Part shown: one piece after another, positions 1 through 64,000 of the stretch
Layout of the letters: each line of letters begins with the position of its first letter
Numbering within the stretch: the stretch's first letter is position 1
Source: Acidobacteriota bacterium
GTDB taxonomy: Bacteria > Acidobacteriota > Vicinamibacteria > Vicinamibacterales > CAVVIG01
Direction of reading: 5' to 3'
DNA length: 64,000 nt
Assembly (NCBI GenBank): GCA_003222395.1
Contig: QHWB01000033.1
Coordinates: 124,001 to 188,000, forward strand
Program-made: the position numbers and the translations under genes
Notes under the pieces: generated by a model
Database searches by the model: none
Seen by the model: the letters and a program-made list of their open reading frames with translations, nothing else
What the model was told of the DNA's origin: nothing

Positions 1-3
1 CAG

Positions 4-3000
4 TTAGAACGCGTATTTGACGCCGAACTGCAGAATGCGCGGATCGCCCGCCTGCAGGATCTGACCGAACGTCGCGTTCCCGATATTCTGGATCGGATTG
101 TTGCGGATGAAGTTGTTCGTCACGTTGAACGCTTCGAGGCGCACCTCGACGTTTTGCGTCGGCGCGAAGCGGACCAGGCGCGCCAGCACCATGTCAATCT
201 GCCAGCGCGACGGCCCGTAAAGACTGTTGCGCACGTAGTTGCCCAGCGTGCCGAACGCCGGTTGCGCGAACGCCGCAGGATTCAGGTAATTCGTGATCGA
301 CGAGGTATCGCCGTATCCGTTGTCGAGCACCGGGTTCGCGCGCTGGTTCGTCCCGCTGATCCCGGTGAGTGCGCGATCCTGTCCCGACACGACGTTCAGC
401 GGGCTGCCCGACAGACCGCGGAACAGACCGGAGATCCGCCAGGTGGACAGCAGCGCCGCGGCTTTGCCCGTCAGCGTCGGCGTCTGATAGCTCGCAGTGA
501 CGTTCGCCACGTGGCGGCGATCGACGTCGCACGCGCCTTCATCGAACGACGGGTTGTTCGGATCGGTCCAGCCGGACTGCACGTTCGGCAGTTGCTGACT
601 GGGAAGCCCGCTGCATTTCGACAACGTGTAATTCGCGCTGTAGCTGACGCGCGATCCACGGCGCTCCACCGAGAGCAGCACGCCGTTGTAACGCTCCCAC
701 CCGCTGTCGTCGTGCGCGTCGAGGTTCGCGATCAACACGCCGTTGACCGGATCGATCTGGCTGAGCACGCGGCGCTGCTGCAGGATGCTGTTCATGCAGG
801 TGCCGAAGTTGGCCGCCGACGGCACGCACGTGACGAGGCTGCCGTTCAGAACGGCGGAGGTGACGCTCGTCAGCCCGTAGTTGAGCGCCTTCATGTTCCA
901 CAGGTGCGTGGTGTAGGCGCCGATGTAGCTCGCCGACGCGACCCAGTTGCTGCCGATCTGCCGCTGCACGCTCGCGTTGTACGACTGTACGGTCGTCGGA
1001 TGAATGTTCGGATCGATCGCCAGGTAGTTCGCGCCCGCGGAGAAGCGCGCTTGGGCCGGCGCCTGCGCGCCCGCGTTGCTGTCGAACGGCAGCGGGAAGG
1101 GATTCCCGCCCGGATAGCCGAGGAACGGGTTGTCGAAGCCGCCGACCGGGCTCTGGATGCGCACGTCCGATCCCCAGGGCGGCGCGATCGCGGTATTCAG
1201 ATGGTACTGGCCGTTGACGAAGTCGTACGACACGCCGTAGGACGAACGCAACGACATCCGGCCGTCGCCGCTCGGATCCCACGCGACGCCGATGCGCGGC
1301 GCAAAGTCGCTCCAGCGCCTGTTCATACCGGCGAAGCCGTTCGGGAATCCCGAATCACCCGGGTACGTGAATCCTGGCGGCGCGTTGTTGAACACGCTCG
1401 TGTGCCGGCCCGATTTGAACCCGTCGAGGCTGAAGTTGTAGATCGCGCCGTTGGTGATCTGCTGCGGGAAGTACGGTTCCCACCGCAACCCGTAATTGAG
1501 CGTCGTCCGGTCGTTGACCTTCCAGCTGTCCTGCGCGTAGAGGCCGAGATACCACTCGGTCATGAACAGGTTGTTCGGACCGGAAGCGGTGAACTGGTTC
1601 GGCCGGCCGACCATGAAATCGGCCAGGCCCGCACCGACGGCCGATCCATCGAAGTTGAAGGTGCCGGGGCTGCGGACGTTCGCGAGCGAGGTCGATTTCC
1701 AGTACGCCGCGCTGCCGCCGAACGCGAACTGATGATTGCCCTTGATGATTTGCAGATCGTCGCCGAATTGATATGTGTTGGTTCGGAACGTCGATTCGCT
1801 TTCAGTGCCGCCGCCCAGATTGAATCCGCCGGTCATCGTCAGCAGCAGATAGTGCGGCATGTAGCTGAACGTGTTGACGCCGACGTCCGGATAGGAGAAG
1901 AAGTCCTGGCTCGTGCGGTGGATCGCCGTCCGATTGAACGCGAAGCGGAACGCGTTCACCGCGTGGGTGCTGAGGATGTAGTTGTCGCCCAACGTGAACG
2001 ACTGCGCCAGGTTGTCGCGGCCGCCGACGGTCGTCGTCAGCACGTTGTCGATCAGGCTGAACGGCGGCGGCTGACGATAAGACGTCGCCATGTAGCGGCC
2101 GAACAGCGAATGATTGCTGCTCCACTGGTAATCGAGCTTGCCGACGGTCTGACCCTCGTCGATTTCGGTACGCGACGCGTAGTTGACGCGGCCGCACGGA
2201 TCGGTCGTCGTCGGCAGGTGGCTCACGATCGCGAGCGACGCCTTGTCGTACAGCGCAGGGCTGATCGTGTTGTTCGCGAATGGCGTGCGAAGGGTGAGCG
2301 TCCGGCCTCCGTTGCAGGCAGGCGACGCAAACGCCGACCAGTCGCCCGCGAGCATCTGCGCCGTCGGAACGAACGAGATGTTGTCCGACGGCGTCTGGCG
2401 CGTGTTGGTGCCCTGATATCCTGCGAAGAAGAACAACTTGTCGTGGCGGATCGGACCGCCCAGCACGCCGCCGTACTGGTTCCGGTTCAATCCGTCGTCC
2501 TTGCGCGTGCCGTCGGCGTTCTTCGCCGCGAACGGATTGGTCGCATTGAAATTGTGATTGCGCAGGAACTCGAACGCGTCGCCGTGCACCTGGTTGGTTC
2601 CCGAACGCGTGACCGCGTTGACGGCCGCGCCCGAGTGCATGCCGTTCTGCGCGCTGAGCGCGCTCGTCTCGACCTTGAATTCCTGCAGCGCGTCGGGGAA
2701 CGGCAGCGGCAGGTTGGCGTTGTCGTACGGATTGTTGTGCGTCGCGCCGTCAAGCAGATATGCCACGCCCGCAGACTGTCCCCCGGCGATCGAGATCAGC
2801 TTCCCGCCCTGCATGCTGCGACTCGACGAGATGCCCGCCGCGCCGTCCGGCTGCACGGCCGCTCCCGTGAGCGCGATCAAATCTACGGGATTCCTGCCGT
2901 TGAGCGGCAGCGCGAGAATGCGCTCGTTCTCCATCACCTGTCCGAGACCGGTGTTGCGCGTTTCGACGAGCGGCGACGCCGCCTGCACCGAGACCGTCTC

Positions 3001-3351
3001 CTCGACGGCGCCGAGCGACAGGTCCACGTTGATGACCGGCGCATCGTTGACCTGCAGGACGACGCCCGTGCGCACGTACGATTTGAAGCCCGGCAGGTTC
3101 ACGTCGAGTCGATACGGTCCAACCGGCAGGTTCGGCAGTGTGTACGATCCCTTTGCGTCCGTGACGGTCGTTCGCTTCAAACCAGTATCGGTTTGCGTCG
3201 CGGTCACGTCGGCGCCAGGCAGCACGCCGCCGCTGGTGTCCTTCACGACGCCGGTGATTTGAGCCGTCGATCCGGCTTGCGCGTGGAGCATCACGCTGGA
3301 GAGTACGATCGCGAGACAGCCGCCAAGCACACCGCGCAGGACGCGCTTCAT
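4..3351 (-). CDS. Oar-like TonB-dependent outer-membrane receptor
   Basis: A 1115-residue outer-membrane receptor of the carboxypeptidase-regulatory-like (Oar) class, expected to import large or complexed nutrients with TonB energy. A signal peptide (about residues 1-25, ending HAQA) precedes a CarboxypepD_reg-like beta sandwich (about 28-115, with GVVKDTSGGVLPGADV), a plug (about 130-290) and a long barrel that ends in an aromatic residue (GVKYAF). I chose the ATG at 3351 because a strong Shine-Dalgarno GGAGGAGG lies at 3356-3363; the open frame upstream is not needed. It lies downstream of the GntR/esterase pair on the same strand with a 58-base gap, so it may share their regulation. The substrate cannot be read from the sequence. 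Confidence 0.93.
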   Translation of the reverse strand: MKRVLRGVLGGCLAIVLSSVMLHAQAGSTAQITGVVKDTSGGVLPGADVTATQTDTGLKRTTVTDAKGSYTLPNLPVGPYRLDVNLPGFKSYVRTGVVLQVNDAPVINVDLSLGAVEETVSVQAASPLVETRNTGLGQVMENERILALPLNGRNPVDLIALTGAAVQPDGAAGISSSRSMQGGKLISIAGGQSAGVAYLLDGATHNNPYDNANLPLPFPDALQEFKVETSALSAQNGMHSGAAVNAVTRSGTNQVHGDAFEFLRNHNFNATNPFAAKNADGTRKDDGLNRNQYGGVLGGPIRHDKLFFFAGYQGTNTRQTPSDNISFVPTAQMLAGDWSAFASPACNGGRTLTLRTPFANNTISPALYDKASLAIVSHLPTTTDPCGRVNYASRTEIDEGQTVGKLDYQWSSNHSLFGRYMATSYRQPPPFSLIDNVLTTTVGGRDNLAQSFTLGDNYILSTHAVNAFRFAFNRTAIHRTSQDFFSYPDVGVNTFSYMPHYLLLTMTGGFNLGGGTESESTFRTNTYQFGDDLQIIKGNHQFAFGGSAAYWKSTSLANVRSPGTFNFDGSAVGAGLADFMVGRPNQFTASGPNNLFMTEWYLGLYAQDSWKVNDRTTLNYGLRWEPYFPQQITNGAIYNFSLDGFKSGRHTSVFNNAPPGFTYPGDSGFPNGFAGMNRRWSDFAPRIGVAWDPSGDGRMSLRSSYGVSYDFVNGQYHLNTAIAPPWGSDVRIQSPVGGFDNPFLGYPGGNPFPLPFDSNAGAQAPAQARFSAGANYLAIDPNIHPTTVQSYNASVQRQIGSNWVASASYIGAYTTHLWNMKALNYGLTSVTSAVLNGSLVTCVPSAANFGTCMNSILQQRRVLSQIDPVNGVLIANLDAHDDSGWERYNGVLLSVERRGSRVSYSANYTLSKCSGLPSQQLPNVQSGWTDPNNPSFDEGACDVDRRHVANVTASYQTPTLTGKAAALLSTWRISGLFRGLSGSPLNVVSGQDRALTGISGTNQRANPVLDNGYGDTSSITNYLNPAAFAQPAFGTLGNYVRNSLYGPSRWQIDMVLARLVRFAPTQNVEVRLEAFNVTNNFIRNNPIQNIGNATFGQILQAGDPRILQFGVKYAF

Positions 3352-3409
3352 CAGACCTCCTCCGACCGGAGTCAAATGTCGGGCGAGTATAACCGCCGGC
3401 CTTGGCCTG

Positions 3410-4168
3410 TCAAACGCTCTGATATCGCACTTTAGCGTGCTTCTGATCGGCGGGAACAATTCCTTGGAGTCGCTGCTTCCGCTCGCTGCGGACGAACGTC
3501 TCGCGGTGGACGCGGCGGAGGCGGAAGTACGGCTCGAGCGTCTCGAGCGTGCGCTCCAGACCGACGGCGATGTGCTCGCGCGTCGCCTGCGCCGCCTCTT
3601 CCGGCGTGCCGGCGGTCAGCGCGGCCGCGAGCTCCTGATGCCGTCTCGGCGGATCGGTGGGCGCCGCCTGCCGCAGCAGGCTGAACCAGATCGACGACAG
3701 CGCGTGCGTCTTCTCGATGACGTCGGTGAGCGACGAGCATCGCGCGCATTCCGCGATGCGCCGGTGCAGTTTGTGATGGAGCACCGTGTACAGCGTGCGG
3801 TCCGGCCTCGACGCGAGCGCGTCGACGCGCGCCGCCAGCTTGCGCAAGTCGGTCCGCTCGCCGGCGGTGGCGACGCGCGCGAACAGCATCGCCGCCTGAA
3901 CCTCCAGCGCCTCGCGGACGACGAAGTGTCCGCGCACGTCGTCACGCGTCGGGATGCGGACGCGCGTGCCGGCGCGAGGGCGGCTCTCGAGCAGCCCTTC
4001 GACCTCGAGCCGCTGCAGTGCTTCCGACACGGGCAGGAAGCTCATGCCGAGCTCGGTGGCGAGCTTGCGGCGCGAGATGACCTGCCCGAGCGACAGCTCG
4101 CCGCGCAGAATTCGCTGACGCACGACGCGGTACGCCTCCGCCGCGAGGCTCGGCGTCGCGTTACTCAT
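3410..4168 (-). CDS. GntR-family transcriptional regulator, FadR/FCD subfamily
   Basis: A DNA-binding regulator of 252 residues. The N-terminal winged helix-turn-helix (about 5-70) shows the GntR pattern with RRKLATELGMSFLPVSEAL and ends in GLLESRPRAGTRV. The C-terminal all-helical FCD domain (about 85-220) keeps three candidate metal-ligand histidines, in HKLHRRI, RRHQELAAAL and REHI, so it probably senses a small acid with a bound metal. The ATG at 4168 lies inside the end of the esterase gene (8-base overlap with the stop at 4161-4163), which points to translational coupling. It probably controls the esterase and perhaps the flanking TonB receptor gene. Confidence 0.9.
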   Translation of the reverse strand: MSNATPSLAAEAYRVVRQRILRGELSLGQVISRRKLATELGMSFLPVSEALQRLEVEGLLESRPRAGTRVRIPTRDDVRGHFVVREALEVQAAMLFARVATAGERTDLRKLAARVDALASRPDRTLYTVLHHKLHRRIAECARCSSLTDVIEKTHALSSIWFSLLRQAAPTDPPRRHQELAAALTAGTPEEAAQATREHIAVGLERTLETLEPYFRLRRVHRETFVRSERKQRLQGIVPADQKHAKVRYQSV

Positions 4169-5825
4169 CGGTCCGCCGCGCCGGCTGGCTTCGAGCAACG
4201 GCCAGACGCTCCTCCCGGTACGGATCGTTCATGGCGCGGCATTCGGTGTTGAAGATCATCGTCGCGCGCCTGTCGCTCGTGAACGGATCCCATTTCGGCA
4301 GCCCTTTGTGGTTCGGATTGCCGTTGCGCGCGAAGGCGACCCACGCGCTGCTCATCTTGTCGGCCAGCGCGGAGCGATCGGGTCCATCGCCGACGACCGA
4401 CTGGCTGATATCGACGTTCTCGAACACGAACGGGATGTCCATGCAGTGCATCGCGCGCAGGCGTCCGCCGCTGACGGGCGAGTACCACTGGAACCGATAC
4501 ACGTAAACGGGCGCCCTGCCGAGCGCCGCCTTGCGTTCCGCCTGCGTATCGGTGCCGCTTCGGAACGGCGATGCGTCGGTCTCGAGAATGAGAGCCAAAT
4601 CGAGGTTGCTCGCCTTCGGCCGGTCTTTCCGGTAGATCGCGATCACTCCGTCGATTTGCGCATCGTCGGCCGATCGCAGCGTCTTCCTGATCCGCTCGCG
4701 CAGCGCCGCATCATCGACTGGCGGCGTGTAGTCGGTGTTAACGTTCCACGTCACTTCGGTTTCGGTGGAGCCGATGAGGAGCGGAACGTTCGCGGAGATG
4801 TCGGTCGCCGTCGGATCGAACACGTTGCGCGGCAGCGACTTGCCATCGACGACCGGCGCGGCGTTGAACCCGGCGCCAGGACCACCACGGCCACGCCCGC
4901 CGCGTTCGCCACCACGGTTCGGAGCCGGTATCGCGTCGAGCAGCTGCTGCATCGGCAGCCTCTGCAGGTCGTCGACCTGATTGCGTTTCAGCCCCAGGCG
5001 CGACATGAGCGCCTCCGCGCTTTCGGTCGCGGCGCTCGCAGGCATGCTCGTAACCGCCGACCCGCTTTGCGCAATCGCGCGGTGGAACAGGCCCTGCGCC
5101 GCCGGCATGCCGAGAAGCGTGCTCACTTTCCCGGCGCCGCCCGACTGACCGAAGATCGTGACGTTGCCCGGATCGCCGCCGAAGCTGGCGACGTTGTCGC
5201 GAATCCACTCGAGGCCGGCAATGATGTCCTTCATGCCGGCGTTGCTCGCATCGGCGTACTTTTCTCCGCCGAGCTCAGCGAGATACGCGAACCCGAACAC
5301 GTTGAGCCGATGCGTGAGGCCGACGACGACCACATCGTGCTTGCGTGCGAGATTGGCGCCGTCGTACGGAATCATGTTCGGCGACCCGGCGGAGTATCCG
5401 CCGCCGTGCAGCCAGACCATCACCGGCCGCTTGTCGACTCTGGTCGCGCCCGGCGTCCAGAGATTGAGGTTTAGGCAGTCCTCGCCCATCGGCTCGCGAA
5501 GGTTCAGCGGCGCCCACTCGGGCACGAGCACCGAGTCGATCAGCGGAGACCGCAGGCCGATTTCGAACGCGTCGCGCACGCCGGGCCACGGCTGCACCTT
5601 CACCGGCGGCAGGAATCGGCGGGCGCCGGCAGTCGATGCGCCGTACGGCACGCCTTTGAACGCCTGGATCTTTTCGATGACGAGGCCACGCACCTTGCCG
5701 GCCGTCGTCTCGACCGTCGCGCCAGGAACGCCTTTCCCGCGCTGCGCCCACACGTCGCGCCAGTCGAGCAACAACGCTCCCGCGGCGGCAACCGTGGTCG
5801 TTCCGATGAACGCACGACGATTCAT
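4161..5825 (-). CDS. Exported type-B carboxylesterase
   Basis: A 554-residue alpha/beta hydrolase of the carboxylesterase type B (para-nitrobenzyl esterase) family, predicted to hydrolyse ester bonds in the periplasm. The N-terminus MNRRAFIGTTTVAAAGALLL looks like a Tat signal. The oxyanion motif HGGGY is at 140-144, the nucleophile elbow GQSGG places the serine at 228, an acidic partner lies in STETE (355-357), and the histidine is H460 in AMHCMDIPFVF. An unusual glycine/arginine-rich stretch (about 304-320) sits on a loop before the acidic residue. A Shine-Dalgarno GGAG lies just before the ATG. The gene overlaps the GntR regulator gene by 8 bases. Confidence 0.92.
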   Translation of the reverse strand: MNRRAFIGTTTVAAAGALLLDWRDVWAQRGKGVPGATVETTAGKVRGLVIEKIQAFKGVPYGASTAGARRFLPPVKVQPWPGVRDAFEIGLRSPLIDSVLVPEWAPLNLREPMGEDCLNLNLWTPGATRVDKRPVMVWLHGGGYSAGSPNMIPYDGANLARKHDVVVVGLTHRLNVFGFAYLAELGGEKYADASNAGMKDIIAGLEWIRDNVASFGGDPGNVTIFGQSGGAGKVSTLLGMPAAQGLFHRAIAQSGSAVTSMPASAATESAEALMSRLGLKRNQVDDLQRLPMQQLLDAIPAPNRGGERGGRGRGGPGAGFNAAPVVDGKSLPRNVFDPTATDISANVPLLIGSTETEVTWNVNTDYTPPVDDAALRERIRKTLRSADDAQIDGVIAIYRKDRPKASNLDLALILETDASPFRSGTDTQAERKAALGRAPVYVYRFQWYSPVSGGRLRAMHCMDIPFVFENVDISQSVVGDGPDRSALADKMSSAWVAFARNGNPNHKGLPKWDPFTSDRRATMIFNTECRAMNDPYREERLAVARSQPARRTDE

Positions 5826-5877
5826 ATCAGCGCCTCCAGACTCAGCGGACTAATATATCAGTTCAACCAACAACTGC

Positions 5878-5902
5878 AGCGCGAGCCTTTCAGGCGAGCG
5901 CG
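5878..5902. repeat. Dispersed palindromic element, copy 1
   Basis: A 25-base copy of the palindromic family seen also at 32950, 32995, 36366, 36403, 36432 and 41257. This copy reads AGCGCGAGCCTTTCAGGCGAG and then CGCG. The arms GCGAGCCT and AGGCGAGC are related. It lies just after the stop codon of the 5907-8867 receptor gene and before the esterase gene. It could act as a transcript-end hairpin, but no T-run follows. Confidence 0.6.
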
Positions 5903-5906
5903 GCGA

Positions 5907-8867
5907 TCAGAACTTCAGTTTCGCGCCGAACTGCACTTGTCGCGGGTTGAACACGTCGCGCGGCGTGCCGAAGCCGAGCTGCGGCGGCGGCGGCGTGTTC
6001 GGGTAATCGATGCTGCCCCACACGGTGTTGATGTCCTTCACGTTGATCCGGTTGAAGAGGTTGAACGCGTCGAGCGAGAGATCGAGACGCGTTCGTCCGT
6101 TCACCGGCACCTCGCGCCCGATGCGGACGTCGACGCTCGCGTACGCCGGCCCCTCGTACGCGTTGCGGCCGATGAGCGCCGGACGATCCGAATTCGGATT
6201 GCCGTCGAGATTGAAATCGCGTCCCGCGAAGATGTTGAACGGACGTCCGCTTTCCACCGACACGAGCGAGCTGACCTTCAGGCCGCCGGCGCGCGAGGGC
6301 AGCTCGGTCAGCGCCGTGATCGTGAGGCGGTGCGTCACGTCCTGCCGCGATCGCGCCATCTCGCCCGTGATGTCCTGACCCTCGGGAAGATCGGCGAGGT
6401 TCGCCAGCGAATCGACGTTGTTGCGGACGCGCGACAGCGTGTAGCTGCCGTGGAACGCCAACCCGCGATCGAATCGCTTTTCCACTTCGAAGGTGACGCC
6501 GTGATAGTTCGAGATGCCGGTGTTGGTTTGCACGAACAGATCGCCGACTTCCGGATACTTCCGGCCACCGAAGATCGGCTTGCCGCTCGCCAGCACGCCG
6601 GTCTGAACGGCGTTGAGATTTCCTGTGTGACCCGGGATCTGCCGGGCGCCGAGGAACAGGTATCCCGCAGACAAGGCGATACCGCGGCCGATCTCGTGCG
6701 AAATCTGGACGCTCGCCTGGTGGCTGTACGGCGTCTGGATGGCGCCGTCGAGCGTGTCGGCGAGCCCGAGGCTGCTCGTCGCCGGAACCTGCCCGGTGGT
6801 CAGAAACGTTCGCGCGGCGGCCGGCGCCAGAGCGCCGCCGACGGTGCGCTGCTGAAAGCGTCCCTGCAGCGGCGCGATCGTCGGGAAGAGCAGCTGCGCA
6901 TTGGCGAGCGACCCGGCGCTCGACCACTGCGTCGCGTTGAACAACTGGCCGACGCTGCTGGCGAGCCGGTCGAAGAACACGCCGTAGCCGCCGCGGACGA
7001 CGCCATGCGCGCTGTACGCGAACGCGCCGCCGATTCGCGGCTGCACGTTGTTCAGATCCCTCTTGACGATGAAGGCCGATGGATACGCTTCGATGTCGTA
7101 CCGCAGCCCGTAGGTCAGCGAGAGGCGATCGGCGGCCTGCCAGTGATCCTGCGCGAAGAATCCGTACGAGCTGTGGTTCAGCGTGAACCGCGTCGCGTCC
7201 GCCCACGCCGGCGGCACGTCGTCGGTCCACGCCGGGCTGACGCCCGGATGGCTCGACGCAGTAATCAAGTACGGCCACCAGAAGACTGCCGGTGTGAACG
7301 TCTGGAATGCGGCGAGCGATGGAAAGATGATCCGCGCCGGGAAGAACAGATCCCATCGCGACTCGTTCCGCAGATAGTTCACGTCGACGCCCGCCTTCAT
7401 CTGATGTCCGCCGGCGCTGCGCGTCACGCTGTCGGCGAACTGGAGTCGAGTCTCGCCGTAGAAATCGACGTCCGACGTGCTCTTGCCCATGATGATGAAA
7501 TTCGAGAGCTCGAGCGCCGGCTCCTTCAGCACCGACGTGAAATCGAACGTGCGGCGCGCCGCCTGGAATCGCGCTTCGTTGATCAGCGTCGGCGACAGGA
7601 TTGACACGACGCTCGCGACGCCGGCCTGATCTCTCGTGAGGTTGTCGCGAGCGGTGCTGGAAGTCGGCGACGCGCGGCCGCCGCCGCCGAGGAAGTTGTC
7701 GGTGGCCGAATCGAGGAAGTTGTACCGAACCGCCACGGTGTGATTGAGCGTCGGATGGTGATCCACCTTCAGCATGAACGAGTTGTAATGGTTCTTCTGC
7801 AGCTGATTCGTCGTCTCCGGCTTCAGGTTGAACTGCGCGCGGACGTCGTTCAGCGCCGCCAGATTGTCGAGCACCACCTGTGAGAACCGGTTCGATTGCC
7901 GGCGCACCTGGCCTTCGTAGTTGCCGAAGAAGAACGTGCGATCGGCAACGATCGGCGCGCCGAGCGTCAGACCGAACTGGTGCTGATGAAGCACGTCGGC
8001 GTCCGGCGTGTTCAGCACCGATCGCGCGCTCAGCCGGTCGTCCATCCCGAAGTAGTAGAGCGATCCGTCGCGGCGATTCGTCCCGGACTTGGTGACGATG
8101 TTCACGAAGCCGCCGAGCGCGCGGCCGTATTCGGCCAGGTAGGTCGAGTTCAGCACGCGAAATTCCTTGGCGGCTTCCTGCGACGGCGTCGCGCGCGGCA
8201 GGCCGGTGAAGGTTTGCACGTTGTCGGCGCCGTCGACCTGAATCATCGTGTTCAGCTCGGGTTGTCCGGCGAAGGACAACCGCGGCGCCGCGGCGGAGCC
8301 GACGCCGACGTCGGGTTCCTTGAACGCTCCGCCGCCGACGTTCTCGCGTCCGCTCGCCACCCCGCTCGACAGTTTCACGAAGTCGACGAAATTGCGGCCG
8401 CTGATCGGCAGCGATTCGATTTCCTTCGTGGTCACGACGCGGCTCAACTCCGCTTTGGCCGGCTCGATGAGCGGGGCGTCGGTGGCAACGCTTACCTGCT
8501 CGGCAATCGGACCGAGGCTCATCCGAATGTCCGCGTCGGTCGAGCCGCCGACCGTCAGCACGATGCCGCTGCGAATCGCGGTCTTGAAGTTGGCGAGCTC
8601 GGCGCGCAGCTCGTACTCGCCGGGATCGAGCGCTGACAGCCGGTAGCGGCCTTCTGCGTCACTCGTGGTCGCGCGGGTCGCGCCCGTGGCGACGTTTCGC
8701 GCCGTCAACGTGACGCCGGGCAGCGATGCGCCCGTTTCGTCGCGGATCGTCCCGAACACGCTCGCCGTGGCGATTTGCGCGGCGGCGTTCGCCGCGCTGC
8801 CGAGCGCGAGCACGGTGAGCCACGCCGCTGTGAACAACGCCCAGGGCCTGATCGTTCCGCTCAGCAT
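5907..8867 (-). CDS. Oar-like TonB-dependent outer-membrane receptor
   Basis: A 986-residue outer-membrane receptor. It has a signal peptide (about 1-32, ending AANAAAQ), a CarboxypepD_reg-like domain (about 35-120, with GTIRDETGASLPGV), a plug region with RNFVDFVKLSSGVASG, and a barrel ending GAKLKF. I take the ATG at 8867 rather than the GTG two codons upstream because the Shine-Dalgarno AAGGAGT (8874-8880) is then six bases away. It is divergent from the lipoprotein gene at 8998 with about 130 bases between. It is clearly different from the 4-3351 receptor. Ligand unknown. Confidence 0.92.
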   Translation of the reverse strand: MLSGTIRPWALFTAAWLTVLALGSAANAAAQIATASVFGTIRDETGASLPGVTLTARNVATGATRATTSDAEGRYRLSALDPGEYELRAELANFKTAIRSGIVLTVGGSTDADIRMSLGPIAEQVSVATDAPLIEPAKAELSRVVTTKEIESLPISGRNFVDFVKLSSGVASGRENVGGGAFKEPDVGVGSAAAPRLSFAGQPELNTMIQVDGADNVQTFTGLPRATPSQEAAKEFRVLNSTYLAEYGRALGGFVNIVTKSGTNRRDGSLYYFGMDDRLSARSVLNTPDADVLHQHQFGLTLGAPIVADRTFFFGNYEGQVRRQSNRFSQVVLDNLAALNDVRAQFNLKPETTNQLQKNHYNSFMLKVDHHPTLNHTVAVRYNFLDSATDNFLGGGGRASPTSSTARDNLTRDQAGVASVVSILSPTLINEARFQAARRTFDFTSVLKEPALELSNFIIMGKSTSDVDFYGETRLQFADSVTRSAGGHQMKAGVDVNYLRNESRWDLFFPARIIFPSLAAFQTFTPAVFWWPYLITASSHPGVSPAWTDDVPPAWADATRFTLNHSSYGFFAQDHWQAADRLSLTYGLRYDIEAYPSAFIVKRDLNNVQPRIGGAFAYSAHGVVRGGYGVFFDRLASSVGQLFNATQWSSAGSLANAQLLFPTIAPLQGRFQQRTVGGALAPAAARTFLTTGQVPATSSLGLADTLDGAIQTPYSHQASVQISHEIGRGIALSAGYLFLGARQIPGHTGNLNAVQTGVLASGKPIFGGRKYPEVGDLFVQTNTGISNYHGVTFEVEKRFDRGLAFHGSYTLSRVRNNVDSLANLADLPEGQDITGEMARSRQDVTHRLTITALTELPSRAGGLKVSSLVSVESGRPFNIFAGRDFNLDGNPNSDRPALIGRNAYEGPAYASVDVRIGREVPVNGRTRLDLSLDAFNLFNRINVKDINTVWGSIDYPNTPPPPQLGFGTPRDVFNPRQVQFGAKLKF

Positions 8868-8997
8868 CGGCACACTCCTTCGATGACGAGGTGAGCGCGA
8901 TGCTACGGACGCCGCCGGGTCGCGTCAACGGGTTCTGACGAAAACTTCGTGAATTTTTCAGATGCCGAGACGCCGTAAGATCGATAGGCTCCCGGGC

Positions 8998-10200
8998 ATG
9001 CGTACCACTGCTCTGCTGATCGCCGCCGCCGCCCTGGGCGGCTGTTCCTCCTCCCGCGCGCCGATTGACAAGAATCAGTTCACGATTCAGCGGATCGCTT
9101 CGCCGGCGGCTGCCGGAGGCAGCAGCGAGCCCCAGCTGACCGTGACCGGCGATCGCGCGATTCTGAGCTGGGTCGAGACCACCGGCGCGTCCGCGACGCT
9201 CAAGTTCGCGGAACGGACCGGAGGCGGATGGTCGCCGCCGCATCAGGCCGCCGCTGGAGACGACTGGTTCCTCAGCTGGGCCGACGTGCCGTCCGTGGCG
9301 AGCCTCGAAGACGGGACGCTGGTCGCGCAGTGGCTGCAGTCCACCGATCCGCACGTCGAAGCCTATGACGTGCGCCTCGCCTTCTCGTACGATGAAGGGC
9401 GCACGTGGTCGCATGCCACGACACCGCATCACGATGGGACGAAAACGCAGCACGGCTTCGTGTCGATGTTCCCGCTGCCGGCCAACCGGATTGGCCTGGT
9501 GTGGCTCGATGGCCGCAACACGGCGGTCCCTGAGAACGACAACATGACCGTTCGTGCCGCGACATTCGATCGCGACGGCCGCCAGGCTGGCGAGACGCTC
9601 GTCGACGACCGCGTGTGCGACTGCTGTCCGACCGCCGTCGCCCTGACGTCGGATGGTCCGATCGCCGCCTTTCGCGATCGAAGTCCCAAGGAAGTCCGCG
9701 ACATCTCGGTGTCGCGCCTCGTGAACGGCGCGTGGACGCCGTCGGCTTCGGTTCACGACGACGGGTGGACGATCGACGCGTGTCCGATCAACGGCCCTGC
9801 TGTGGCCGCGCGTGGACGCGACGTCGTCGTGGCGTGGTTCACGGCGAAACAGGATCAGGGGCAGGCGTTCGCCGCGTTCTCGCGCGACGGCGGCCGAACG
9901 TTTGGCGCGCCGGTGCGGCTCGACGACGGCAGCTCGCTCGGCCGAGTGGCGATCGCGATGCTCGACGAGGGCGCCGCCGCGATGTGGGTCGAGTTCGTCG
10001 ACGGCCGCGCGGAATTGAAAGTGCGCCGCGTCGATTCGTCCGGCCGGCGGAGCCCGACCCAGACGGTGGCCGGCATCAATCGCGATCGTGCCAGCGGCAA
10101 CGCCCGAATGGCACGTCGCGGACGGGAACTGTTGCTCGCGTGGACCGAGACGGCGGGCGGGAATTCCGCGATCAAGACGGCCGTCATCCCGCGTCCGTGA
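8998..10200 (+). CDS. BNR/sialidase-like beta-propeller lipoprotein
   Basis: A 400-residue predicted lipoprotein. The signal MRTTALLIAAAALGGC gives a lipobox LGGC with the acylated cysteine at 16. The rest looks like a repeat-built beta propeller: Asp-box-like turns include SYDEGRTW and SRDGGRTF, typical of BNR/sialidase folds. A central cysteine cluster CDCCPT precedes the last blades and could bind a metal; I cannot say which. I saw no sialidase arginine triad, so a glycosidase function is not claimed. No clear Shine-Dalgarno is visible. The gene stands alone, divergent from a TonB receptor. Confidence 0.8.
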   Translation: MRTTALLIAAAALGGCSSSRAPIDKNQFTIQRIASPAAAGGSSEPQLTVTGDRAILSWVETTGASATLKFAERTGGGWSPPHQAAAGDDWFLSWADVPSVASLEDGTLVAQWLQSTDPHVEAYDVRLAFSYDEGRTWSHATTPHHDGTKTQHGFVSMFPLPANRIGLVWLDGRNTAVPENDNMTVRAATFDRDGRQAGETLVDDRVCDCCPTAVALTSDGPIAAFRDRSPKEVRDISVSRLVNGAWTPSASVHDDGWTIDACPINGPAVAARGRDVVVAWFTAKQDQGQAFAAFSRDGGRTFGAPVRLDDGSSLGRVAIAMLDEGAAAMWVEFVDGRAELKVRRVDSSGRRSPTQTVAGINRDRASGNARMARRGRELLLAWTETAGGNSAIKTAVIPRP

Positions 10201-10386
10201 CCCTTTTCGTTACAGGCTGGTCCGTTTTGCGACACAATCGGAGCACGATCGCGATCTGAGACGCGCCCGCCTCCCGCCTCGCGCAGCCCTGACAGCTCCT
10301 TCTCCTGGAGCATCTTGCCGGGATCGGTCCTTCCCGCCTCCATTCCCGACTGACATCGGCACTTGAGTTGCGTTAAGGTCTGCCTA
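10201..10386. other. Intergenic region before HD-GYP genes
   Basis: About 186 bases between the lipoprotein and the HD-GYP gene. I looked for a cyclic-di-GMP riboswitch and for a clear promoter or terminator and could support none. Its last part carries AAGG at 10375-10378, a plausible ribosome-binding site for the GTG at 10387. Confidence 0.5.
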
Positions 10387-11091
10387 GTGATACTACAGTC
10401 GTCTCGTGTCGCAAACAGTCTCGACCGACACACGACGCGTGTGCCGAGCCAGGACAACGCGAATCTGATGGTCGAGGCGCTGTCGCGCGCACTGGCGGCC
10501 CGCGACGGCTCGACGCACGAGCACTCGCAACGGGTGCAGCGCTACGCGCTGGCGCTCGCGCGCGAGATCGGTATCACCGACGCGCTGACGATCGACGCGA
10601 TTTGGATCGCCGCGCTGCTGCACGACATCGGCAAGCTGGGCATCCCCGACGACCTGCTGCGCAAGCCGGGACCGCTGACGAAAGAGGAGTACGACCAGGT
10701 CAAGCAGCACGTCGTCATTGGCGCCGACATCCTGTCGGCGGTCTCCTTTCCTGCGCCGCTCGCGCTCATCGTCCGGCATCACCACGAGAATTGGGACGGG
10801 ACCGGGTATCCCGACGGCCTCCGCGGCGAAGGCATTCCCCTCGGCGCGCGCGTGCTCGCGATCGTCGACTGCTACGACGCGCTCACCTCTGATCGTCCGT
10901 ACCGCCGCGCGCTGTCGCATGGCTGCGCGGTTGCGATGATCCACGACGGCCGCTCGAGCCTGTACGACGCGACTATCGTCGACGCGTTCCTCGGCATCGT
11001 GCAGCGGCTGCGCAGCGGGTCCGCCAAAGAGGCGGGCGGCAGACCGCAGACGCGAGTCAGCTCGCGCTGGCTGCACGCGAGGGCCGTATGA
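10387..11091 (+). CDS. HD-GYP domain phosphodiesterase
   Basis: A 234-residue cytoplasmic protein that is almost entirely an HD-GYP domain, a family that hydrolyses cyclic di-GMP or related dinucleotides. The HD pair is in ALLHDIGKLGIP (residues 79-80), followed by conserved histidines in RHHHENWDGTGYPDGL with the GYP signature at 140-142, and then GIPLGARVLAIVDCYDALTSDRPYR. All expected metal-ligand positions appear present. The start is uncertain: GTG at 10387 has an AAGG site at good spacing, while TTG at 10363 is in frame. It overlaps the next gene by ATGA, so the two are translated together. Confidence 0.88.
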   Translation: MILQSSRVANSLDRHTTRVPSQDNANLMVEALSRALAARDGSTHEHSQRVQRYALALAREIGITDALTIDAIWIAALLHDIGKLGIPDDLLRKPGPLTKEEYDQVKQHVVIGADILSAVSFPAPLALIVRHHHENWDGTGYPDGLRGEGIPLGARVLAIVDCYDALTSDRPYRRALSHGCAVAMIHDGRSSLYDATIVDAFLGIVQRLRSGSAKEAGGRPQTRVSSRWLHARAV

Positions 11092-13451
11092 ACCGCCGGC
11101 GATCGGACAATCCGACGTTTCTGACGCTGCCGGCGCCCGCGAGGGCGTACGTGGCCGCGGTCGTCGCCGGCGGGGCGGCGTGTCTGGTCGCGGCGGCGCT
11201 CGACGTGAGCTTGCGGCACGCCGGCCTGTTCGCCGTGCTGCTCGGGCTCGCGCTTGCCACGTCGGCGGCAAAGATCGAGCTGCCGCTCGGCCGACGAAGC
11301 CAATCGAATCTGTCGCTGTCGCACGCGGTCAATTTCTGGGCGTTGTTCGCGCTCGGCCCGGCCGATGCCGTGTGCATCGCCACGGTGAGCGCATGGGCGC
11401 AGTGCACGCTGCGCGCGGGCGGACGCAATCCGCTTCACCGCATCGTGTTCAGCGTGGCGTCGTTGACGGCGACGGCATGGGTTGCCGGCGTGCCGCTCCG
11501 GTTCATCCTCGGCTCCGACACCGCCGCGTTCGCCTCGCTGGTTCGCGCGGCCGCGCTCGTCGCGCCGCTCTACTTCTTCATCAACACGGGACTGGTCGCG
11601 GGCGCCATTGCGTTTTCCACGCGTCAGCCCTGGACGCGCGTGTGGCACCGCAACTTCATGTGGAGCGCGCCGAGCTACCTCGCCGGCGCCACGCTCGCGG
11701 CGGTCGCGACCGCTGCGTCGGCGCGCGGATGGTTCGGATGGCTCGCGCTGCTGGCCGTACCGCTCTATCTCGTGTTCCGCAGCTATCACACCGTCGTGTC
11801 GCGGCTGCGCGAGGAACAGGACGAAACGCGCCGCGCGATGGACGTGCAGATCGCGACGATCGAAGCGCTGGCGCTCGCCATTGAAGCGAAGGCCGGCTCC
11901 ACCCCCGAGCACGTCCGATCGATTCAGCAGTACGCCGCGACGCTGGCGGAGGCGGTCGGGATGTCCGACGCCGACGTGCAGGCCGTCCGCACGGCTGCGC
12001 TGCTGCACGACATCGGCAACATGGCGGTGCCCGAACACATCCTGTCGAAGCCCGAAGCGCTGACGCCCGAGGAGTTCGAGCGCGTCAAGATTCATCCGCG
12101 CGTCGGCGCCGAGATTCTGCGCAACGTGCAATTCGGCGCGCCCGTGAGCGACCTGGTGCTCTGCCACCACGAGCGATGGGACGGGCTCGGCTATCCCGCG
12201 GGGATTCGAGGCGAGGACATCCCGCTCGGCGCGCGGATTCTCGCGATCGCCGACTGCTACAGCACGCTGCAGGCCGATCGTCCGTACCGGCCGGCGCGCA
12301 CGGAAGACGAAGCGATCGCGGTCCTGCGCGAATACGCAGGTACCTCTTTCGATCCGTCGCTCGTCGAACTGCTGATCGCCGGGCTCGACCTGTCGACGCC
12401 GTCCGCCGCCGACGCGCCCGTCGAGAGCGCGTGGACCGGACAGGAAGCGCTCGCGCTGCAGGACATCGCCGGCGCGCACCGCGAGGAACAGACGCTCTAC
12501 GAGATCGCGCAGGCGCTCGGATCGAGCCTCGGCATCTCCGAGGCGATGGCGCTGATTCGCGAGAAGGTCAGCCGCCTCGTGCCGTTCACGACGTGCGCCC
12601 TCTTCCTTGGCGACGACAACGAAGGGTACGTCTGCCGCTACGCGCACGGACCCGGCACCGAGGCCTTGTTCAAGTCGTTGCCGAAGTCGTGGAGCGACCT
12701 GTCGCTGCGCCTGCCCTCGTGCGCCGACGGCCGCGGCGCGCACGGCGAAGATCTGACGGCGCTGCTGCCCTGCCCGCTCGTCTTCGAAGGACGTCTGATT
12801 GGCGGCCTGGTCATCTACCACACCGTTGCGGGCTGCTTCACCGACGAGCACCGGCGCGTCCTCGGCCGCGTCAGCGAGCAGGCCGCGGCGGTGATCTACA
12901 ACTCCACGCGCTTCGAGCAGACGCAGCACGAATCGCACACCGATCCACTGACGGGTCTGCCGAATCGGCGATCGCTCGACCGCGAGTTCGAAGCGGGCCT
13001 CGCACGCGTCGCGCGCGCGCGCGGCAACGTGAGCGTCGTGGTGCTCGACATGGACCGGCTGAAGGAAATCAACGACACCTACGGTCACGAAGCCGGCGAT
13101 CGGGCGCTGCGCGCCATCGGCAGCGTGCTGCGATCGACCGTGCGCCAGACCGATTTGTGCGCGCGCTTCGCCGGCGACGAATTCATCGTCGTGCTGTGGG
13201 ACTGCAGTCCCGAGCACGAGGCGCGGCGCGTCGCGGACGTGCAGAACGCGGTCGCCGCGCACCCGTTCGAGCCGCGTCCCGGCGTCCGCGTGTCGCTGTC
13301 GATCAGCGCGGGCGCAGCCCGCTTCCCCGACGACGGCTCGACGTTCGAGGAACTGCTGGCGGCCGCCGACGAGCGGATGTATCGCGACAAGGCCGGCCGC
13401 CGGTCGCGCAACTCGAGCCGTCACGCGCTCGCCCAGGTCGAGCGCGCTTAA
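11088..13451 (+). CDS. Membrane HD-GYP / GAF / GGDEF cyclic-di-GMP protein
   Basis: A 787-residue signalling protein. The N-terminus (about 15-235) holds several membrane helices. A cytoplasmic HD-GYP domain follows (HD at 307-308 in ALLHDIGNMAVP; GYP at 368-370 in WDGLGYPAGI), then a GAF-like sensor (about 465-605) and a C-terminal diguanylate cyclase domain (about 615-780). The cyclase signature reads AGDEF (695-699), a variant often active. An RxxD inhibitory site (RQTD, 686-689) stands exactly five residues before it. So one protein has both breakdown and synthesis domains for cyclic di-GMP, in the less usual order HD-GYP before GGDEF. It overlaps the upstream HD-GYP gene by ATGA. Confidence 0.92.
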   Translation: MNRRRSDNPTFLTLPAPARAYVAAVVAGGAACLVAAALDVSLRHAGLFAVLLGLALATSAAKIELPLGRRSQSNLSLSHAVNFWALFALGPADAVCIATVSAWAQCTLRAGGRNPLHRIVFSVASLTATAWVAGVPLRFILGSDTAAFASLVRAAALVAPLYFFINTGLVAGAIAFSTRQPWTRVWHRNFMWSAPSYLAGATLAAVATAASARGWFGWLALLAVPLYLVFRSYHTVVSRLREEQDETRRAMDVQIATIEALALAIEAKAGSTPEHVRSIQQYAATLAEAVGMSDADVQAVRTAALLHDIGNMAVPEHILSKPEALTPEEFERVKIHPRVGAEILRNVQFGAPVSDLVLCHHERWDGLGYPAGIRGEDIPLGARILAIADCYSTLQADRPYRPARTEDEAIAVLREYAGTSFDPSLVELLIAGLDLSTPSAADAPVESAWTGQEALALQDIAGAHREEQTLYEIAQALGSSLGISEAMALIREKVSRLVPFTTCALFLGDDNEGYVCRYAHGPGTEALFKSLPKSWSDLSLRLPSCADGRGAHGEDLTALLPCPLVFEGRLIGGLVIYHTVAGCFTDEHRRVLGRVSEQAAAVIYNSTRFEQTQHESHTDPLTGLPNRRSLDREFEAGLARVARARGNVSVVVLDMDRLKEINDTYGHEAGDRALRAIGSVLRSTVRQTDLCARFAGDEFIVVLWDCSPEHEARRVADVQNAVAAHPFEPRPGVRVSLSISAGAARFPDDGSTFEELLAAADERMYRDKAGRRSRNSSRHALAQVERA

Positions 13452-13471
13452 AGGAGTCCCTGGAGAAGCCC

Positions 13472-13765
13472 ATGAGCGAACGCTTCCACATCGTGGTCGA
13501 GGGCATCGATGATCCGGCGGCCGTCGACGACATCCAGAAATCGATTCGCCAGTCGTTCTTCGACATGGCGTTGCCGGGCGCCTGGCGCGTCGTCGTGAAG
13601 CCGTCGTGCGTGAATGGCCGATGGGATTTCAGCATCCACGGCCTCGACGTGCGCCACACGCTGTCGATTGCAGTACCTCCCAATCTTCTGCCGACGCTGA
13701 TCCCACGCCGGTTCCGCGAGTCGCTCGATACGCACGATTCGCATCGTCTTCGCATCGTTTCCTGA
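13472..13765 (+). CDS. Hypothetical protein, 97 residues
   Basis: A small soluble protein (MSERFHIVVEGIDD...) with no motif I recognise. It begins at ATG 13472 with GGAGAAG (13462-13468) as a ribosome-binding site, 20 bases after the GGDEF gene, and looks like part of the same transcript. No signal peptide or membrane segment. It has alternating hydrophobic strands (HIVVEG, WRVVVKP, HTLSIAVPP), suggesting a small alpha/beta domain. Function unknown. Confidence 0.7.
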   Translation: MSERFHIVVEGIDDPAAVDDIQKSIRQSFFDMALPGAWRVVVKPSCVNGRWDFSIHGLDVRHTLSIAVPPNLLPTLIPRRFRESLDTHDSHRLRIVS

Positions 13766-13774
13766 GAGAGCGCC

Positions 13775-13990
13775 ATGCGCATATTCCAACATCCGCACCT
13801 GACCAGAGGAATCGTCACGACGGCCAAGGGCTCGTTCATCGTCACGAGAGGTCTCGTCGAAATGCCCGACGAGATCGGCGAGGCGCTCGGGTGGCGGCCG
13901 GTCGATGCCGACACCGATGCCGACGCTGCCGCACAGCAGCTGCACACGCCGGATCAGCCGGAGGCCGCGGCGCCGCGGCATCACAAATGA
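13775..13990 (+). CDS. Hypothetical protein, 71 residues
   Basis: A small protein starting MRIFQHPHLTRGIVTTAKGS, nine bases after the previous gene. The N-terminal half looks like a compact beta domain (GSFIVTRGLVEMPDEIGEALGW) and the C-terminal third is low-complexity Asp/Ala/His. No family recognised. Its stop overlaps the start of the next gene (ATGA at 13987-13990), which supports it as a real, co-translated gene. Confidence 0.65.
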   Translation: MRIFQHPHLTRGIVTTAKGSFIVTRGLVEMPDEIGEALGWRPVDADTDADAAAQQLHTPDQPEAAAPRHHK

Positions 13991-14208
13991 GCGCCGGCAA
14001 ACAAGCCGCGCTCGTGTCCGAGGGGGGTCATCCGCGCCAGTGTCCGTGGTGCGGCCAGAGCCGCATCCGCGGCGTCATGCCTTCGCCGGACGGCAATCGC
14101 TGGTATCGCTGCGCCGCCTGCGCGACGACGTTCTTCATCCACTTCGTCGCGGCAAGCCGTCCGGCGATGAAGAACGAGCGCCGCCGAACCGACGGCCCGC
14201 ACAACTGA
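13987..14208 (+). CDS. Small zinc-ribbon protein, 73 residues
   Basis: A 73-residue protein with two CxxC knuckles: C19-C22 in CPWC and C42-C45 in CAAC, about 20 residues apart, as in zinc ribbons. The rest is basic (KNERRRTDG at the C-terminus). It is translationally coupled to the preceding gene by ATGA. It may bind nucleic acid or a partner protein, but nothing in the sequence fixes a role. The 7-base tandem repeat array starts two bases after its stop. Confidence 0.68.
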   Translation: MSAGKQAALVSEGGHPRQCPWCGQSRIRGVMPSPDGNRWYRCAACATTFFIHFVAASRPAMKNERRRTDGPHN

Positions 14209-14210
14209 AC

Positions 14211-14294
14211 AGCTATCAGCTATCAGCTATCAGCTATCAGCTATCAGCTATCAGCTATCAGCTGAAAGCTGAAAGCTGAAAGCTGAAAGCTGAA
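14211..14294. repeat. Heptanucleotide tandem array (AGCTATC)7(AGCTGAA)5
   Basis: Twelve exact 7-base units in a row: seven copies of AGCTATC (14211-14259) then five of AGCTGAA (14260-14294), both sharing AGCT. AGCT is self-complementary, so many small hairpins are possible. The array lies between the zinc-ribbon gene and the OsmC-family gene, without T-run or ribosome-binding site. It resembles the short tandemly repeated heptamers known from other bacteria, for example cyanobacteria. Function unknown. Confidence 0.95.
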
Positions 14295-14322
14295 AGCCGA
14301 TCGCGCGCGCTATCATGCGCGC

Positions 14323-14802
14323 ATGCCAGACGTCGTCTACACATCACACGTCCACATCGAGCGCATCAAGGGACCGTTGCGCAAGGCTACGCTCCCGGGC
14401 GAGGCGCAGCCCGTGAGGTTCAGCGTCCATGGCGCAATCGCCGAGCACTACAAAGTCAATCCTGCCGCGCTGACCGAGTCGCACGCCGCCACGATCGACT
14501 ACGTCATCGCCGCCACGGCCGGCTGAATGCTCGGCACCTTTGGAGGCGCGCTGGAGGCGCGCCAGATCGACGCCAGCAGCGGCAGACTCACGGCCGACGT
14601 CACCGGTGAAGTCGAATCGGAAGATGGCGTCCTGGTGATCAAACGGATTCACGTCGCGATGCGGCTTGCGGCGCCCGAGGACACGCGCGCGACCGTCGAG
14701 CGCGTTCATGGCGTCTATGCGATGCGCTGTCCCTTGTACCGCACGCTGCACAGCGCAATCGCGCTGAGCTCGTCGTTCACGCTCACAGCCGCCGCGTCGT
14801 GA
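14323..14802 (+). CDS. OsmC-family peroxiredoxin, probable selenoprotein (in-frame UGA)
   Basis: Two in-frame halves (67 and 91 codons) are separated only by TGA at 14524-14526. Together they make one 159-residue OsmC/Ohr-like protein. The N-terminal half ends IDYVIAATAG, and the second begins MLGTFGGALEARQI with the family block EDGVLVIKRIHV and the resolving-cysteine motif RCPLYRTL (C136). In OsmC relatives the residue after the (A/G)GG turn is the catalytic cysteine; here that codon is UGA, predicting selenocysteine at 68. A perfect hairpin lies just downstream. Such proteins reduce organic or fatty-acid hydroperoxides. The stop overlaps the ABC gene's GTG. The alternative, a nonsense mutation, would be a remarkable coincidence at this position. 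Confidence 0.85.
14524..14563 (+). promoter_or_regulatory. UGA codon plus candidate bacterial SECIS hairpin
   Basis: After the UGA (14524-14526), GGCGCGC (14545-14551) and GCGCGCC (14557-14563) form a perfect 7-bp stem closed by the 5-base loop UGGAG (14552-14556). The loop begins 25 bases after the UGA and has G at its second position. That agrees with what I know of bacterial SECIS elements, which are short hairpins within the coding region a few tens of bases downstream of the UGA with a G near the start of the apical loop. SelB binding is inferred, not seen. Confidence 0.72.
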
Positions 14803-15701
14803 GCGTTACGGCGATTCGGCTCGATCGCCTCGGCAAGCGGTACGGACGGCTCCCCGCGTTGAGAGACGTATCGCTCGACGTTCCTGTGGGCGATGTCTTC
14901 GGATTCCTCGGGCTGAACGGCGCCGGCAAGACCACCACGATCAGAATCCTGCTCGATCTCGTGCGGCCTACGACCGGCCGCGCGACGGTGTTCGACCGCG
15001 ACTGCCAGACGCAGGGGCTCGCAGTGCGCGCGCAACTCGGGTATCTGCCCGGCGAGCCTGGCTTCTACGGCGACATGGCCGGTGAAGCCACCCTCGATTT
15101 GCTCGGACGATTGTCGGCTCACCGTATCGATCCCGCCTGGCGCCGCACGTTGCTCGATCGACTCGAATTCGCGGCAAGTGATCTGCGACGGCCGGTGCGC
15201 GAGTACAGCACCGGCATGAAGCGGAAGCTCGGGATCGTCCAGGCGTTCCAGGCGGACGCGCCGCTCCTGGTGCTCGACGAGCCGACCGAAGGGCTCGATC
15301 CGCTGATGCAGGAAGCGTTCTACGAACTGCTGGGCGAGGTGCGCCGGCGCGGGCGCACGGTCTTCATGTCGTCGCACGTCGTGCCCGAAGTCGAGCGGGT
15401 GTGCGATCGCCTTGCGCTGCTGCGCGAGGGCCGGCTCGCGCTGATCTCGACGATCGAAGAGTTGCGCAGCCTTGCCGGACGCCGCGTGCGCGCGTCGTTC
15501 GCCGCCGACGTCGATCCACCCGCCGCCTGGCCGCCCGACTGCGAGGTCATCAGCGTGGCGCCGCGCCTCTGGGACATGCGCGTCCGCGGATCGATCGCTT
15601 CCTTCGTGTCGCTCGTCGCGGCGAGGCCACTTGCAGACCTCGACGTGCAGACGCCTCGCCTCGAAGACGTGCTGCGCAAGTACTACGCCGCGCAGTCATG
15701 A
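14799..15701 (+). CDS. ABC transporter ATP-binding protein (ABC-2 type)
   Basis: A 300-residue ATPase driving an export-type ABC transporter. Walker A is GLNGAGKTT (38-46), the signature is YSTGMKRK (136-143, an LSGGQ variant common in ABC-2 exporters), Walker B is LLVLDEPTEGLDP (156-168), and the switch histidine is in SSHVV. Translation starts at GTG 14799, overlapping the stop of the OsmC gene by GTGA, and its own stop overlaps the permease start by ATGA. The substrate is not evident. Confidence 0.93.
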   Translation: MSVTAIRLDRLGKRYGRLPALRDVSLDVPVGDVFGFLGLNGAGKTTTIRILLDLVRPTTGRATVFDRDCQTQGLAVRAQLGYLPGEPGFYGDMAGEATLDLLGRLSAHRIDPAWRRTLLDRLEFAASDLRRPVREYSTGMKRKLGIVQAFQADAPLLVLDEPTEGLDPLMQEAFYELLGEVRRRGRTVFMSSHVVPEVERVCDRLALLREGRLALISTIEELRSLAGRRVRASFAADVDPPAAWPPDCEVISVAPRLWDMRVRGSIASFVSLVAARPLADLDVQTPRLEDVLRKYYAAQS

Positions 15702-16513
15702 TGCGGACGACGGCGGTCCTCGCGATGCAGTCGCTGCGGCGCCTGCGCGCCGTCATCGTCGGCATCGGCCTCATCCTCGCCGCGTTTCAGTTCCTGCTGA
15801 CCCAGGTCGCCGTGTTCCTGCAGCGGAGCCAGGCGTTCGGCATGTTGTCGTCGCTCGTGCCGGAATTCATTCGATCGCTTGCCGGGCCGGGCATGCTCGC
15901 GTTCATGTCGTTCACCGGCGTCGTCTCGCTCGGCTACTTCCATCCGATCGTGCTGGCCGCCCTCCTCGGCCTCACGATCTCGATTGCCACCGAACCGGCC
16001 GCCGAAGTCGAGACCCGATTCGTCGACCTGACGCTCGCGCGGCCGGTTGCGCGCACCCAGCTCATCGCGCGAACGGTGATCGTCCTCGTCGTTTCCGGCG
16101 CGTTCGTCCTCGGAATGATGGCGGCGGGGACATGGACCGGGCTCGCATGCTGCACGCCGTCGAATGCCCCGCGGCCGTCGCCGGCGATTGTGCGATCGCT
16201 GGCGCTGAATCTCGCCGGGGTCGCGTGGTGCTGGGGAGGAATCGCGCTGGCGATCGCCGTCTCCGCCAGGAGGCGCGCCGTCGCAGGCGGATGGAGCGGC
16301 CTCGCCGCGCTCGCGGCGTACCTCGTCGATTATCTCGGTCGCGTGTGGGATCCGGCGCGCGGAGTCAGCAGGCTCTCGCCGTTTCACTACTTCGAGCCGA
16401 TGTCGGTGATCACCGGAGGCCGGTTGAGTGGAACGAACGTCGCGACGCTGCTCGCGATCGGCCTCGTCGGCGCGATCGCGAGCGCGATCATTTTTTCGCG
16501 AAGGGATCTCTGA
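15698..16513 (+). CDS. ABC-2 type transporter permease
   Basis: A 271-residue membrane protein that pairs with the preceding ATPase. About six hydrophobic helices are visible, for example AVIVGIGLILAAFQFLL near the start, GYFHPIVLAALLGLTISIA, VIVLVVSGAFVLGMMAAG, and a C-terminal VATLLAIGLVGAIASAII. The start is ATG 15698 or the adjacent ATG 15701; both overlap or abut the ATPase stop. Short internal Cys pair (LACCTP) is unusual. The octanucleotide repeat hairpin follows a few bases after its stop. Confidence 0.88.
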   Translation: MMRTTAVLAMQSLRRLRAVIVGIGLILAAFQFLLTQVAVFLQRSQAFGMLSSLVPEFIRSLAGPGMLAFMSFTGVVSLGYFHPIVLAALLGLTISIATEPAAEVETRFVDLTLARPVARTQLIARTVIVLVVSGAFVLGMMAAGTWTGLACCTPSNAPRPSPAIVRSLALNLAGVAWCWGGIALAIAVSARRRAVAGGWSGLAALAAYLVDYLGRVWDPARGVSRLSPFHYFEPMSVITGGRLSGTNVATLLAIGLVGAIASAIIFSRRDL

Positions 16514-16518
16514 AACAG

Positions 16519-16649
16519 AATTGGGTAATTGGGTAATTGGGTAATTGGATAATCGGGTAACGTAATTGATTGGGTAATCGGGAATCGCCGAGGGCGGCGC
16601 TCCAATTACCAATCAATTACCCGATTACCCGATTACCCGATTATCCAAT
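16519..16649. repeat. Octanucleotide tandem repeats in inverted arms
   Basis: Left arm: AATTGGGT repeated three times then AATTGGAT and AATCGGGT (16519-16558). Right arm (about 16602-16649) carries the complementary ATTACCCG units and ends ATTATCCAAT. The two arms can fold into a long, imperfect hairpin with a GC-rich centre (16585-16601). It separates two convergent genes (permease + and cytochrome -), so it could stop transcription from both sides, although it is much longer than a usual terminator. It is very AT-rich compared with its surroundings. Confidence 0.9.
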
Positions 16650-16652
16650 CGT

Positions 16653-18071
16653 TCACCGCTGGCTCTTGGTGATCGTGATGTCGCTGAGTGTCTGGCTGTC
16701 GACCGAATATTCGGTGAACGGCTGGTACATCTCGTCCCAGCTTTGCTCCGACCAGTACACTTCCTTCTCCGGCGCCGGGTTCCACTTGTTCTTCGGCGAG
16801 TTGTCGTAGTACCCGATGCCGAGAATCTTGCTGCCGGCCGGAATGTGGAGCGGCTCTTCGAGCTCGTACTGGATCTGCCAGTTGAAGTCGAAATGCGGGA
16901 CGTCGAGAATCGTCTGCTCGTGGCCGTCCGGATAGACGATGACCCACTTCAGGCTCTTGCCGCGCAGATGCATGTGCGGCGACATCGCGTACAGCGTGAT
17001 GTCCTCGGTCACCGGCGTGATGCCCGTCAGCGACCAGCTTTCAGCGTAGGGCGGGATGTTCGGCGTCTTGCTTCGGCGCCGCGTGGTTCCCTCGTCTGCC
17101 GTGTACTCGACCTCTTTTCCTTCCGCGCGGTACAGCGACAGCCCGCCTCTCGTCGTCGCCAGCGGATCGCCGGCCTGACGGATCAGCAGCTCGTGCGTCA
17201 CGGGAACCTTGTTGAACCAGATCCCGAGCTTCGTCCGATCCTTTTCAGGCCTGCCGGTCGGGTTGTAGTGCACCTGCCAGTTGATGTACTTGCCGGCGGG
17301 AATGCGCTTGCCGATGTCGGCGCGATGACGATCGACACCTCGGCCCGGCACCCACGACAGCAGCTTCGACGACCCCGGCAGCGCGCCCACTCCGTTGCGC
17401 GGCGCGCCCCCGGCGCCGCGATCGGTCGAGGCCTTGCCGTCGGACATGATCAGGCGGCCGTCGACGATTTTCGCGCCCTCGGGGATGTCGACGACGAAGA
17501 CGCCGGCGTGATGGACCACGGCGCGATTGCCCGGATGCAGCTCGAGAATCTCGGCGAACTTGTCTTCCTTGAACGGCACCGGCGCGTAGAACATCTGGAC
17601 GCCGAGCTCGCCTTCTGCAGGGATGCTGAACTCGACCGGCATCTCGAGCACGACGTCGGGCTGTGTGCCGACGGTCCATCCGTCAGCGAATTTCGGCACC
17701 GGCGGCAAATCCGCGTCGTTGCCGCGCGGCGCACCGCCGTCCACCCATGCCGCGATCGTTTCGATCTGCTGCCGGGTGAGGCTGCGATCGTTGCGCATCT
17801 TCAAACTGTGATCGGGATCGGCGCCCCACGGCGGCATCTCGCGCGACTGGACCTTGTTCTTGATCACCTTCGCCCACGGCCGCACGTCTTCGTACGACAG
17901 CAGCGACATCGGCGCCACTTCACCCGGTCGATGGCACGTCGCACAGTTGTTGAAGACGATCGGCGCGATATCTTTCGAGAACGTCGGCACGTTCGCGGAC
18001 GCCGGCGACGTGTGAACAGTCGTGGAAACCGCCACGGCGACGGTCGCGGCGATCACAAGCGCGCGTTTCAT
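16653..18071 (-). CDS. Exported cytochrome c / PHM-like copper monooxygenase fusion
   Basis: A 472-residue exported protein: signal peptide (about 1-26), one c-type heme motif CATCH (43-47), then a copper type II, ascorbate-dependent monooxygenase-like double sandwich. All six copper-ligand positions of PHM-like enzymes have counterparts: H187-H188 (AVVHHAG), H268 (WQVHYNPTG), H366 and H368 (MSPHMHL), and M448 (SWDEMYQ). Cytochrome and copper domain could pass electrons within the periplasm. Two longer relatives with TPR tails lie at 39482 and 45161. Hydroxylase activity is inferred from the ligand pattern; the substrate is unknown. Confidence 0.87.
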   Translation of the reverse strand: MKRALVIAATVAVAVSTTVHTSPASANVPTFSKDIAPIVFNNCATCHRPGEVAPMSLLSYEDVRPWAKVIKNKVQSREMPPWGADPDHSLKMRNDRSLTRQQIETIAAWVDGGAPRGNDADLPPVPKFADGWTVGTQPDVVLEMPVEFSIPAEGELGVQMFYAPVPFKEDKFAEILELHPGNRAVVHHAGVFVVDIPEGAKIVDGRLIMSDGKASTDRGAGGAPRNGVGALPGSSKLLSWVPGRGVDRHRADIGKRIPAGKYINWQVHYNPTGRPEKDRTKLGIWFNKVPVTHELLIRQAGDPLATTRGGLSLYRAEGKEVEYTADEGTTRRRSKTPNIPPYAESWSLTGITPVTEDITLYAMSPHMHLRGKSLKWVIVYPDGHEQTILDVPHFDFNWQIQYELEEPLHIPAGSKILGIGYYDNSPKNKWNPAPEKEVYWSEQSWDEMYQPFTEYSVDSQTLSDITITKSQR

Positions 18072-18132
18072 GAAGTCCCCTCTTCAGGTCAGGTAAATCA
18101 GGTCGCGCCCGGCGTGAGCGCGCCAGTCTAGC

Positions 18133-18489
18133 TCATTTCGCCGCTGGGCACGACGTGCCGATGGTCGTCACGGAAGTCATGTTGAGGCGATCAGTCGGCT
18201 GCGCCTTGATGTGCAGCCCCTTCACGATGACCGCATGATCCTTGTGCTGGGGCAGGTTGAACTCCGACACGCCAATCAATCTGAACTGATGCGTGCCGAC
18301 CGGGGGCGTTGCTGGAATCTCATCCTTCGACGGCGCGTTCGCAATGCTGGGCACCGGGTCGGTCGCGTTGACCACCATCCACGTGCCCGGCCGGGTCTCC
18401 TTCAGGCATCCTGCCACGCTGACGATATCGACTTTCTGAGACGGCGCAGCCTGCAGCGCGAAAACCAGAAGGATCCCAGCCCTGATCAT
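18133..18489 (-). CDS. Exported hypothetical protein, 118 residues
   Basis: A small secreted protein starting MIRAGILLVFALQAAPSQ, with a cleavable signal. Mature features are VAGCLKE, GTHQFRLIGVSEFNLPQHKDH and a C-terminal GTSCP; two cysteines could form one disulfide. I know similar short proteins from Acidobacteriota but no function. The ATG is at 18489; the gene is divergent from the PSCyt1 gene with only 18 bases between the starts, so any promoters must overlap coding sequence. Confidence 0.75.
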   Translation of the reverse strand: MIRAGILLVFALQAAPSQKVDIVSVAGCLKETRPGTWMVVNATDPVPSIANAPSKDEIPATPPVGTHQFRLIGVSEFNLPQHKDHAVIVKGLHIKAQPTDRLNMTSVTTIGTSCPAAK

Positions 18490-18507
18490 GGCGCGTATGA
18501 TAGCGCC

Positions 18508-21500
18508 ATGGTGCGTCGGATTGTCGCCGTTGTCATCGGCTGCAGTTGTGCCGCCGCCGCGGCGGCCGCCGAGCCCGATCGCGTGAGCTTCAATCGCGAC
18601 GTGCGGCCGATCATGTCGGATACCTGCTTCCGCTGCCACGGGCCCGACAGGAACGCGCGGAAAGCGGAGATGCGCCTCGACATCCGCGAAGAGGCCACCA
18701 GGCCCACTCGCACGGGACGCCTGCCGATCGTTCCCGGCGATCCGGACAAGAGCGAGATCATCGAGCGCATTTTCGCAACCGGCGCCAACGTGATGCCGCC
18801 CAAGTACGCGCACAAGGATCTGACCGACGCGCAGAAGAACACGATCCGCCGGTGGGTCGCCGAAGGGGCGATCTACGAGGGACATTGGGCGTATCAACCG
18901 GTGAAGCGTCCGCCGCTGCCTGCCGCCGTCGAGACCTGGAGCGTCAGGAATCCGATCGATCTCTTCGTTCAGGATCGCCTGCGGCGCGAGCGACTCGCTC
19001 CGTCTCATGAGGCCGACAAACGGACGCTGCTCCGCCGCGTGACGCTCGATCTGACCGGCCTGCTGCCGACACCCGACGAGATGCGCGCGTTCGTCGCCGA
19101 CACGGCGCCCGACGCGTACGAAACAGCCGTCGACCGGCTTCTGGCCTCGCCGCACTACGCCGAGCAGCGCACGATGCACTGGCTCGATGGCGTCCGCTAC
19201 GCGGATACCGCCGGATTCCACGGCGACAACCCGATTCCCGCGTGGCCGTATCGCGATTACGTGCTGCGGGCGTTTCGAAGCAACAAGCCGTTCGATCAGT
19301 TCACGCGCGAGCAGATCGCCGGCGACCTGCTGCCGAACGCGACGACCGAGCAACGCGTCGCGACGGCGTACAACCGGCTGAATCGCACGTCGGCCGAAGG
19401 CGGCCTTCAGCCCAAGGAGTACCTCGCGAAGTACGGCGCCGATCGCGTGCGCACGCTGAGCGCCGTGTGGCTCGGCAGCACGCTCGGCTGCGCCGAATGC
19501 CACGACCACAAATTCGATCCGTTCCTCACGAGGGACTTCTACGCGATGAAGGCGTTCTTCGCCGACGTCCAGGAGACAGGACTCGTTCCCGATCGCGGCA
19601 TACGCGCGTGGGGCGCGAAGCTCGCGTTGCCAACCGACGCGCAGAGAGCCGAGCTCGCGCGCCTCGACGCCGAGATCGCCGCGGCGAAGACGCGCCTCGA
19701 CGACGCCGCCGCGGCGTCGGCGGCCGATACCGAGGCGCACGAAATCGAATTGAAGACCCGCTGGGAGGCAGGCGAGCTGACGTGGACGTGGCAGCACCCG
19801 ATTGCCGCGCGGGCGCTCAACGGCGCCACGTTGGCCATCTACGACAAGGAACCAATCGAAAGCAATTTCTATCTCGATGGCAGCCTGAAGACGGATACGA
19901 AACCGGGCGACGGTCTCGTGGTGGCGAGCGGCGCCAACCCCGATCGCGAGACCTACGTCGTCACGCTCAAACCGGGCGCCGGAAGCTGGAATCAGCTCGG
20001 CATCGAAGTGGTGCAGGACGAGAGCCTGCCGGGGGCGCGCTACGCACGCGGCGCCGATCGATTCCTTCTGACCGAGGTCGAGGCCGAGCTCGTGGACACC
20101 GGGCAGGCTGCGCGCAGGATGCCGTTCACCATGGCCACGGTGAACGACACGCCGCCGTCAGTGCCGTCGAGCACGACCGATCCGAGCATGCCGCCGCTGG
20201 CGGCGATCGACGGCAACCCGAAAACCGCGTGGGGCATTCGTTTCGGCGAGGCGCGGAATCCGTTCCTGGCGCTGCGATTCGCCGGACCCGTGAGCACGAC
20301 AGCGGACTCGACGATCGTCGTCACGCTGCGGCACGATTCGGAGCTGCGCCGCGCGTCCATCGGACGCTTCCGGCTGGTGCTCGCAGCCGATCCGTTCGCG
20401 TGGCCGCCGATCGCGGGCGCGGGCGCGCGCGTGCGCAGCAAGGATCCCAGCGGCAGAACGACATGGGCGAGCGGGCTTCCCGAAGACGTGATGAAAGCGC
20501 TTCGGCGCCCGTCCGAGGATCGCGACGAAGCCGAGCGCACGGCGCTGCACGAATACCTGATCTTCTCGAGTCCGAAGCTCGTGGACTTCAATCGCGAACT
20601 GCAGCGGCTCGAAACCGAGCGCGGTCTCCTCGAAGCATCGATTCCGCAGGTGGTGACGACCGTTTCGACCGAGCCGACCGTGACGCGCATTCTGCCGCGC
20701 GCGAACTGGATGGACGAGACGTCGCCGATCGTCGAGCCGTCGATTCCCTTGTTTCTCGGACGGCTCGACACGAAGGGCGCGCGCGCGACGCGCCTCGATC
20801 TCGCGAACTGGCTCGTGTCGCATGACAACCCGCTGACCGCCCGAACGTTCGTCAACCGGACGTGGCGCGAGCTCTTCGGCGCGGGTCTGTCGAAAGTGCT
20901 CGACGATCTCGGGTCGCAGGGCGAGTGGCCGACGCATCCGGAGCTGCTGGACTGGCTCGCGTCAGAGTTCATGCATCCTGAGTACAACGCGGCGTCGGCG
21001 CATGATTGGGACGTGAAGCACGTCATCCGTCTCCTGGTCACGAGCGCCACGTACCGCCAGGAAGCAGTTTCCAATGCGAGCGGGGCCCCACCCCCGCTCG
21101 CTCCGGCGCTGCGGCGCGCGTCGTCATCGGCCGCGGGCGCCGACTCGCAGTCCTCGCGCGGGCCGCAGGCGCACCGGACTGCGGACAAGGATCCTGAGAA
21201 CCGTCTGTTCGCGCGTCAGAACCGATTCCGCGTCGACGCCGAGAACGTCCGCGACGTCGCGCTGGAGATCTCGGGACTGCTGGCCGACACGTTCGGCGGC
21301 CCCAGCGTGAGCCCCGTCGAGCCCGACGGCTATCTCGGCGCGTTGAATTTTCCGAAGCGCGAGTACTCGGCGAGCCATGGCGACGATCTGTATCGCCGCG
21401 GGCTGTACACGATGTGGCAGCGCACGTTCCTGCATCCGAGCCTGTTGAACTTCGACGCGCCGACGCGTGAGGAATGCGCGGTGAATCGCGGCACGTCGAA

Positions 21501-21849
21501 CACGCCGCTCCAGGCACTCGACCTGCTGAACGATCCGATCTACGTCGAAGCGGCGCGCGTGTTCGCGCAGAACGCGCTCGCGCAGGGCGGCGGCAGCTTC
21601 AACGCGCAGCTCGAGTGGATCTTCGATCGCGCGCTCAATCGCCGGCCGCAACCCGAGGAACGACGGCTCCTGCGCGGCCTCTACGACCGGAGTCTGAAGC
21701 GGTTTGCCTCTGACGCCGCGTCGGCGCGTGCCTTCGGCGCCGAAGGCGAAGCGCCGCTGCCGCCGCACGTCAACGCCGCACGCCTCGCGGCGCTCGCGAC
21801 CGTTACGAGGGCCATGCTGAATCTGCACGAGCTGATTACCAGGAATTGA
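18508..21849 (+). CDS. PSCyt1 / DUF1549 / DUF1553 protein
   Basis: A 1113-residue exported protein of the planctomycete-cytochrome-C class. After a signal peptide (about 1-21) comes a PSCyt1 domain with heme motif CFRCH (40-44). DUF1549 follows (about 140-370), including the motif YNRLNRTSAEGG and a second CxxCH in GCAECHDHKFDPF. A lectin-like or discoidin-like insert lies in the middle, and DUF1553 (about 760-1080) includes FVNRTWRELFGAGL and NTPLQALDLLNDP. It is followed six bases later by its usual DUF1501 partner. These pairs are thought to work on complex polysaccharides or sulfated substrates at the cell surface, but biochemistry is lacking. Confidence 0.93.
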   Translation: MVRRIVAVVIGCSCAAAAAAAEPDRVSFNRDVRPIMSDTCFRCHGPDRNARKAEMRLDIREEATRPTRTGRLPIVPGDPDKSEIIERIFATGANVMPPKYAHKDLTDAQKNTIRRWVAEGAIYEGHWAYQPVKRPPLPAAVETWSVRNPIDLFVQDRLRRERLAPSHEADKRTLLRRVTLDLTGLLPTPDEMRAFVADTAPDAYETAVDRLLASPHYAEQRTMHWLDGVRYADTAGFHGDNPIPAWPYRDYVLRAFRSNKPFDQFTREQIAGDLLPNATTEQRVATAYNRLNRTSAEGGLQPKEYLAKYGADRVRTLSAVWLGSTLGCAECHDHKFDPFLTRDFYAMKAFFADVQETGLVPDRGIRAWGAKLALPTDAQRAELARLDAEIAAAKTRLDDAAAASAADTEAHEIELKTRWEAGELTWTWQHPIAARALNGATLAIYDKEPIESNFYLDGSLKTDTKPGDGLVVASGANPDRETYVVTLKPGAGSWNQLGIEVVQDESLPGARYARGADRFLLTEVEAELVDTGQAARRMPFTMATVNDTPPSVPSSTTDPSMPPLAAIDGNPKTAWGIRFGEARNPFLALRFAGPVSTTADSTIVVTLRHDSELRRASIGRFRLVLAADPFAWPPIAGAGARVRSKDPSGRTTWASGLPEDVMKALRRPSEDRDEAERTALHEYLIFSSPKLVDFNRELQRLETERGLLEASIPQVVTTVSTEPTVTRILPRANWMDETSPIVEPSIPLFLGRLDTKGARATRLDLANWLVSHDNPLTARTFVNRTWRELFGAGLSKVLDDLGSQGEWPTHPELLDWLASEFMHPEYNAASAHDWDVKHVIRLLVTSATYRQEAVSNASGAPPPLAPALRRASSSAAGADSQSSRGPQAHRTADKDPENRLFARQNRFRVDAENVRDVALEISGLLADTFGGPSVSPVEPDGYLGALNFPKREYSASHGDDLYRRGLYTMWQRTFLHPSLLNFDAPTREECAVNRGTSNTPLQALDLLNDPIYVEAARVFAQNALAQGGGSFNAQLEWIFDRALNRRPQPEERRLLRGLYDRSLKRFASDAASARAFGAEGEAPLPPHVNAARLAALATVTRAMLNLHELITRN

Positions 21850-21854
21850 AACCC

Positions 21855-23288
21855 ATGAACGAAGTATTCGTACGCGAGATGAGCCGGCGGACGTTTCTCG
21901 GCTGCGGCGCCGCAGGACTCGGCGTCGTCGCCTTGAATTCGCTGCTCGGCCCGCGGCTGATGGCGGCGGCGCAGGCGGCGAACCTTCAGTCGAACGGCGT
22001 CGTGAACCCGCTCGACTTTCCGCCGAAGGCCAAGCGCGTCATCTTCCTGTATCAGGCCGGCGGACCGTCGCATCTCGAGACGTTCGACTACAAGCCGAAG
22101 CTCGCCGAGATGAGCGGCAGACCGATGCCCGAATCGCTGACGAAGGGTCAGCAGATCGCGCAGCTCCAGGGACAGAAGCTCACGTGCATGGGCCCGACTC
22201 ACGGGTTCAAGCCGTTCGGTCGATCGGGACAGATGGTCTGCGAGCTCTTCCCGCACATTGGCGGCATCGTCGACGAGACGTGCATCATCCGTTCGATGTG
22301 GACCGAACAAATCAATCACGATCCGGCGCACACGTTCATGAACAGCGGATCGATCATCACGGGTCGTCCGAGCTTTGGATCGTGGGTGCTCTACGGGCTG
22401 GGTGCGGAAACCGACAACCTTCCCGGCTTCGTGGTGCTCGTGTCGCAGGGCAACGGCGGCCAGATGCAGCCGATTGCGGCGCGGCAATGGTCTGCCGGAA
22501 TCCTGCCGAGCCGCTTTCAGGGCGTGCGCTTCAATTCCGTCGGCGATCCCGTGCTCTACATCACGAACCCGCGCGGCGTGAGCCGCGACATGCAGAAGGA
22601 TTCGATCGACACCATCAACGCGCTGAACGCCTTCGGGGATCGCACGCTTCACGATCCGGAAATCCAGACGCGCATCGCGCAGTACGAGATGGCGTTCAGG
22701 ATGCAGACGAGCGTCCCCGGACTGCTCGACATGAGCAGCGAGCCGCCGGACATCCTCGAGATGTATGGCGCGAAGCCGGGCGACGGCTCCTTCGCGTCGA
22801 ACTGCCTGCTGGCGCGCCGCCTCGCCGAGCGCGGCGTGCGATTCATCCAGCTGTACCACCGCGACTGGGATCATCACAGCGACGTGAAGAACAACCTCGT
22901 GTTCAAGGCGCAGGAAGTCGACAAGGCGACGGCGGCGCTGATCCTCGATCTGAAGCAGCGGGGCATGCTCGACGACACGCTGGTCATCTGGGGTGGCGAG
23001 TTCGGCCGGACGCCGATGTCACAGGGACGCGGCGGCCGCGACCACCACATCAAGGGTTTTTCGTTCATGGTCGCGGGCGGCGGCATCAAGAGAGGGCTCG
23101 CATACGGCGCCACCGACGATCTCGGCTACGCCGCGGTCGAGCATCCGGTGAGCGTCCACGACTTCCACGCGACGATGCTGTATCTGCTCGGGATCGACGC
23201 GATGAAGCTCGCCGTGAAATATCAGGGACTCGACGTACGTTTGATTGGTCCCGAGGGCGGCACTGTCGTCCGCGACATCATCGCGTAG
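21855..23288 (+). CDS. DUF1501 family protein with Tat signal
   Basis: A 477-residue exported protein. The Tat motif SRRTFLG (10-16) starts a signal peptide. The fold is related to alkaline phosphatase/sulfatase: conserved family strings include FLYQAGGPSHLETFDYKP, GRPSFGSW, YHRDWDHHS and WGGEFGRTPMSQG with GGRDHH. DUF1501 genes nearly always follow DUF1549/DUF1553 genes, as here, and the two are predicted to act together outside the cytoplasm. I prefer the ATG at 21855 to the in-frame TTG at 21846, which would place non-Tat residues first. Confidence 0.92.
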   Translation: MNEVFVREMSRRTFLGCGAAGLGVVALNSLLGPRLMAAAQAANLQSNGVVNPLDFPPKAKRVIFLYQAGGPSHLETFDYKPKLAEMSGRPMPESLTKGQQIAQLQGQKLTCMGPTHGFKPFGRSGQMVCELFPHIGGIVDETCIIRSMWTEQINHDPAHTFMNSGSIITGRPSFGSWVLYGLGAETDNLPGFVVLVSQGNGGQMQPIAARQWSAGILPSRFQGVRFNSVGDPVLYITNPRGVSRDMQKDSIDTINALNAFGDRTLHDPEIQTRIAQYEMAFRMQTSVPGLLDMSSEPPDILEMYGAKPGDGSFASNCLLARRLAERGVRFIQLYHRDWDHHSDVKNNLVFKAQEVDKATAALILDLKQRGMLDDTLVIWGGEFGRTPMSQGRGGRDHHIKGFSFMVAGGGIKRGLAYGATDDLGYAAVEHPVSVHDFHATMLYLLGIDAMKLAVKYQGLDVRLIGPEGGTVVRDIIA

Positions 23289-23294
23289 CGACAG

Positions 23295-23346
23295 TTTCAG
23301 GCAGTCTTGAAGGGCTGCGAATTTCAGGCAGTTCTGAAGGGCTGCG
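23295..23346. repeat. Pair of 25-base direct repeats
   Basis: Two 25-base copies, 23295-23319 and 23322-23346, both of the form TTTCAGGCAG then a variable centre and GAAGGGCTGCG, differing at two positions. They fill the gap between the DUF1501 and PHP-hydrolase genes. The arms are partly self-complementary, and the TTTCAGGC core resembles the dispersed palindrome at 5878. Confidence 0.75.
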
Positions 23347-23366
23347 CTACGTTGCGAGAACGTCTT

Positions 23367-25652
23367 ATGGCTCTTTCGAAATGCGCTGCCATCTGGGCAG
23401 GCGCCCTGGTTGTCCTGCAATCGACAGGCTTCGGCGCGGTGCAGCCGTCCCAACGAGTTCCGCAGCCGCCCGTGTCGCTCCAGCCGCTCGCCCAGCACGC
23501 GCGGCGCGTCGAAACGACGCTCGGCTATCTGGGACAGCCGCTGGCGCCGGTCGATCACAAGCTGATCGACGACGCCATGGCCGTCAGCGATGAAGAAGAA
23601 GGCGGCCGGCAGATCCAGACGGCACTGGACAAGTACGCGCTCGCGATTGTGCGCATCAATCCCGAGAGCCGCGTCAGCGTGGATCCGGGGCCGGCCGCGC
23701 CGGAGCTGGTCGAGGGCGGCACGCGTGTGTTTCTCGTGAAGGTACTCAACGAGGCCGGCGTGACCGCGCCGCTCCGTGTCGAGAGCCCGAACAGCGGCGA
23801 CGTGTTCATCAAGTCCAATGGTTTGCCGGCGCCGGCGCACACGTTGACGACGCGCGAGATCCGCGAGCGGTGGGCCAGCATTTCGCTCTACAACAGACCG
23901 CCGATGCCGCGGCGGCTCTCCGGTCTCGCGGTCGAATACGTCATCCTCGAGATCTTCAGCCGCGACAGCGGTCAGCGATCGGCGCAGATCGCGTTCGACG
24001 TCGGCCAGGGGACGCAGGATGTCGGCTATCGGAACGACGTGTCGATCCTGTTTACCGCTGTCCCGGCGCGGCTCGTCCCGCTTCGCGTGCGCGACGAGCG
24101 CGGGAATCCGGCCGTCGCATCGTTCCTGATTCGAGACCGCTTCGGCCGCATCTATCCGAATCAGTCGAAACGGCTCGCGCCCGACTTTCCGTTCCAGCCG
24201 CAGGTGTACCGATCCGATGGCGAAGTCATCCGCCTGCCCGACGGCACTTACACGGTGACGACGAGCGGCGGACCGGAGTACGTCGCGCAAACGACGGAGC
24301 TCCGGGTCGACGCCACCGGTCCCCGCGAGCTCGCGATCGGGCTCGAGCGATGGATCGATCCGCCGCGGCTCGGCTGGTACTCCGGCGATCACCACATTCA
24401 CGCGGCGGGCTGCTCGCATTATCAGAATCCCACCGAGGGCGTGCTGCCGGAAGACATGATGCGGCAGATCCTCGGCGAGTCGCTCAACATCGGATCGGTG
24501 CTGACATGGGGGCCCTGCTACTACTACCAGAAGCAATTTTTTTCGGGGCAGGACAATCCACTCTCGAAGCCCGAGCGTCGGATGCACTACGACCTCGAAG
24601 TGTCCGGCTTCCCCTCGAGTCACACCGGCCATCTGGTGCTGCTCGGACTGAAGGACCAGGACTATCCGAAGACGCATCGAATCCAGGACTGGCCATCATG
24701 GGACCTGCCGATTCTCAGGTGGGCGAGATCGCAGGGCGCGGTCGTCGGATTCGCGCATTCAGGCTGGGGACTTCAGGTGCAGGATCAGCAGATCCCCAGC
24801 TTCGAGATGCCGGCATTCGACGGCATCGGCGCCAACGAATACATCGTCGACGTGACACACCCGAACACCGTCGACTTCATCTCGACGGTCGATACGCCGA
24901 CCGTCGCCGAGCTGAGCATCTGGTATCACACACTGAACGTCGGTTTCCGCACACGGATCAGCGGCGAAACGGACTTCCCGTGCATCTATGACGGCCGCGT
25001 CGGCATCGGCCGGACCTACGCGCAGATCGATGGCGGGCTGACATTCGCGGGATGGCTGAACGGGCTGCGCAGCGGCCGCAGCTATGTATCCGACGGAAAG
25101 AGTCACCTGCTCGATCTCAGGGTCGACGATGCACAGGTCGGCCGCGGGAACAGCGAGCTCAGGATCAGCGCACCGCGCACCGTGAAGGCACAACTGCGGG
25201 CTGCCGCGTATCTCGATCCGCTGCCCAACGAAGGGATTCGCAGCCGGCCGCCGGATCAGCAGCCGTACTGGGATGTCGAGCGCGCGCGCATCGGCACGAC
25301 GCGCGAGGTCGCGGTCGAGCTCGTCGTCAACGGCAACGTCGTGGCAACCCGCAGGGTGCCGGCGGACGGTCAGCTGCGCGACATCGCGTTCGACGTGTCG
25401 ATCGACAAGAGCAGCTGGATTGCCGCACGCATTCTTCCCTCGTCGCACACCAATCCGGTGTTCGTGCTGGTTGGCGAAAACCCGATTCGCGCGTCACGGC
25501 GGAGCGCGGAATGGTGTCTGACCGCGGTCAATCAGTGCTGGACGCAGAAAGCGCCCGCGATCAGGACATCCGAACAGGCGGAAGCGCGGGCCGCGTACGA
25601 TCACGCGCGCGAGGTATACAAGCGGCTGATCGCCGAATCGTCCGATCGCTGA
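23367..25652 (+). CDS. Exported CehA/McbA-type PHP-fold metallohydrolase
   Basis: A 761-residue exported protein. The ATG at 23367 starts a signal peptide (MALSKCAAIWAGALVVL...). The N-terminal half is beta-rich. Near residue 340 the metal motif YSGDHHIHAAG begins a PHP-like phosphoesterase/amidohydrolase domain, with later candidate ligands in VVGFAHSGWG and ISGETDFPC. CehA/McbA relatives hydrolyse carbamate or phosphate esters; which applies here is not visible. It follows the DUF1549/DUF1501 pair on the same strand after a short repeat and may belong to the same transcript. Confidence 0.85.
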   Translation: MALSKCAAIWAGALVVLQSTGFGAVQPSQRVPQPPVSLQPLAQHARRVETTLGYLGQPLAPVDHKLIDDAMAVSDEEEGGRQIQTALDKYALAIVRINPESRVSVDPGPAAPELVEGGTRVFLVKVLNEAGVTAPLRVESPNSGDVFIKSNGLPAPAHTLTTREIRERWASISLYNRPPMPRRLSGLAVEYVILEIFSRDSGQRSAQIAFDVGQGTQDVGYRNDVSILFTAVPARLVPLRVRDERGNPAVASFLIRDRFGRIYPNQSKRLAPDFPFQPQVYRSDGEVIRLPDGTYTVTTSGGPEYVAQTTELRVDATGPRELAIGLERWIDPPRLGWYSGDHHIHAAGCSHYQNPTEGVLPEDMMRQILGESLNIGSVLTWGPCYYYQKQFFSGQDNPLSKPERRMHYDLEVSGFPSSHTGHLVLLGLKDQDYPKTHRIQDWPSWDLPILRWARSQGAVVGFAHSGWGLQVQDQQIPSFEMPAFDGIGANEYIVDVTHPNTVDFISTVDTPTVAELSIWYHTLNVGFRTRISGETDFPCIYDGRVGIGRTYAQIDGGLTFAGWLNGLRSGRSYVSDGKSHLLDLRVDDAQVGRGNSELRISAPRTVKAQLRAAAYLDPLPNEGIRSRPPDQQPYWDVERARIGTTREVAVELVVNGNVVATRRVPADGQLRDIAFDVSIDKSSWIAARILPSSHTNPVFVLVGENPIRASRRSAEWCLTAVNQCWTQKAPAIRTSEQAEARAAYDHAREVYKRLIAESSDR

Positions 25653-25676
25653 GATCGCCTTTTTGGAAAAATCGCC

Positions 25677-26456
25677 TCACGAATTCGCCAGGGCACCCGG
25701 CGGGTACTGCTCGAGGTCGAGCACGCTGCCGGTGACGCACCCACTCTCGTCCGACGCGAAGTAGGCCGCCGCGTAGGCGATATCGATCGGCGCGAGCAGC
25801 CGGCCGAACGGGCGCGTCGCGATCGCCTGCGCGATCCAGTCGTCGTTCTTTCCCTCCTCTTCACGTTTGACGCGCCGCTCGCCTTCGGTCAGCGTCCACC
25901 CGACATTGATCTGGTTGACGCGAATGCGATCGCGGTTCAGCAGCGACGCCGCGTTCTTCGTCAGCGTCATCAGGCCGCCCTTCGACACCGAATAGGCGCC
26001 GAGCTTCGGCTCGCCGACGTACGCGAGCACCGACCCGATATTGACGATCGATCCGCCGCCGCGCGCCCGCATCGGCGCAATCGATTCCTGCAGCAGGATG
26101 AACGGCGCGCGCAGATTCACCGCCATGATCGTGTCCCAGCGCGCGACGGGGATGTGCTCCAGATCGCCGCGTCCGGTATCGGCGGCGTTGTTGACGAGAA
26201 TGTCGAGGCCGCCGAACCGCTCGACGGCAAAGCGGATCAGAGATCGGCAGACGTCCTCGCGCGTCAGGTCGCCGTCGACGTACTCCGCGTCGCGGCCGGC
26301 CGCCTTGACGCGCCGGACGGTTTCCAACCCGTCGGCGCGGTCGCGTCCATGCACGACGACGTTCGATCCGAGGCTGGCGAAGTGCTCGGCGATGCCGCGG
26401 CCGATCCCCGACGTCGATCCGGTGACGACCGACACTTTGTCGGCGAGGGTGCTCAT
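25677..26456 (-). CDS. SDR-family NAD(P)-dependent oxidoreductase
   Basis: A 259-residue short-chain dehydrogenase. The cofactor motif TGSTSGIG (12-19), the NNA motif, the catalytic serine in NIGSVLAYVG and the YxxxK pair in YSVSK are all present. A basic residue and GRDR after strand 2 favour NADP over NAD. The C-terminal YFASDESGCVTGSVLDLEQY is typical. Its start overlaps the stop of the upstream MFS gene by ATGA, so transporter and reductase are probably made together to import and oxidise or reduce one compound. It converges on the PHP-hydrolase gene with 24 bases between. Confidence 0.9.
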   Translation of the reverse strand: MSTLADKVSVVTGSTSGIGRGIAEHFASLGSNVVVHGRDRADGLETVRRVKAAGRDAEYVDGDLTREDVCRSLIRFAVERFGGLDILVNNAADTGRGDLEHIPVARWDTIMAVNLRAPFILLQESIAPMRARGGGSIVNIGSVLAYVGEPKLGAYSVSKGGLMTLTKNAASLLNRDRIRVNQINVGWTLTEGERRVKREEEGKNDDWIAQAIATRPFGRLLAPIDIAYAAAYFASDESGCVTGSVLDLEQYPPGALANS

Positions 26457-27721
26457 GTCGCGGTCTTCGACGCGATTCGCTCCACGCGGTACCCGCCCCG
26501 CAGCCGATCCATCAGATAGATGGCGGTGAAGATCGCCACGAGCACCGCCGGCAGCGCGGCCCACATCGACAGCACACGGTTCGCGCCGTAGTGATCGTTG
26601 ATCCAGCCCATGACGGGTCCGGCAATGGCCGTGGAAATCGAGCCGGTCGCGCCAATGATCGCCAGCAGCAGCGCGCCGCCGCGCGGAAACCGCTCGGACG
26701 TGATGCCGAGCATCGTCGGCCACCAGAACGCGACACCGGCGGCGAAGAGCGCCGCGGCCGCAAACGCCGTGAGCGGCGTGCGCGCCATGGCGAAGAGGAA
26801 CAATCCGGCCGCGGCGGCAACCGCCGTGGAGGCGATGAGCGCGACCGGCGACACGCGATGAGCGGCGCCGCCGAGAAACTGCCGCATCAGGTACATGATG
26901 CCGTTCACCCACACCAGCACCAGGATGCCCGCCTGCGTCGCGCTCTTCATGACGTCGTTGAAAATGTTGCTCACCCACTGGCCGGGGCCGAGCTCCGTCG
27001 CGGCCGTCAGCCACATGCACAACCAGAGGACCACGAACAGCGGCCGCAGTATCTCCTTGAACATGTCGCCGAAGGACACGCCGGCCGCCGCGCGCTCGGT
27101 CGGCGGGAACCGCTGACCGGCGAACAGCGCCGCGTACATCACCGACGGCACGAGCAGCAGCAGCATCTTCGCCTGCCAGCCGGTGTACGGCGCGAGCGCG
27201 GGCGCCTGGAGCCCGACCTGCGTGAACACGAAGCTCAGAACACCGCCGATGACGATTCCGCCCGGAAACCACGCGTGCAGCGCGACGAGCCGCCGCGTCT
27301 TGTCGTCGGAGTAGATCGTCGCGACCAGCGGATTGACGGCGGCTTCGACGAGGCCGTTCGCGATGCCGATGACGAGCGTGGCGGCAAAGAGGATGGCGAA
27401 ATTCGGCGCCGCGATCGTCGCGATCGTCCCGATGATGTGGCCGGCCGCGGCGAGCCGGAGAAGCGTGCCCATCCCGAGGAGATCGCAAAGAGGACCGCCG
27501 AGCAGGATCGACAGGCCGAAGCCCCAGAACGCGGCGCCCGCAATCCAGCCGACGTCGGTTTTGTTCAACGCGAACAGCCGCTCGAAGTCGCCCATGATGT
27601 CACCGCGAATCGCGAACGACATGGCCGTCGCGACGAGTGCGACACAGCCCGCGATGAACAATCGCCGGTTGGTCGCATCGGCTCGCGCCGCAGACGAACG
27701 CCCGCTGTCGATTCCCGTCAT
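26453..27721 (-). CDS. MFS transporter
   Basis: A 422-residue major facilitator protein with about 12 membrane helices. The loop between helices 2 and 3 (GGPLCDLLGMGTLLRLA) is the family's positive loop. NPLVATIYSDDKTRRLVALHAW and a second-half helix set (VALIASTAVAAAAGLFLFA) resemble the sugar/acid-uptake branches. It starts at ATG 27721, 35 bases from the divergent gene at 27757, and overlaps the SDR gene by 4 bases. The substrate is unknown. Confidence 0.9.
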   Translation of the reverse strand: MTGIDSGRSSAARADATNRRLFIAGCVALVATAMSFAIRGDIMGDFERLFALNKTDVGWIAGAAFWGFGLSILLGGPLCDLLGMGTLLRLAAAGHIIGTIATIAAPNFAILFAATLVIGIANGLVEAAVNPLVATIYSDDKTRRLVALHAWFPGGIVIGGVLSFVFTQVGLQAPALAPYTGWQAKMLLLLVPSVMYAALFAGQRFPPTERAAAGVSFGDMFKEILRPLFVVLWLCMWLTAATELGPGQWVSNIFNDVMKSATQAGILVLVWVNGIMYLMRQFLGGAAHRVSPVALIASTAVAAAAGLFLFAMARTPLTAFAAAALFAAGVAFWWPTMLGITSERFPRGGALLLAIIGATGSISTAIAGPVMGWINDHYGANRVLSMWAALPAVLVAIFTAIYLMDRLRGGYRVERIASKTAT

Positions 27722-27756
27722 GAAGCGCAATACTATACGCGGCAGGGCCGTTGACG

Positions 27757-28407
27757 ATGCGATTCTGTCTGCGGATTCTGTGCGTCGCGTGCGCGGCCGC
27801 GACGAGCGCGGCTTCGCCGGCGCGCGCGCACGATCTCGAGCGGACGCAGGTGTCGCTGACGTTCGCCCGCGACGGATCGTTCGTGCTCGATGTGTCGAAC
27901 GATCCGAGCTGGCTGACGCTGCGGATGGAGCCGTTTCTTCGCGGCCCTCAAAGGGCCGCGCCAGGAGAAAGGGCCGTGCCACAGGAAGCGGCCGCGCCGC
28001 GCCAGGCGTTCATCGATCGCGTCGTGCTGTGGGTCGATGGGCGCGAGGTGAGGCCCGAGTCGGCCGAGCTCCTTCCACCGCGCATCGAGAACGGGCTGGC
28101 GACGTATCGGCTGCGCGGGCACATGCCGCTCGACGCCCGCACGCTTCGGTGGTACTACGGCCTCGTCGTCGATCCCTATCCGCTCACGATTCGACGCGCC
28201 GATCGCCGGATCGTCGTCGAAGAGATCGCCGGCGACGCATGGAGCCGATCCATCGACCTCTCGGCACAGTTCGCCTCGCCGCTGCGCCTCCGGCTCGAGC
28301 GCCAGCTGCCGACCGCGTCCCTGTTTGCTCTCTTCGCCCTTGGGTTGAGCCTTCGTCGTTTCAGCCGGCGGAGAGATCGATCGGCACAACTGTTGCCACA
28401 CGTTTGA
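27757..28407 (+). CDS. Exported hypothetical protein with C-terminal membrane anchor
   Basis: A 216-residue protein with an N-terminal signal (MRFCLRILCVACAAATSAASPARAH region), a beta-rich body including RVVLWVDGREVRPESAELL and WYYGLVVDPYPLTIRRADR, and a short hydrophobic segment near the C-terminus (ASLFALFALGLSLRRF) followed by basic residues. No named family is recognised; the body resembles Acidobacteriota periplasmic proteins of unknown role. At 27944-27990 a GGGCC-rich repetitive stretch adds about 15 residues (RGPQRAAPGERAVPQEAAAP) in frame. It ends one base before the recQ start, so the two may be coexpressed. Confidence 0.7.
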   Translation: MRFCLRILCVACAAATSAASPARAHDLERTQVSLTFARDGSFVLDVSNDPSWLTLRMEPFLRGPQRAAPGERAVPQEAAAPRQAFIDRVVLWVDGREVRPESAELLPPRIENGLATYRLRGHMPLDARTLRWYYGLVVDPYPLTIRRADRRIVVEEIAGDAWSRSIDLSAQFASPLRLRLERQLPTASLFALFALGLSLRRFSRRRDRSAQLLPHV

Positions 28408-28408
28408 C

Positions 28409-29752
28409 GTGGCGATCCCGACGCGCGACCTCGAGAAGACGCTGCGCCGCGTCTTCCGCGTCAGCAGCTTCCGTCCCGGCCAGGAAGACGTCGTCCGATC
28501 GGTGCTGAGCCGCCGCGACACGGTCGCCATCATGCCGACCGGCAGCGGCAAATCGCTCTGCTATCAGCTGCCCGGCCTGCACCTGCACGGCACGACCGTC
28601 GTCATCTCACCGCTCATCTCGCTGATGAAGGATCAGACCGACAAGCTGTCGGAGCTGGGCCTCGACGCCTCGCAGTTGAACAGCGCGTTGACGCCGCGCG
28701 AGGAGACGGCGTCACTCGACGCAATCCGCAGCCGCGATTCCGAGTTCGTGCTGACCACGCCCGAACGGCTGGCGAGCGATCCCGACTTCGTCAGCGCGCT
28801 TCGCCGCAATCCCATCGACTTCATCGTGGTCGACGAGGCGCACTGCGTCTCGCAGTGGGGAAACGATTTCCGGCCTGCGTATCTGGCGCTGAAACCGGTC
28901 ATCGACCGGCTCGGCCACCCGCCGATTGTCGCGCTGACGGCGACCGCGACCGGATCGGTGGTGGACGACATCGTGAAGGCGCTCGGCCTTCGATCGCCGC
29001 ACATCGTCAACACCGGCATCTTCAGGTCCAACCTGAAACTCGAGGTGTTGCGCACCGCGAGCGAAGACGACAAGCGGCTGCGGCTCGTGGAGCTGCTGCG
29101 CGACCTCGACGGAACCGGCATTGTCTACGCCGCGACGATCACGCAGGTGGATACGATCTGCACCGAGCTCAACGCCGTGGACTTCGAGGTGGCGCCCTAC
29201 ACGGGACGGCTTGGCCGGCGCGAACGCCAGGATAATCAGGAGCGCTTCATGTCGGGCGATGTGAAGGCGATCGTGGCGACCAACGCGTTCGGGATGGGGA
29301 TCGACAAGGCGGACATCCGGTTCGTGATCCACTACGCGATTCCGGGATCGCCCGAATCGTATTACCAGGAAGCGGGCCGCGCGGGCCGCGACGGCAGCGA
29401 GGCGCGATGCATCCTGCTCTTCCGACTGGAGGATCGCCGCATCCAGCGCTACTTCATCGCCGGCCGCCACCGCGGCGCCCGGACGCGTCTCTCGCGCAAA
29501 GGACTCTCCGCGGCGCAGCTCGACGCGAAGCTGCGCGAGGAGGAGGCGCGCCGCCAGGGCGACGAGGACAAGCTCGAACGGATGATGCTGTACGCGCAGT
29601 CGCCCGAATGCCGATGGAAGTTCCTGCTGCAGCATTTCGGCGACGGCGGCGATTTCACGGAGTTCGCGTGCGGGGCGTGCGACAACTGTCTCCATCCGCC
29701 CGAATCGCAGATAGCGCCGCCGCGAAATGGCCTTCCGAGCGTCAACGCGTGA
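28409..29752 (+). CDS. recQ: Short RecQ-type ATP-dependent DNA helicase
   Basis: A 447-residue superfamily 2 helicase that unwinds DNA 3' to 5' in repair. Walker A is in MPTGSGKS (42-49), the DEAH box is at 142-145 (VVDEAHCVSQWG), and the second RecA domain ends with QEAGRAGRDG. Four cysteines, C401 and C421/C424/C427 (ACGACDNC), form the RecQ zinc site. The protein then stops, so the winged-helix (RQC) and HRDC parts of E. coli RecQ are absent; this is a short RecQ form. Start is GTG 28409, two bases after the previous stop. A basic insert (RHRGARTRLSRKGLSAAQ) precedes the zinc domain. Confidence 0.92.
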   Translation: MAIPTRDLEKTLRRVFRVSSFRPGQEDVVRSVLSRRDTVAIMPTGSGKSLCYQLPGLHLHGTTVVISPLISLMKDQTDKLSELGLDASQLNSALTPREETASLDAIRSRDSEFVLTTPERLASDPDFVSALRRNPIDFIVVDEAHCVSQWGNDFRPAYLALKPVIDRLGHPPIVALTATATGSVVDDIVKALGLRSPHIVNTGIFRSNLKLEVLRTASEDDKRLRLVELLRDLDGTGIVYAATITQVDTICTELNAVDFEVAPYTGRLGRRERQDNQERFMSGDVKAIVATNAFGMGIDKADIRFVIHYAIPGSPESYYQEAGRAGRDGSEARCILLFRLEDRRIQRYFIAGRHRGARTRLSRKGLSAAQLDAKLREEEARRQGDEDKLERMMLYAQSPECRWKFLLQHFGDGGDFTEFACGACDNCLHPPESQIAPPRNGLPSVNA

Positions 29753-29793
29753 GGAAGCGTCCGACTCCTGAAAGGGCCGCCTCCATGCAACCG

Positions 29794-31374
29794 TCACCTG
29801 TCGCTCGTGCCGCCGCCGAGCGGCGGCGTCGTCTGCGGCGGCTTGCGATGATGTGTTCCCCGTTCGTATGCGTACGCGAGGCGGAACAGCGTCGGCTCTG
29901 CGAACGCACGAGCCATGAACTCGAGGCCGACGGGCAGACCGTCGGGCGTGAAGCCGGCCGGGACCGTCATCGCCGGAAACCCGATCGCCGGGCTCAGGCG
30001 CCGATTGTTGCCCGGTCCTGTAGCGTCCACGACCGCGCGCGTCGTCGCGTCTGAAGGAATGCGAACCGGCGGCTGATCGAATGTGGCGTACACGAGCGCA
30101 TCGAGGCGCTGATCCGCCATGGCCTTGAGCACGTCCTGCCTCAATTCCTCCCTGGTCAACAGGTGCTGCAGGTACCCGGCCTCGTCGATCGACCGGCCGA
30201 CGACGCTCATCAGCGTGCGGGCGCGCGAGGGGACGACTTTTCCCGTCAGCAGAATCTCGCTCAGCGTCTTCACCGGCGCGTTGGGATGCTGCGACAGGTA
30301 CCTGTTCATCGCCGCTTCCGTCTCGAACACGTTGCCGTCGTACACCTTCATCGATCGGCTCGCGAGATCGCGGACCGTCACCGGATCGACGAGCACGGCG
30401 CCCAGACGCGTCAGATCCGCGAGCGCGCGGTCGACGATCGTTCGCACCTGTTTGTATTCGGCCGATGCCGGATCGGCTCTGGAGTCGAGCGGCTCGCGAA
30501 TGACGCCGATGCGCGCGCCTTTCAATCCGTCGGCGACGAGAAACTGCGTGTAGCTGGATGGCACGTGTCCGACGGCGTCCGCCGTTACCGGATCGTTCGC
30601 GTCGTATCCTGCAATCGCGTCGAGGACGATTGCGGCGTCTTTCACCGAGCGCGCGATCGGCCCGAGCGTGTCGGTGGTCGGGCGGGCGGGCATCATCCCG
30701 AAGCGGCTGACCAGCGGCAGCGTCGGCCGAAGACCGACGAGATTGTTCACCGATGCCGGACCGCGCACCGAGCCGCCCGTGTCTTCTCCAATTCCCACCG
30801 TCGCGAAGTTCGCCGCGACGCCGGATCCCGTGCCCCCGGACGAACCGCTGGCGCTTCGCGCCGGATCGTACGCGTTGCGCACCGCGCCGAACGCCGATCC
30901 GAGATATCCCGACGCGAATTCGCCCATCGTCGTCTTGGCGACGATCACCGCGCCGGCTGTCCTCAGGCGCGCGACGATCGTCGCGTCGCGCCGAGGAACG
31001 AAATCCTTGAACACGGCCGACCCGTAGGTCGTCGGCATGTCGCTCGTCTCGACCTGATCCTTGACGAGCATCGGCACACAATGCAGCGGACCGACCGGAC
31101 CGCTGGACGCAAGCGCCGTGTCGAGACGGTCGGCATCCTGCAGCGCTCGCGGATTGATTGTCTGCACGGTGTTCAGCGACGGACCGGATTTGTCGTACGC
31201 GTTGATGCGGGCGAAGTACTGCTCGACGAGCGCGCGGCACGTGATCTGTTTCGACGCGAGCGCGTCCCGCACGTCGTCGATCGTCGCTTCGACCAGTTGA
31301 AAGCGCGCCGCCGGGGAAGACGGACGCTGAAGCGGCGCGGAGAGTATGAACAGAAGCGCTGCGAGCTTTCGCAT
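29794..31374 (-). CDS. Exported amidase (amidase signature family)
   Basis: A 526-residue Ser-cisSer-Lys amidase, hydrolysing a carboxamide to acid and ammonia. The ATG at 31374 begins a signal-like stretch (MRKLAALLFILSAPL), so it probably acts outside the cytoplasm. The lysine is K105 (MLVKDQVE), the glycine-rich signature is GSSGGTGSG (177-185), and the nucleophile is in EDTGGSVRGPAS (S202). Later family blocks DTLGPIARSVKDAAIVL and PVGLEFMARAF are intact. It lies 42 bases downstream of an NHL/PAL-like gene on the same strand; a mirror pair lies at 33776-36376. That repeated pairing suggests a joint role in amide metabolism. Confidence 0.92.
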   Translation of the reverse strand: MRKLAALLFILSAPLQRPSSPAARFQLVEATIDDVRDALASKQITCRALVEQYFARINAYDKSGPSLNTVQTINPRALQDADRLDTALASSGPVGPLHCVPMLVKDQVETSDMPTTYGSAVFKDFVPRRDATIVARLRTAGAVIVAKTTMGEFASGYLGSAFGAVRNAYDPARSASGSSGGTGSGVAANFATVGIGEDTGGSVRGPASVNNLVGLRPTLPLVSRFGMMPARPTTDTLGPIARSVKDAAIVLDAIAGYDANDPVTADAVGHVPSSYTQFLVADGLKGARIGVIREPLDSRADPASAEYKQVRTIVDRALADLTRLGAVLVDPVTVRDLASRSMKVYDGNVFETEAAMNRYLSQHPNAPVKTLSEILLTGKVVPSRARTLMSVVGRSIDEAGYLQHLLTREELRQDVLKAMADQRLDALVYATFDQPPVRIPSDATTRAVVDATGPGNNRRLSPAIGFPAMTVPAGFTPDGLPVGLEFMARAFAEPTLFRLAYAYERGTHHRKPPQTTPPLGGGTSDR

Positions 31375-31416
31375 GTCGGCGGTCACATTTCTACGTGGCG
31401 GCCTGAACGCCGTGCC

Positions 31417-32550
31417 CTACCTGCGAGCCTGAGTCGATCCGGTTGCAGGCGGAACGAACTTCTGCAGCCGCTGGCCGTACGTGTCCGCCGCGTACACCGC
31501 GCCCTTCGAGTCGACGACGATGCCGTGGACCCAGTCGAACTCGCCGGGTCCCCAGCCCTGCTTGCCCCACGTCGCGAGGATCCGGCCGTCCTTCAGATTG
31601 AACTTCACCACGCGCTCGTCCTTGTGATCGGCAATCCAGCCGATCCCGTCGGTGCCCTTGCGCGAGATGTTCACGTCCCAAGGATTCCAGTCGTTGCGAA
31701 TCTCGCGGATGTAGTTCAGGTTCCTGTCGAACACCTCGAGCCGGTGCCCTTCGCGATCGATGATGTACAGGTTCTCGTCCGCATCGACCGCGAGCTTGTG
31801 CGGAAGATTCCATTCGCCGGGTCCGGTGCCCTTGTCGGCCGGACCCCCGGCGCCTCTGGCAACCTGCTTGATGAACTTTCCGTTCTTGTCAAACATCACG
31901 ACGCGATTGTTGCCGTACCCGTCGGTGACGATCATGTTGCCGTTGTGCAGAATCGCGATTCCCGACGGCAGATTCAGATGCGTGGCATCGTTGCCCTTCT
32001 CGTTCGTCTTTCCCACCTGCAGTAGAAACTTGTCGAGCTTCGGCGACAGCTTCACGATGCGATGCGCGTCGCGCTCGATGACGTAGACGCTGCCGTCCCA
32101 GTCGACGCCGCCCGAATGCTGCCACGAGGGGTTGATCGTCTTGCCGTTGATCTCCTGATCGGCGCCCGACAGGACAAGATTGCCGCCGGTGTCGAACACC
32201 ATCACCGGCTTCACGCCGCGGTTGAAGACGTAAATGCGATCGTGCTGATCGATCGCGAGCCCCGAGATGCCGGGTTGATTCGCTGGTCCGCCCGCCTGCG
32301 CGTTCCGGCCCCCGCCGGCTGCCTGTGGTGAGCTCGCCGAACCACCTCTCGCGCGCCGCGCGGCCGCCTGCGCCTCGCGTTCGGCGGGAGGCGGCGGAGC
32401 GTCTTTCAGTCCGAAGTACATTCCGGCCGGCAGTTGCGGCCAGTCAGGGACGAGGCGATATCCGCCGTCGCCGGGCTGTGCGGAAATGCGGCCACTGATA
32501 AAGGATGCGCCGGACAGGACTACGAGCAGCGTGATCAAAGGGCGTTTCAT
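31417..32550 (-). CDS. Exported NHL-repeat protein, PAL-like
   Basis: A 377-residue exported six-bladed beta-propeller of the NHL type. It resembles peptidyl-alpha-hydroxyglycine alpha-amidating lyase (PAL), which splits hydroxyglycine adducts into an amide and glyoxylate using a metal held by three histidines. Candidates are H145 (PSWQHSGGVDWDG), H251 (EWNLPHKLAVD) and H342 (EFDWVHGIVVD); the last two stand in blade contexts very like those of rat PAL. A low-complexity Ala/Gly/Pro/Gln linker (52-95) follows the signal region. ATG 32550 is clear. It precedes the amidase gene in the same operon. Lyase activity is inferred. Confidence 0.85.
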   Translation of the reverse strand: MKRPLITLLVVLSGASFISGRISAQPGDGGYRLVPDWPQLPAGMYFGLKDAPPPPAEREAQAAARRARGGSASSPQAAGGGRNAQAGGPANQPGISGLAIDQHDRIYVFNRGVKPVMVFDTGGNLVLSGADQEINGKTINPSWQHSGGVDWDGSVYVIERDAHRIVKLSPKLDKFLLQVGKTNEKGNDATHLNLPSGIAILHNGNMIVTDGYGNNRVVMFDKNGKFIKQVARGAGGPADKGTGPGEWNLPHKLAVDADENLYIIDREGHRLEVFDRNLNYIREIRNDWNPWDVNISRKGTDGIGWIADHKDERVVKFNLKDGRILATWGKQGWGPGEFDWVHGIVVDSKGAVYAADTYGQRLQKFVPPATGSTQARR

Positions 32551-32612
32551 GAGGCGCAGTGTAACGCAGGGGGGCCGGCGATCGATTGTAGGGGATGCTC
32601 TCGAGACCGTCC

Positions 32613-32870
32613 CTACCGCGAGGTCGTCGGGTCGTCGTCGTCATCGTCGTCGAGGAGCTCGGTCGGCGCTCGCTTGCCGCGTCGGCGGCCGAGCGGCGCC
32701 GTACCGGACTCGAGCCCAAGATTCCGATCGAGGAAGGCTTCGAGCTCGCGCAGCGTGGCGGGACTGGTCAGCGCCACGATCTGGAGCTTGTCGACCATCG
32801 CGCGGGCGCGGGTCGCTCCGATTTGCTCGAACAGCCGAAGGTAACGCTTCGTGCCGAACAGGTCGGTCAT
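32613..32870 (-). CDS. Small protein with poly-aspartate tail
   Basis: An 85-residue protein starting MTDLFGTKRYLRLFEQIG at 32870, with the ribosome-binding site GGAGGG a few bases upstream. The first 60 residues are helical and end in a helix with LRELEAFLDRNLGLES. A basic GRRRGKR block is followed by a run of seven aspartates (ELLDDDDDDDPTTSR) encoded by a GTC/GTCGTC-type trinucleotide repeat. The charge pattern (basic then strongly acidic) suggests binding to nucleic acid, a basic partner or a divalent metal. No family recognised. Probably in the same transcript as the PAL-like and amidase genes. Confidence 0.65.
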   Translation of the reverse strand: MTDLFGTKRYLRLFEQIGATRARAMVDKLQIVALTSPATLRELEAFLDRNLGLESGTAPLGRRRGKRAPTELLDDDDDDDPTTSR

Positions 32871-32949
32871 CGCAGCCCTCCGGTGAGAGCCGCCAGTATA
32901 ACGGTCGCCATCCAACCGGGCGCACTTCTTTTGAACAAACTGCATTCAC

Positions 32950-33091
32950 GTAGCGCGAGGCTTTCAGCCGAGCGGGGGTGCAGCCGCAGCTGGACGCTCG
33001 CCTAAAAGGCTCGCGCTACCGCGAAGCCTCGAGCTACCGCGAAGGCTCGAGCTACCGCGAAGGCTCGAGCTACCGCGCAGGCTCGCGTTCC
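32950..33091. repeat. Palindromic elements plus an 18-bp tandem array
   Basis: A composite repeat between divergent genes. It has an inverted copy (GTAGCGCGAGGCTTTCAGCC then GAGCG, 32950-32974), a direct copy (32995-33020), then three 18-base units of GCGAAGGCTCGAGCTACC type (33021-33074) and a partial fourth (33075-33091). The tandem unit is itself derived from the palindrome's GGCTCGCGCTACC end. It fills most of the 274-base gap before the cupin gene, so that gene's promoter must lie inside or beside it. Confidence 0.9.
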
Positions 33092-33144
33092 AGATGAGCG
33101 CACAGCTCGCGGCTATAATGCCGCCGTTCCGAAAGGGAGCCGCC

Positions 33145-33762
33145 ATGCTGCGCCTGGTCGTCATTCTCGCCGCGCTGATCCAGATCGCTCCGCTGCCTCC
33201 CGCGTATCCGCGCGTCGGCGCCACGAAAATCCTCGACAACCCTCGCGTGCAGGTGTGGAACATCGCGTGGCTGAAAGGACAGCCCTCGCCGCTGCACCGT
33301 CACGTGTACGATCTCGTCGGCGTCTACTACGAGCCGGGCGATCGCATGATCATCTCGCCGGAAGGAAACAAGCGGCCGGTCTCGACGAAGGCCGGCGACA
33401 TTGCGTTTCAACGAAAAGGCGTGACGCACATCGAAGAGGGCATCAGCGATTCGCCGCTCCGCGCGGTCTTCATCGAGATGAAAGACGACGGTCCGACGGG
33501 CCGCACGGCCGCGCCGAGCGAGGAGGCGCCGCCGATGAGCGGCATCGGCGGGAAGCAGCTGCTCGACAACGATCGCGTCACGGTCTGGGCCTACGCGTGG
33601 GGCCTCGGGATGGATGGACCGCGCCATCGCCACGACCGCGACACCGTCGTCGTGTGGATTCAGGATCGTACGCCGCACGCCGTGTGGGTTCCGGCCGGCA
33701 CCGTTCATTCGGAAGAACAAACGGGCGTCATCTCTGAAGCAACCATCTTCGAGCTGAAATGA
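33145..33762 (+). CDS. Exported bicupin protein
   Basis: A 205-residue protein with a signal or anchor (MLRLVVILAALIQIAPLPP) and two small cupin-like barrels. The first has PSPLHRHVYDLVGVYYEPGD (histidine pair typical of metal cupins) and the second PRHRHDRDTVVVWI. Both halves contain the same GDI or GTV type turn, so it is an internal duplication. ATG 33145 is preceded by AAGGGAG. It leads an operon with the PAL-like and amidase genes. Possible roles are a dioxygenase, an isomerase or a metal-dependent sensor of the pathway; I cannot decide. Confidence 0.83.
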   Translation: MLRLVVILAALIQIAPLPPAYPRVGATKILDNPRVQVWNIAWLKGQPSPLHRHVYDLVGVYYEPGDRMIISPEGNKRPVSTKAGDIAFQRKGVTHIEEGISDSPLRAVFIEMKDDGPTGRTAAPSEEAPPMSGIGGKQLLDNDRVTVWAYAWGLGMDGPRHRHDRDTVVVWIQDRTPHAVWVPAGTVHSEEQTGVISEATIFELK

Positions 33763-33775
33763 CGGGAGACGGCTC

Positions 33776-34900
33776 ATGAAACATCTTGCGATCGTCATCG
33801 GACTCGCCGCGCTGTTCCAGACGCCTCCGCCGGGCACGGCGGCGCCGACGATTCCGTTCGACTCGTCGATCGACTTCCTGAAGTACTCGCCCGACATGAA
33901 CCTGGGCGAGGTGCTCGCCGTCGCGGTCAATTCCAAAGGTCACATCGTCGTCCTGAATCATCCGGGCAGCGCGACATCCGGGCCGCTCTACGGCAACGCG
34001 TCGACGCAGCTGCTCGAATTCGATCAGACCGGCAAGTTCGTGCGCGAGATCGGCAAAGGCGTGTACGGGCTCGGCTACTCACACAGCGTTCGCTTCGACA
34101 GGTACGACAACCTCTGGGTCGTCGACAAGGGGACGAACGCCGTCGTCAAGTTCAATCCCGCCGGCTACGTCACGATGAATCTCGGCCGGCGTCCGGAGGG
34201 ACCCGACGATCCCGCGGAGTCGTACTATCGCGGCGGACGCGGGCAGGCCGCCGCCGTGCACGTCGACGGATCCTTCCGCCAGCCGACCGACATCGCCTGG
34301 GACTCGGACGACAACATCTACGTCAGCGACGGCTACACGAATTCACGCGTGGCGAAATTCGACAAGCGCGGCGCCTGGATCAAATCGTGGGGCTCGCGCG
34401 GCAGCGGCGGCCAGCACGCCGACGAGAACCCGGGTCAGTTCAACACGCCGCACAACATCGGCGTCGATCGGCAGAACAACGTGTACGTCGCCGATCGCGG
34501 CAACCGCCGCATTCAGGTCTTCGACACGGACGGCAGGTTCCTGCGCATGATCCATCTCAACGTGCCGTACGACAAGAAACGGCATCCGGTGCTCGGCAAC
34601 CTCGCGGCGAACCCGCCCGACGAAACGGCGCCGTGGACGATCTGCATCACCAACGGCGCGACGCAGTTTCTCTACACGACCGATCAGGAACCTGGACGGC
34701 TCTACAAACTGACGCTCGAGGGCAGAATCGTCGGGATGCTCGGCGAGTCTGGACGCGACGCGAAGCAGTTCAACTGGGTGCACGGCATCGCGTGTCCCTC
34801 CGACGATGTCCTCTATCTGGCCGACATGAACAACTGGCGAGTGCAGAAGATAACGCTCCACCCCGAGCGCATGACGAAGACTGCGACGGGATCCAGATGA
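33776..34900 (+). CDS. Exported NHL-repeat protein, PAL-like
   Basis: A 374-residue secreted NHL beta-propeller, a distant relative of the 31417-32550 protein. The three candidate metal-ligand histidines sit at H103 (GLGYSHSVRFD), H226 (QFNTPHNIGVD) and H336 (QFNWVHGIAC). Several NHL blades are obvious, for example NNVYVADRGNRRIQVFD. ATG 33776 lies 13 bases after the cupin gene. It is followed by an amidase, mirroring the operon on the other strand. A short insert (GRRPEGPDDPAESYYRGGR) between blades 2 and 3 is not in the other copy. Activity is inferred. Confidence 0.84.
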   Translation: MKHLAIVIGLAALFQTPPPGTAAPTIPFDSSIDFLKYSPDMNLGEVLAVAVNSKGHIVVLNHPGSATSGPLYGNASTQLLEFDQTGKFVREIGKGVYGLGYSHSVRFDRYDNLWVVDKGTNAVVKFNPAGYVTMNLGRRPEGPDDPAESYYRGGRGQAAAVHVDGSFRQPTDIAWDSDDNIYVSDGYTNSRVAKFDKRGAWIKSWGSRGSGGQHADENPGQFNTPHNIGVDRQNNVYVADRGNRRIQVFDTDGRFLRMIHLNVPYDKKRHPVLGNLAANPPDETAPWTICITNGATQFLYTTDQEPGRLYKLTLEGRIVGMLGESGRDAKQFNWVHGIACPSDDVLYLADMNNWRVQKITLHPERMTKTATGSR

Positions 34901-34996
34901 TCTGGGCGCTGCTCGTCTTCGCGACACTCACCGGCGGTGCGCGATCCGCCACGCCGCGTGGAAGATGGTCGTGACGCAGCCGACGACCGGCCGGCC

Positions 34997-36376
34997 GTGA
35001 GCGACGAGTCGCTCTGCTTCGACAGCGCGCGTGGGATCGCGAGGCGCATCCGCACGCGCGAGATCTCCGCGCGCGAGGTGATGGCGGCCTTCCTGGATCG
35101 CATCGTCCGCTGCAATCCCACGCTCAATGCGATCGTCGCCAGGCGCGAAGACGAAGCGTGCCTCGCGCTCGCGGACGAAGCGGATCGCGCCGTCGCGAGC
35201 GGCGCCGCGTCCGGCGCGCTGCACGGCCTGCCGATCGCGTTCAAGGATCTCGAGCCGGCAACGGGCTTCCCGTGGACCCGGGGCTGCCCGTTCCTTCGCG
35301 ACGCATACCCCGCCGACGACTCGATCCTCGTGCAGCGTTTGAAGCATGCGGGCGCGGTTCCAATCGGCAAGACGAACGTGCCGCAGTTCGGCATGGGATC
35401 GCACACGTATAACGAGGTCTACGGCACGACGCGCAATCCCTACGACGTGACGAAGAGCGCCGGCGGATCGAGCGGCGGCGCGGCGGCGGCGATCGCCGCC
35501 GGTCTCCTTCCGATTGCCGACGGCAGCGATTTCGGCGGCTCGCTCAGAAATCCTGCCAACTTCACGAACATCGTCGGCTTCAGGCCGTCGTTCGGCCTGG
35601 TGCCGGATGCGCCGAATCCGCTGCCGTCGCTCGGCTTCGGCGTCAAAGGCCCGATGGCGCGATCGGTCGACGATGTCTCGTTCCTGCTGGCCGTGATGAC
35701 CGGGCGATACGCGGAATCCGATCTCGCGCGAGACTTCGCTGGCGTCCGCGTGGCCTGGTCGCCGGATCTCGACGGCCTCCCGCTCGACCGGCGGGTTCGT
35801 CGCGTGCTCGATGGGCAGCGCCGCACGTTCGAGGATCTGGGGTGCCGCGTCGAAGAGGCATGCCCCGATTTCAGCGGCGTCGACGATTTCTTCCTGACGA
35901 TCCGCGCGGCGCGATCGTGGCAGACGCTCGCCCCGCTTCTCGCCGGTCACCGCGACGAGATCAAGCCGGAAGCCGTCGCGGAAATCGAAGCGGGATCGCG
36001 CGTCACCGCCGCGCAGCTCGCCGAGGCGATCGACCGGCACGAGGCATTCCTCGACCAGATGCGCCGCTTCCACGAGCGGTTCGAGTTTCTGATCTGCGCG
36101 GTGAACCAGGTGCCGCCGTTCGATGCCTCGATCGACTGGCCGCATGACATCGACGGCGTGCGGATGGAACACTACATCGCGTGGATGAAGTCGGCGTACT
36201 GGATCAGCGCGACATTCGATCCGGCGATTTCGGTCCCCGCCGGCTTCACGGCGGACGGTCTTCCCGTCGGTGTCCAGATCGCCGGCCGGCGCGGAGACGA
36301 TCGCGGCGTCCTGCAGCTGGCGTACGCGTTCGAGCAGGCCACGGGCTGTGGGCGAAGACGCCCGCCGCTCGCCTGA
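34997..36376 (+). CDS. Amidase (amidase signature family)
   Basis: A 459-residue amidase. The lysine is in PIAFKDLEPATG, the glycine-rich signature is SAGGSSGGAAAAIAAG, and the nucleophile serine is in GSDFGGSLRNPA. FGVKGPMARSVDDVSFLL and GLPVGVQIAGRRGDD are standard family blocks. I take the GTG at 34997 as start; an in-frame GTG at 34937 would add 20 residues. No signal peptide is evident, so it probably works in the cytoplasm, unlike the exported amidase at 29794. The stop codon (36374-36376) lies within a dispersed palindrome copy. Confidence 0.91.
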   Translation: MSDESLCFDSARGIARRIRTREISAREVMAAFLDRIVRCNPTLNAIVARREDEACLALADEADRAVASGAASGALHGLPIAFKDLEPATGFPWTRGCPFLRDAYPADDSILVQRLKHAGAVPIGKTNVPQFGMGSHTYNEVYGTTRNPYDVTKSAGGSSGGAAAAIAAGLLPIADGSDFGGSLRNPANFTNIVGFRPSFGLVPDAPNPLPSLGFGVKGPMARSVDDVSFLLAVMTGRYAESDLARDFAGVRVAWSPDLDGLPLDRRVRRVLDGQRRTFEDLGCRVEEACPDFSGVDDFFLTIRAARSWQTLAPLLAGHRDEIKPEAVAEIEAGSRVTAAQLAEAIDRHEAFLDQMRRFHERFEFLICAVNQVPPFDASIDWPHDIDGVRMEHYIAWMKSAYWISATFDPAISVPAGFTADGLPVGVQIAGRRGDDRGVLQLAYAFEQATGCGRRRPPLA

Positions 36377-36456
36377 AAGGCTCGCGCTACCGGCGATTCG
36401 TGCGCTCGCCTGAAAGGCTCGCGCTACCGGTGTAGCGCGAGGCTTTCAGCCGAGCG
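36366..36456. repeat. Three copies of the dispersed palindrome
   Basis: Two direct copies (36366-36391 and 36403-36428) of CGCTCGCCTGAAAGGCTCGC then GCTACC, and one inverted copy (36432-36456) of GTAGCGCGAGGCTTTCAGCC then GAGCG. They lie between convergent genes: the first copy contains the amidase stop and the other two contain the last codons and stop of the MFS remnant. Together they can form a large cruciform and could serve as a two-way transcription end. Confidence 0.92.
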
Positions 36457-37220
36457 AACCGCCACCGGCGTCAACTTCACGCCTTTCGTCTCCGGCAGCG
36501 CCCACACGCTCGCGCCCGCGAGCAGCGCGAACGGCGCGGCGAGCGCGATGCCGGCGCCGAAGCTCGATCGCGCCGCGACGAACGTGATGGCGACCGGCGC
36601 GAGAAACTGCACGCCGCGCGAGACGTTGTAGATGATTCCGAGCGCCGCGGCGCGCACCGGAGTCGGAAACACTTCGTTCAGCAGCGGACCGATGCAGCCC
36701 CAGTTCCCTTCGCCGACGCCGACGAGAAACATGAAGGCGAAGAGCGTCGGCGAATAGCCGCTCGTGAGGCCCCAGCCCAGCGTCACCATGATCAGGCCGA
36801 CCGCCTTGACGATCGAAAACGCGGTGAAGCTCGGACGGCGGCCGAAGAAATCGCTGGCGTAGCCGAAACCGACGTATCCGACGACCGACCCGAGTTGATC
36901 CACGAACAGCAGCAATGCGGACTGATCGAGCGAGAGTCCGCGGAGATCATCAGCAGCGGCTTGCGCCCGAACCGATCCGCCAGCGCGCCGCCGGCAAGGC
37001 CGCCGACAGCGGTGAACGCGAGCGCGGTACCGAGCAGCACCGAGACGTCGTAGGCCGACAGCGCGAGATCCTTCGTCAGCGACGTCGACGCGACGACAAA
37101 GCTCAGAAGGAGGAGATCGTAGAAATCGAAAATCCACCCGATGAACGAGAACGCGAGAATCCTGCGATGGATCGGCTGAACGTCCTCGTACTCGCTCAGC
37201 AGGTGCGGGGGCGCGCTCAT
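36424..37220 (-). pseudogene. MFS transporter remnant with internal deletion
   Basis: The 5' part (start ATG 37220) encodes MSAPPHLLSEYEDVQP, helix 1 and helix 2 and the classic loop ADRFGRKPLLM, then leaves frame near 36940. A different frame continues with a second-half MFS sequence (SALLLFVDQLGSVVGYVGF, FFGRRPS, VGVGEGNWGCIGPL, ALPETKG) to 36424. The two parts add up to about 265 residues against about 430 in an intact transporter, so roughly 160 residues (helices 3-6) are missing together with a frame change. The last codons are supplied by the palindromic repeat (RSAESLALHR). It overlaps the DUF6351 fragment by ATGA. Confidence 0.85.
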
Positions 37221-37921
37221 GATTTATTCGACGATCCGATCGCCGCCCACGGCACCACGGGTCGCTGGCTGACGCCCGGTTTCGGGAAGTCGCAGACGCC
37301 GGCGGCGAAGATCGTCTTCAGCCGCGCCACTTCGTCAGCCGTGAACGTCAACGCGTAGTCGTGCGCATCGATTGGCTTCAGCTGACACTTCAGCACGTTC
37401 GCCGCCAGCGGTCCCCCCGCCTCCTTCCGCGGGTTCGAGTACACGGGATACAGCTCGCTGCACTTCGATACCGGTCGGCTGGTGAACACGAGCTCTTCGG
37501 CGATGAACGACGGCGCCGCCGACTTGTCGAAGCAGCCATCGACGAAGGCTCTCGGCCTGGCGCGCAGCACCTTCACGCGCTGCGGATCGGCCGACGCGTC
37601 CGATTTGTACGCCGCCATCCATCGGTCGAACTGCTCCTGCGCCGCACCGGCGTTCCCGGCGCGCCACATCACGAAGTTGTCCGGCGCGCCGCCGGCTCCC
37701 TGACGGATACGTTCACGCACGGCGAAATGGAACCACGCGTAGTGGTAGCCGCCGGTCTCGTTCGACATCGCGTTGTCGAAGATCGGAATCGACGTCAGGC
37801 CGCCGTTGCCGCCGAGCGTCAGCCCATGCTGATACGCACGCGCGATCGCGCCGGCGTCGCCAACGGTCCGCGACGCGACGTAGTTCGAGTCGCGATCGAT
37901 GCCGCCGATCCGATTCGTCAT
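37217..37921 (-). pseudogene. DUF6351 C-terminal fragment
   Basis: An open frame of 234 residues starting MTNRIGGIDRDSNYVASRT matches the C-terminal third of DUF6351-type exported proteins (about 700 residues when complete), with YHYAWFHFAVRERIRQG, DNFVMWRAGNAG and AARPRAFVDGC-type blocks and a cysteine-rich tail. No signal peptide or N-terminal domain is present; the frame upstream is only the antisense shadow of the AtoE-type gene. Just upstream is a short repetitive GA/TC-rich stretch, perhaps the deletion end point. It overlaps the MFS remnant, so the two once formed an operon. It might still be expressed but cannot be exported. Confidence 0.75.
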
Positions 37922-37924
37922 CTC

Positions 37925-37985
37925 GTGGACTCCGTGTCTGTTTTCTCGTTGCTTCGCGTCCTTCGTGTTTTCGCGGTTTGAAACA
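37925..37985. repeat. Low-complexity TTCG-rich stretch at gene break
   Basis: A stretch built of short TTCGTG/TTCGCG-like words (for example TTCGCGTCCTTCGTGTTTTC), placed where the DUF6351 fragment loses its 5' part. Similar word-repeat stretches occur at 47225-47294 and 57718-57750. They look like spacer sequence of a shared type. Confidence 0.5.
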
Positions 37986-38059
37986 GCGGTCAATCCGACT
38001 GCGCTCTCATCCGACCGCGAAGGTCTGTCGACGAGTGTGCGTATGTTAACGTAGCCGCC

Positions 38060-39481
38060 GTGCTCGCCCGCCTCGCTCTTGCGCTCACGGACTGGACCGA
38101 GCGCTGGGTGCCCGACGCCTTCATCTTCGCGCTGATCGCCACGTTTCTGGTCGTCGCCGGCGCGCTCGCCGCCACTTCGTCTTCGCTGCCGCAGATCGTC
38201 GACGCGTGGGGCCGCGGCTTCTGGGAGCTCATTCCGTTCACGCTTCAAATGGCGCTCATCATCATCACCGGCCACGTGCTCGCCACTTCCGCGCCGATGC
38301 AGCGCGTGATTCGCGCTGCCGCCTCGTGGCCGCGGACGCCGAAGTCGGCCGTCGCGCTGGTTACCGTCTTCGCGCTCGTCAGCTCGTGGTTCAACTGGGG
38401 CTTCAGTCTCATTTTCAGCGCCGTGCTCGCGCGGGAGATCGCGCGGCGTGTGGAAGGCGTGGACTATCGCGCGCTGGCGGCGGCGAGCTTCCTCGGGATC
38501 GGCAGCATCTGGGCGCAGGGACTCAGCGGATCCGCCGCGCTGCAGATGGCGACGCCGGGCGCGCTGCAGCCGCAGATCCGCGACATCGTGTCGCACGGCG
38601 GGCTCGTGGCTGGCGGTCTCATTCCGTTCCGCCACACGATCTTTCTCTGGCAGAGCCTGCTGTCGGTGCCAATCGAGATCGTCGTCGTCACCGCCGTGAT
38701 GTGGCTCGCGACGCCGCCGGCCGGCGCCGGCAAGACCGCCCGCGACCTCGGAATCAGCCTTGATGACGGTCCGACTCCGACGTCGACTCTTACCTCGACT
38801 CTGACACCGACTCCGACCGCGACTCCGACCCCCGGCCAATATCTCGAACACTCTCCGCTGCTGACGTGGCTCGTCGTCGGCCTCGGCGTCTGGTACCTGA
38901 CGCGCTATTTCATGCAGGCAGGTGAGCCGCTCAACGCGATCAACCTGAACATCCTCAACCTCGCGTTCCTGCTCCTGGGATTTCTGCTGCATCGCACGCC
39001 GGCCGGTCTCATGCGGGCGGTGCAGAACGCGACGCCGGCCGTGTGGGGCGTCATCCTGCAGTTTCCGTTCTACGCGGGGATTGCCGGCATCATCACGGCG
39101 ACGCACCTGAGCGACGCGCTCGCCGGCGCCTTCGTCCGTTTCTCGACGCAGACGACGTTCCCGCCGATCGTCGCGATCTATTCCGCGGTGCTCGGGGTGT
39201 TCGTGCCGTCGGGCGGATCGAAGTGGGTGATCATCGCGCCCTACGTGATGCAGGCGGCGCACACGCTCCACGTCCACCTCGGGTGGTGCGTGTCGGCCTA
39301 CGATCTCGGCGAGGCGCTGGCGAATCTGGTGCAGCCGTTCTGGATGCTGCCGATTCTCGGCCTCTTCCACCTCGGCGCGCGCGACGTCATGGGCTACACG
39401 ATCGTCGTCTTTTTTGCGCTGACGCCGGTCGTCATCGTCCTCGTCACGCTGCTCGGCATGACGCTGCCGTATCCGCTCTGA
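38060..39481 (+). CDS. Short-chain fatty acid transporter, AtoE-type
   Basis: A 473-residue membrane protein with about 12 hydrophobic segments, in the short-chain fatty acid (AtoE) permease family. Recognisable blocks are ALTDWTERWVPDAFIFALIA, SSWFNWGFSLIFSAVLAREIARR, GIGSIWAQGLSGSAALQMA, and the C-terminal PSGGSKWVIIAPYVMQA. It likely imports acetate- to butyrate-like acids. GTG 38060 is the start. A cytoplasmic linker (about residues 235-258) is a Pro-Thr/Ser-Thr run encoded by a short tandem repeat. The gene stops exactly one base before the convergent TPR gene. Confidence 0.92.
   Translation: MLARLALALTDWTERWVPDAFIFALIATFLVVAGALAATSSSLPQIVDAWGRGFWELIPFTLQMALIIITGHVLATSAPMQRVIRAAASWPRTPKSAVALVTVFALVSSWFNWGFSLIFSAVLAREIARRVEGVDYRALAAASFLGIGSIWAQGLSGSAALQMATPGALQPQIRDIVSHGGLVAGGLIPFRHTIFLWQSLLSVPIEIVVVTAVMWLATPPAGAGKTARDLGISLDDGPTPTSTLTSTLTPTPTATPTPGQYLEHSPLLTWLVVGLGVWYLTRYFMQAGEPLNAINLNILNLAFLLLGFLLHRTPAGLMRAVQNATPAVWGVILQFPFYAGIAGIITATHLSDALAGAFVRFSTQTTFPPIVAIYSAVLGVFVPSGGSKWVIIAPYVMQAAHTLHVHLGWCVSAYDLGEALANLVQPFWMLPILGLFHLGARDVMGYTIVVFFALTPVVIVLVTLLGMTLPYPL
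38766..38830. repeat. Hexameric microsatellite in coding sequence
   Basis: A GACTCC/GACNTC-type repeat inside the AtoE-type gene encodes a PT/ST dipeptide run. The 6-base period keeps the reading frame whatever the copy number, so changes alter only linker length. It sits in a loop between membrane helices. Confidence 0.85.
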
Positions 39482-41362
39482 CTAGCGCTCGCGCCTGCGG
39501 TACCGTTCGGCTCGAGCACGCAGATCGGATGCGAGCGGCTCGGGCGGCGAGAGCCGCAGCGCGGCGTCGACGGTTTCTGCCGCGCGATCGAAGGCGCCGG
39601 CGGCGGCGTATGCGCCTGCCAGGTTTGCGAGCGCGCCGGCCGACTTCGGATCGAGCCCGACGACTGCCGTGAACTCCTGGATGGCCGGCTCGAACTTCCC
39701 CTGCGCGAGCCACACGTTGCCCAGGTTGTTGTGCGCTTTCGCGTACGACGGATCCGCCTTGATCGCCTGCTGATACTCGTACGCCGCTTCGTCGAAACGG
39801 CGCGCGATCGTCAGGGCCGTGCCGAGGTTGTAGAACGCGGGCGCCGACGGACCTTTCAGCGCCAGCGAACGTGTGAAGTGCGCGACGGCGCGATCCGGCT
39901 GCCCCACTTCGAGGTACAACAGCGCCGCATCGTCGTGCAGCCCGGCTTCGTCGGGATGCCGTTCGAGCTCGGTCTCGTACCCGATCACGTCCTCGGCGGC
40001 GACTTTTGCGCGAAAGGCATGCGTGAGCGTGACGAGGTCCGGCTCGTTCTTCGTCAGCACCTGAATCCACAGGTCGCCCATCTCGTCCGACGAGCGCTGT
40101 CCCCATCGCGCGCGCTTCGGCGGATGCTCGGGGTTGCGGACGTTCGCGGCCGAGTTGTCGTACACCCATCGCATGGAGAGCGTCGTGCCTTTCGGCAGCG
40201 TGAACGGCTTCGCGAATCGATAGACGTGCTGCCAGCGGAAGTCCCAGTCGCCGACGTGAATCAGCTCTTCGACCGTCCCGTCCGGCAGACGCGCCTCGCC
40301 GCGGACGTCGCGCGCGCGGTAGTGCGCGTGCGGCTGCACCGCCTGCACCTCGACGTCGACCGGCAGCACATACGAATCGGTCACGACATAGTTGCTCTCG
40401 CCGGCCGGAATGTCGATGTTCTGATGGCCGAGGCGCAGCATCGCCGGAATCCTCGTGGGCGGCTGGTCGCTGAAGTACAGGCCGACCGACGGCTGCACCG
40501 CCTCGGCCTTCCCGCTCGGCTGCATGTGGATCTCGACAACGAGATCGGTGCGGGGATCGAGGCGCCACGAGTAATCGTTCGGCAGCAGCGGCGCGACCTG
40601 GCCCGGCGTCCAGGCGAGGAAGTGTCCTTCGGGGTAATCGGCGGAACGAAGAATCAAGCCGCTGTACCCAGGGGCCGGATCGGCGTCGTCCATCTGTCGC
40701 GACGCGGCCGTCCGATCGACGCGGATGTTCGCGTGGTGCACGACTTTCGGATTGCCGGGACGAAATTCGAGTCCGCGCACGAATCGAGTTGCGTTCACCG
40801 GCAGCGGGATCACGAAGATGCGGAACACGTCGGCGCCGCCGGCCGGCAGCATGTACGGTTCCGGCAGCGAGACGACGAGATCGGGTGTGCCGAGCTGCCA
40901 GCCTGCGCTCCACCGCTGCCGGCCCGGAAGCGGCGGCAAATCGCGTGCGTCCCCTTCCGGCGCGCCGTCGCCGGCCCACTGCTGAAAGAGCGCGATCTCG
41001 GCGTCGGTCAACGGATGCTGACCGACGAACGGCCCATCGGCTGGATCAGCCTTCCACGGCGGCATGTAACGCCGGCTCGTGACGAGCGCGATCTGCGTCG
41101 CGCGGCGCTTGACGTCGGAGTATGTGAGAAGGCTGAACGGCGCGGCGCCGTTCTCGTGGTGGCACATCGCGCAGCGATCGGCGATGAGCGGCGCGATGTC
41201 TTTCGAATAGGTGACGGTCGTGAACGCCGGCGCGATGTCTTTCAGTTGCGTGGTTGGTAGCGCGAGGCTTTCAGCCGAGCGAGCGGGATCGGCGGATCGG
41301 CCCGCCTGGACGGCTCGCCCTACAACGAGCGTCGAGATCAGCGCGAACGCTGCAGCTTTCAT
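39482..41362 (-). CDS. Cytochrome c / PHM-like copper domain / TPR fusion
   Basis: A 626-residue exported protein. It has a signal region, a heme motif CAMCH (64-68), a PHM-like copper monooxygenase double domain and a C-terminal TPR array (about 455-625, e.g. AFYNLGTALTIARRFDEAA). Copper ligands are complete: H209-H210 (KVVHHAN), H279 (EIHMQP), H345/H347 (QPHAHY) and M428 (SSDEMGDLW). Residues 28-35 (RSAESLAL) are encoded by a copy of the dispersed palindrome. The start overlaps the redoxin gene stop (ATGA). It may hydroxylate a substrate in the periplasm with the TPR part holding a partner. Function inferred. Confidence 0.88.
   Translation of the reverse strand: MKAAAFALISTLVVGRAVQAGRSADPARSAESLALPTTQLKDIAPAFTTVTYSKDIAPLIADRCAMCHHENGAAPFSLLTYSDVKRRATQIALVTSRRYMPPWKADPADGPFVGQHPLTDAEIALFQQWAGDGAPEGDARDLPPLPGRQRWSAGWQLGTPDLVVSLPEPYMLPAGGADVFRIFVIPLPVNATRFVRGLEFRPGNPKVVHHANIRVDRTAASRQMDDADPAPGYSGLILRSADYPEGHFLAWTPGQVAPLLPNDYSWRLDPRTDLVVEIHMQPSGKAEAVQPSVGLYFSDQPPTRIPAMLRLGHQNIDIPAGESNYVVTDSYVLPVDVEVQAVQPHAHYRARDVRGEARLPDGTVEELIHVGDWDFRWQHVYRFAKPFTLPKGTTLSMRWVYDNSAANVRNPEHPPKRARWGQRSSDEMGDLWIQVLTKNEPDLVTLTHAFRAKVAAEDVIGYETELERHPDEAGLHDDAALLYLEVGQPDRAVAHFTRSLALKGPSAPAFYNLGTALTIARRFDEAAYEYQQAIKADPSYAKAHNNLGNVWLAQGKFEPAIQEFTAVVGLDPKSAGALANLAGAYAAAGAFDRAAETVDAALRLSPPEPLASDLRARAERYRRRER
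41257..41281. repeat. Dispersed palindrome inside coding sequence
   Basis: A perfect copy of GTAGCGCGAGGCTTTCAGCC then GAGCG lies within the reading frame of the cytochrome/PHM/TPR gene. It encodes the residues RSAESLAL just after the signal peptide. The identical octapeptide ends the MFS remnant at 36424, because both are translated from the same repeat in the same frame. Confidence 0.92.
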
Positions 41363-41892
41363 CGCGCGAAGTCGGCGATGAAGCAGCCGACTGCCTGCGT
41401 GGCGGGATGCGCGATGGGAACGCCCGCGACGACGGCCGTCAGCGCGTCGGCGAGATCGTGCACGGTCGGCGCCGGCCGCTCGAGCCCGAGATCGACGAAG
41501 CGATCGTCGATCCGGCCATGGTAGACGAGGCGCTGCCCGGTGAAGATCGCGGCTTCAGGCGTGACCGTGGCGCTGGCCAGCTTTGCGAGCTCCTGCTTCG
41601 GATCGCGCAGCGCGTCGGCCGCGTAGCCGAACGACTTCGCGTGGACGCGAATCGCGTCCGGGGTGTCAGCGGGATTTGGATACACGAGGAAGAATCGGAC
41701 GCCCTTCGGCGCGAACGCGCGATACACGCGCTGCACTTCGGGCGCGTAGCGATTGGAGATCGGACAGTCGGTGGCGGTGAAGAGAAAGACCGTCGCCCTG
41801 GCGCCGGCTGCCGCTTTGAACGGGTCAATCGCGCGGTTGTCGAGGTCGAAGACCGTCAGCGACGAGAAGGCGAGGACAGTGAACCAGTGCAT
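41359..41892 (-). CDS. Exported redoxin-fold protein
   Basis: A 177-residue thioredoxin-like protein. From the ATG at 41892 an N-terminal hydrophobic region (MHWFTVLAFSSLTVFD) leads into the redoxin fold, with the active site TDCPISNRYAPEVQRVY (single cysteine C43, serine in place of the second CxxC cysteine), cis-proline region VTPEAAIF and a YHGRIDDRF strand. Such CPxS proteins commonly accompany cytochrome/PHM fusions. It overlaps the next gene by ATGA, so the two are coupled; it may deliver or repair thiols or metal on its partner. Further upstream frame has no good start. Confidence 0.85.
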   Translation of the reverse strand: MHWFTVLAFSSLTVFDLDNRAIDPFKAAAGARATVFLFTATDCPISNRYAPEVQRVYRAFAPKGVRFFLVYPNPADTPDAIRVHAKSFGYAADALRDPKQELAKLASATVTPEAAIFTGQRLVYHGRIDDRFVDLGLERPAPTVHDLADALTAVVAGVPIAHPATQAVGCFIADFAR

Positions 41893-41964
41893 CCAGAAAA
41901 CGATAACACGAAGAAAAAAGAGCGGGCCCCCATGGACCCGCCCCAGCAACCAGCGACCAGCTGC

Positions 41965-44900
41965 TTACCAGTTGATCACAGCCGCAACCCGCAGCAGCCG
42001 TCCCTGGAGGATGCTGCCGGGGAACATGTAAGTACCGGCCGACGTCCCCGCCGTGGCGGTCGGCGTGAACGACGTCGTCCGCACCGAGAAATAGTCGCTC
42101 GAGTTGAACGCGTTGAACAGATCGACCTTCGGATCGAACCGGATGCCGCGAAACGTGATCCGCTTCGCAAGTGAGAAATCGACCTGATTCAGCCGCGGCG
42201 TCAGCTCGACACCAGGCGGCGCCAACGGAACGAGCAGCGACGAGCTGACGAGCCCCGGCGCCATCAGCGCGCCGACCACGCATCCTTGCGAAGCCGAGTT
42301 GCCCGGACACACGGTGTAGCGCGTCGTCGCCGTGACCGTCATGTTCGTACCGCGGCCGCTCACGATATCGAAGTCCGGCGTTCCGGAACCGCCAGAGGCG
42401 AGGCCGTTGAGAGACTGCGTACCGAGCTGATAGCCGGGAAGCCCCTGGTACGATCCGCTCACGATGAGCCCGTACCACGGCAGCGGCACGGTGCCGGCCA
42501 ACTTGAACTGCGTGCGCCACGGAATGCCGCTGTTGGCCTGATCGCAGTAGTTCACGCCGCCAATCGTGACGAGGAAGTTCGGGTTCGTCGTCGCCGCCGT
42601 GCACGAGTACGCGATCGCCCGATCCGTTGCGCTTCCGCCGAAGATCCGCGCGCCGTGTGGCAGCCGCGCGTTGAAGTTGAATTCGAACGCGTTGTAGCTC
42701 TGCGACAGATCGGTGTCGTTCGAGTCGATCTGGACGACGGCGCGATTCACCGTGGCGTTGATCGGGTCGTACATCGTGATCGGCGTTCCGTCGATCGGGC
42801 TGAAGATCGTCACCGCGCGATAGCTCGGGTTGTTCACGGCGCCGTTGGCAAATGTGCCCGGCCGGGCAACGTTGTTCCGCTCCCAGATGTTCTTGGCTTG
42901 ATTGTGGAACCACTCGAACGAGAGCGACACGCCGCGGACCACTTCGTGAGTGCCACCGACGTTGAACTGGTCGACGTACGGGCGTTTGAGGTTCGGATCA
43001 GGATTCGCCAGCGAGACCACGCCGAAGCTGGTCGGCACCTGCGTGAAATTGATTTCGCATCCCGCCGTCAGGTAGACGCATCCAGGTGTTCCCTGTGCGA
43101 TGTCGTCCCTGTTGAGATCCGTCCACGCTGCCGACGCCGTGGTGACCGCCGACGGGTTGTAGAGCGAAGCCAGCGTCGTGGTGGCGGCCTGCTCGAACCG
43201 GTTGAAGCCGACGCGCAGCGCCGTCCTGCCGTTGCCGAACACGTCCAACACGGCAGCCGTTCGCGGTGAGAACGCTTTCCATGTCGGCATGTCGACGTCG
43301 CCGAACGCCTTCACGTCGCCGAAGCGGCCGATTTGCTCCGGCTGTCCAACGATCGACTCCTTCACGTATTCCCATCGGCCGCCGATCGTGACCGTCACGC
43401 GCTTTGCGGTCCAGACGTCCTGGCCGTAGAGGCCAAGGTTGGCGTTGAGCCGCTCGGCCGACCAGATTGGCGTGTTGTAGAGCGTCACCGTCGCCGGCGC
43501 GACATTGACGTAGTTCTGATAGAGGTCGGCGTTCGCACGATACGTGTGGTTGAAGACGCCCCACGAATCCTGGAATCCGAACTTGATGCTGTGCGTCCCC
43601 GTGATGTACGACGCGGATCCCTGCGCGTTGTACCGATCCGGATACTGACCCGTTTCGCGGTCGGACGTGACCCAGCGGCGGCCGAACGTGCTGTCGTAGT
43701 GCCGCGCGGTCGCAAGCCATTCGGCCGATCCGTACGGCTTCTCCACGCCTTCGGCATAGAGATTGTTGTACCGCTCGATGTTGGTCGAGTAGCCGCCTTC
43801 GACGAGCATCTTGTTGCTGACCGCCGATGTCCATTTCACGGTCGCCGTTGTGTAGTTCGGCGAGTTCCACCGGACCGAGGACGTCGCCTGATCGTCGCCA
43901 GGCGACATCGCGGCGCCGCGTACTTTGTGGATCCGATCCATGTAGGCGGACAGCTTGTTGCGCGGGCTGACCTGCCACGTGAGGCGCGCGAGCGCGCTGT
44001 ACTGGTGCTGCGCGTCGACGCCCTGCGAACACGTTCCGGGATTGTTGTAGCAGCGGAGCGCGCCGGCCGACGTGCCGTCGGAGTTGATCGTGCTCGCGAT
44101 CGGTTTGTTCACCGTGAACAGACGGCCCGAGCCGAAGAACCACAGCTTGTCTTTTTGAATCGGTCCGCCCTGCGTGACGTCGGTGTCGCTGTATGCGCCG
44201 ATTTGGTCCAGCGACGTGACGCCGTGCGAGTACAGGAAATCGTTGCCGTTGCTCGCCTGCAGGCTCTTCGTCTCGTAGCCTTCGAACAGCGATCCGCTGA
44301 AGCGGTTGCCGCCCTCTTTCGGAATGAGATTGATCTTGACGCCGCCGGTCGGCGAATCGACGTTGCCGCCGCCGGTCTGGTACACCATTTCCTGGTTCGC
44401 GCCTTCGTTCAGGTAGCTCTGAATTGCGCCGTCGCCCTGCAGCCCGTTGACGATCATGCCGTCGATGAGCACCGAGGTCTGCGCCGCGCCGAGACCGTGA
44501 ACGGTGAAGTAAGTCTGCTGCATCGCCTGCGATCCGCCGACGTCGGGCGCCGTCAGCGTGACACCGACGACGAGCTGTCCGACCGACTGGATGGTGTGCG
44601 CCGAAGGCACGGCGTCGAGCACGTCGCGCGAGAGCACCTGCGCCTTCGCGTTGCTCTGCACGTCGACGATCGGCGATTCGCCGGCAACCGTCACCGTTTC
44701 CTCCACCGCGCCCACCTTGAGGTCCGCGTTGATCGTCGCGGTGAAATTCGACTGCAGCTCGACCGCCTCTTTCTTCACGGTCGCGAACCCGGGTAGCGAA
44801 AACGTCAACGTATAAGTGCCTGGCCGCAGGTTCTCAATCCGATATGCGCCGTTGGCGTCGGTCGTCACCGAGCGCACCTGCTCGATGAGCGCGGGGCTGG

Positions 44901-45045
44901 CGGCTTCCACCGTGACACCCGGCAGCACCGCGCCGGTCGCATCCTTCACGACGCCGGCAAACGCGCTCTGGGCGCGCGCGATGCTCGGTAACAGGAGCAC
45001 CGCCGCCACTACGAGCGCCGAACTCAAGATCCGGCTTTTTGTCAT
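41965..45045 (-). CDS. Oar-like TonB-dependent outer-membrane receptor
   Basis: A 1026-residue receptor with signal peptide (to about 26, ARAQ), CarboxypepD_reg-like domain (AGVVKDATGAVLPGVTVEA), plug with NAKAQVLSRDVLDAVPSAHT, and a barrel ending in tryptophan (AAVINW). Start ATG 45045 has GAGGAGGG at 45052-45059. Its sequence is closely related to the receptor at 49545-52550 through the N-terminal domain and plug, suggesting a duplication. A possible promoter on this strand is TTGACT with TAGCCT 17 bases away in the upstream gap (45060-45160). Ligand unknown. Confidence 0.93.
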   Translation of the reverse strand: MTKSRILSSALVVAAVLLLPSIARAQSAFAGVVKDATGAVLPGVTVEAASPALIEQVRSVTTDANGAYRIENLRPGTYTLTFSLPGFATVKKEAVELQSNFTATINADLKVGAVEETVTVAGESPIVDVQSNAKAQVLSRDVLDAVPSAHTIQSVGQLVVGVTLTAPDVGGSQAMQQTYFTVHGLGAAQTSVLIDGMIVNGLQGDGAIQSYLNEGANQEMVYQTGGGNVDSPTGGVKINLIPKEGGNRFSGSLFEGYETKSLQASNGNDFLYSHGVTSLDQIGAYSDTDVTQGGPIQKDKLWFFGSGRLFTVNKPIASTINSDGTSAGALRCYNNPGTCSQGVDAQHQYSALARLTWQVSPRNKLSAYMDRIHKVRGAAMSPGDDQATSSVRWNSPNYTTATVKWTSAVSNKMLVEGGYSTNIERYNNLYAEGVEKPYGSAEWLATARHYDSTFGRRWVTSDRETGQYPDRYNAQGSASYITGTHSIKFGFQDSWGVFNHTYRANADLYQNYVNVAPATVTLYNTPIWSAERLNANLGLYGQDVWTAKRVTVTIGGRWEYVKESIVGQPEQIGRFGDVKAFGDVDMPTWKAFSPRTAAVLDVFGNGRTALRVGFNRFEQAATTTLASLYNPSAVTTASAAWTDLNRDDIAQGTPGCVYLTAGCEINFTQVPTSFGVVSLANPDPNLKRPYVDQFNVGGTHEVVRGVSLSFEWFHNQAKNIWERNNVARPGTFANGAVNNPSYRAVTIFSPIDGTPITMYDPINATVNRAVVQIDSNDTDLSQSYNAFEFNFNARLPHGARIFGGSATDRAIAYSCTAATTNPNFLVTIGGVNYCDQANSGIPWRTQFKLAGTVPLPWYGLIVSGSYQGLPGYQLGTQSLNGLASGGSGTPDFDIVSGRGTNMTVTATTRYTVCPGNSASQGCVVGALMAPGLVSSSLLVPLAPPGVELTPRLNQVDFSLAKRITFRGIRFDPKVDLFNAFNSSDYFSVRTTSFTPTATAGTSAGTYMFPGSILQGRLLRVAAVINW

Positions 45046-45160
45046 GCCCGTCCCTCCTCGAACGTTGAAGAGCCTCTCCGTCCCAATCGCCGCAGGCTAA
45101 GCCGTGCGCAATGTCGAGTCAATTACGAATTATGGCAATCGAACCAAATCCGTTCTGATA

Positions 45161-47188
45161 TTACAAAAAGTTGGATTGTCGGTAGGGTTGACGGCGCTGA
45201 TAGAGGATCAGGCGCTGCCGGAGTTCGGCGGCGGCCGCGTCGAGGCCGCCGGCGGTTGCCAAATTGATACCGCTCTCGACGATCGCGACAGCGTCGTCAA
45301 AGCGACCTGCTGAGGCATATGCAGCGGCGAGTGCGTCGAGCACCGAGAGATCGCGTCTGCCCGTCGCCGCCGCGGCGCGCTCCGCGAAGGTGACGGCCTG
45401 CTCGGAATTGCGCAACGACGGATCGGCGACAGTCGCCCGAATCCACGCGATGCCGGCCAGCGCCTGCGCACTGTCGCCGCGCAGCGTGAGCGCCGCCTCG
45501 AAATGGTCGAGCGCTTCGCGCGCGCGTCCCTGCGCCGACAGGAGCTGCGCGAGGTTGATCTGCGCATCCACGTTGTCGGGCCTCAGCGCGACGGCGCGGC
45601 GGAAATGATCGAGCGCTTCGCCGGCGCGGCCGGCGAGCTGCAGCATCGCGCCCAGGTTGTTGTGCGCCTGCGCGTACTCGGGGTCGAGGCGCAGCGCCTG
45701 CTCGAACGCGCCGCGCGCCTCGTCGCGGCGGCCGCGCATCGACAGCGCGAACCCGAGGTTGTAGTGCGTCGGCGCCGAATCGGCGTTGAGCGACAGCGAG
45801 GCGCGATATTCCGCAATCGCGTCGTCGTACCGCGCGTCCTCGAGATACAGATTGCCGACCGCGTCGTGTCGCAGCGGATTGCCGGGATCCTCGCGCAGCA
45901 GCTTGACGTACGCCGCGAGATCCTCTGCGTGCGATTTCCGCCGGATGTCGTCGGCGAGCACGGCGGCGTCGCCCGCCGATCGTGCGACGATCTGAATCCA
46001 GAGGTCGCCCATCTCGTCGCTCGTGTTCTGTCCCCAGACGACGCGCGCCGGCGGATGGTGCGGATTGCGCGCGTTGCCATCGCTGTTGTCGTACGTGTAG
46101 CGCATGGCGATCGCCGTGCCCTTTGGCAGCGCGACCGGATTCTTGTAGCGGTAGACGTCCTGCCAGCGGAAATCCCAGTCGTCGATCGCGATCAGCCACC
46201 GCGTCGTGCCGTCGGGCAGCGTCGCCCCGGCTTCCATGCGCCGCGCGAGGTTGTGCGCGTGAGGCTGTACCGCGAGCACGTCGGCGTCGACCGGCAGCAC
46301 GTAGCGATCGGCGACGACGTAGTCGCGGGCGCCCGGCGGGATGTCGATCGTCTCGCTGCCCAGCCGCAGGCCGAGCGGTGTGCGCGAGGGCGCCTCGTCG
46401 GTGAAGTAGAAGCCAACGCTGACCTGCAGCGTCTCCGGCTTTCCGGTCGGCTGCATGTGGAGCTGCACGACCAGATCGCTGCCCGGCTCGAGGCGCCATG
46501 CGGTACCGGGAGGCACGGGGTGCGCCGCCTGACCCGGCGTCCAGCCAAGGAGCTGTCCCTCGGGATAGCGCGCATCGGGAACCATGCCGCCGACGTAGCC
46601 GGGTTCCGGATCTTTGAGATCGAGTTGTCGCGACGAACGCGTGCGATCGACGCCGATGTTCGCGTGATGGACCACGCGCGCGGTACCCGGCCGGAACTCG
46701 AGCGCGCGCACGAACCGCGCGCGCGGCAGCGCGATCGGCAGCACGAACGTGCGGAACACGTCGGTTCCGCCGGCCGCGACGGTGTAGGCCTCGGGCATCC
46801 GCACGACGAGATCGGGCGTACCGAGCTGCCACGCCTCCGCTGCCGGCTGCGCCGGCATCGGCGGCAGATCTTTGCTGTCGCCTTCGATCGCGCCGTCGGC
46901 GATCCAGCGCTGGATCTGCTCGAGCTCGGAGTCGGTCAGCCGGCGTTCCGATTCGAAGTCGCCTTTGCCCGGCTCCGGCTTCCACGGCGGCATGATGCGG
47001 CGCGCGGTGACGATCTTGATTTGCGTCGCGCGGCGCTTCACGTCCTCGTACGTCGCGAGGCTGAACGGACCGATCGCGCCGGGACGATGGCAGGTCGTAC
47101 AGCGACGCCACACGATCGGTGCGATATCGTTGAAACTCACCCGCGCCTCGACCGTCAGCGCCGCCGCGGCGATCAGCGCGATCATCAT
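45161..47188 (-). CDS. Cytochrome c / PHM-like copper domain / TPR fusion
   Basis: A 675-residue exported protein, a paralogue of the 39482 product. Heme motif CTTCH (30-34), PHM-like copper ligands H174-H175 (RVVHHAN), H244 (QLHMQP), H310/H312 (QPHAHN) and M393 (SDEMGDLW), then a longer TPR array (about 430-660, e.g. AHNNLGAMLQLAGRAGEALDHF). The adjacent ATG pair at 47188 and 47185 are both possible starts. It stands on the minus strand 116 bases upstream of the TonB receptor and divergent from the glycosyltransferase gene. Substrate unknown; TPR repeats suggest partner binding. Confidence 0.88.
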   Translation of the reverse strand: MMIALIAAAALTVEARVSFNDIAPIVWRRCTTCHRPGAIGPFSLATYEDVKRRATQIKIVTARRIMPPWKPEPGKGDFESERRLTDSELEQIQRWIADGAIEGDSKDLPPMPAQPAAEAWQLGTPDLVVRMPEAYTVAAGGTDVFRTFVLPIALPRARFVRALEFRPGTARVVHHANIGVDRTRSSRQLDLKDPEPGYVGGMVPDARYPEGQLLGWTPGQAAHPVPPGTAWRLEPGSDLVVQLHMQPTGKPETLQVSVGFYFTDEAPSRTPLGLRLGSETIDIPPGARDYVVADRYVLPVDADVLAVQPHAHNLARRMEAGATLPDGTTRWLIAIDDWDFRWQDVYRYKNPVALPKGTAIAMRYTYDNSDGNARNPHHPPARVVWGQNTSDEMGDLWIQIVARSAGDAAVLADDIRRKSHAEDLAAYVKLLREDPGNPLRHDAVGNLYLEDARYDDAIAEYRASLSLNADSAPTHYNLGFALSMRGRRDEARGAFEQALRLDPEYAQAHNNLGAMLQLAGRAGEALDHFRRAVALRPDNVDAQINLAQLLSAQGRAREALDHFEAALTLRGDSAQALAGIAWIRATVADPSLRNSEQAVTFAERAAAATGRRDLSVLDALAAAYASAGRFDDAVAIVESGINLATAGGLDAAAAELRQRLILYQRRQPYRQSNFL

Positions 47189-47294
47189 CCTGGGCTAGCA
47201 TACCCCGTTGGCGAAACACCACGATCCGTTGGAACGCGGAGATCGCAAAGTTCACGGAGAACATTCGATCTCTGCAGCCTCTGCGGACTCTGCG

Positions 47295-49454
47295 TTGAGT
47301 ATCGGCGCAGGCGCGGCGATCTTTCTCGTCGCGCTGACGATTCGCCTGATCCACGTCTGGCAGATCCGCCGCGCGCCGTTCTTCACGATCCTCATGGGCG
47401 ACGCGCACGGCTACGACGTGTGGGCGCGGGAAATCGCGAAGGGCGACTGGATCGGCCACGACGTGTTCTATCAGGCGCCGTTGTATCCGTACTTCCTCGG
47501 CGTCATCTACTCGACGCTCGGACCGAACCTCGTCGCCGTCCGCGTCTGCCAGGCCGTCATCGGATCGTGCTCCTGCGTGCTGCTCGCATCGGCCGCGTGC
47601 CGTTTCTTCCCGGCGCGCGCCGGCATCGTTGCCGGCCTGATGCTCGCGGTGTACGCGCCGGCGATCTTCTTCGATGGGCTGTTGCAGAAGTCGGTCCTGG
47701 ACGTGTTCTTCGTATGTCTTGCGCTGTGGTTGATTGCACGGATCACGGGGCGGACACATGGGTCCGCCCCCGCCCGTCCATGGTTGTCGCTGGGTCTCGC
47801 GCTCGGGGGTCTGAGCCTCACCCGCGAGAACGCGCTCGTCTTCGTCGTCGTCATCGTCGCGTGGATTCTCGTCACGGTCCGCGATCGCGTGAAGGCGGCG
47901 GGCGCGTTCGCGCTGGGCCTCGCCATCGTGCTCGTACCGGTGGCCGCGCGCAACAGCGTCATCGGCGGCGGCTTCTACGTCACGACGTCGCAGTTCGGTC
48001 CCAACTTCTTCATCGGCAATCATCCGGGCGCGGACGGCACCTATCAGTCGCTGCGCTACGGGCGCGGCGCGCCGGAGTACGAGCGGCAGGACGCCACCGA
48101 CCTCGCCGAACACGCGCTTCATCGCAGGCTGGCGCCGGCGGAGGTGTCGGAGTACTGGACCGATCGCGCGCTCCACTTCATCACGTCGCAGCCGGGCGCG
48201 TGGGCGAAGCTGATGGCGCGAAAGGTCGCGCTGATCTGGAACGCGACGGAGATGGTCGACACGGAAGATCAGTCGACGCATGCCGACTGGTCGTGGCCGC
48301 TGCGGATCGCGAGCCCGATCGGCCACTTCGGCGTGCTCGTGCCGCTGGCGACGTTCGGCGTCGTCGTCACGTGGCGCGACCGCCGCCGCCTCGCCGTCCT
48401 GTACGCGCTCATCGTCGCCTATGCCGCAAGCGTCGTCCTGTTCTACGTCTTCGCGCGCTACCGTTATCCGCTCGTGCCGCTGCTCATCCCGTTCGCCGCG
48501 GCCGGCGGAATCGGGATTTGGGATTTGGGATTCGGGATTCGAATAACTGGGATTCGGGATTCGGGATTCGGGATTCGAGGGCCAAATCCCAACCGAATCC
48601 CAAATCCCACATCCCAAATCCCGATCGTGATAGTCGTCGCAGTCTTCACCAATTGGCCGATCGAATCACAGGCCGCGATGCGCGCCGTCACAGAGACGAA
48701 TCTCGGCGTCGCGCTGCAGACCGATCGAAAGCTCGACGAAGCGATCGCTCACTATCGCCGCGCCATCGCGGCGCGTCCGGATTATGCGCCCGCTTACAGC
48801 AACCTCGCGACCGCGCTGCGCGATGCGAAGCGCCTCGACGAGGCGGTCGCCACGTATCAGCAGGCGCTGAAGCTGCAGCCCGACTTCGCCGCCGCGCATT
48901 ACAACTTCGCGAACCTGCTGCTCGACGAAGGAGACGCAGCGGCAGCCGCGGATCATTTTCAGCGCGCGCTTCGTACCGAACCGGCGTCCGCCGAAGTCCA
49001 CAACAACCTCGGGATCGCGCTCGCCGGCCTCGGCCGCGTCGACGATGCGATTGCGGAGTTCCGCCAGGCGATCGAACTGGATCCGAAATCGGCGAAGGCG
49101 TACCGGAATCTCGGCGATGCGCTGTCGGCGGCGGGACATCAGGCCGAGGCGCTCGACGCGCTCCACCAGGCGGCCGACCTCGATCCGAACGACGCGGCGA
49201 ACCGGTACGATCTGGCGAGCGCGCTCCTCGACGCTGGAAAGCTCGACGAGGCGGTCGTCGAGTTCCGCGCGACGCTGAAGCTGGCGCCTGACTTCGTCGA
49301 AGCGCACAACAACCTCGGCATCGCGGTCGGATCGCAGGGGAAGCTCGATGAAGCCATCGGAGAGTTTCAGCAGGCGCTGAAGCTCGATCCGGACTTCGCC
49401 GATGCGAAGAAGAATCTGTCGACGGCGCTGGCAGCAAAGCGACAGATCAAGTAA
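47295..49454 (+). CDS. GT39-type membrane glycosyltransferase with TPR tail
   Basis: A membrane protein of about 719 residues. The N-terminal half is a GT39/ArnT-like lipid-linked glycosyltransferase: ten or so helices with the acidic first-loop motif ILMGDAHGYDVWAREIAKGD, and the PLYPYFLGVIYSTLG strand. The C-terminal part (about 460-715) is a TPR array. Between them, about residues 405-443 are the translated heptanucleotide repeat. The track upstream of the TTG at 47295 is spacer-like repeat sequence (CTCTGCGGACTCTGCG), so I take that TTG as start, with moderate doubt. It probably transfers sugars at the membrane. Confidence 0.8.
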   Translation: MSIGAGAAIFLVALTIRLIHVWQIRRAPFFTILMGDAHGYDVWAREIAKGDWIGHDVFYQAPLYPYFLGVIYSTLGPNLVAVRVCQAVIGSCSCVLLASAACRFFPARAGIVAGLMLAVYAPAIFFDGLLQKSVLDVFFVCLALWLIARITGRTHGSAPARPWLSLGLALGGLSLTRENALVFVVVIVAWILVTVRDRVKAAGAFALGLAIVLVPVAARNSVIGGGFYVTTSQFGPNFFIGNHPGADGTYQSLRYGRGAPEYERQDATDLAEHALHRRLAPAEVSEYWTDRALHFITSQPGAWAKLMARKVALIWNATEMVDTEDQSTHADWSWPLRIASPIGHFGVLVPLATFGVVVTWRDRRRLAVLYALIVAYAASVVLFYVFARYRYPLVPLLIPFAAAGGIGIWDLGFGIRITGIRDSGFGIRGPNPNRIPNPTSQIPIVIVVAVFTNWPIESQAAMRAVTETNLGVALQTDRKLDEAIAHYRRAIAARPDYAPAYSNLATALRDAKRLDEAVATYQQALKLQPDFAAAHYNFANLLLDEGDAAAAADHFQRALRTEPASAEVHNNLGIALAGLGRVDDAIAEFRQAIELDPKSAKAYRNLGDALSAAGHQAEALDALHQAADLDPNDAANRYDLASALLDAGKLDEAVVEFRATLKLAPDFVEAHNNLGIAVGSQGKLDEAIGEFQQALKLDPDFADAKKNLSTALAAKRQIK
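48508..48623. repeat. GGGATTC/GGGATTT heptamer array inside a gene
   Basis: Repeats of GGGATTT and GGGATTC (48513-48580) and then complementary AAATCCC/GAATCCC units (48582-48622) form inverted arms. The region lies in frame inside the glycosyltransferase gene. Because seven is not a multiple of three, the peptide repeats every seven residues (GIRDSGF type). The arms can pair as a large hairpin in the transcript. Confidence 0.93.
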
Positions 49455-49504
49455 TCCGCAGCCCCGCCCCCAGCAACCAGCCCCCAGCAACCAATAAAGG
49501 GCTG

Positions 49505-49536
49505 TTCAGTCGTCAGCCGTGAGGCTGACGACTGAA
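49505..49536. terminator. Perfect 14-bp hairpin between convergent genes
   Basis: TTCAGTCGTCAGCC (49505-49518), loop GTGA, and GGCTGACGACTGAA (49523-49536) are perfectly complementary. The hairpin lies between the ends of the glycosyltransferase gene (+) and the TonB receptor gene (-). No clear T-run follows on either side, so it may be a rho-independent-like stop, a mRNA stabiliser or a member of the palindrome family. Confidence 0.6.
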
Positions 49537-49544
49537 TACCAGGT

Positions 49545-52500
49545 TCAGAATCGGAGTTGCGCCGCAAAGCGGATGATGCGGCCCTGGAGGATACTGGACG
49601 GCTGCATGTAGGACGGTGTCAGGAAATTCAACGAGCGCACGCTCAGCACGTCGCTGCGGTTGAGCGCGTTGAAGACGTCGACCTGTCCCTGCATGCGCGT
49701 CCGGCCTACCTGGAACCACTTGCCGAGGCTCAGATCGAGCTGGTTGACTCGTTCGGCGTATTCGGTGCCTGGGGCAACCAACGGCACGGCGAGCTGCGCC
49801 GCAGTCATGTTCGGAAAGACCAGGGCGCCCGGCGTGCACGGCCCCTTGCAATCGGCGGCGTATCTGGTCGTTCGCGTGATCAGCCAGACGGTGCCCGCTC
49901 CGGCAGGAGCACTGACGCTCGGGAGATTGGTTGCCGAGGGAATGACGTATGCGGGACTGAATCCCGGCGCGGTCAGCAGGTAGCCGGGGATGCTCTGGAA
50001 CGAGCCGCTGATTTGAATACCGTACGGCAGCGGATAGCTGCCCGACAGCTTGAGCTGGGTGCGGTACGGGACGCCGCTGTTGCGCGCGTCGCAGTAGAGC
50101 AGGTTGTTCGGATTCGAATCCTCGTTGCACAGCGTCCAGAGCATGCGTTCCGAGGTCATCCCGCCGAACAGCATGGCGCCGCGCGGCAGCCGCGCATTGA
50201 ACGACGCTTCGTAGCCGTTGTACCACTCCTTCTGAGTGTCATCGGTGAAGATGACGTTCTTGATGCGCGTGAGCGCAGCCGGGCTGACGTTGTACATCGG
50301 GATGATGCTGCCATCGAGCGGGCTCACGATGTCGACGCGGGTGTAGTCGCTGAAGCTCTGAAGCGTGTTCGTTTGACGCGGCAGATTGTGAAACGTTCGA
50401 CGGAACCAGCCGGCGTTGACCTGGACACCCGGCAGCAATTCGTGCTGCACCCCTACCGTGCTTTCGAAGTTGTAGACGCGCTTGATGTCCGGGTTGGGGA
50501 ACGTCTGCGCGCTGATGCCGAACCCCTGACGCAACTGAGCGAGATTGATCTCGCATCCCGACGTCAGGTAGATGCATCCGAGCTCTCCCTGCGCGACGTC
50601 GTCGTTGTTGAGATCGGTCCAGGAGACAACCGGCTGTTCGAGCACGAGCGGGTTGAACTGGTCGGCGAAATTGATCGTCTGCGCCTGCTCGTACCTGTTG
50701 ATGCCTGCTTTGAGCGCCGTCTTCGCGTTGCCGAACACATCGTAGACGATGCCGAAGCGTGGCGCGAGATCGCTCCACACAGGCATCGGAATTCTGTCGA
50801 AGCTCCGAGCCGGCGCGAACCGTCCCGCTCCAGCCGACGATGCGGACACTTCGGAATTGAAGTACTCCCAGCGCGCGCCGACGTTGACCGTCAGACGTCT
50901 CAGCGTCCATGCGTCTTGTGCGTAGACGCCGAGATCCGCGTTGAGGCGATCGGTCCAATCGAGCGGCGTGTTCAGGATCTCCACGGAATCCGGTACGCCG
51001 TTCCTGTACCGCTGAACGAGGTCGGCGTTCGCGACGCGAGTCCGCCGATACGGCCCCCAGTTCCACTGCGCGCCCGTCTTGACGTTATGCGAGCCGGTCA
51101 CGTACGAAACCGACCCCTGCAGGTAATACCGATCGGGATACTGCCCCTGTTCGGCTGCGAGCGAGGAATAACGCGTCCCGAGCGCGAGATCGCGGCGGCT
51201 GCCGCCCGCGTACCAGGCAGGCGTTCCCCGCTGTTGCATGATCCCTGGCTGGTTCGCGATGTAGTACCGCTCGATGTTGAAGGAGTAGCCGCCTTCGGCC
51301 AGCAGCTTGTTGGTGAGCGTCGACGTCCATTTCACCGATCCCGTGCTGTAGTCCGGCGACGTCCAGATCTGGGATGCCGACGCCGGATCGTCGCCCGCGT
51401 TCATCCCGTGGCCGCGATCCTTGCCCACCCTGTCGTAATACACGCCCAGCTTGTTTCGTGGAGATACCTGCCACGTGAGGCGGAGCAGCGCGCTCTTGAT
51501 GTGCTGGTCGTCGATCCCCTGCTCGCACTGAATCGTGCCCGCCTTGCACTGAGGATAGGTTCTGGCATAGTTCGAACCGGCAGGCGTGTAGAACGTGTCC
51601 GCAATCGGCGCATCGACGCCCCAGCGCCGCGCCGACGTGAAGAACCAGAGCACGTCCTTCCTGATCGGTCCTCCGAACGACGCGTTGGCATCATAGATCT
51701 TCGAAATCCGATCGGGCGCGCTCAGCCCACGGTCGCGAAGTGATTGCGTCAGGTTGTTGCTCTGCCACGCGCCGTCGCTCCACGCGCCGAAGAACGCGCC
51801 GCTGAAGCGGTTGCCGCCTTCCTTCGGGATCATGTTCAAGCGCACGCCGCCGCCGGACACGTCGGTGGCGGCACCGGCCGTCTGGTAGCTCATCTCCTGG
51901 CTCATCATGTTGTTGAAGTAGTTCTGCACGGCGCCGTCGCCATCCAGACCGTTCACCATCATGCCGTCGATCTGCGTCACGACCTGCGACGAGCTCAAAC
52001 CGTGCACCGACATGTAGGTCTGCTGCATCGCGCGTGAGCCGCCGACGTCGGGAACGTTGAGCGTCACGCCGACGACGAGCTGTCCGACGCTCTGAATCGT
52101 GCGTCCCGTCGGGATGGAGTCGAGCACGTCGCGCGAGAGCACGGTCGTCCGGGCGGTGCTCTGAACGTCGACGACGGGTGATTGACCCGTGACGGTGACC
52201 GATTCCTCGAGCGCGCCCACCTTCAACTCGGCGTTGATCGTCGCGGTGAAGTTCGCCGGCAGCTCGATTCCGGCGCGCTTGAACAGGCTGAAGCCCTCCA
52301 GCGTGAACGACAGGCTGTAGACGCCCGGCCGCAGGTCGACGATCGTGTACTGCCCCTGGCCGTTGGTGACGACCGATCGCGTCTTCTCGATAAGCGCGTC
52401 GCTCGACGCCTCGACGGTGACGCCCGGCAGCACCGCCCCGGACGCGTCGCGTACTACTCCTGCGATGGCGCTCTGCGCGCGCGCCGCCGCCGGCAGCGCG

Positions 52501-52550
52501 AGCAGACACCCAAGCGCCACGATGATCGTCGCGGTCCCGTGATTTCGCAT
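49545..52550 (-). CDS. Oar-like TonB-dependent outer-membrane receptor
   Basis: A 1001-residue receptor: signal peptide (to about 26), CarboxypepD_reg-like domain (GVVRDASGAVLPGVTVEA), plug with RTTVLSRDVLDSIPTGRTI and a barrel ending AAQLRF. It is clearly related to the 41965-45045 receptor in N-domain and plug and in many barrel strands. ATG 52550 has an AGGAC ribosome site upstream. It is divergent from the ECF sigma operon (about 240 bases), a setting in which sigma or anti-sigma genes often govern TonB receptors. Ligand unknown. Confidence 0.93.
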   Translation of the reverse strand: MRNHGTATIIVALGCLLALPAAARAQSAIAGVVRDASGAVLPGVTVEASSDALIEKTRSVVTNGQGQYTIVDLRPGVYSLSFTLEGFSLFKRAGIELPANFTATINAELKVGALEESVTVTGQSPVVDVQSTARTTVLSRDVLDSIPTGRTIQSVGQLVVGVTLNVPDVGGSRAMQQTYMSVHGLSSSQVVTQIDGMMVNGLDGDGAVQNYFNNMMSQEMSYQTAGAATDVSGGGVRLNMIPKEGGNRFSGAFFGAWSDGAWQSNNLTQSLRDRGLSAPDRISKIYDANASFGGPIRKDVLWFFTSARRWGVDAPIADTFYTPAGSNYARTYPQCKAGTIQCEQGIDDQHIKSALLRLTWQVSPRNKLGVYYDRVGKDRGHGMNAGDDPASASQIWTSPDYSTGSVKWTSTLTNKLLAEGGYSFNIERYYIANQPGIMQQRGTPAWYAGGSRRDLALGTRYSSLAAEQGQYPDRYYLQGSVSYVTGSHNVKTGAQWNWGPYRRTRVANADLVQRYRNGVPDSVEILNTPLDWTDRLNADLGVYAQDAWTLRRLTVNVGARWEYFNSEVSASSAGAGRFAPARSFDRIPMPVWSDLAPRFGIVYDVFGNAKTALKAGINRYEQAQTINFADQFNPLVLEQPVVSWTDLNNDDVAQGELGCIYLTSGCEINLAQLRQGFGISAQTFPNPDIKRVYNFESTVGVQHELLPGVQVNAGWFRRTFHNLPRQTNTLQSFSDYTRVDIVSPLDGSIIPMYNVSPAALTRIKNVIFTDDTQKEWYNGYEASFNARLPRGAMLFGGMTSERMLWTLCNEDSNPNNLLYCDARNSGVPYRTQLKLSGSYPLPYGIQISGSFQSIPGYLLTAPGFSPAYVIPSATNLPSVSAPAGAGTVWLITRTTRYAADCKGPCTPGALVFPNMTAAQLAVPLVAPGTEYAERVNQLDLSLGKWFQVGRTRMQGQVDVFNALNRSDVLSVRSLNFLTPSYMQPSSILQGRIIRFAAQLRF

Positions 52551-52790
52551 GCCCGTCCTCCAGCGATGGAAAAAAGTGCCGGCCGGGCGACTATGAAAAC
52601 CCTGGAAGTAGAAAGCAGGAAGCTACCGCCGTCGGCGGCGGAAGTCAATGCTTGAGCGCGACGCACGACGTTGTCGTCATCTTCTGCAGGTCTGGAATCG
52701 TGCTGCCGGATCTCGCCAAACGCCAGGAAGGCCAATACGAACCGATTCCGGGACCGCGGCGTCTTGCCTGATGACGAATGGCCAGAGCCG
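52551..52790. other. Divergent intergenic region
   Basis: About 240 bases between the TonB receptor start (minus) and the sigma gene start (plus). It should hold promoters for both. I see no repeat copy, no clear sigma-70 pair and no obvious operator palindrome. The sequence is moderately AT-rich near 52565-52625. Confidence 0.5.
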
Positions 52791-53350
52791 ATGCATGAGC
52801 TCGCCGACGAGCTGCCGCGCCGCCTCGTAGCCGTGGATTCAGAGCTGGAGTTGGAATTCGAACGGCGCGTGGTCGAATCGTCCACCCTGGCGTTCCGGAT
52901 CGCGTACGGCGTGCTGCGGCGGCGGGAGGATGCGGAAGACGTGGCGCAGGACGCCTTCGCGAAAGCGTATCGGAGCTTTCGTCAGCTCCGCGACCGCGAT
53001 CGATTCCGCGCGTGGCTCGTGCGCATGACGTGGCGGCTCGCCCTCGATCGACAGCGGTCCGACCGTCGACGGGCGACGCGCGAGACGATCCACGCCACGA
53101 AGGCGCCGACCATGACGACCACCGATCACGTCATCGAACACGAGCGGGCGCAGCGTCTGTGGGAGGCGATCGACGCCTGCCGGAAAAGCTGCGCGTCGTC
53201 GTCGTCCTCGCCGGAATTGAAGAACACGATCTGAACGAGGTCGCGCGTCTGCTCGATGTGCCGCTGGGTACTGTGAAGTCGCGCATGTTCACGGCACGAG
53301 CGCGGATGAGAGAGCAATTGCAATGCACGATGAACAGTCAGCAGCGATGA
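52791..53350 (+). pseudogene. ECF sigma factor with frameshift
   Basis: Region 2 is in one frame (YGVLRRREDAEDVAQDAFAK, and the RFRAWLVRMTWRLALDRQRS helix), but after AIDA (53163-53177) the continuation LPEKLRVVVVLAG...VPLGTVKSRMFTARARMREQL is one frame back. Inserting a single base near 53177 restores an intact sigma factor of about 187 residues from ATG 52791. So the gene is either inactivated by a one-base loss, read by a -1 shift, or mis-assembled. Frame 0 stops at 53232-53234. Its stop in the second frame overlaps the next gene by ATGA. It would recruit polymerase to an extracytoplasmic-stress or TonB regulon. Confidence 0.85.
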
Positions 53351-53928
53351 CGGACGCCGCGCTGGATCGCGAGATCGCGCGCGTGCTCGGCGTCGATCCA
53401 TCGCCCGGGTTCGCCGCGCGCGTGCGCCAGCGGATCGCGAGCGAACCGCCGCCGGCAGGATGGCCAGCCGCGTGGATCGTCGCCGCCGCCGGCGCGCTGG
53501 CCGCCGTTGCGGTCGTGGTCCTCATCGCCTCCCGCCCGCCGCGGGCCGCGCCTGCGCCGGCGACCGCGGTGCCGCTGCAGGCGCGATCGATCGAGGGCGT
53601 CGGCATGTTGCCAGACACAGGTGGCGCGGCGCTTTCAGGAGCGCGTGGCGGAGCGGCGGCCCGGACCCGACACTTCGGTCGGTCCGTGCCTGCGGCGGTT
53701 GGGCAACGCGCGGGAACCGGCGAACCCGAGATCCTCATCGATCCGCGCGAGGCGCGGGCTATTCGCGCGTTCTTCGAAGGCGTCCGCGACGGCCGGATCG
53801 ATCTGACGCCGCTCCTCGCAGTCGTTCCGTCTCACGGTGAACCCGAACCCGTCGGCGATATCCACATTGCCCCGATTGTGCTCGACCCCATCGGCACGCG
53901 GAGCGGGGCAGAAGGAGTGTTACGGTGA
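53347..53928 (+). CDS. Putative anti-sigma-like membrane protein
   Basis: A 193-residue protein with one membrane segment (about 41-61, AAWIVAAAGALAAVAVVVLI). The cytoplasmic N-terminus of 40 residues (TDAALDREIARVLGVDPSPG) is short for a zinc anti-sigma domain and lacks its HxxxCxxC motif. A Pro/Ala-rich periplasmic part follows, then an acidic helical tail with ILIDPREARAIRAFFEG. Position after an ECF sigma gene, with ATGA overlap (start 53347; ATG 53323 is an alternative), suggests it regulates that sigma factor. No definite family. Confidence 0.7.
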   Translation: MTDAALDREIARVLGVDPSPGFAARVRQRIASEPPPAGWPAAWIVAAAGALAAVAVVVLIASRPPRAAPAPATAVPLQARSIEGVGMLPDTGGAALSGARGGAAARTRHFGRSVPAAVGQRAGTGEPEILIDPREARAIRAFFEGVRDGRIDLTPLLAVVPSHGEPEPVGDIHIAPIVLDPIGTRSGAEGVLR

Positions 53929-54497
53929 CCAGACGAATTCAGGCGCTCACGCTTGCCTTGCTCGTCGTCGGCGCGTCGACCGGCGCCGCGCGCGCCCAGG
54001 AGAAGGCGGCTGACTCCACCGCCACGACGCCGCCGGTACCGCTCAAGCTGCAGGTCGTCATCTCGCGCTTCGAGGGCGAGAAGAAGATCAGCAGCATGCC
54101 CTACATGCTGTCGGTGAATGCCGGCCACGGCGGAAGCCTTCGCATGGGGACGAGAGTACCGATCGTGTCGACGAGCTTCACGCCGATTGCGACCGGCGGC
54201 GCCGGCGTGAATCCGCTGACGTCGTACCAATACACCGACATCGGCACGAACATCGATTGCGGGACGGCCGTGATCAATGACGGGCGCTTCCGAGTCGACC
54301 TGACGATCGATGATTCCTCGGTCTATCCCGAGGATCAGGTACGGACGTCGAACACGGATCGGCCGTCCTTCCGGTCGTTTCGCGCGACGAATTCGATGGT
54401 GCTGAAGGACGGTCAGACGACGCAGTTCACGAGCGCCGTCGACAAAGTGACGGGCATCGTCACGAAGGTGGACGTGACACTGACCGTCGTGAAGTAA
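53925..54497 (+). CDS. Exported protein resembling secretin C-terminal domain
   Basis: A 190-residue exported protein: signal peptide (about 1-25, GAARAQ), then a beta-rich body with LRMGTRVPIVSTSF, YQYTDIGTNIDC, GRFRVDLTIDDSSV, LKDGQTTQFTSAVDK and KVDVTLTVVK. The order of these strings is like the secretin fold's last strands (G..VPI, Y..IG..I, then G.V.L.L, then dGqt). It is far too short for a whole secretin, so it may be a stand-alone relative. GTG start overlaps the previous stop. Third gene of the sigma operon. Confidence 0.7.
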   Translation: MTRRIQALTLALLVVGASTGAARAQEKAADSTATTPPVPLKLQVVISRFEGEKKISSMPYMLSVNAGHGGSLRMGTRVPIVSTSFTPIATGGAGVNPLTSYQYTDIGTNIDCGTAVINDGRFRVDLTIDDSSVYPEDQVRTSNTDRPSFRSFRATNSMVLKDGQTTQFTSAVDKVTGIVTKVDVTLTVVK

Positions 54498-54504
54498 CGG
54501 GCGG

Positions 54505-55692
54505 CTACGCGACTTCGAAGAGGCCAGCGGCGCCCATGCCACCGCCGATGCACATCGTGACGACGACCTTCTTCGCGCGCCGGCGTCTGCCTTCGATGAG
54601 CGCGTGCCCGACGAGGCGGGCGCCGGACATCCCGTAGGGATGGCCGACCGCGATCGCGCCGCCGTTGACGTTGAGCCGATCGTCGGGGATGCCCAGGCGA
54701 TCGCGGCAGTAGATGACCTGGACGGCGAACGCTTCGTTGAGTTCCCAGAGATCGATGTCGTCGATCTTCGTGCCTGTCTGCTTCAACAGCTTCGGCACGG
54801 CGAACACCGGACCGATGCCCATCTCGTTGGGCTCGCAGCCGGCAACGGCGAACCCGCGGAAGATGCCGAGCGGCTTCAGCCCTCTCGTCGCCGCCGCCTT
54901 GTCGCTCATGACGATGGCGACCGAGGCGCCGTCTGAAAACTGGCTGGCGTTGCCGGCGGCGATGACGCCCCCTTCGATCGCCGGCTTGATCTTCGCGACG
55001 CCTTCGAGCGTCGTGTCGGGGCGGATCCCTTCGTCCTGCGAGACCGTCACCTCCCGAACCGATTCAGCGGCCGTGTTCTTGTCGACCGCTTTCATCTTCG
55101 TGGTCATCGGGACGATCTCGTCGTCGAACTTCCCCGCGGCCCGCGCGGCCGCGGCCCGCAGCTGACTGCACACGCCGTACTGGTCCTGCTGCTCGCGCGG
55201 GATAGCGTACTTCTTCGACACGTACTCCGCCGTCTGCAGCATCGGCCAATAGAGCTCCGGCTTGTGCTCGACGATCCAGTCTTCGTTCAGCATGTGCGTG
55301 TTCATCTCGTTCTGCACGCACGAGATGGACTCGACTCCGCCCGCGGCGTAGACCTCGCCCTCGCCGCTCAGGACGCGCTGCGACGCGATCGCGATCGTCT
55401 GCAGCCCCGAGGAGCAGAAGCGGTTGATCGTCATGCCGGAGGTCGTGACGGGACAGCCGGCGCGGATGGCGATCTGCCGCGCGATGTTGCGGCCGGTTGC
55501 GCCTTCCGGATTGGCGCAGCCGATCAACACGTCTTCGATCTCGGCGGGATCGAGCGCCGCGCGATCGAGCGCATGGCGGAGCGCGTGGCCGCCCATCGTG
55601 GCGCCGTGAGTGATATTGAAGGCGCCGCGCCAGCTTTTGCAGAGCGGCGTGCGCGCGGTGGAGACAATGACGGCATCAGGCATCAGAGCCAT
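54505..55692 (-). CDS. Acetyl-CoA acetyltransferase (thiolase)
   Basis: A 395-residue type II thiolase, condensing or cleaving acyl-CoAs. The nucleophile is C93 ([10 protein letters not shown]), the histidine motif is [16 protein letters not shown] and the second cysteine is in [15 protein letters not shown] 55692 with a GGAG ribosome site is the likely start, although ATG 55683 is possible. It is divergent from the CoA-transferase gene with only 16 bases between their starts, and likely part of one catabolic unit with it and the SDR. Confidence 0.95.
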
Positions 55693-55708
55693 TCTACAAT
55701 CTCCGCGC

Positions 55709-56896
55709 ATGTTCGCCCTCGACGATCTCGTCGTCCTCGATCTCTCGCATGCGCTCGCGGGTCCGTTTGCGTCGACCATGCTCGGGGACTACGGCGCGGA
55801 GGTCGTCAAGATCGAGCCGATCGCCGGCGAGATTTCGCGGTCGTGGGGACCGCCGTTCTACGGCCACGAGTCGGCCTACTTCGTCAATCTCAATCGGAAC
55901 AAGAAGAGCGTCGCGCTCGATCTGAAGCACCCGGAAGGGAAACGGACGTTTCTCCGCCTGGCGGAACGCGCCGACGTCGTCCTCGAGAACATGCGCGTCG
56001 GCACGGTGGCGAAGCTGGGCATCGACTACGGCGCCGTGCGGACGGTGCAGCCGCGCATCATTTTCTGTTCGATTTCCGGGTTCGGCCAGGACGGTCCCTA
56101 TCGCGACCGCGCCGCGCTCGATCTCATCGTCCAGGCGGAAAGCGGCATGATCAGCGTCACCGGCGATCCGGGCAGCCACGGCGTGCGCGCGGGCGTGTCG
56201 ATCGCCGATCTGACCGCGGGCATGTACGCCGCGTTCGGCATCATGGCGGCGCTGCACGCGCGGCAGAAAACGGGACGCGGGCAGTTTCTGGACGTCTCGA
56301 TGCTCGAAGGACAGCTCGGCATTCTGTCTGGGATGATCGGCGCGTATTTCGCGGACGGCGTCGTCCCGCAGCCGATGGGTACCGCGTACGGCATGCTGCT
56401 GCCCTACCAGACGTTCCACACGCGAACGCGGGACATCGCGATCGGCGTCGGCAGCGACAAGCTGTGGAAGACGTTTTGTCCGCTCATCGGGCTCCCGCAG
56501 TTGACCGACGATCCGCGATACGCGACCAACGCGCAGCGCAACACCAACCGCCTGTCGCTCATCGCGGCGCTGCAGGAAGCGTTTCTGACGAGAACCTACG
56601 AGGAGTGGGAGGCGATCCTGCTGCCGGCCGGCGTCCCGATGGGCGCCATCAACCGGATCGATCACGTCGTCGAGCACCCGCAGGTGGCGGCGCGCGGCGC
56701 GCTCGTCGAGTGCGAGCATCCCGTGGCGGGACAAATCAGGATGGTGGGGCCTCCGGTGCGGATGTCAGAAACGCCAGGCGGTGTCCGCCGGCCCGCGCCG
56801 CTGGTCGGCGAGCATACCGAGAGCGTCCTGCGCGAGATGCTCGGCATGAAAGACGACGAGATCGCACGGCTGCGCCAATCGGGCGCGATTGGTTGA
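55709..56896 (+). CDS. CaiB/BaiF-family CoA-transferase
   Basis: A 395-residue class III CoA-transferase, moving CoA from one acid to another. The catalytic aspartate is D138 in [13 protein letters not shown]. Family blocks [29 protein letters not shown]-type, [13 protein letters not shown] and [20 protein letters not shown] are intact. ATG 55709. It sits in a catabolic cluster with thiolase (divergent) and SDR (downstream 18 bases), suggesting activation of an organic acid as its CoA ester for breakdown. Confidence 0.95.
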
Positions 56897-56914
56897 GAGA
56901 AAGGCGAGTGAGAC

Positions 56915-57712
56915 GTGAAGCTGCTTGACGGCCGCGTTGCGATCATTACCGGCGCGAGCAAGGGAATCGGCCGAGTGATGAGCCAGCTCTTCGCGCGGGA
57001 GGGGGCGAAGGTCGTCTGCGCCGCCCGGTCCGAGGCGCTCGTCAACGAGACCGCAACATTGATTAATAGCGCCGCCTCAATTAAGAGCGCCGGCGCGAGC
57101 GCAATCGCCGTCGTCGCTGACGCCGGAAGTGAAGCCGGGGCGAAGGCGATCGTGGACGCCGGGCTGCGGGCGTTCGATCGAATCGACACGCTGGTCAACA
57201 ACGCCGGCGACGGCGGCCCGACGAAACCGGTTCAGGACTACACGGTCGACGACTGGTACTACACCGTCAACTCGTGCCTCACGAGCTCGTACCTGTGCAT
57301 CCGCTTCGCGGTCCCGGCGATGATTGCGGCCGGTGGCGGCGCGATCGTCAATATCGCATCGATGGCGGGACGGCGAGGGCTGGCGTACCGGATCGGCTAC
57401 TGCTCGGCGAAGGCCGGACAGATCGGCATGACCTACGGTCTGGCGCTCGAGCTCGGACGCCACAACATCACCGTCAACGCGATCGCGCCGGGCGCAGTCG
57501 AAGGCGATCGCATCGACCGCGTGATCAAGGGTCAGGCGGAAGTGCGCGGCGTCGACGTCGAGCGGATGCGGCAGTCGTTCGTCGAGCGATCGCCGCTGCA
57601 CCGCATGGCCACGGCCGAAGACATCTCGTCGCTGGCGGCGTTTCTCTGCAGCGGCCACGCGCGTAATATCAGCGGGCAATGCATACCGGTCACTGCCGGT
57701 GAACCGGCATGA
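56915..57712 (+). CDS. SDR-family NAD(P)-dependent oxidoreductase
   Basis: A 265-residue SDR. Cofactor motif ITGASKGIGR, NNAGDGG, catalytic NIASMAGRRG and YCSAK, and the C-terminal DISSLAAFLCSGHARNISGQ are present. GTG 56915 follows the CoA-transferase gene closely (18 bases). The segment after strand 3 (SEALVNETATLINSAAS) is longer than usual by about 8 residues. Likely a hydroxyacyl-CoA or hydroxyacid dehydrogenase of the same pathway as the two genes before it. Confidence 0.92.
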   Translation: MKLLDGRVAIITGASKGIGRVMSQLFAREGAKVVCAARSEALVNETATLINSAASIKSAGASAIAVVADAGSEAGAKAIVDAGLRAFDRIDTLVNNAGDGGPTKPVQDYTVDDWYYTVNSCLTSSYLCIRFAVPAMIAAGGGAIVNIASMAGRRGLAYRIGYCSAKAGQIGMTYGLALELGRHNITVNAIAPGAVEGDRIDRVIKGQAEVRGVDVERMRQSFVERSPLHRMATAEDISSLAAFLCSGHARNISGQCIPVTAGEPA

Positions 57713-57832
57713 CCGAATGTCACGAAGTTCACGAAGATACAAAGTTCTTTCACCAGCAGGACATCTTAGCGAATTCTTCGGTCTCGTGATTTCGTGTCTC
57801 GGGGGCCGCAAGGATAACGGCTCCGGGTGATT

Positions 57833-58771
57833 TCATTTGATTGCGAGCGGATTGATCGGCGATCCTACCGCTCCGGTGATCGGCAGCGGCGGAGCGACGA
57901 AGAAGAACTCGTACACGCCGTCGCGCGCGCAGTCCTCCGCCAGATCGTCGAGAAAGAAGATTTCGCCGATCGTCAATCCCATGTTCGGAATGCACACCTG
58001 GTGGAGCGGCTGGAACGAATCGGCGATCTCGTTCGGCCGCACTTCCATGCCCCACGTGTCGCTCGCGACGGCCGCGATCTGATGCTGATGGATCCAGTCG
58101 GCCGTGTGAAATGACAGCCCCGGCGCGTCGCCGCCCGCGTAGCTGCCCCAGCCGCCCCGGTCCTTGCAGAGCGTCATGTGACCGGTACGTACGAGCAACG
58201 CATCGCCCGACCGGATGGTCACGCGCTGCGCCGCCACCGCCGCATCGAGATCGCCGGCGCTGATCGCATAGCCAGGCTCCAGCCATTTCACGCCCTTCGC
58301 CCGCGGCATGTCGAGCAGCACGCCGCGCGCGGCGACGCCGCTGGCGACCTTGTCGATGCCATTGCGCTTCGCGCCGCGGCTCGAGACCTCGTTGGCGTCG
58401 TAGCCGTTGTACATGCGGCCGTCCTCGAAGCAGTGGCTCAGCGCGTCCCACTGTGTCGCGCACTGCAGCGGCATGATCACCATGTCGTCGCTGAAGCCGA
58501 TGCCGCCGGGAAACCTGATCGCGCCGGTGGTGCAGTCGGGACCGGTGATCATCATGCGGTGGATCGGATTGAAGCGCCGCGGCTGATCGATCTGCGGTCC
58601 CTTCGCGTCGAACGGAATCGCAAGCGAGAAGACGGCGCCGCGCCTGACGAGCCGCGCCGCTTCGACGATCGCCTCGGGCGTGATGTAATTCAGCGTGCCG
58701 CGTTCGTCGTCCGGTCCCCATCTGCCCCAGTTTCTGCAGCGCTTACCGGTCTCGCGGATGATGTCGGACAT
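57833..58771 (-). CDS. Cyclase-family hydrolase (kynurenine-formamidase fold)
   Basis: A 312-residue protein of the cyclase/kynurenine-formamidase-like family, metal-dependent ring or amide hydrolases. The family metal site HxGTHxDAPxH appears as QCATQWDALSHCFEDGRMYNGY (split here; a Gln and Thr replace two histidines), a variant I know from other soil bacteria. GDALLVRTGHMTL and WGMEVRPNEIADSFQPLHQV are conserved strings. ATG 58771. It converges on the SDR gene at a distance of about 120 bases. Likely opens or hydrolyses a ring or formyl compound in aromatic or lactone breakdown. Confidence 0.9.
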   Translation of the reverse strand: MSDIIRETGKRCRNWGRWGPDDERGTLNYITPEAIVEAARLVRRGAVFSLAIPFDAKGPQIDQPRRFNPIHRMMITGPDCTTGAIRFPGGIGFSDDMVIMPLQCATQWDALSHCFEDGRMYNGYDANEVSSRGAKRNGIDKVASGVAARGVLLDMPRAKGVKWLEPGYAISAGDLDAAVAAQRVTIRSGDALLVRTGHMTLCKDRGGWGSYAGGDAPGLSFHTADWIHQHQIAAVASDTWGMEVRPNEIADSFQPLHQVCIPNMGLTIGEIFFLDDLAEDCARDGVYEFFFVAPPLPITGAVGSPINPLAIK

Positions 58772-58891
58772 GGTCGCGAATCATAACGCGCCGAGATCGA
58801 AGACCTCGTCCGGATCCTCGGCGCGGCGGGCCCGACCATTCGCTGATCGAGCCCGCAGCAAGCACGCAATCGAGCCTCACGGTGCCGAAGA

Positions 58892-60424
58892 CTATCTCCT
58901 GAACACTTCGTAGACGGCGCCGTTCGACAGCGAGACGACGAACAGGTTGCCGTTCGGGCCGGTCTGCACGTCGGTCCCAACCCCGAAGTTCCGGCCGGCC
59001 AGCAGGCTCTCGCTCTCCGTGATGTCGAACTTCGCGTTGTTGTCGGCGACGCGGTCCTCGAGCCGCGGATCGTCGACGCCGATCTTGCGGCGATTACCGG
59101 TCAGGTTGAATCGGAAGAGATACCCGTTTTCGAGCGTCGGGCGCGCCGCGCCGACGAAGAGATCGCCGTCGTACTGCGGGCCGAGCGCGCCGCCGCGCAT
59201 GAAGCCGATGCCCGCGGGCGCAACGGCCCATCGCCAGCTGAATTCCGGTTCGCTGTAGTGCGCGCCCGGCAGCATGAACAGCCGCGATAACGCTTCCGCC
59301 TGCGTGTCGGCCAGGTTCGTCGGGGGCCAGCGAAGCTGTTGCAGGTTCTTCCCGCCGAATGTCGTCTCGATGCCCTTGAACTGGGCGATCCGACTGGAGG
59401 GCCCGATGATCTGTATCCAGCCGGAGTTCAAACCCGCATCCACTCGCTCGATCTCGTCGAAGCTGTCGTCGCCGTTCGTCTGGATCCAGAGCCCGCCCGA
59501 CTTCGGATCGAACGCCATCCCGAAGGAGTTGCGGATGCCGTACGCGAAGACCTTTTTCACGTTCTCGCCCGCCTCGATCGCCCCGCGTGCGGCGATCGCC
59601 GCGCCGGCGCGGACGAAGGGATTGTCTGCCGGCGTCGTTCCGTCGTCATTCAGCCGCAGGATCACGCCGGTGAGGTGCGCATTGTCCGGTTCCGGTCCGC
59701 CGAACTGATCGTCGGCCGTCGGCGGCGTCGGACCGTGCTCGAGGTTCTGCATCCAGCCGCGCCGTCCGTTGTCGCCGATGATGATGTACAGCTTGCCGTC
59801 GGGTCCGAAGCGGATGACGCCGCCGTTGTGATTGCCGGCCGGTCCCTGCGCGCTGTCTCCCTGCCCGGGCGGAGCCGGAGCGCCGTCGTTCTGAAACGCG
59901 TGCAACATGATCAGATTGCGATCGAAGGTCAGCGTCGAACCATTCCACACGAAGCGGTCGACGCGATTGCCGCGCAGAGGTACTGCCAGAATGTTGTTGC
60001 TGTCCGGGCCGGGAACGGGCGGGTTGTCACAGCTCTCCTTGGTCGGTGAGAACGGATTCGCCGCCGGAGGCGGCGCAACGGTGCACGTCCAGTACAGATA
60101 CACGCCGGGGTTGGCCGGAAAATTCGGATGCAGCGCAATGCCCAGCAGTCCGCGCTCGGACGAGCCGTTCACCGCCAGATCGAGGACGGTCGATTGAACA
60201 GCGCCGTTCACGACGCGCTGAACTTTGCCGGTTGTCTTCTCGAGCACGAGGATGTCGTTCGCGCCGAGAAATGCAAGGCTCGTTGGCTGATTGAGCCCTG
60301 ACACGACGGTTCGCACGCCCAGGTGCGGATCGAGCATGCTCGGTGCTGGAGGCTGCGCGCCGATCCGGCCGCCGCTGGAGAGGGCCGCGCCCACGACGAG
60401 CGCACTGCTGAACAGCTTTTTCAT
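58892..60424 (-). CDS. Exported PQQ-dependent sugar (sorbosone-type) dehydrogenase
   Basis: A 510-residue exported beta-propeller of the soluble glucose/sorbosone dehydrogenase family, using PQQ and calcium outside the cytoplasm to oxidise sugars. Signal peptide about 1-24 (GRIGAQ). Family strings include GLNQPTSLAFLGANDILVLE, ERGLLGIALHPNFPAN, GNHNGGVIRFGPDGKLYIIIGDNG and YGIRNSFGMAFDPKSGGLW. ATG 60424 has a good ribosome-binding site. PQQ synthesis genes are not in this window. Confidence 0.93.
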   Translation of the reverse strand: MKKLFSSALVVGAALSSGGRIGAQPPAPSMLDPHLGVRTVVSGLNQPTSLAFLGANDILVLEKTTGKVQRVVNGAVQSTVLDLAVNGSSERGLLGIALHPNFPANPGVYLYWTCTVAPPPAANPFSPTKESCDNPPVPGPDSNNILAVPLRGNRVDRFVWNGSTLTFDRNLIMLHAFQNDGAPAPPGQGDSAQGPAGNHNGGVIRFGPDGKLYIIIGDNGRRGWMQNLEHGPTPPTADDQFGGPEPDNAHLTGVILRLNDDGTTPADNPFVRAGAAIAARGAIEAGENVKKVFAYGIRNSFGMAFDPKSGGLWIQTNGDDSFDEIERVDAGLNSGWIQIIGPSSRIAQFKGIETTFGGKNLQQLRWPPTNLADTQAEALSRLFMLPGAHYSEPEFSWRWAVAPAGIGFMRGGALGPQYDGDLFVGAARPTLENGYLFRFNLTGNRRKIGVDDPRLEDRVADNNAKFDITESESLLAGRNFGVGTDVQTGPNGNLFVVSLSNGAVYEVFRR

Positions 60425-60589
60425 GTCTTCTCCTTTCAGCGAGACGTGAAGTTCTGGTTCACTGGACTGCGCCGAGGGGAATGTTCTCCCGGAACATTCA
60501 CCGCGTCGCCGCCATTTCAGCCGCGCGCCGCGCTCGAGTCAAGACTCCGTCATCACATAGGGTGCATGACCGCATAATCGAGGCTGCGC

Positions 60590-61576
60590 GTGAAAGCCGT
60601 CTTGTGCAGGACCTACGGTCCGCCTGAGTCGCTCGTCGTGGAAGAGGTGCCGTCGCCGCTGCCGCGCCAGGGCGAAGCCGTCATCTCGGTCAAGGCCGCC
60701 GGCGTGAACTTCCCCGACGTGCTGATCATCCAGAACAAGTACCAGGTGAAGCCGCCGCTGCCGTTCTCGCCCGGCAGCGAAGCGGCCGGCGTCGTCAAAG
60801 CGATCGGCGACGGCGTCGACCACGTGAAGATCGGCGATCGCGTGATGGCGATCACGGGGTACGGCGCGTTCGCCGAGGAGATCGCCGTCGACGCCGCGAG
60901 GCTGCTGCCGATCCCCGACGGCATGGACTTCACGACGGCGGCCGCGTTCGGTCTGACCTACGCGACCTCCGATCACGCACTGCGCGATCGCGGCGAGCTG
61001 AAAGCCGGCGAGACGCTGCTGGTGCTCGGCGCCGCCGGCGGCGTCGGCATCGCGGCCGTCGAGATCGGCAAGGCGCTCGGTGCGCGCGTCATCGCCTGCG
61101 CGTCGTCTCCGACCAAGCTCGCCGTCTGCCGGGCGCACGGCGCGGACGAGACGATCGACTACACGACCGAAGACATGCGCGAGCGAATCAAGGCGCTGAC
61201 AGGCGGCCGCGGGCCTGATGTCATCTACGATCCGGTCGGGGGACCGTACACCGAGCCCGCGCTCCGCTCGATCGCGTGGCGCGGACGGCTGCTCGTCGTC
61301 GGCTTCGCGGCGGGCGAGATCCCGAGGATTCCGCTGAACCTGACGCTGCTCAAGGGATGCTCGATCGTCGGCGTCTACTGGGGCGAATTCTCGCGGCGCG
61401 AGCCGCAGCGCTTCGCCGAATCGATGCGGCAGCTCGCGCGCTGGTTCGCCAATGGCAGGTTGAAGCCGCACATCTCGTCCACGTTTCCGCTCGAGCGCGC
61501 TTCCGACGCGCTAGAGCTGATGGCGGAACGAAAGGTCGAAGGGAAGGTGGTGCTCACCGTCGATCGTAGGGATTAG
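60590..61576 (+). CDS. NADPH:quinone oxidoreductase (MDR family)
   Basis: A 328-residue medium-chain dehydrogenase/reductase without zinc-ligand motif, of the NADPH quinone oxidoreductase type. Substrate domain: MKAVLCRTYGPPESLVVEEV and AAGVNFPDVLIIQNKYQVKP. Cofactor motif: LVLGAAGGVGIAAVEIGKALGA. DVIYDPVGG and the C-terminal WFANGRLKPHISSTFPL are also typical. GTG 60590 starts the frame. Reduces quinones or activated enones. It stands divergent from the sugar dehydrogenase. Confidence 0.94.
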   Translation: MKAVLCRTYGPPESLVVEEVPSPLPRQGEAVISVKAAGVNFPDVLIIQNKYQVKPPLPFSPGSEAAGVVKAIGDGVDHVKIGDRVMAITGYGAFAEEIAVDAARLLPIPDGMDFTTAAAFGLTYATSDHALRDRGELKAGETLLVLGAAGGVGIAAVEIGKALGARVIACASSPTKLAVCRAHGADETIDYTTEDMRERIKALTGGRGPDVIYDPVGGPYTEPALRSIAWRGRLLVVGFAAGEIPRIPLNLTLLKGCSIVGVYWGEFSRREPQRFAESMRQLARWFANGRLKPHISSTFPLERASDALELMAERKVEGKVVLTVDRRD

Positions 61577-61594
61577 GGACGCGCTTTCGCCGGG

Positions 61595-61623
61595 GTCCCC
61601 AGCGCGGCTGCCGCGCTGGGGAC
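61595..61623. terminator. Strong 13-bp hairpin
   Basis: GTCCCCAGCGCGG (61595-61607), loop CTG, CCGCGCTGGGGAC (61611-61623). Perfect stem, no T-run. It sits 19 bases after the quinone reductase stop and may end that transcript or be another dispersed palindrome. Confidence 0.55.
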
Positions 61624-61721
61624 GGGCGTGCGTTGCGGGCAAGGCAGGCATCAGCGCGCGAGGTGGGCCCCGCGCGAAAGTCAGATTAGAATTGCCGCGG
61701 CCACGGCCCCAGGAGGTTGTG

Positions 61722-63335
61722 ATGCGTCTTCGAGCGCTGATTCTCGCGATCGCGATTGCGCCGTTCGTCGGTGTTCTCGTGACGCCCGCCGCATCCAACG
61801 GCACCGCGTGCGCGAATCTTGCCGCGCTGACGATCCCCAACGTCACGATTCGATCCGCGACGGCGATGGCCGCGGGCGTGTTCACGCCTCCCGGCGGCGG
61901 CACGGCGCGGCTGGAGCTTCAACTGCCCGCGTTCTGTCGCGTTGAAGCGACGGCGCGGCCGACCACCGATTCCGAGATCAAATTCGAAGTGTGGATTCCG
62001 CCGGCCGACGCGTGGAACGGCAAGTTCGAAGGGGTCGGCAACGGCGGCTATTCCGGGGCGATTGCCTACGCCGCCATGGCCGCCGGACTGCGTCGCGGCT
62101 ATGCGACGGCGAGCACCGACACCGGCCACGCGGGCGACGACATGAAGTTCGCGCAGGGTCATCCGGAAAAGCTGGTCGACTGGGCGTGGCGCGCACTGCA
62201 TGTGACGACTGAAACCGCCAGACTGATCGTCCGCGATCACACCGGTCGATTTGCCGAGCACTCGTACTTCAACGGCTGCTCGAGCGGCGGGCACGAAGCG
62301 TTGACCGAAGCGCAGCGCTTTCCCGAAGACTACGACGGGATCATCGCCGGCGATCCGGCGAACAACCGCATTCGGCAGACGTTCGGATTCCTCTCGTCGT
62401 GGATCGCGACGCACAACAAAGACGGCTCGCCAATCATTCCGGCCGCGAAGCTGCCGCTCATCACGAAAGCGGCCGTCGACGCGTGCGACGCGATCGACGG
62501 GCTGAAGGACGGGCTCATCGACGATCCGCGCCGGTGCCATTTCGACCCGGCGAAGCTCGTCTGCCCTTCGACGACCTCAGGGCAGGCTTCCAGGGACGAC
62601 GCCACGTGCCTCACCCAGCCGCAGGTCGACGCCGTGAAGAAGATGTACGACGGCGCGAAAAACCCGCGGACCGGCGAGCAGATCTTCACCGGCTGGTCGC
62701 GCGGCAGCGAGGGTTTCGGCGAGTCGCCGATCCAGAGCTGGCGCCAGTACGTGATGGATCCGCAGGAGCCGATGCGCGTCGGCTTCTTCCGCTACTTCCT
62801 CTTCCACGATCCGAACTGGGACTATCGGACGATCGACTGGGAGCGCGACCTCGCCTACGCGGAGAAGAAGCTGGCGTTCATGGCGGCGGTCGACCACGAC
62901 ATGAGCGCGTTCAAGAAGCGCGGCGGCAAGCTGCTGATGTACACCGGCTGGTCCGATCCGGTCGTGCCGCCGCAGGATACGGTCGCCTACTACGACGCCG
63001 TGGTGAAGGCGATGGGCGGGCTCGAGAAGACGCGCGAGTTCTATCGCTTCTTCCTCGCGCCCGGCATGGGCCACTGCAGCGGCGGACCGGGACCCGATCA
63101 CTTCGACACGCTGGCCGCGCTCGAGCAGTGGGTCGAGCACGGCAACGCCCCCGACAGACTGGTCGCGTCGCACACGACCAACGGCAAGGTCGACCGCACG
63201 CGGCCGCTGTGCCTCTATCCGCAGGTCGCGCGATGGAAGGGCGCCGGCAGTACCGACGACGCAGCGAATTTCTCGTGCGTCGCTGAACCGCCGGCCGCGG
63301 CGCCGGCAAGGAAAACCACCAACGGCACGCGGTGA
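61722..63335 (+). CDS. Exported tannase/feruloyl-esterase-type hydrolase
   Basis: A 537-residue secreted hydrolase of the tannase/feruloyl esterase family, cutting phenolic esters. ATG 61722 has AGGAGG just before it and a signal peptide (about 1-26). The CS-D-HC motif is present: C186-S187 in NGCSSGGHEAL (nucleophile serine next to its paired cysteine), aspartate in TGWSDPVVPP, and HC in GMGHCSGG. The protein is consistent with breakdown of plant phenolics, as other catabolic genes in this region are. It overlaps the following pseudogene by GTGA. Confidence 0.94.
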   Translation: MRLRALILAIAIAPFVGVLVTPAASNGTACANLAALTIPNVTIRSATAMAAGVFTPPGGGTARLELQLPAFCRVEATARPTTDSEIKFEVWIPPADAWNGKFEGVGNGGYSGAIAYAAMAAGLRRGYATASTDTGHAGDDMKFAQGHPEKLVDWAWRALHVTTETARLIVRDHTGRFAEHSYFNGCSSGGHEALTEAQRFPEDYDGIIAGDPANNRIRQTFGFLSSWIATHNKDGSPIIPAAKLPLITKAAVDACDAIDGLKDGLIDDPRRCHFDPAKLVCPSTTSGQASRDDATCLTQPQVDAVKKMYDGAKNPRTGEQIFTGWSRGSEGFGESPIQSWRQYVMDPQEPMRVGFFRYFLFHDPNWDYRTIDWERDLAYAEKKLAFMAAVDHDMSAFKKRGGKLLMYTGWSDPVVPPQDTVAYYDAVVKAMGGLEKTREFYRFFLAPGMGHCSGGPGPDHFDTLAALEQWVEHGNAPDRLVASHTTNGKVDRTRPLCLYPQVARWKGAGSTDDAANFSCVAEPPAAAPARKTTNGTR

Positions 63336-63546
63336 AGCTCGCGCTCGCCCTTCTGGTCGCGCTTCAACCGCTCCTCGACCGCGCCGCCGCGTACGTCGAG
63401 CAGTACAAACATGTGGGTACCCGCCCGCCCGCATGCGCGAGACCTACGTGGACGGCGCAGGACGACGCGACGAAGAGAAGATCGAGTGCACCGCGAAGTA
63501 TTCGAATTTCCGCCGCTTCGAAACCTCGGCGCGGATCGTCCAGTAG
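63332..63546 (+). pseudogene. Secreted protein remnant with internal deletion
   Basis: GTG 63332 (overlapping the tannase stop) encodes a signal peptide MKLALALLVALQPLLDRAAA and then AYVEQYKH. The frame then runs into nonsense, but another frame from about 63409 to 63546 encodes YPPARMRETYVDGAGRRDEEK and then IECTAKYSNFRRFETSARIVQ before TAG. That looks like the last 45 residues of the same kind of exported protein. So the centre of the gene and the frame have been lost. Family not recognised. Confidence 0.65.
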
Positions 63547-63556
63547 CGTCCAACGA

Positions 63557-64000
63557 CTACCACACCACGACGCCTCGCCCGCCGTCGGCTGATTCGAGCG
63601 CGGCGAGCGCGTCGTTGATCGCCGGCAGCGCGTAGGTGCGCGCGACCAGCTCGCGCAGCTTCAACCGGCCTTCCTGGAACAGCTGAACGAGCCTCGGAAT
63701 GTCCGTCGCCGGCCGGCCGGATCCGTACACCGATCCGATCAGGCGCTTCTCCTGCATCACGAACGGAAACATCGCGATCGTTCCCTGGCTGTCGGCGCGC
63801 GACAGCCCGGTGAGGACGACGGTGCCGCCTTTGCGCACCGATTCGAGCGCCGACGTCAACGTGGCGGGCGCACCGACCGTGTCGAACGCGAAATCGGCGC
63901 CGCGGCCGCCGGTCAGATCGCGAACGGCGGCGGCAACGCCGGTGGCGGCGTTAATCGCGTCGGTCGCTCCGAACTGACGCGCGAGGGCGAGCGGTCGATC
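63557..64000 (-). CDS. Zinc-type MDR oxidoreductase (3' part only)
   Basis: The C-terminal 147 codons of a medium-chain alcohol/quinone dehydrogenase; the 5' part lies beyond the window edge. The frame is open from base 64000 and includes the cofactor-domain strings FGATDAINAATGVAAAVRDL and GADFAFDTVGAP, then RKGGTVVLTGLSRADSQGTIAMF and a tail ending GRGVVVW. Frame is continuous to TAG at 63557-63559 region. Cofactor-binding motif itself is probably outside. A substrate cannot be named. Confidence 0.85.
   Translation of the reverse strand, partial: DRPLALARQFGATDAINAATGVAAAVRDLTGGRGADFAFDTVGAPATLTSALESVRKGGTVVLTGLSRADSQGTIAMFPFVMQEKRLIGSVYGSGRPATDIPRLVQLFQEGRLKLRELVARTYALPAINDALAALESADGGRGVVVW

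Follow-up and report, generated by a model that had tools for sequence, protein, structure and literature searches.

The conserved unit around the PAL-like gene NHLm is, with a probability of about 0.5, a periplasmic PAM-like oxidation module carried on separate proteins, namely F1 and NHLm, with F3, F6 and F2 as accessories. PAM is peptidylglycine alpha-amidating monooxygenase, an animal enzyme whose first half F1 resembles. The assignment is supported by the linkage and co-occurrence of the F1 and NHLm genes, by the predicted PHM fold and the copper motifs of F1, and by the PAL residues of NHLm. In related bacteria the partner of NHLm is usually F1, not an amidase. The relevant genes of the 64,000-nucleotide stretch analyzed here (the window) are as follows.

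16653 to 18071, minus strand: F1, c-type cytochrome joined to a PHM-like dicopper monooxygenase domain; its orthologue adjoins NHLm in relatives
18133 to 18489, minus strand: F6, a small member of the conserved set without a Pfam family
27751 to 28407, plus strand: F2, short protein, HupE/UreJ-like through a longer homologue in locus L171
28409 to 29752, plus strand: RecQ-like helicase, located with AMIm between NHLm and F2
29794 to 31386, minus strand: AMIm, amidase-signature enzyme (PF01425) with a peptide amidase as best PDB match; beside NHLm specifically in this lineage
31417 to 32550, minus strand: NHLm, PAL-like NHL propeller (PF01436), all six PAL residues compared are kept
33094 to 33762, plus strand: CUP, cupin-like protein by a single PDB match
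33776 to 34900, plus strand: NHLp, second PAL-like NHL protein (PF01436), Arg533 missing
34937 or 34997 to 36376, plus strand: AMIp, amidase-signature enzyme (PF01425), lineage-specific neighbour
39482 to 41362, minus strand: F1b, second cytochrome/PHM-like protein with a TPR tail, distant subfamily
45161 to 47188, minus strand: F1c, third cytochrome/PHM-like protein with a TPR tail, distant subfamily

The genes, strands and coordinates of the earlier note agreed with the ORF list, with AMIm starting at 31386 versus 31374 there. Intergenic gaps of 30 bp (NHLm/AMIm), 13 bp (CUP/NHLp) and 36 or 96 bp (NHLp/AMIp, depending on the AMIp start) make operons possible. The statement that the paired proteins are not recent copies held, NHLm and NHLp being ~29% identical and AMIm and AMIp likewise ~29%. 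What stands of the name "bicupin" is the cupin-likeness of CUP, which rests on a single PDB hit, a cupin type-2 protein matched over residues 40-129; Pfam gave no match. Among the relatives, three of the 29 NHLm loci have CUP at a distance of 3.7-4.2 kb, and one of the 31 NHLp loci has it 229 bp away. For the RecQ-like helicase, no match at E<=1e-20 was found in loci L061-L120.

Linkage of F1 and NHLm was evident in the relatives. In 16 of 29 loci the distance between F1 and NHLm was at most 4.1 kb. These loci represent 7 of the 13 NHLm genera and families f1, f5, f12 and f13; two of the 29 (L087 and L088) had no gene-caller frame and were counted by tblastn. With 40 F1-like genes per 5 Mb allowed, the binomial chance of this linkage was ~2e-10, or 4e-5 when collapsed to genera, shared ancestry being otherwise ignored. 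In locus L185 a single strand carries F1, F3, the NHL gene and F6 one after another, separated by 92, 12 and 30-60 bp. L183 and L184 have this order too; in both, the contig ends within F1. The window has kept F1, but 13.3 kb away from NHLm. F3 is DUF1579-like, and F6 is a small protein outside the Pfam families. F2 itself gave no Pfam match; HupE_UreJ_2 was found in its longer homologue from L171.

Co-occurrence pointed in the same direction. F1 at >=50% identity was present in 27 of 30 NHLm genomes versus 13 of 163 others. Partial F1 matches were judged by hand, those of G118 and of G149 and G151, the last two truncated at the end of a contig, being scored as present and those of G177 and G171 (in pieces) as absent. 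Within family f12, the numbers of genomes with both genes, NHLm only, F1 only and neither were 13, 1, 1 and 28 (p 5e-9). The corresponding numbers in family f14 were 4, 0, 11 and 13 (p 0.07), a weak co-occurrence. Among the F1 loci away from NHLm, 13 of 20, all from f14, held F1-F3-F6 and no NHL gene was found in them, implying that the lyase is optional.

An AlphaFold2 model of the window F1 (pLDDT 74.1) predicted a PHM fold. Foldseek placed PHM first (E 2.4e-12), and rows 1-31 were all PHM or DBH. VIA-align likewise ranked PHM first, with Z 17.3 over 258 residues at 3.1 Å; the first unrelated fold scored 7.4. The aligned residues are ~15% identical to PHM, and PDB searches with the F1 sequence alone gave no match to PHM. 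The copper-ligand motifs HH, H, HxH and M occurred in this order and were invariant in 10 of 10 proteins (10 of 11 prepared rows, L159 being left out). In a larger alignment the HH pair was present in 18 of 19 rows, the remaining row beginning after HH, and H, HxH and M in 19 of 19. They were equated with PHM H107, H108, H172, H242, H244 and M314 by motif order in the shared fold, not by residue superposition. Cu2_monoox_C (PF03712) matched the window F1 with 24.0 bits versus a cut-off of 23. Of the 19 members, 16 gave a match at E<=0.01, with the F1b, F1c, L185 and L166 proteins below the cut-off. The N-terminal PHM domain, which we take to be PF01082, gave no match in the F1 proteins searched.

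The NHLm profile aligned with rat PAL (3fvz) in one stretch with E 4.6e-37. R111, H145, Y212, H251, R266 and H342 of NHLm correspond to the PAL residues that we take to be R533, H585, Y654, H690, R706 and H786; with an offset of 491, each of the six numbers falls on a residue of the expected type in 3fvz. The six residues were kept in all 28 aligned NHLm orthologues (truncated L080 and L086 left out). In a wider set of 50 NHL frames, hand-picked for length, H145, H251, H342 and the residues at the Tyr654 and Arg706 sites were present in 50 of 50 and Arg533 in 44 of 50. By sequence alignment, PAL Met784 and Asp787 are mostly replaced. In NHLp, H103, H226 and H336, at the sites of PAL His585, His690 and His786, were conserved in 32 of 32 sequences. 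NHLp also keeps Tyr654 and Arg706 and lacks Arg533, the site of which is occupied by Asn61-His62-Pro63; His62 was found in 32 of 32, and His stood in this column of a further alignment too. The claim that both NHL proteins contain the three metal-histidine contexts of PAL was thus confirmed, and as judged from these alignments both keep a PAL-type metal site.

The earlier note had taken the repeated pairing to suggest that lyase and amidase act in sequence. Its PAL-like half was borne out by the profile match and the six residues; its amidase half failed the check that the note itself had set, conservation of the pairing across genomes. The amidases themselves are well assigned. PF01425 matched AMIm with 313 bits (E 5e-93) and AMIp with 298 bits (E 1.5e-88), both translations show by eye the Ser-cisSer-Lys motif, and AMIp scored above the cut-off of NF005686 (PRK07486). 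AMIm matched 5ac3 (E 4e-76, residues 21-518) and 1m21 (E 8e-74), both termed peptide amidase and presumably from Stenotrophomonas. No amidase was found near NHLm relatives in 29 fetched stretches. Near NHLp relatives there was one in the 31 stretches fetched from the matches listed (L091, 32% identity, 4.8 kb); at least G174, G158, G177 and G181, of similar identity, lie outside this set. AMIp-like genes were located ~9.7 kb from NHLp in at least three more genomes (G183, G184 and G185), just beyond the stretches fetched. From the amidase side, an NHL gene was located within ~4 kb of 1 of 35 orthologues (AMIm 1/22, AMIp 0/13) among the matches listed. For NHLp and AMIm, the best candidates per genome were scored from the matches listed. 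Neither amidase was found in the colinear relative L064. A conserved NHL-amidase operon was therefore rejected, the pairing being rare from both sides, and the amidases look like an addition to the module in this lineage. The scheme of the earlier note contained no enzyme making a substrate for the lyase; the neighbour F1 is a candidate.

A two-step pathway, conserved or restricted to this lineage, in which the amidase hydrolyses the amide released by the lyase, is quite improbable. It would accommodate the two adjacent pairs in the window, the L135 locus, in which an AMIm orthologue has an NHLp-like gene beside it, and the likeness of AMIm to peptide amidases, which remove C-terminal amides and would suit a PAL product. 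Against it stand the rarity of the pairing, the colinear relative and the apparently cytosolic AMIp: by eye NHLp has a signal peptide and AMIp has none, so that this pair would occupy different compartments. AMIm is probably secreted. The two pairs are only mildly unusual. In the same genome, scoring of 150 of 238 candidates gave at least 25 NHL frames, and there are ~19 amidase genes; ~0.14 adjacent pairs were thus expected (6,900 genes assumed) versus 2 seen, in one cluster and noted post hoc.

It is doubtful, though by no means far-fetched, that NHLm and F1 are linked without a common substrate. NHLm would then be a propeller for binding or scaffolding, or a different metal hydrolase, and its metal site would be general in bacterial NHL proteins. 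The NHLm fold is equally close to PAL (Z 33.9) and to the Thin NHL domain (Z 34.3), and the PAL signature is also found in NHL proteins whose records carry the labels Planctomycetota, Hydrogenedentota and others (48 extra rows, several being duplicates, NHLp rows or paralogues), with F1 near NHL genes in 0 of 50 loci (L186-L235). The f14 loci without an NHL gene fit as well. The kept three His, Tyr and Arg nevertheless suggest catalysis, and the L185 NHL gene is packed between F3 and F6 behind F1. Alternatively, F1 might be a dopamine-beta-hydroxylase-like or other C-H oxidase acting on non-amides, with NHLm treating the product by another reaction. Human DBH was among the top fold matches (Z 16.3), and PHM and DBH have the same copper ligands. 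The window holds three cytochrome/PHM-like proteins, F1, F1b and F1c, which would also fit such an oxidase. The PAL-likeness of the linked NHLm argues against it, and we regard it as unlikely.

The chemistry of the PAM-like scheme is our inference, from the metals and the path of the electrons to the compartment, the order of the reactions, the substrate and the role of any amidase. Electrons would enter F1 via its own haem and not from ascorbate, and O2 at the copper pair would serve to hydroxylate the carbon beside an amide nitrogen. The candidate substrate is N-acylglycine-like or another N-alkyl amide. NHLm, as a PAL-like zinc lyase, would convert the carbinolamide to the amide and glyoxylate or another aldehyde, and in this lineage AMIm behind NHLm could hydrolyse the released amide. 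It is rather unlikely, yet conceivable, that bacteria here amidate peptides or dealkylate N-acylglycines with PHM and PAL as two enzymes, a cytochrome c domain of the PHM part connecting it with respiration. Such a system would be a prokaryotic counterpart of eukaryotic PAM and possibly a relative of its ancestors.

If a linked PHM-like/PAL-like pair works in bacteria, it bears on the origin of PAM. It would also provide a way to supply a copper pair with electrons without ascorbate, and Acidobacteriota would have a hitherto unseen route by which N-acyl amides are oxidized or peptides amidated in the periplasm. Bacterial families known to the libraries used only as NHL repeat or cytochrome c would gain a testable function. 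Bacterial PAM-like sequences may already be mentioned in print. Among the best 10-25 of up to 6,788 matches, no publication dealt with a PHM/PAL pair from bacteria or a fusion of a cytochrome with PHM, which is weak evidence given so few rows and with most subscription journals outside the coverage. A PAM review of 2019 lists eukaryotic lineages, and words beginning with "bacteri" or "prokaryot" are absent from its main text (PMC6529398).

Compared with known systems, NHLm and NHLp share NHL repeats with ScyF (NF035926), their best NCBIfam match; identity with ScyF was rejected at 106 and 107.5 bits versus a cut-off of 350. AMIm resembles peptide amidase in sequence over residues 21-518 but has no conserved link to NHL proteins. 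With rat PAL, NHLm shares the six-bladed NHL propeller and the six residues; it differs in its 26% identity in the structural alignment and its equal match to Thin, and NHLp in the lack of R533. According to PMC12508155, the methylguanidine dioxygenase-lyase pair hydroxylates a carbon on nitrogen before the lyase cleaves the product, the same logic as proposed for F1 and NHLm; it differs in using a 2-oxoglutarate enzyme and an unrelated lyase, which has no sequence homology with PAL. A bifunctional PAM, with PHM and PAL in one chain, was rejected, since both the window and L185 encode F1 and NHLm in genes of their own. In insects, PHM and PAL occur as distinct proteins, according to PMC6529398. 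Common to PAM, or to such separate enzymes, and the present system is a PHM-fold partner with six copper-ligand motifs, as predicted, linked genetically to a PAL-like propeller with a putative metal site. Here, however, the system is bacterial and resides on two genes, the PHM part is fused to a c-type cytochrome, the lyase is optional, and Met784 and Asp787 are mostly replaced.

The gene layout described in the earlier note was confirmed among the ORFs of the window (G000:C88:124001-188000; own genome 7.7 Mb); in a Pfam search, PF01425 was matched by both amidases and PF01436 by both NHL proteins. The features considered here are as follows.

27751-28407, plus strand: F2, HupE/UreJ-like protein
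29794-31386, minus strand: AMIm, amidase beside NHLm
31417-32550, minus strand: NHLm, PAL-like NHL protein
33776-34900, plus strand: NHLp, NHL protein
34937-36376, plus strand: AMIp, amidase beside NHLp
36424-37220, minus strand: MFS transporter in two overlapping frames, each with an MFS_1 match; either the gene is disrupted or the assembly is wrong here
37217-37921, minus strand: ORF whose match to DUF6351 (tannase-like) is confined to the final third, positions 435-654 of 655; probably a remnant
39482-41362, minus strand: F1b, cytochrome/PHM-like protein with a TPR tail
41359-41949: AhpC-like protein beside F1b
45161-47188, minus strand: F1c, cytochrome/PHM-like protein with a TPR tail, 56-58% identical to F1b

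Because NHLm and NHLp are ~29% identical, as are AMIm and AMIp, neither pair consists of recent copies, as had been noted before. The earlier note had further proposed that lyase and amidase act in sequence, with conservation of the pairing across genomes as a check. At E ≤ 1e-60, NHLm was matched in 30 of the 193 genomes of the class, own genome counted, and NHLp in at least 86. Stretches were compared around all 29 NHLm matches outside the own genome and around 31 NHLp matches (≥61% identity), reaching ~12 kb on each side at most and less at contig ends (<1 kb downstream in L062, L085, and L086 for NHLm and in L109, L118, and L119 for NHLp). With both window amidases as tblastn queries (E ≤ 1e-8), an amidase was found near NHLm in 0/29 loci and near NHLp in 1/31 (L091; 32% identity, 4.8 kb away). 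AMIp-like genes (52-54%) lie ~9.7 kb from NHLp, just beyond the compared stretches, in G183, G184, and G185, which belong to one genus. From the amidase side, among orthologues of ≥61% identity with ~4 kb flanks where the contig permitted, an NHL protein was near one of 22 AMIm (L135) and none of 13 AMIp genes. The sequence observation was right; the arrangement of lyase with amidase is a local one and is not conserved.

Two other neighborhoods were observed. The cupin-NHLp pair is retained without an amidase in another genus (L090, 1100-2995; 63 and 83% identity). In L143 (411-3539), a relative of F1b (73%) adjoins an AMIp orthologue (67%), and AMIp and F1b are ~3 kb apart in the window; a separate link between these two is possible.

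A possible origin of the mirror image is suggested by L064, a locus of the same family. Its order is C38 transporter, MFS, an unassigned ORF, cupin, two other genes, F3 (DUF1579-like), NHLm, F2, F6 (a small protein), and F1 (a c-type cytochrome fused to a PHM-like dicopper monooxygenase); neither amidase nor RecQ was matched in it. Read in reverse, the window has the same backbone: C38 (38060), MFS (36424), cupin (33094), NHLm (31417), F2 (27751), F6 (18133), and F1 (16653), with no match to F3 anywhere in the window. The MFS-cupin interval contains NHLp and AMIp, the NHLm-F2 interval AMIm plus a RecQ-like gene, and the F2-F6 interval five genes. Given this shared backbone and the lack of amidase and RecQ matches in L064, the most likely reading of the mirror image is that a single old cluster gained two sets of genes. 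Losses in L064 would be the alternative, but none of the other NHLm loci compared has an amidase either.

The NHLm profile aligned with rat PAL (3fvz) in one continuous stretch (E 4.6e-37). Residues Arg111, His145, Tyr212, His251, Arg266, and His342 correspond to what we take to be Arg533, His585, Tyr654, His690, Arg706, and His786 in PAL numbering. All six were invariant in 28 orthologues. In 50 wider relatives all were invariant except the first Arg (44/50), the Tyr count being biased because one of the two search patterns contained the Tyr motif. NHLp lacks Arg533 but retains all three His, the Tyr, and Arg706. PAL-type residues recur across many other bacterial NHL proteins, and the NHLm model (pLDDT 87.5) resembled PAL (Z 33.9) and the Thin NHL domain (34.3) equally well. 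The last His is replaced by Glu, Ser, or Lys in some paralogues; in L102, L113, L114, L115, L180, and L231, Tyr654 is His and the last metal His is Glu, perhaps forming another metal site. Contigs L221 and L230, labeled Cenarchaeum, contain very long open frames (>1,700 codons) in which NHL matches recur.

Neighbor clustering and tblastn over the 29 loci revealed which genes travel with NHLm. F1 lay within 4.1 kb in 16 loci, F3 was near in 18 (17 within 1.2 kb), F2 in 17, and F6 in 14; distant F1 relatives occurred at 6.8 and 10.9 kb in two further loci (L081, L083). The orientation of F1 varied: in 11/16 loci it was downstream of NHLm on the same strand, L067 and L071 had it downstream but on the other strand, and in L087-L089 it lay upstream, again on the strand of NHLm. 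The contigs of the latter, which also hold L183-L185 and are probably marine going by isolate names, carry F1, F3, NHL (39-40% identical to NHLm), and F6 in line, with gaps of 92, 12, and 30-60 bp and a divergent upstream F2 in L185. In the window and in the same-family loci L061, L063, and L064, F2 is about half the length of other-family homologues; the part that it lacks corresponds to the HupE_UreJ_2 region of the L171 homologue.

F1 at ≥50% identity was present in 27/30 genomes with NHLm versus 13/163 without it, counts that rest on the 8-10 best candidates per genome. By family (both/NHLm only/F1 only/neither), the distribution was 13/1/1/28 in f12, 5/2/1/19 in f1, 3/0/0/6 in f13, 2/0/0/0 in f5, and 4/0/11/13 in f14. 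Chance figures for this linkage ignore shared ancestry, save the genus count (7 of 13). Among 20 F1 loci distant from NHLm, none was matched by the NHLm query, and 13 (L237-L246, L248-L250; all f14) held F1, F3, and F6 together with no NHL found. Therefore, the core is F1-F3-F6, whereas the PAL-like protein, though often present, is optional. One of the 20 loci, L252 (6500-9426) in G044, has an NHL gene (26% identity to NHLp) ~450 bp away from its F1 orthologue (71%); the NHLm of this genome is on a different contig. F1 was found in 0/50 NHL loci L186-L235.

F1 contains the heme motif CxxCH. Cytochrome_CBB3 and Cu2_monoox_C were each matched by 16/19 members (E ≤ 0.01), the window protein scoring 24.0 for the latter against a cut-off of 23. 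PDB searches by sequence alone did not reach PHM. The best structural match of the AlphaFold2 model (pLDDT 74.1, pTM 0.73) was PHM (E 2.4e-12; Z 17.3 over 258 residues), followed by DBH (16.3), the first unrelated fold scoring 7.4. The ligand motifs His187/His188, His268, His366/His368, and Met448 were invariant in every aligned sequence covering them and were kept in the distant paralogues F1b and F1c. According to PMC6123673, PHM His107, His108, and His172 bind one copper, loss of any one inactivating the enzyme; Met314 belongs to the other copper site, and His242 and His244 are seen as copper ligands.

The conserved biology is a PHM-like plus PAL-like module. By eye, F1, F3, F6, and NHLm look secreted. 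The F3 and F6 sequences inspected have no C-terminal glycine, so no candidate peptide substrate was seen. Peptide amidation or N-acylglycine dealkylation in the strict sense appears unlikely. AMIm resembles peptide amidases and could, in this lineage, act on a released amide. Electrons would likely enter F1 via its heme domain. In PAM, as described in PMC6529398, the alpha-carbon of glycine is first hydroxylated in a reaction that depends on copper and O2, and a zinc-dependent step then cleaves the product to amide and glyoxylate. F1 and NHLm may supply counterparts of these two steps, and we put the probability that they act in that sequence, F1 then NHLm, at about one-half.
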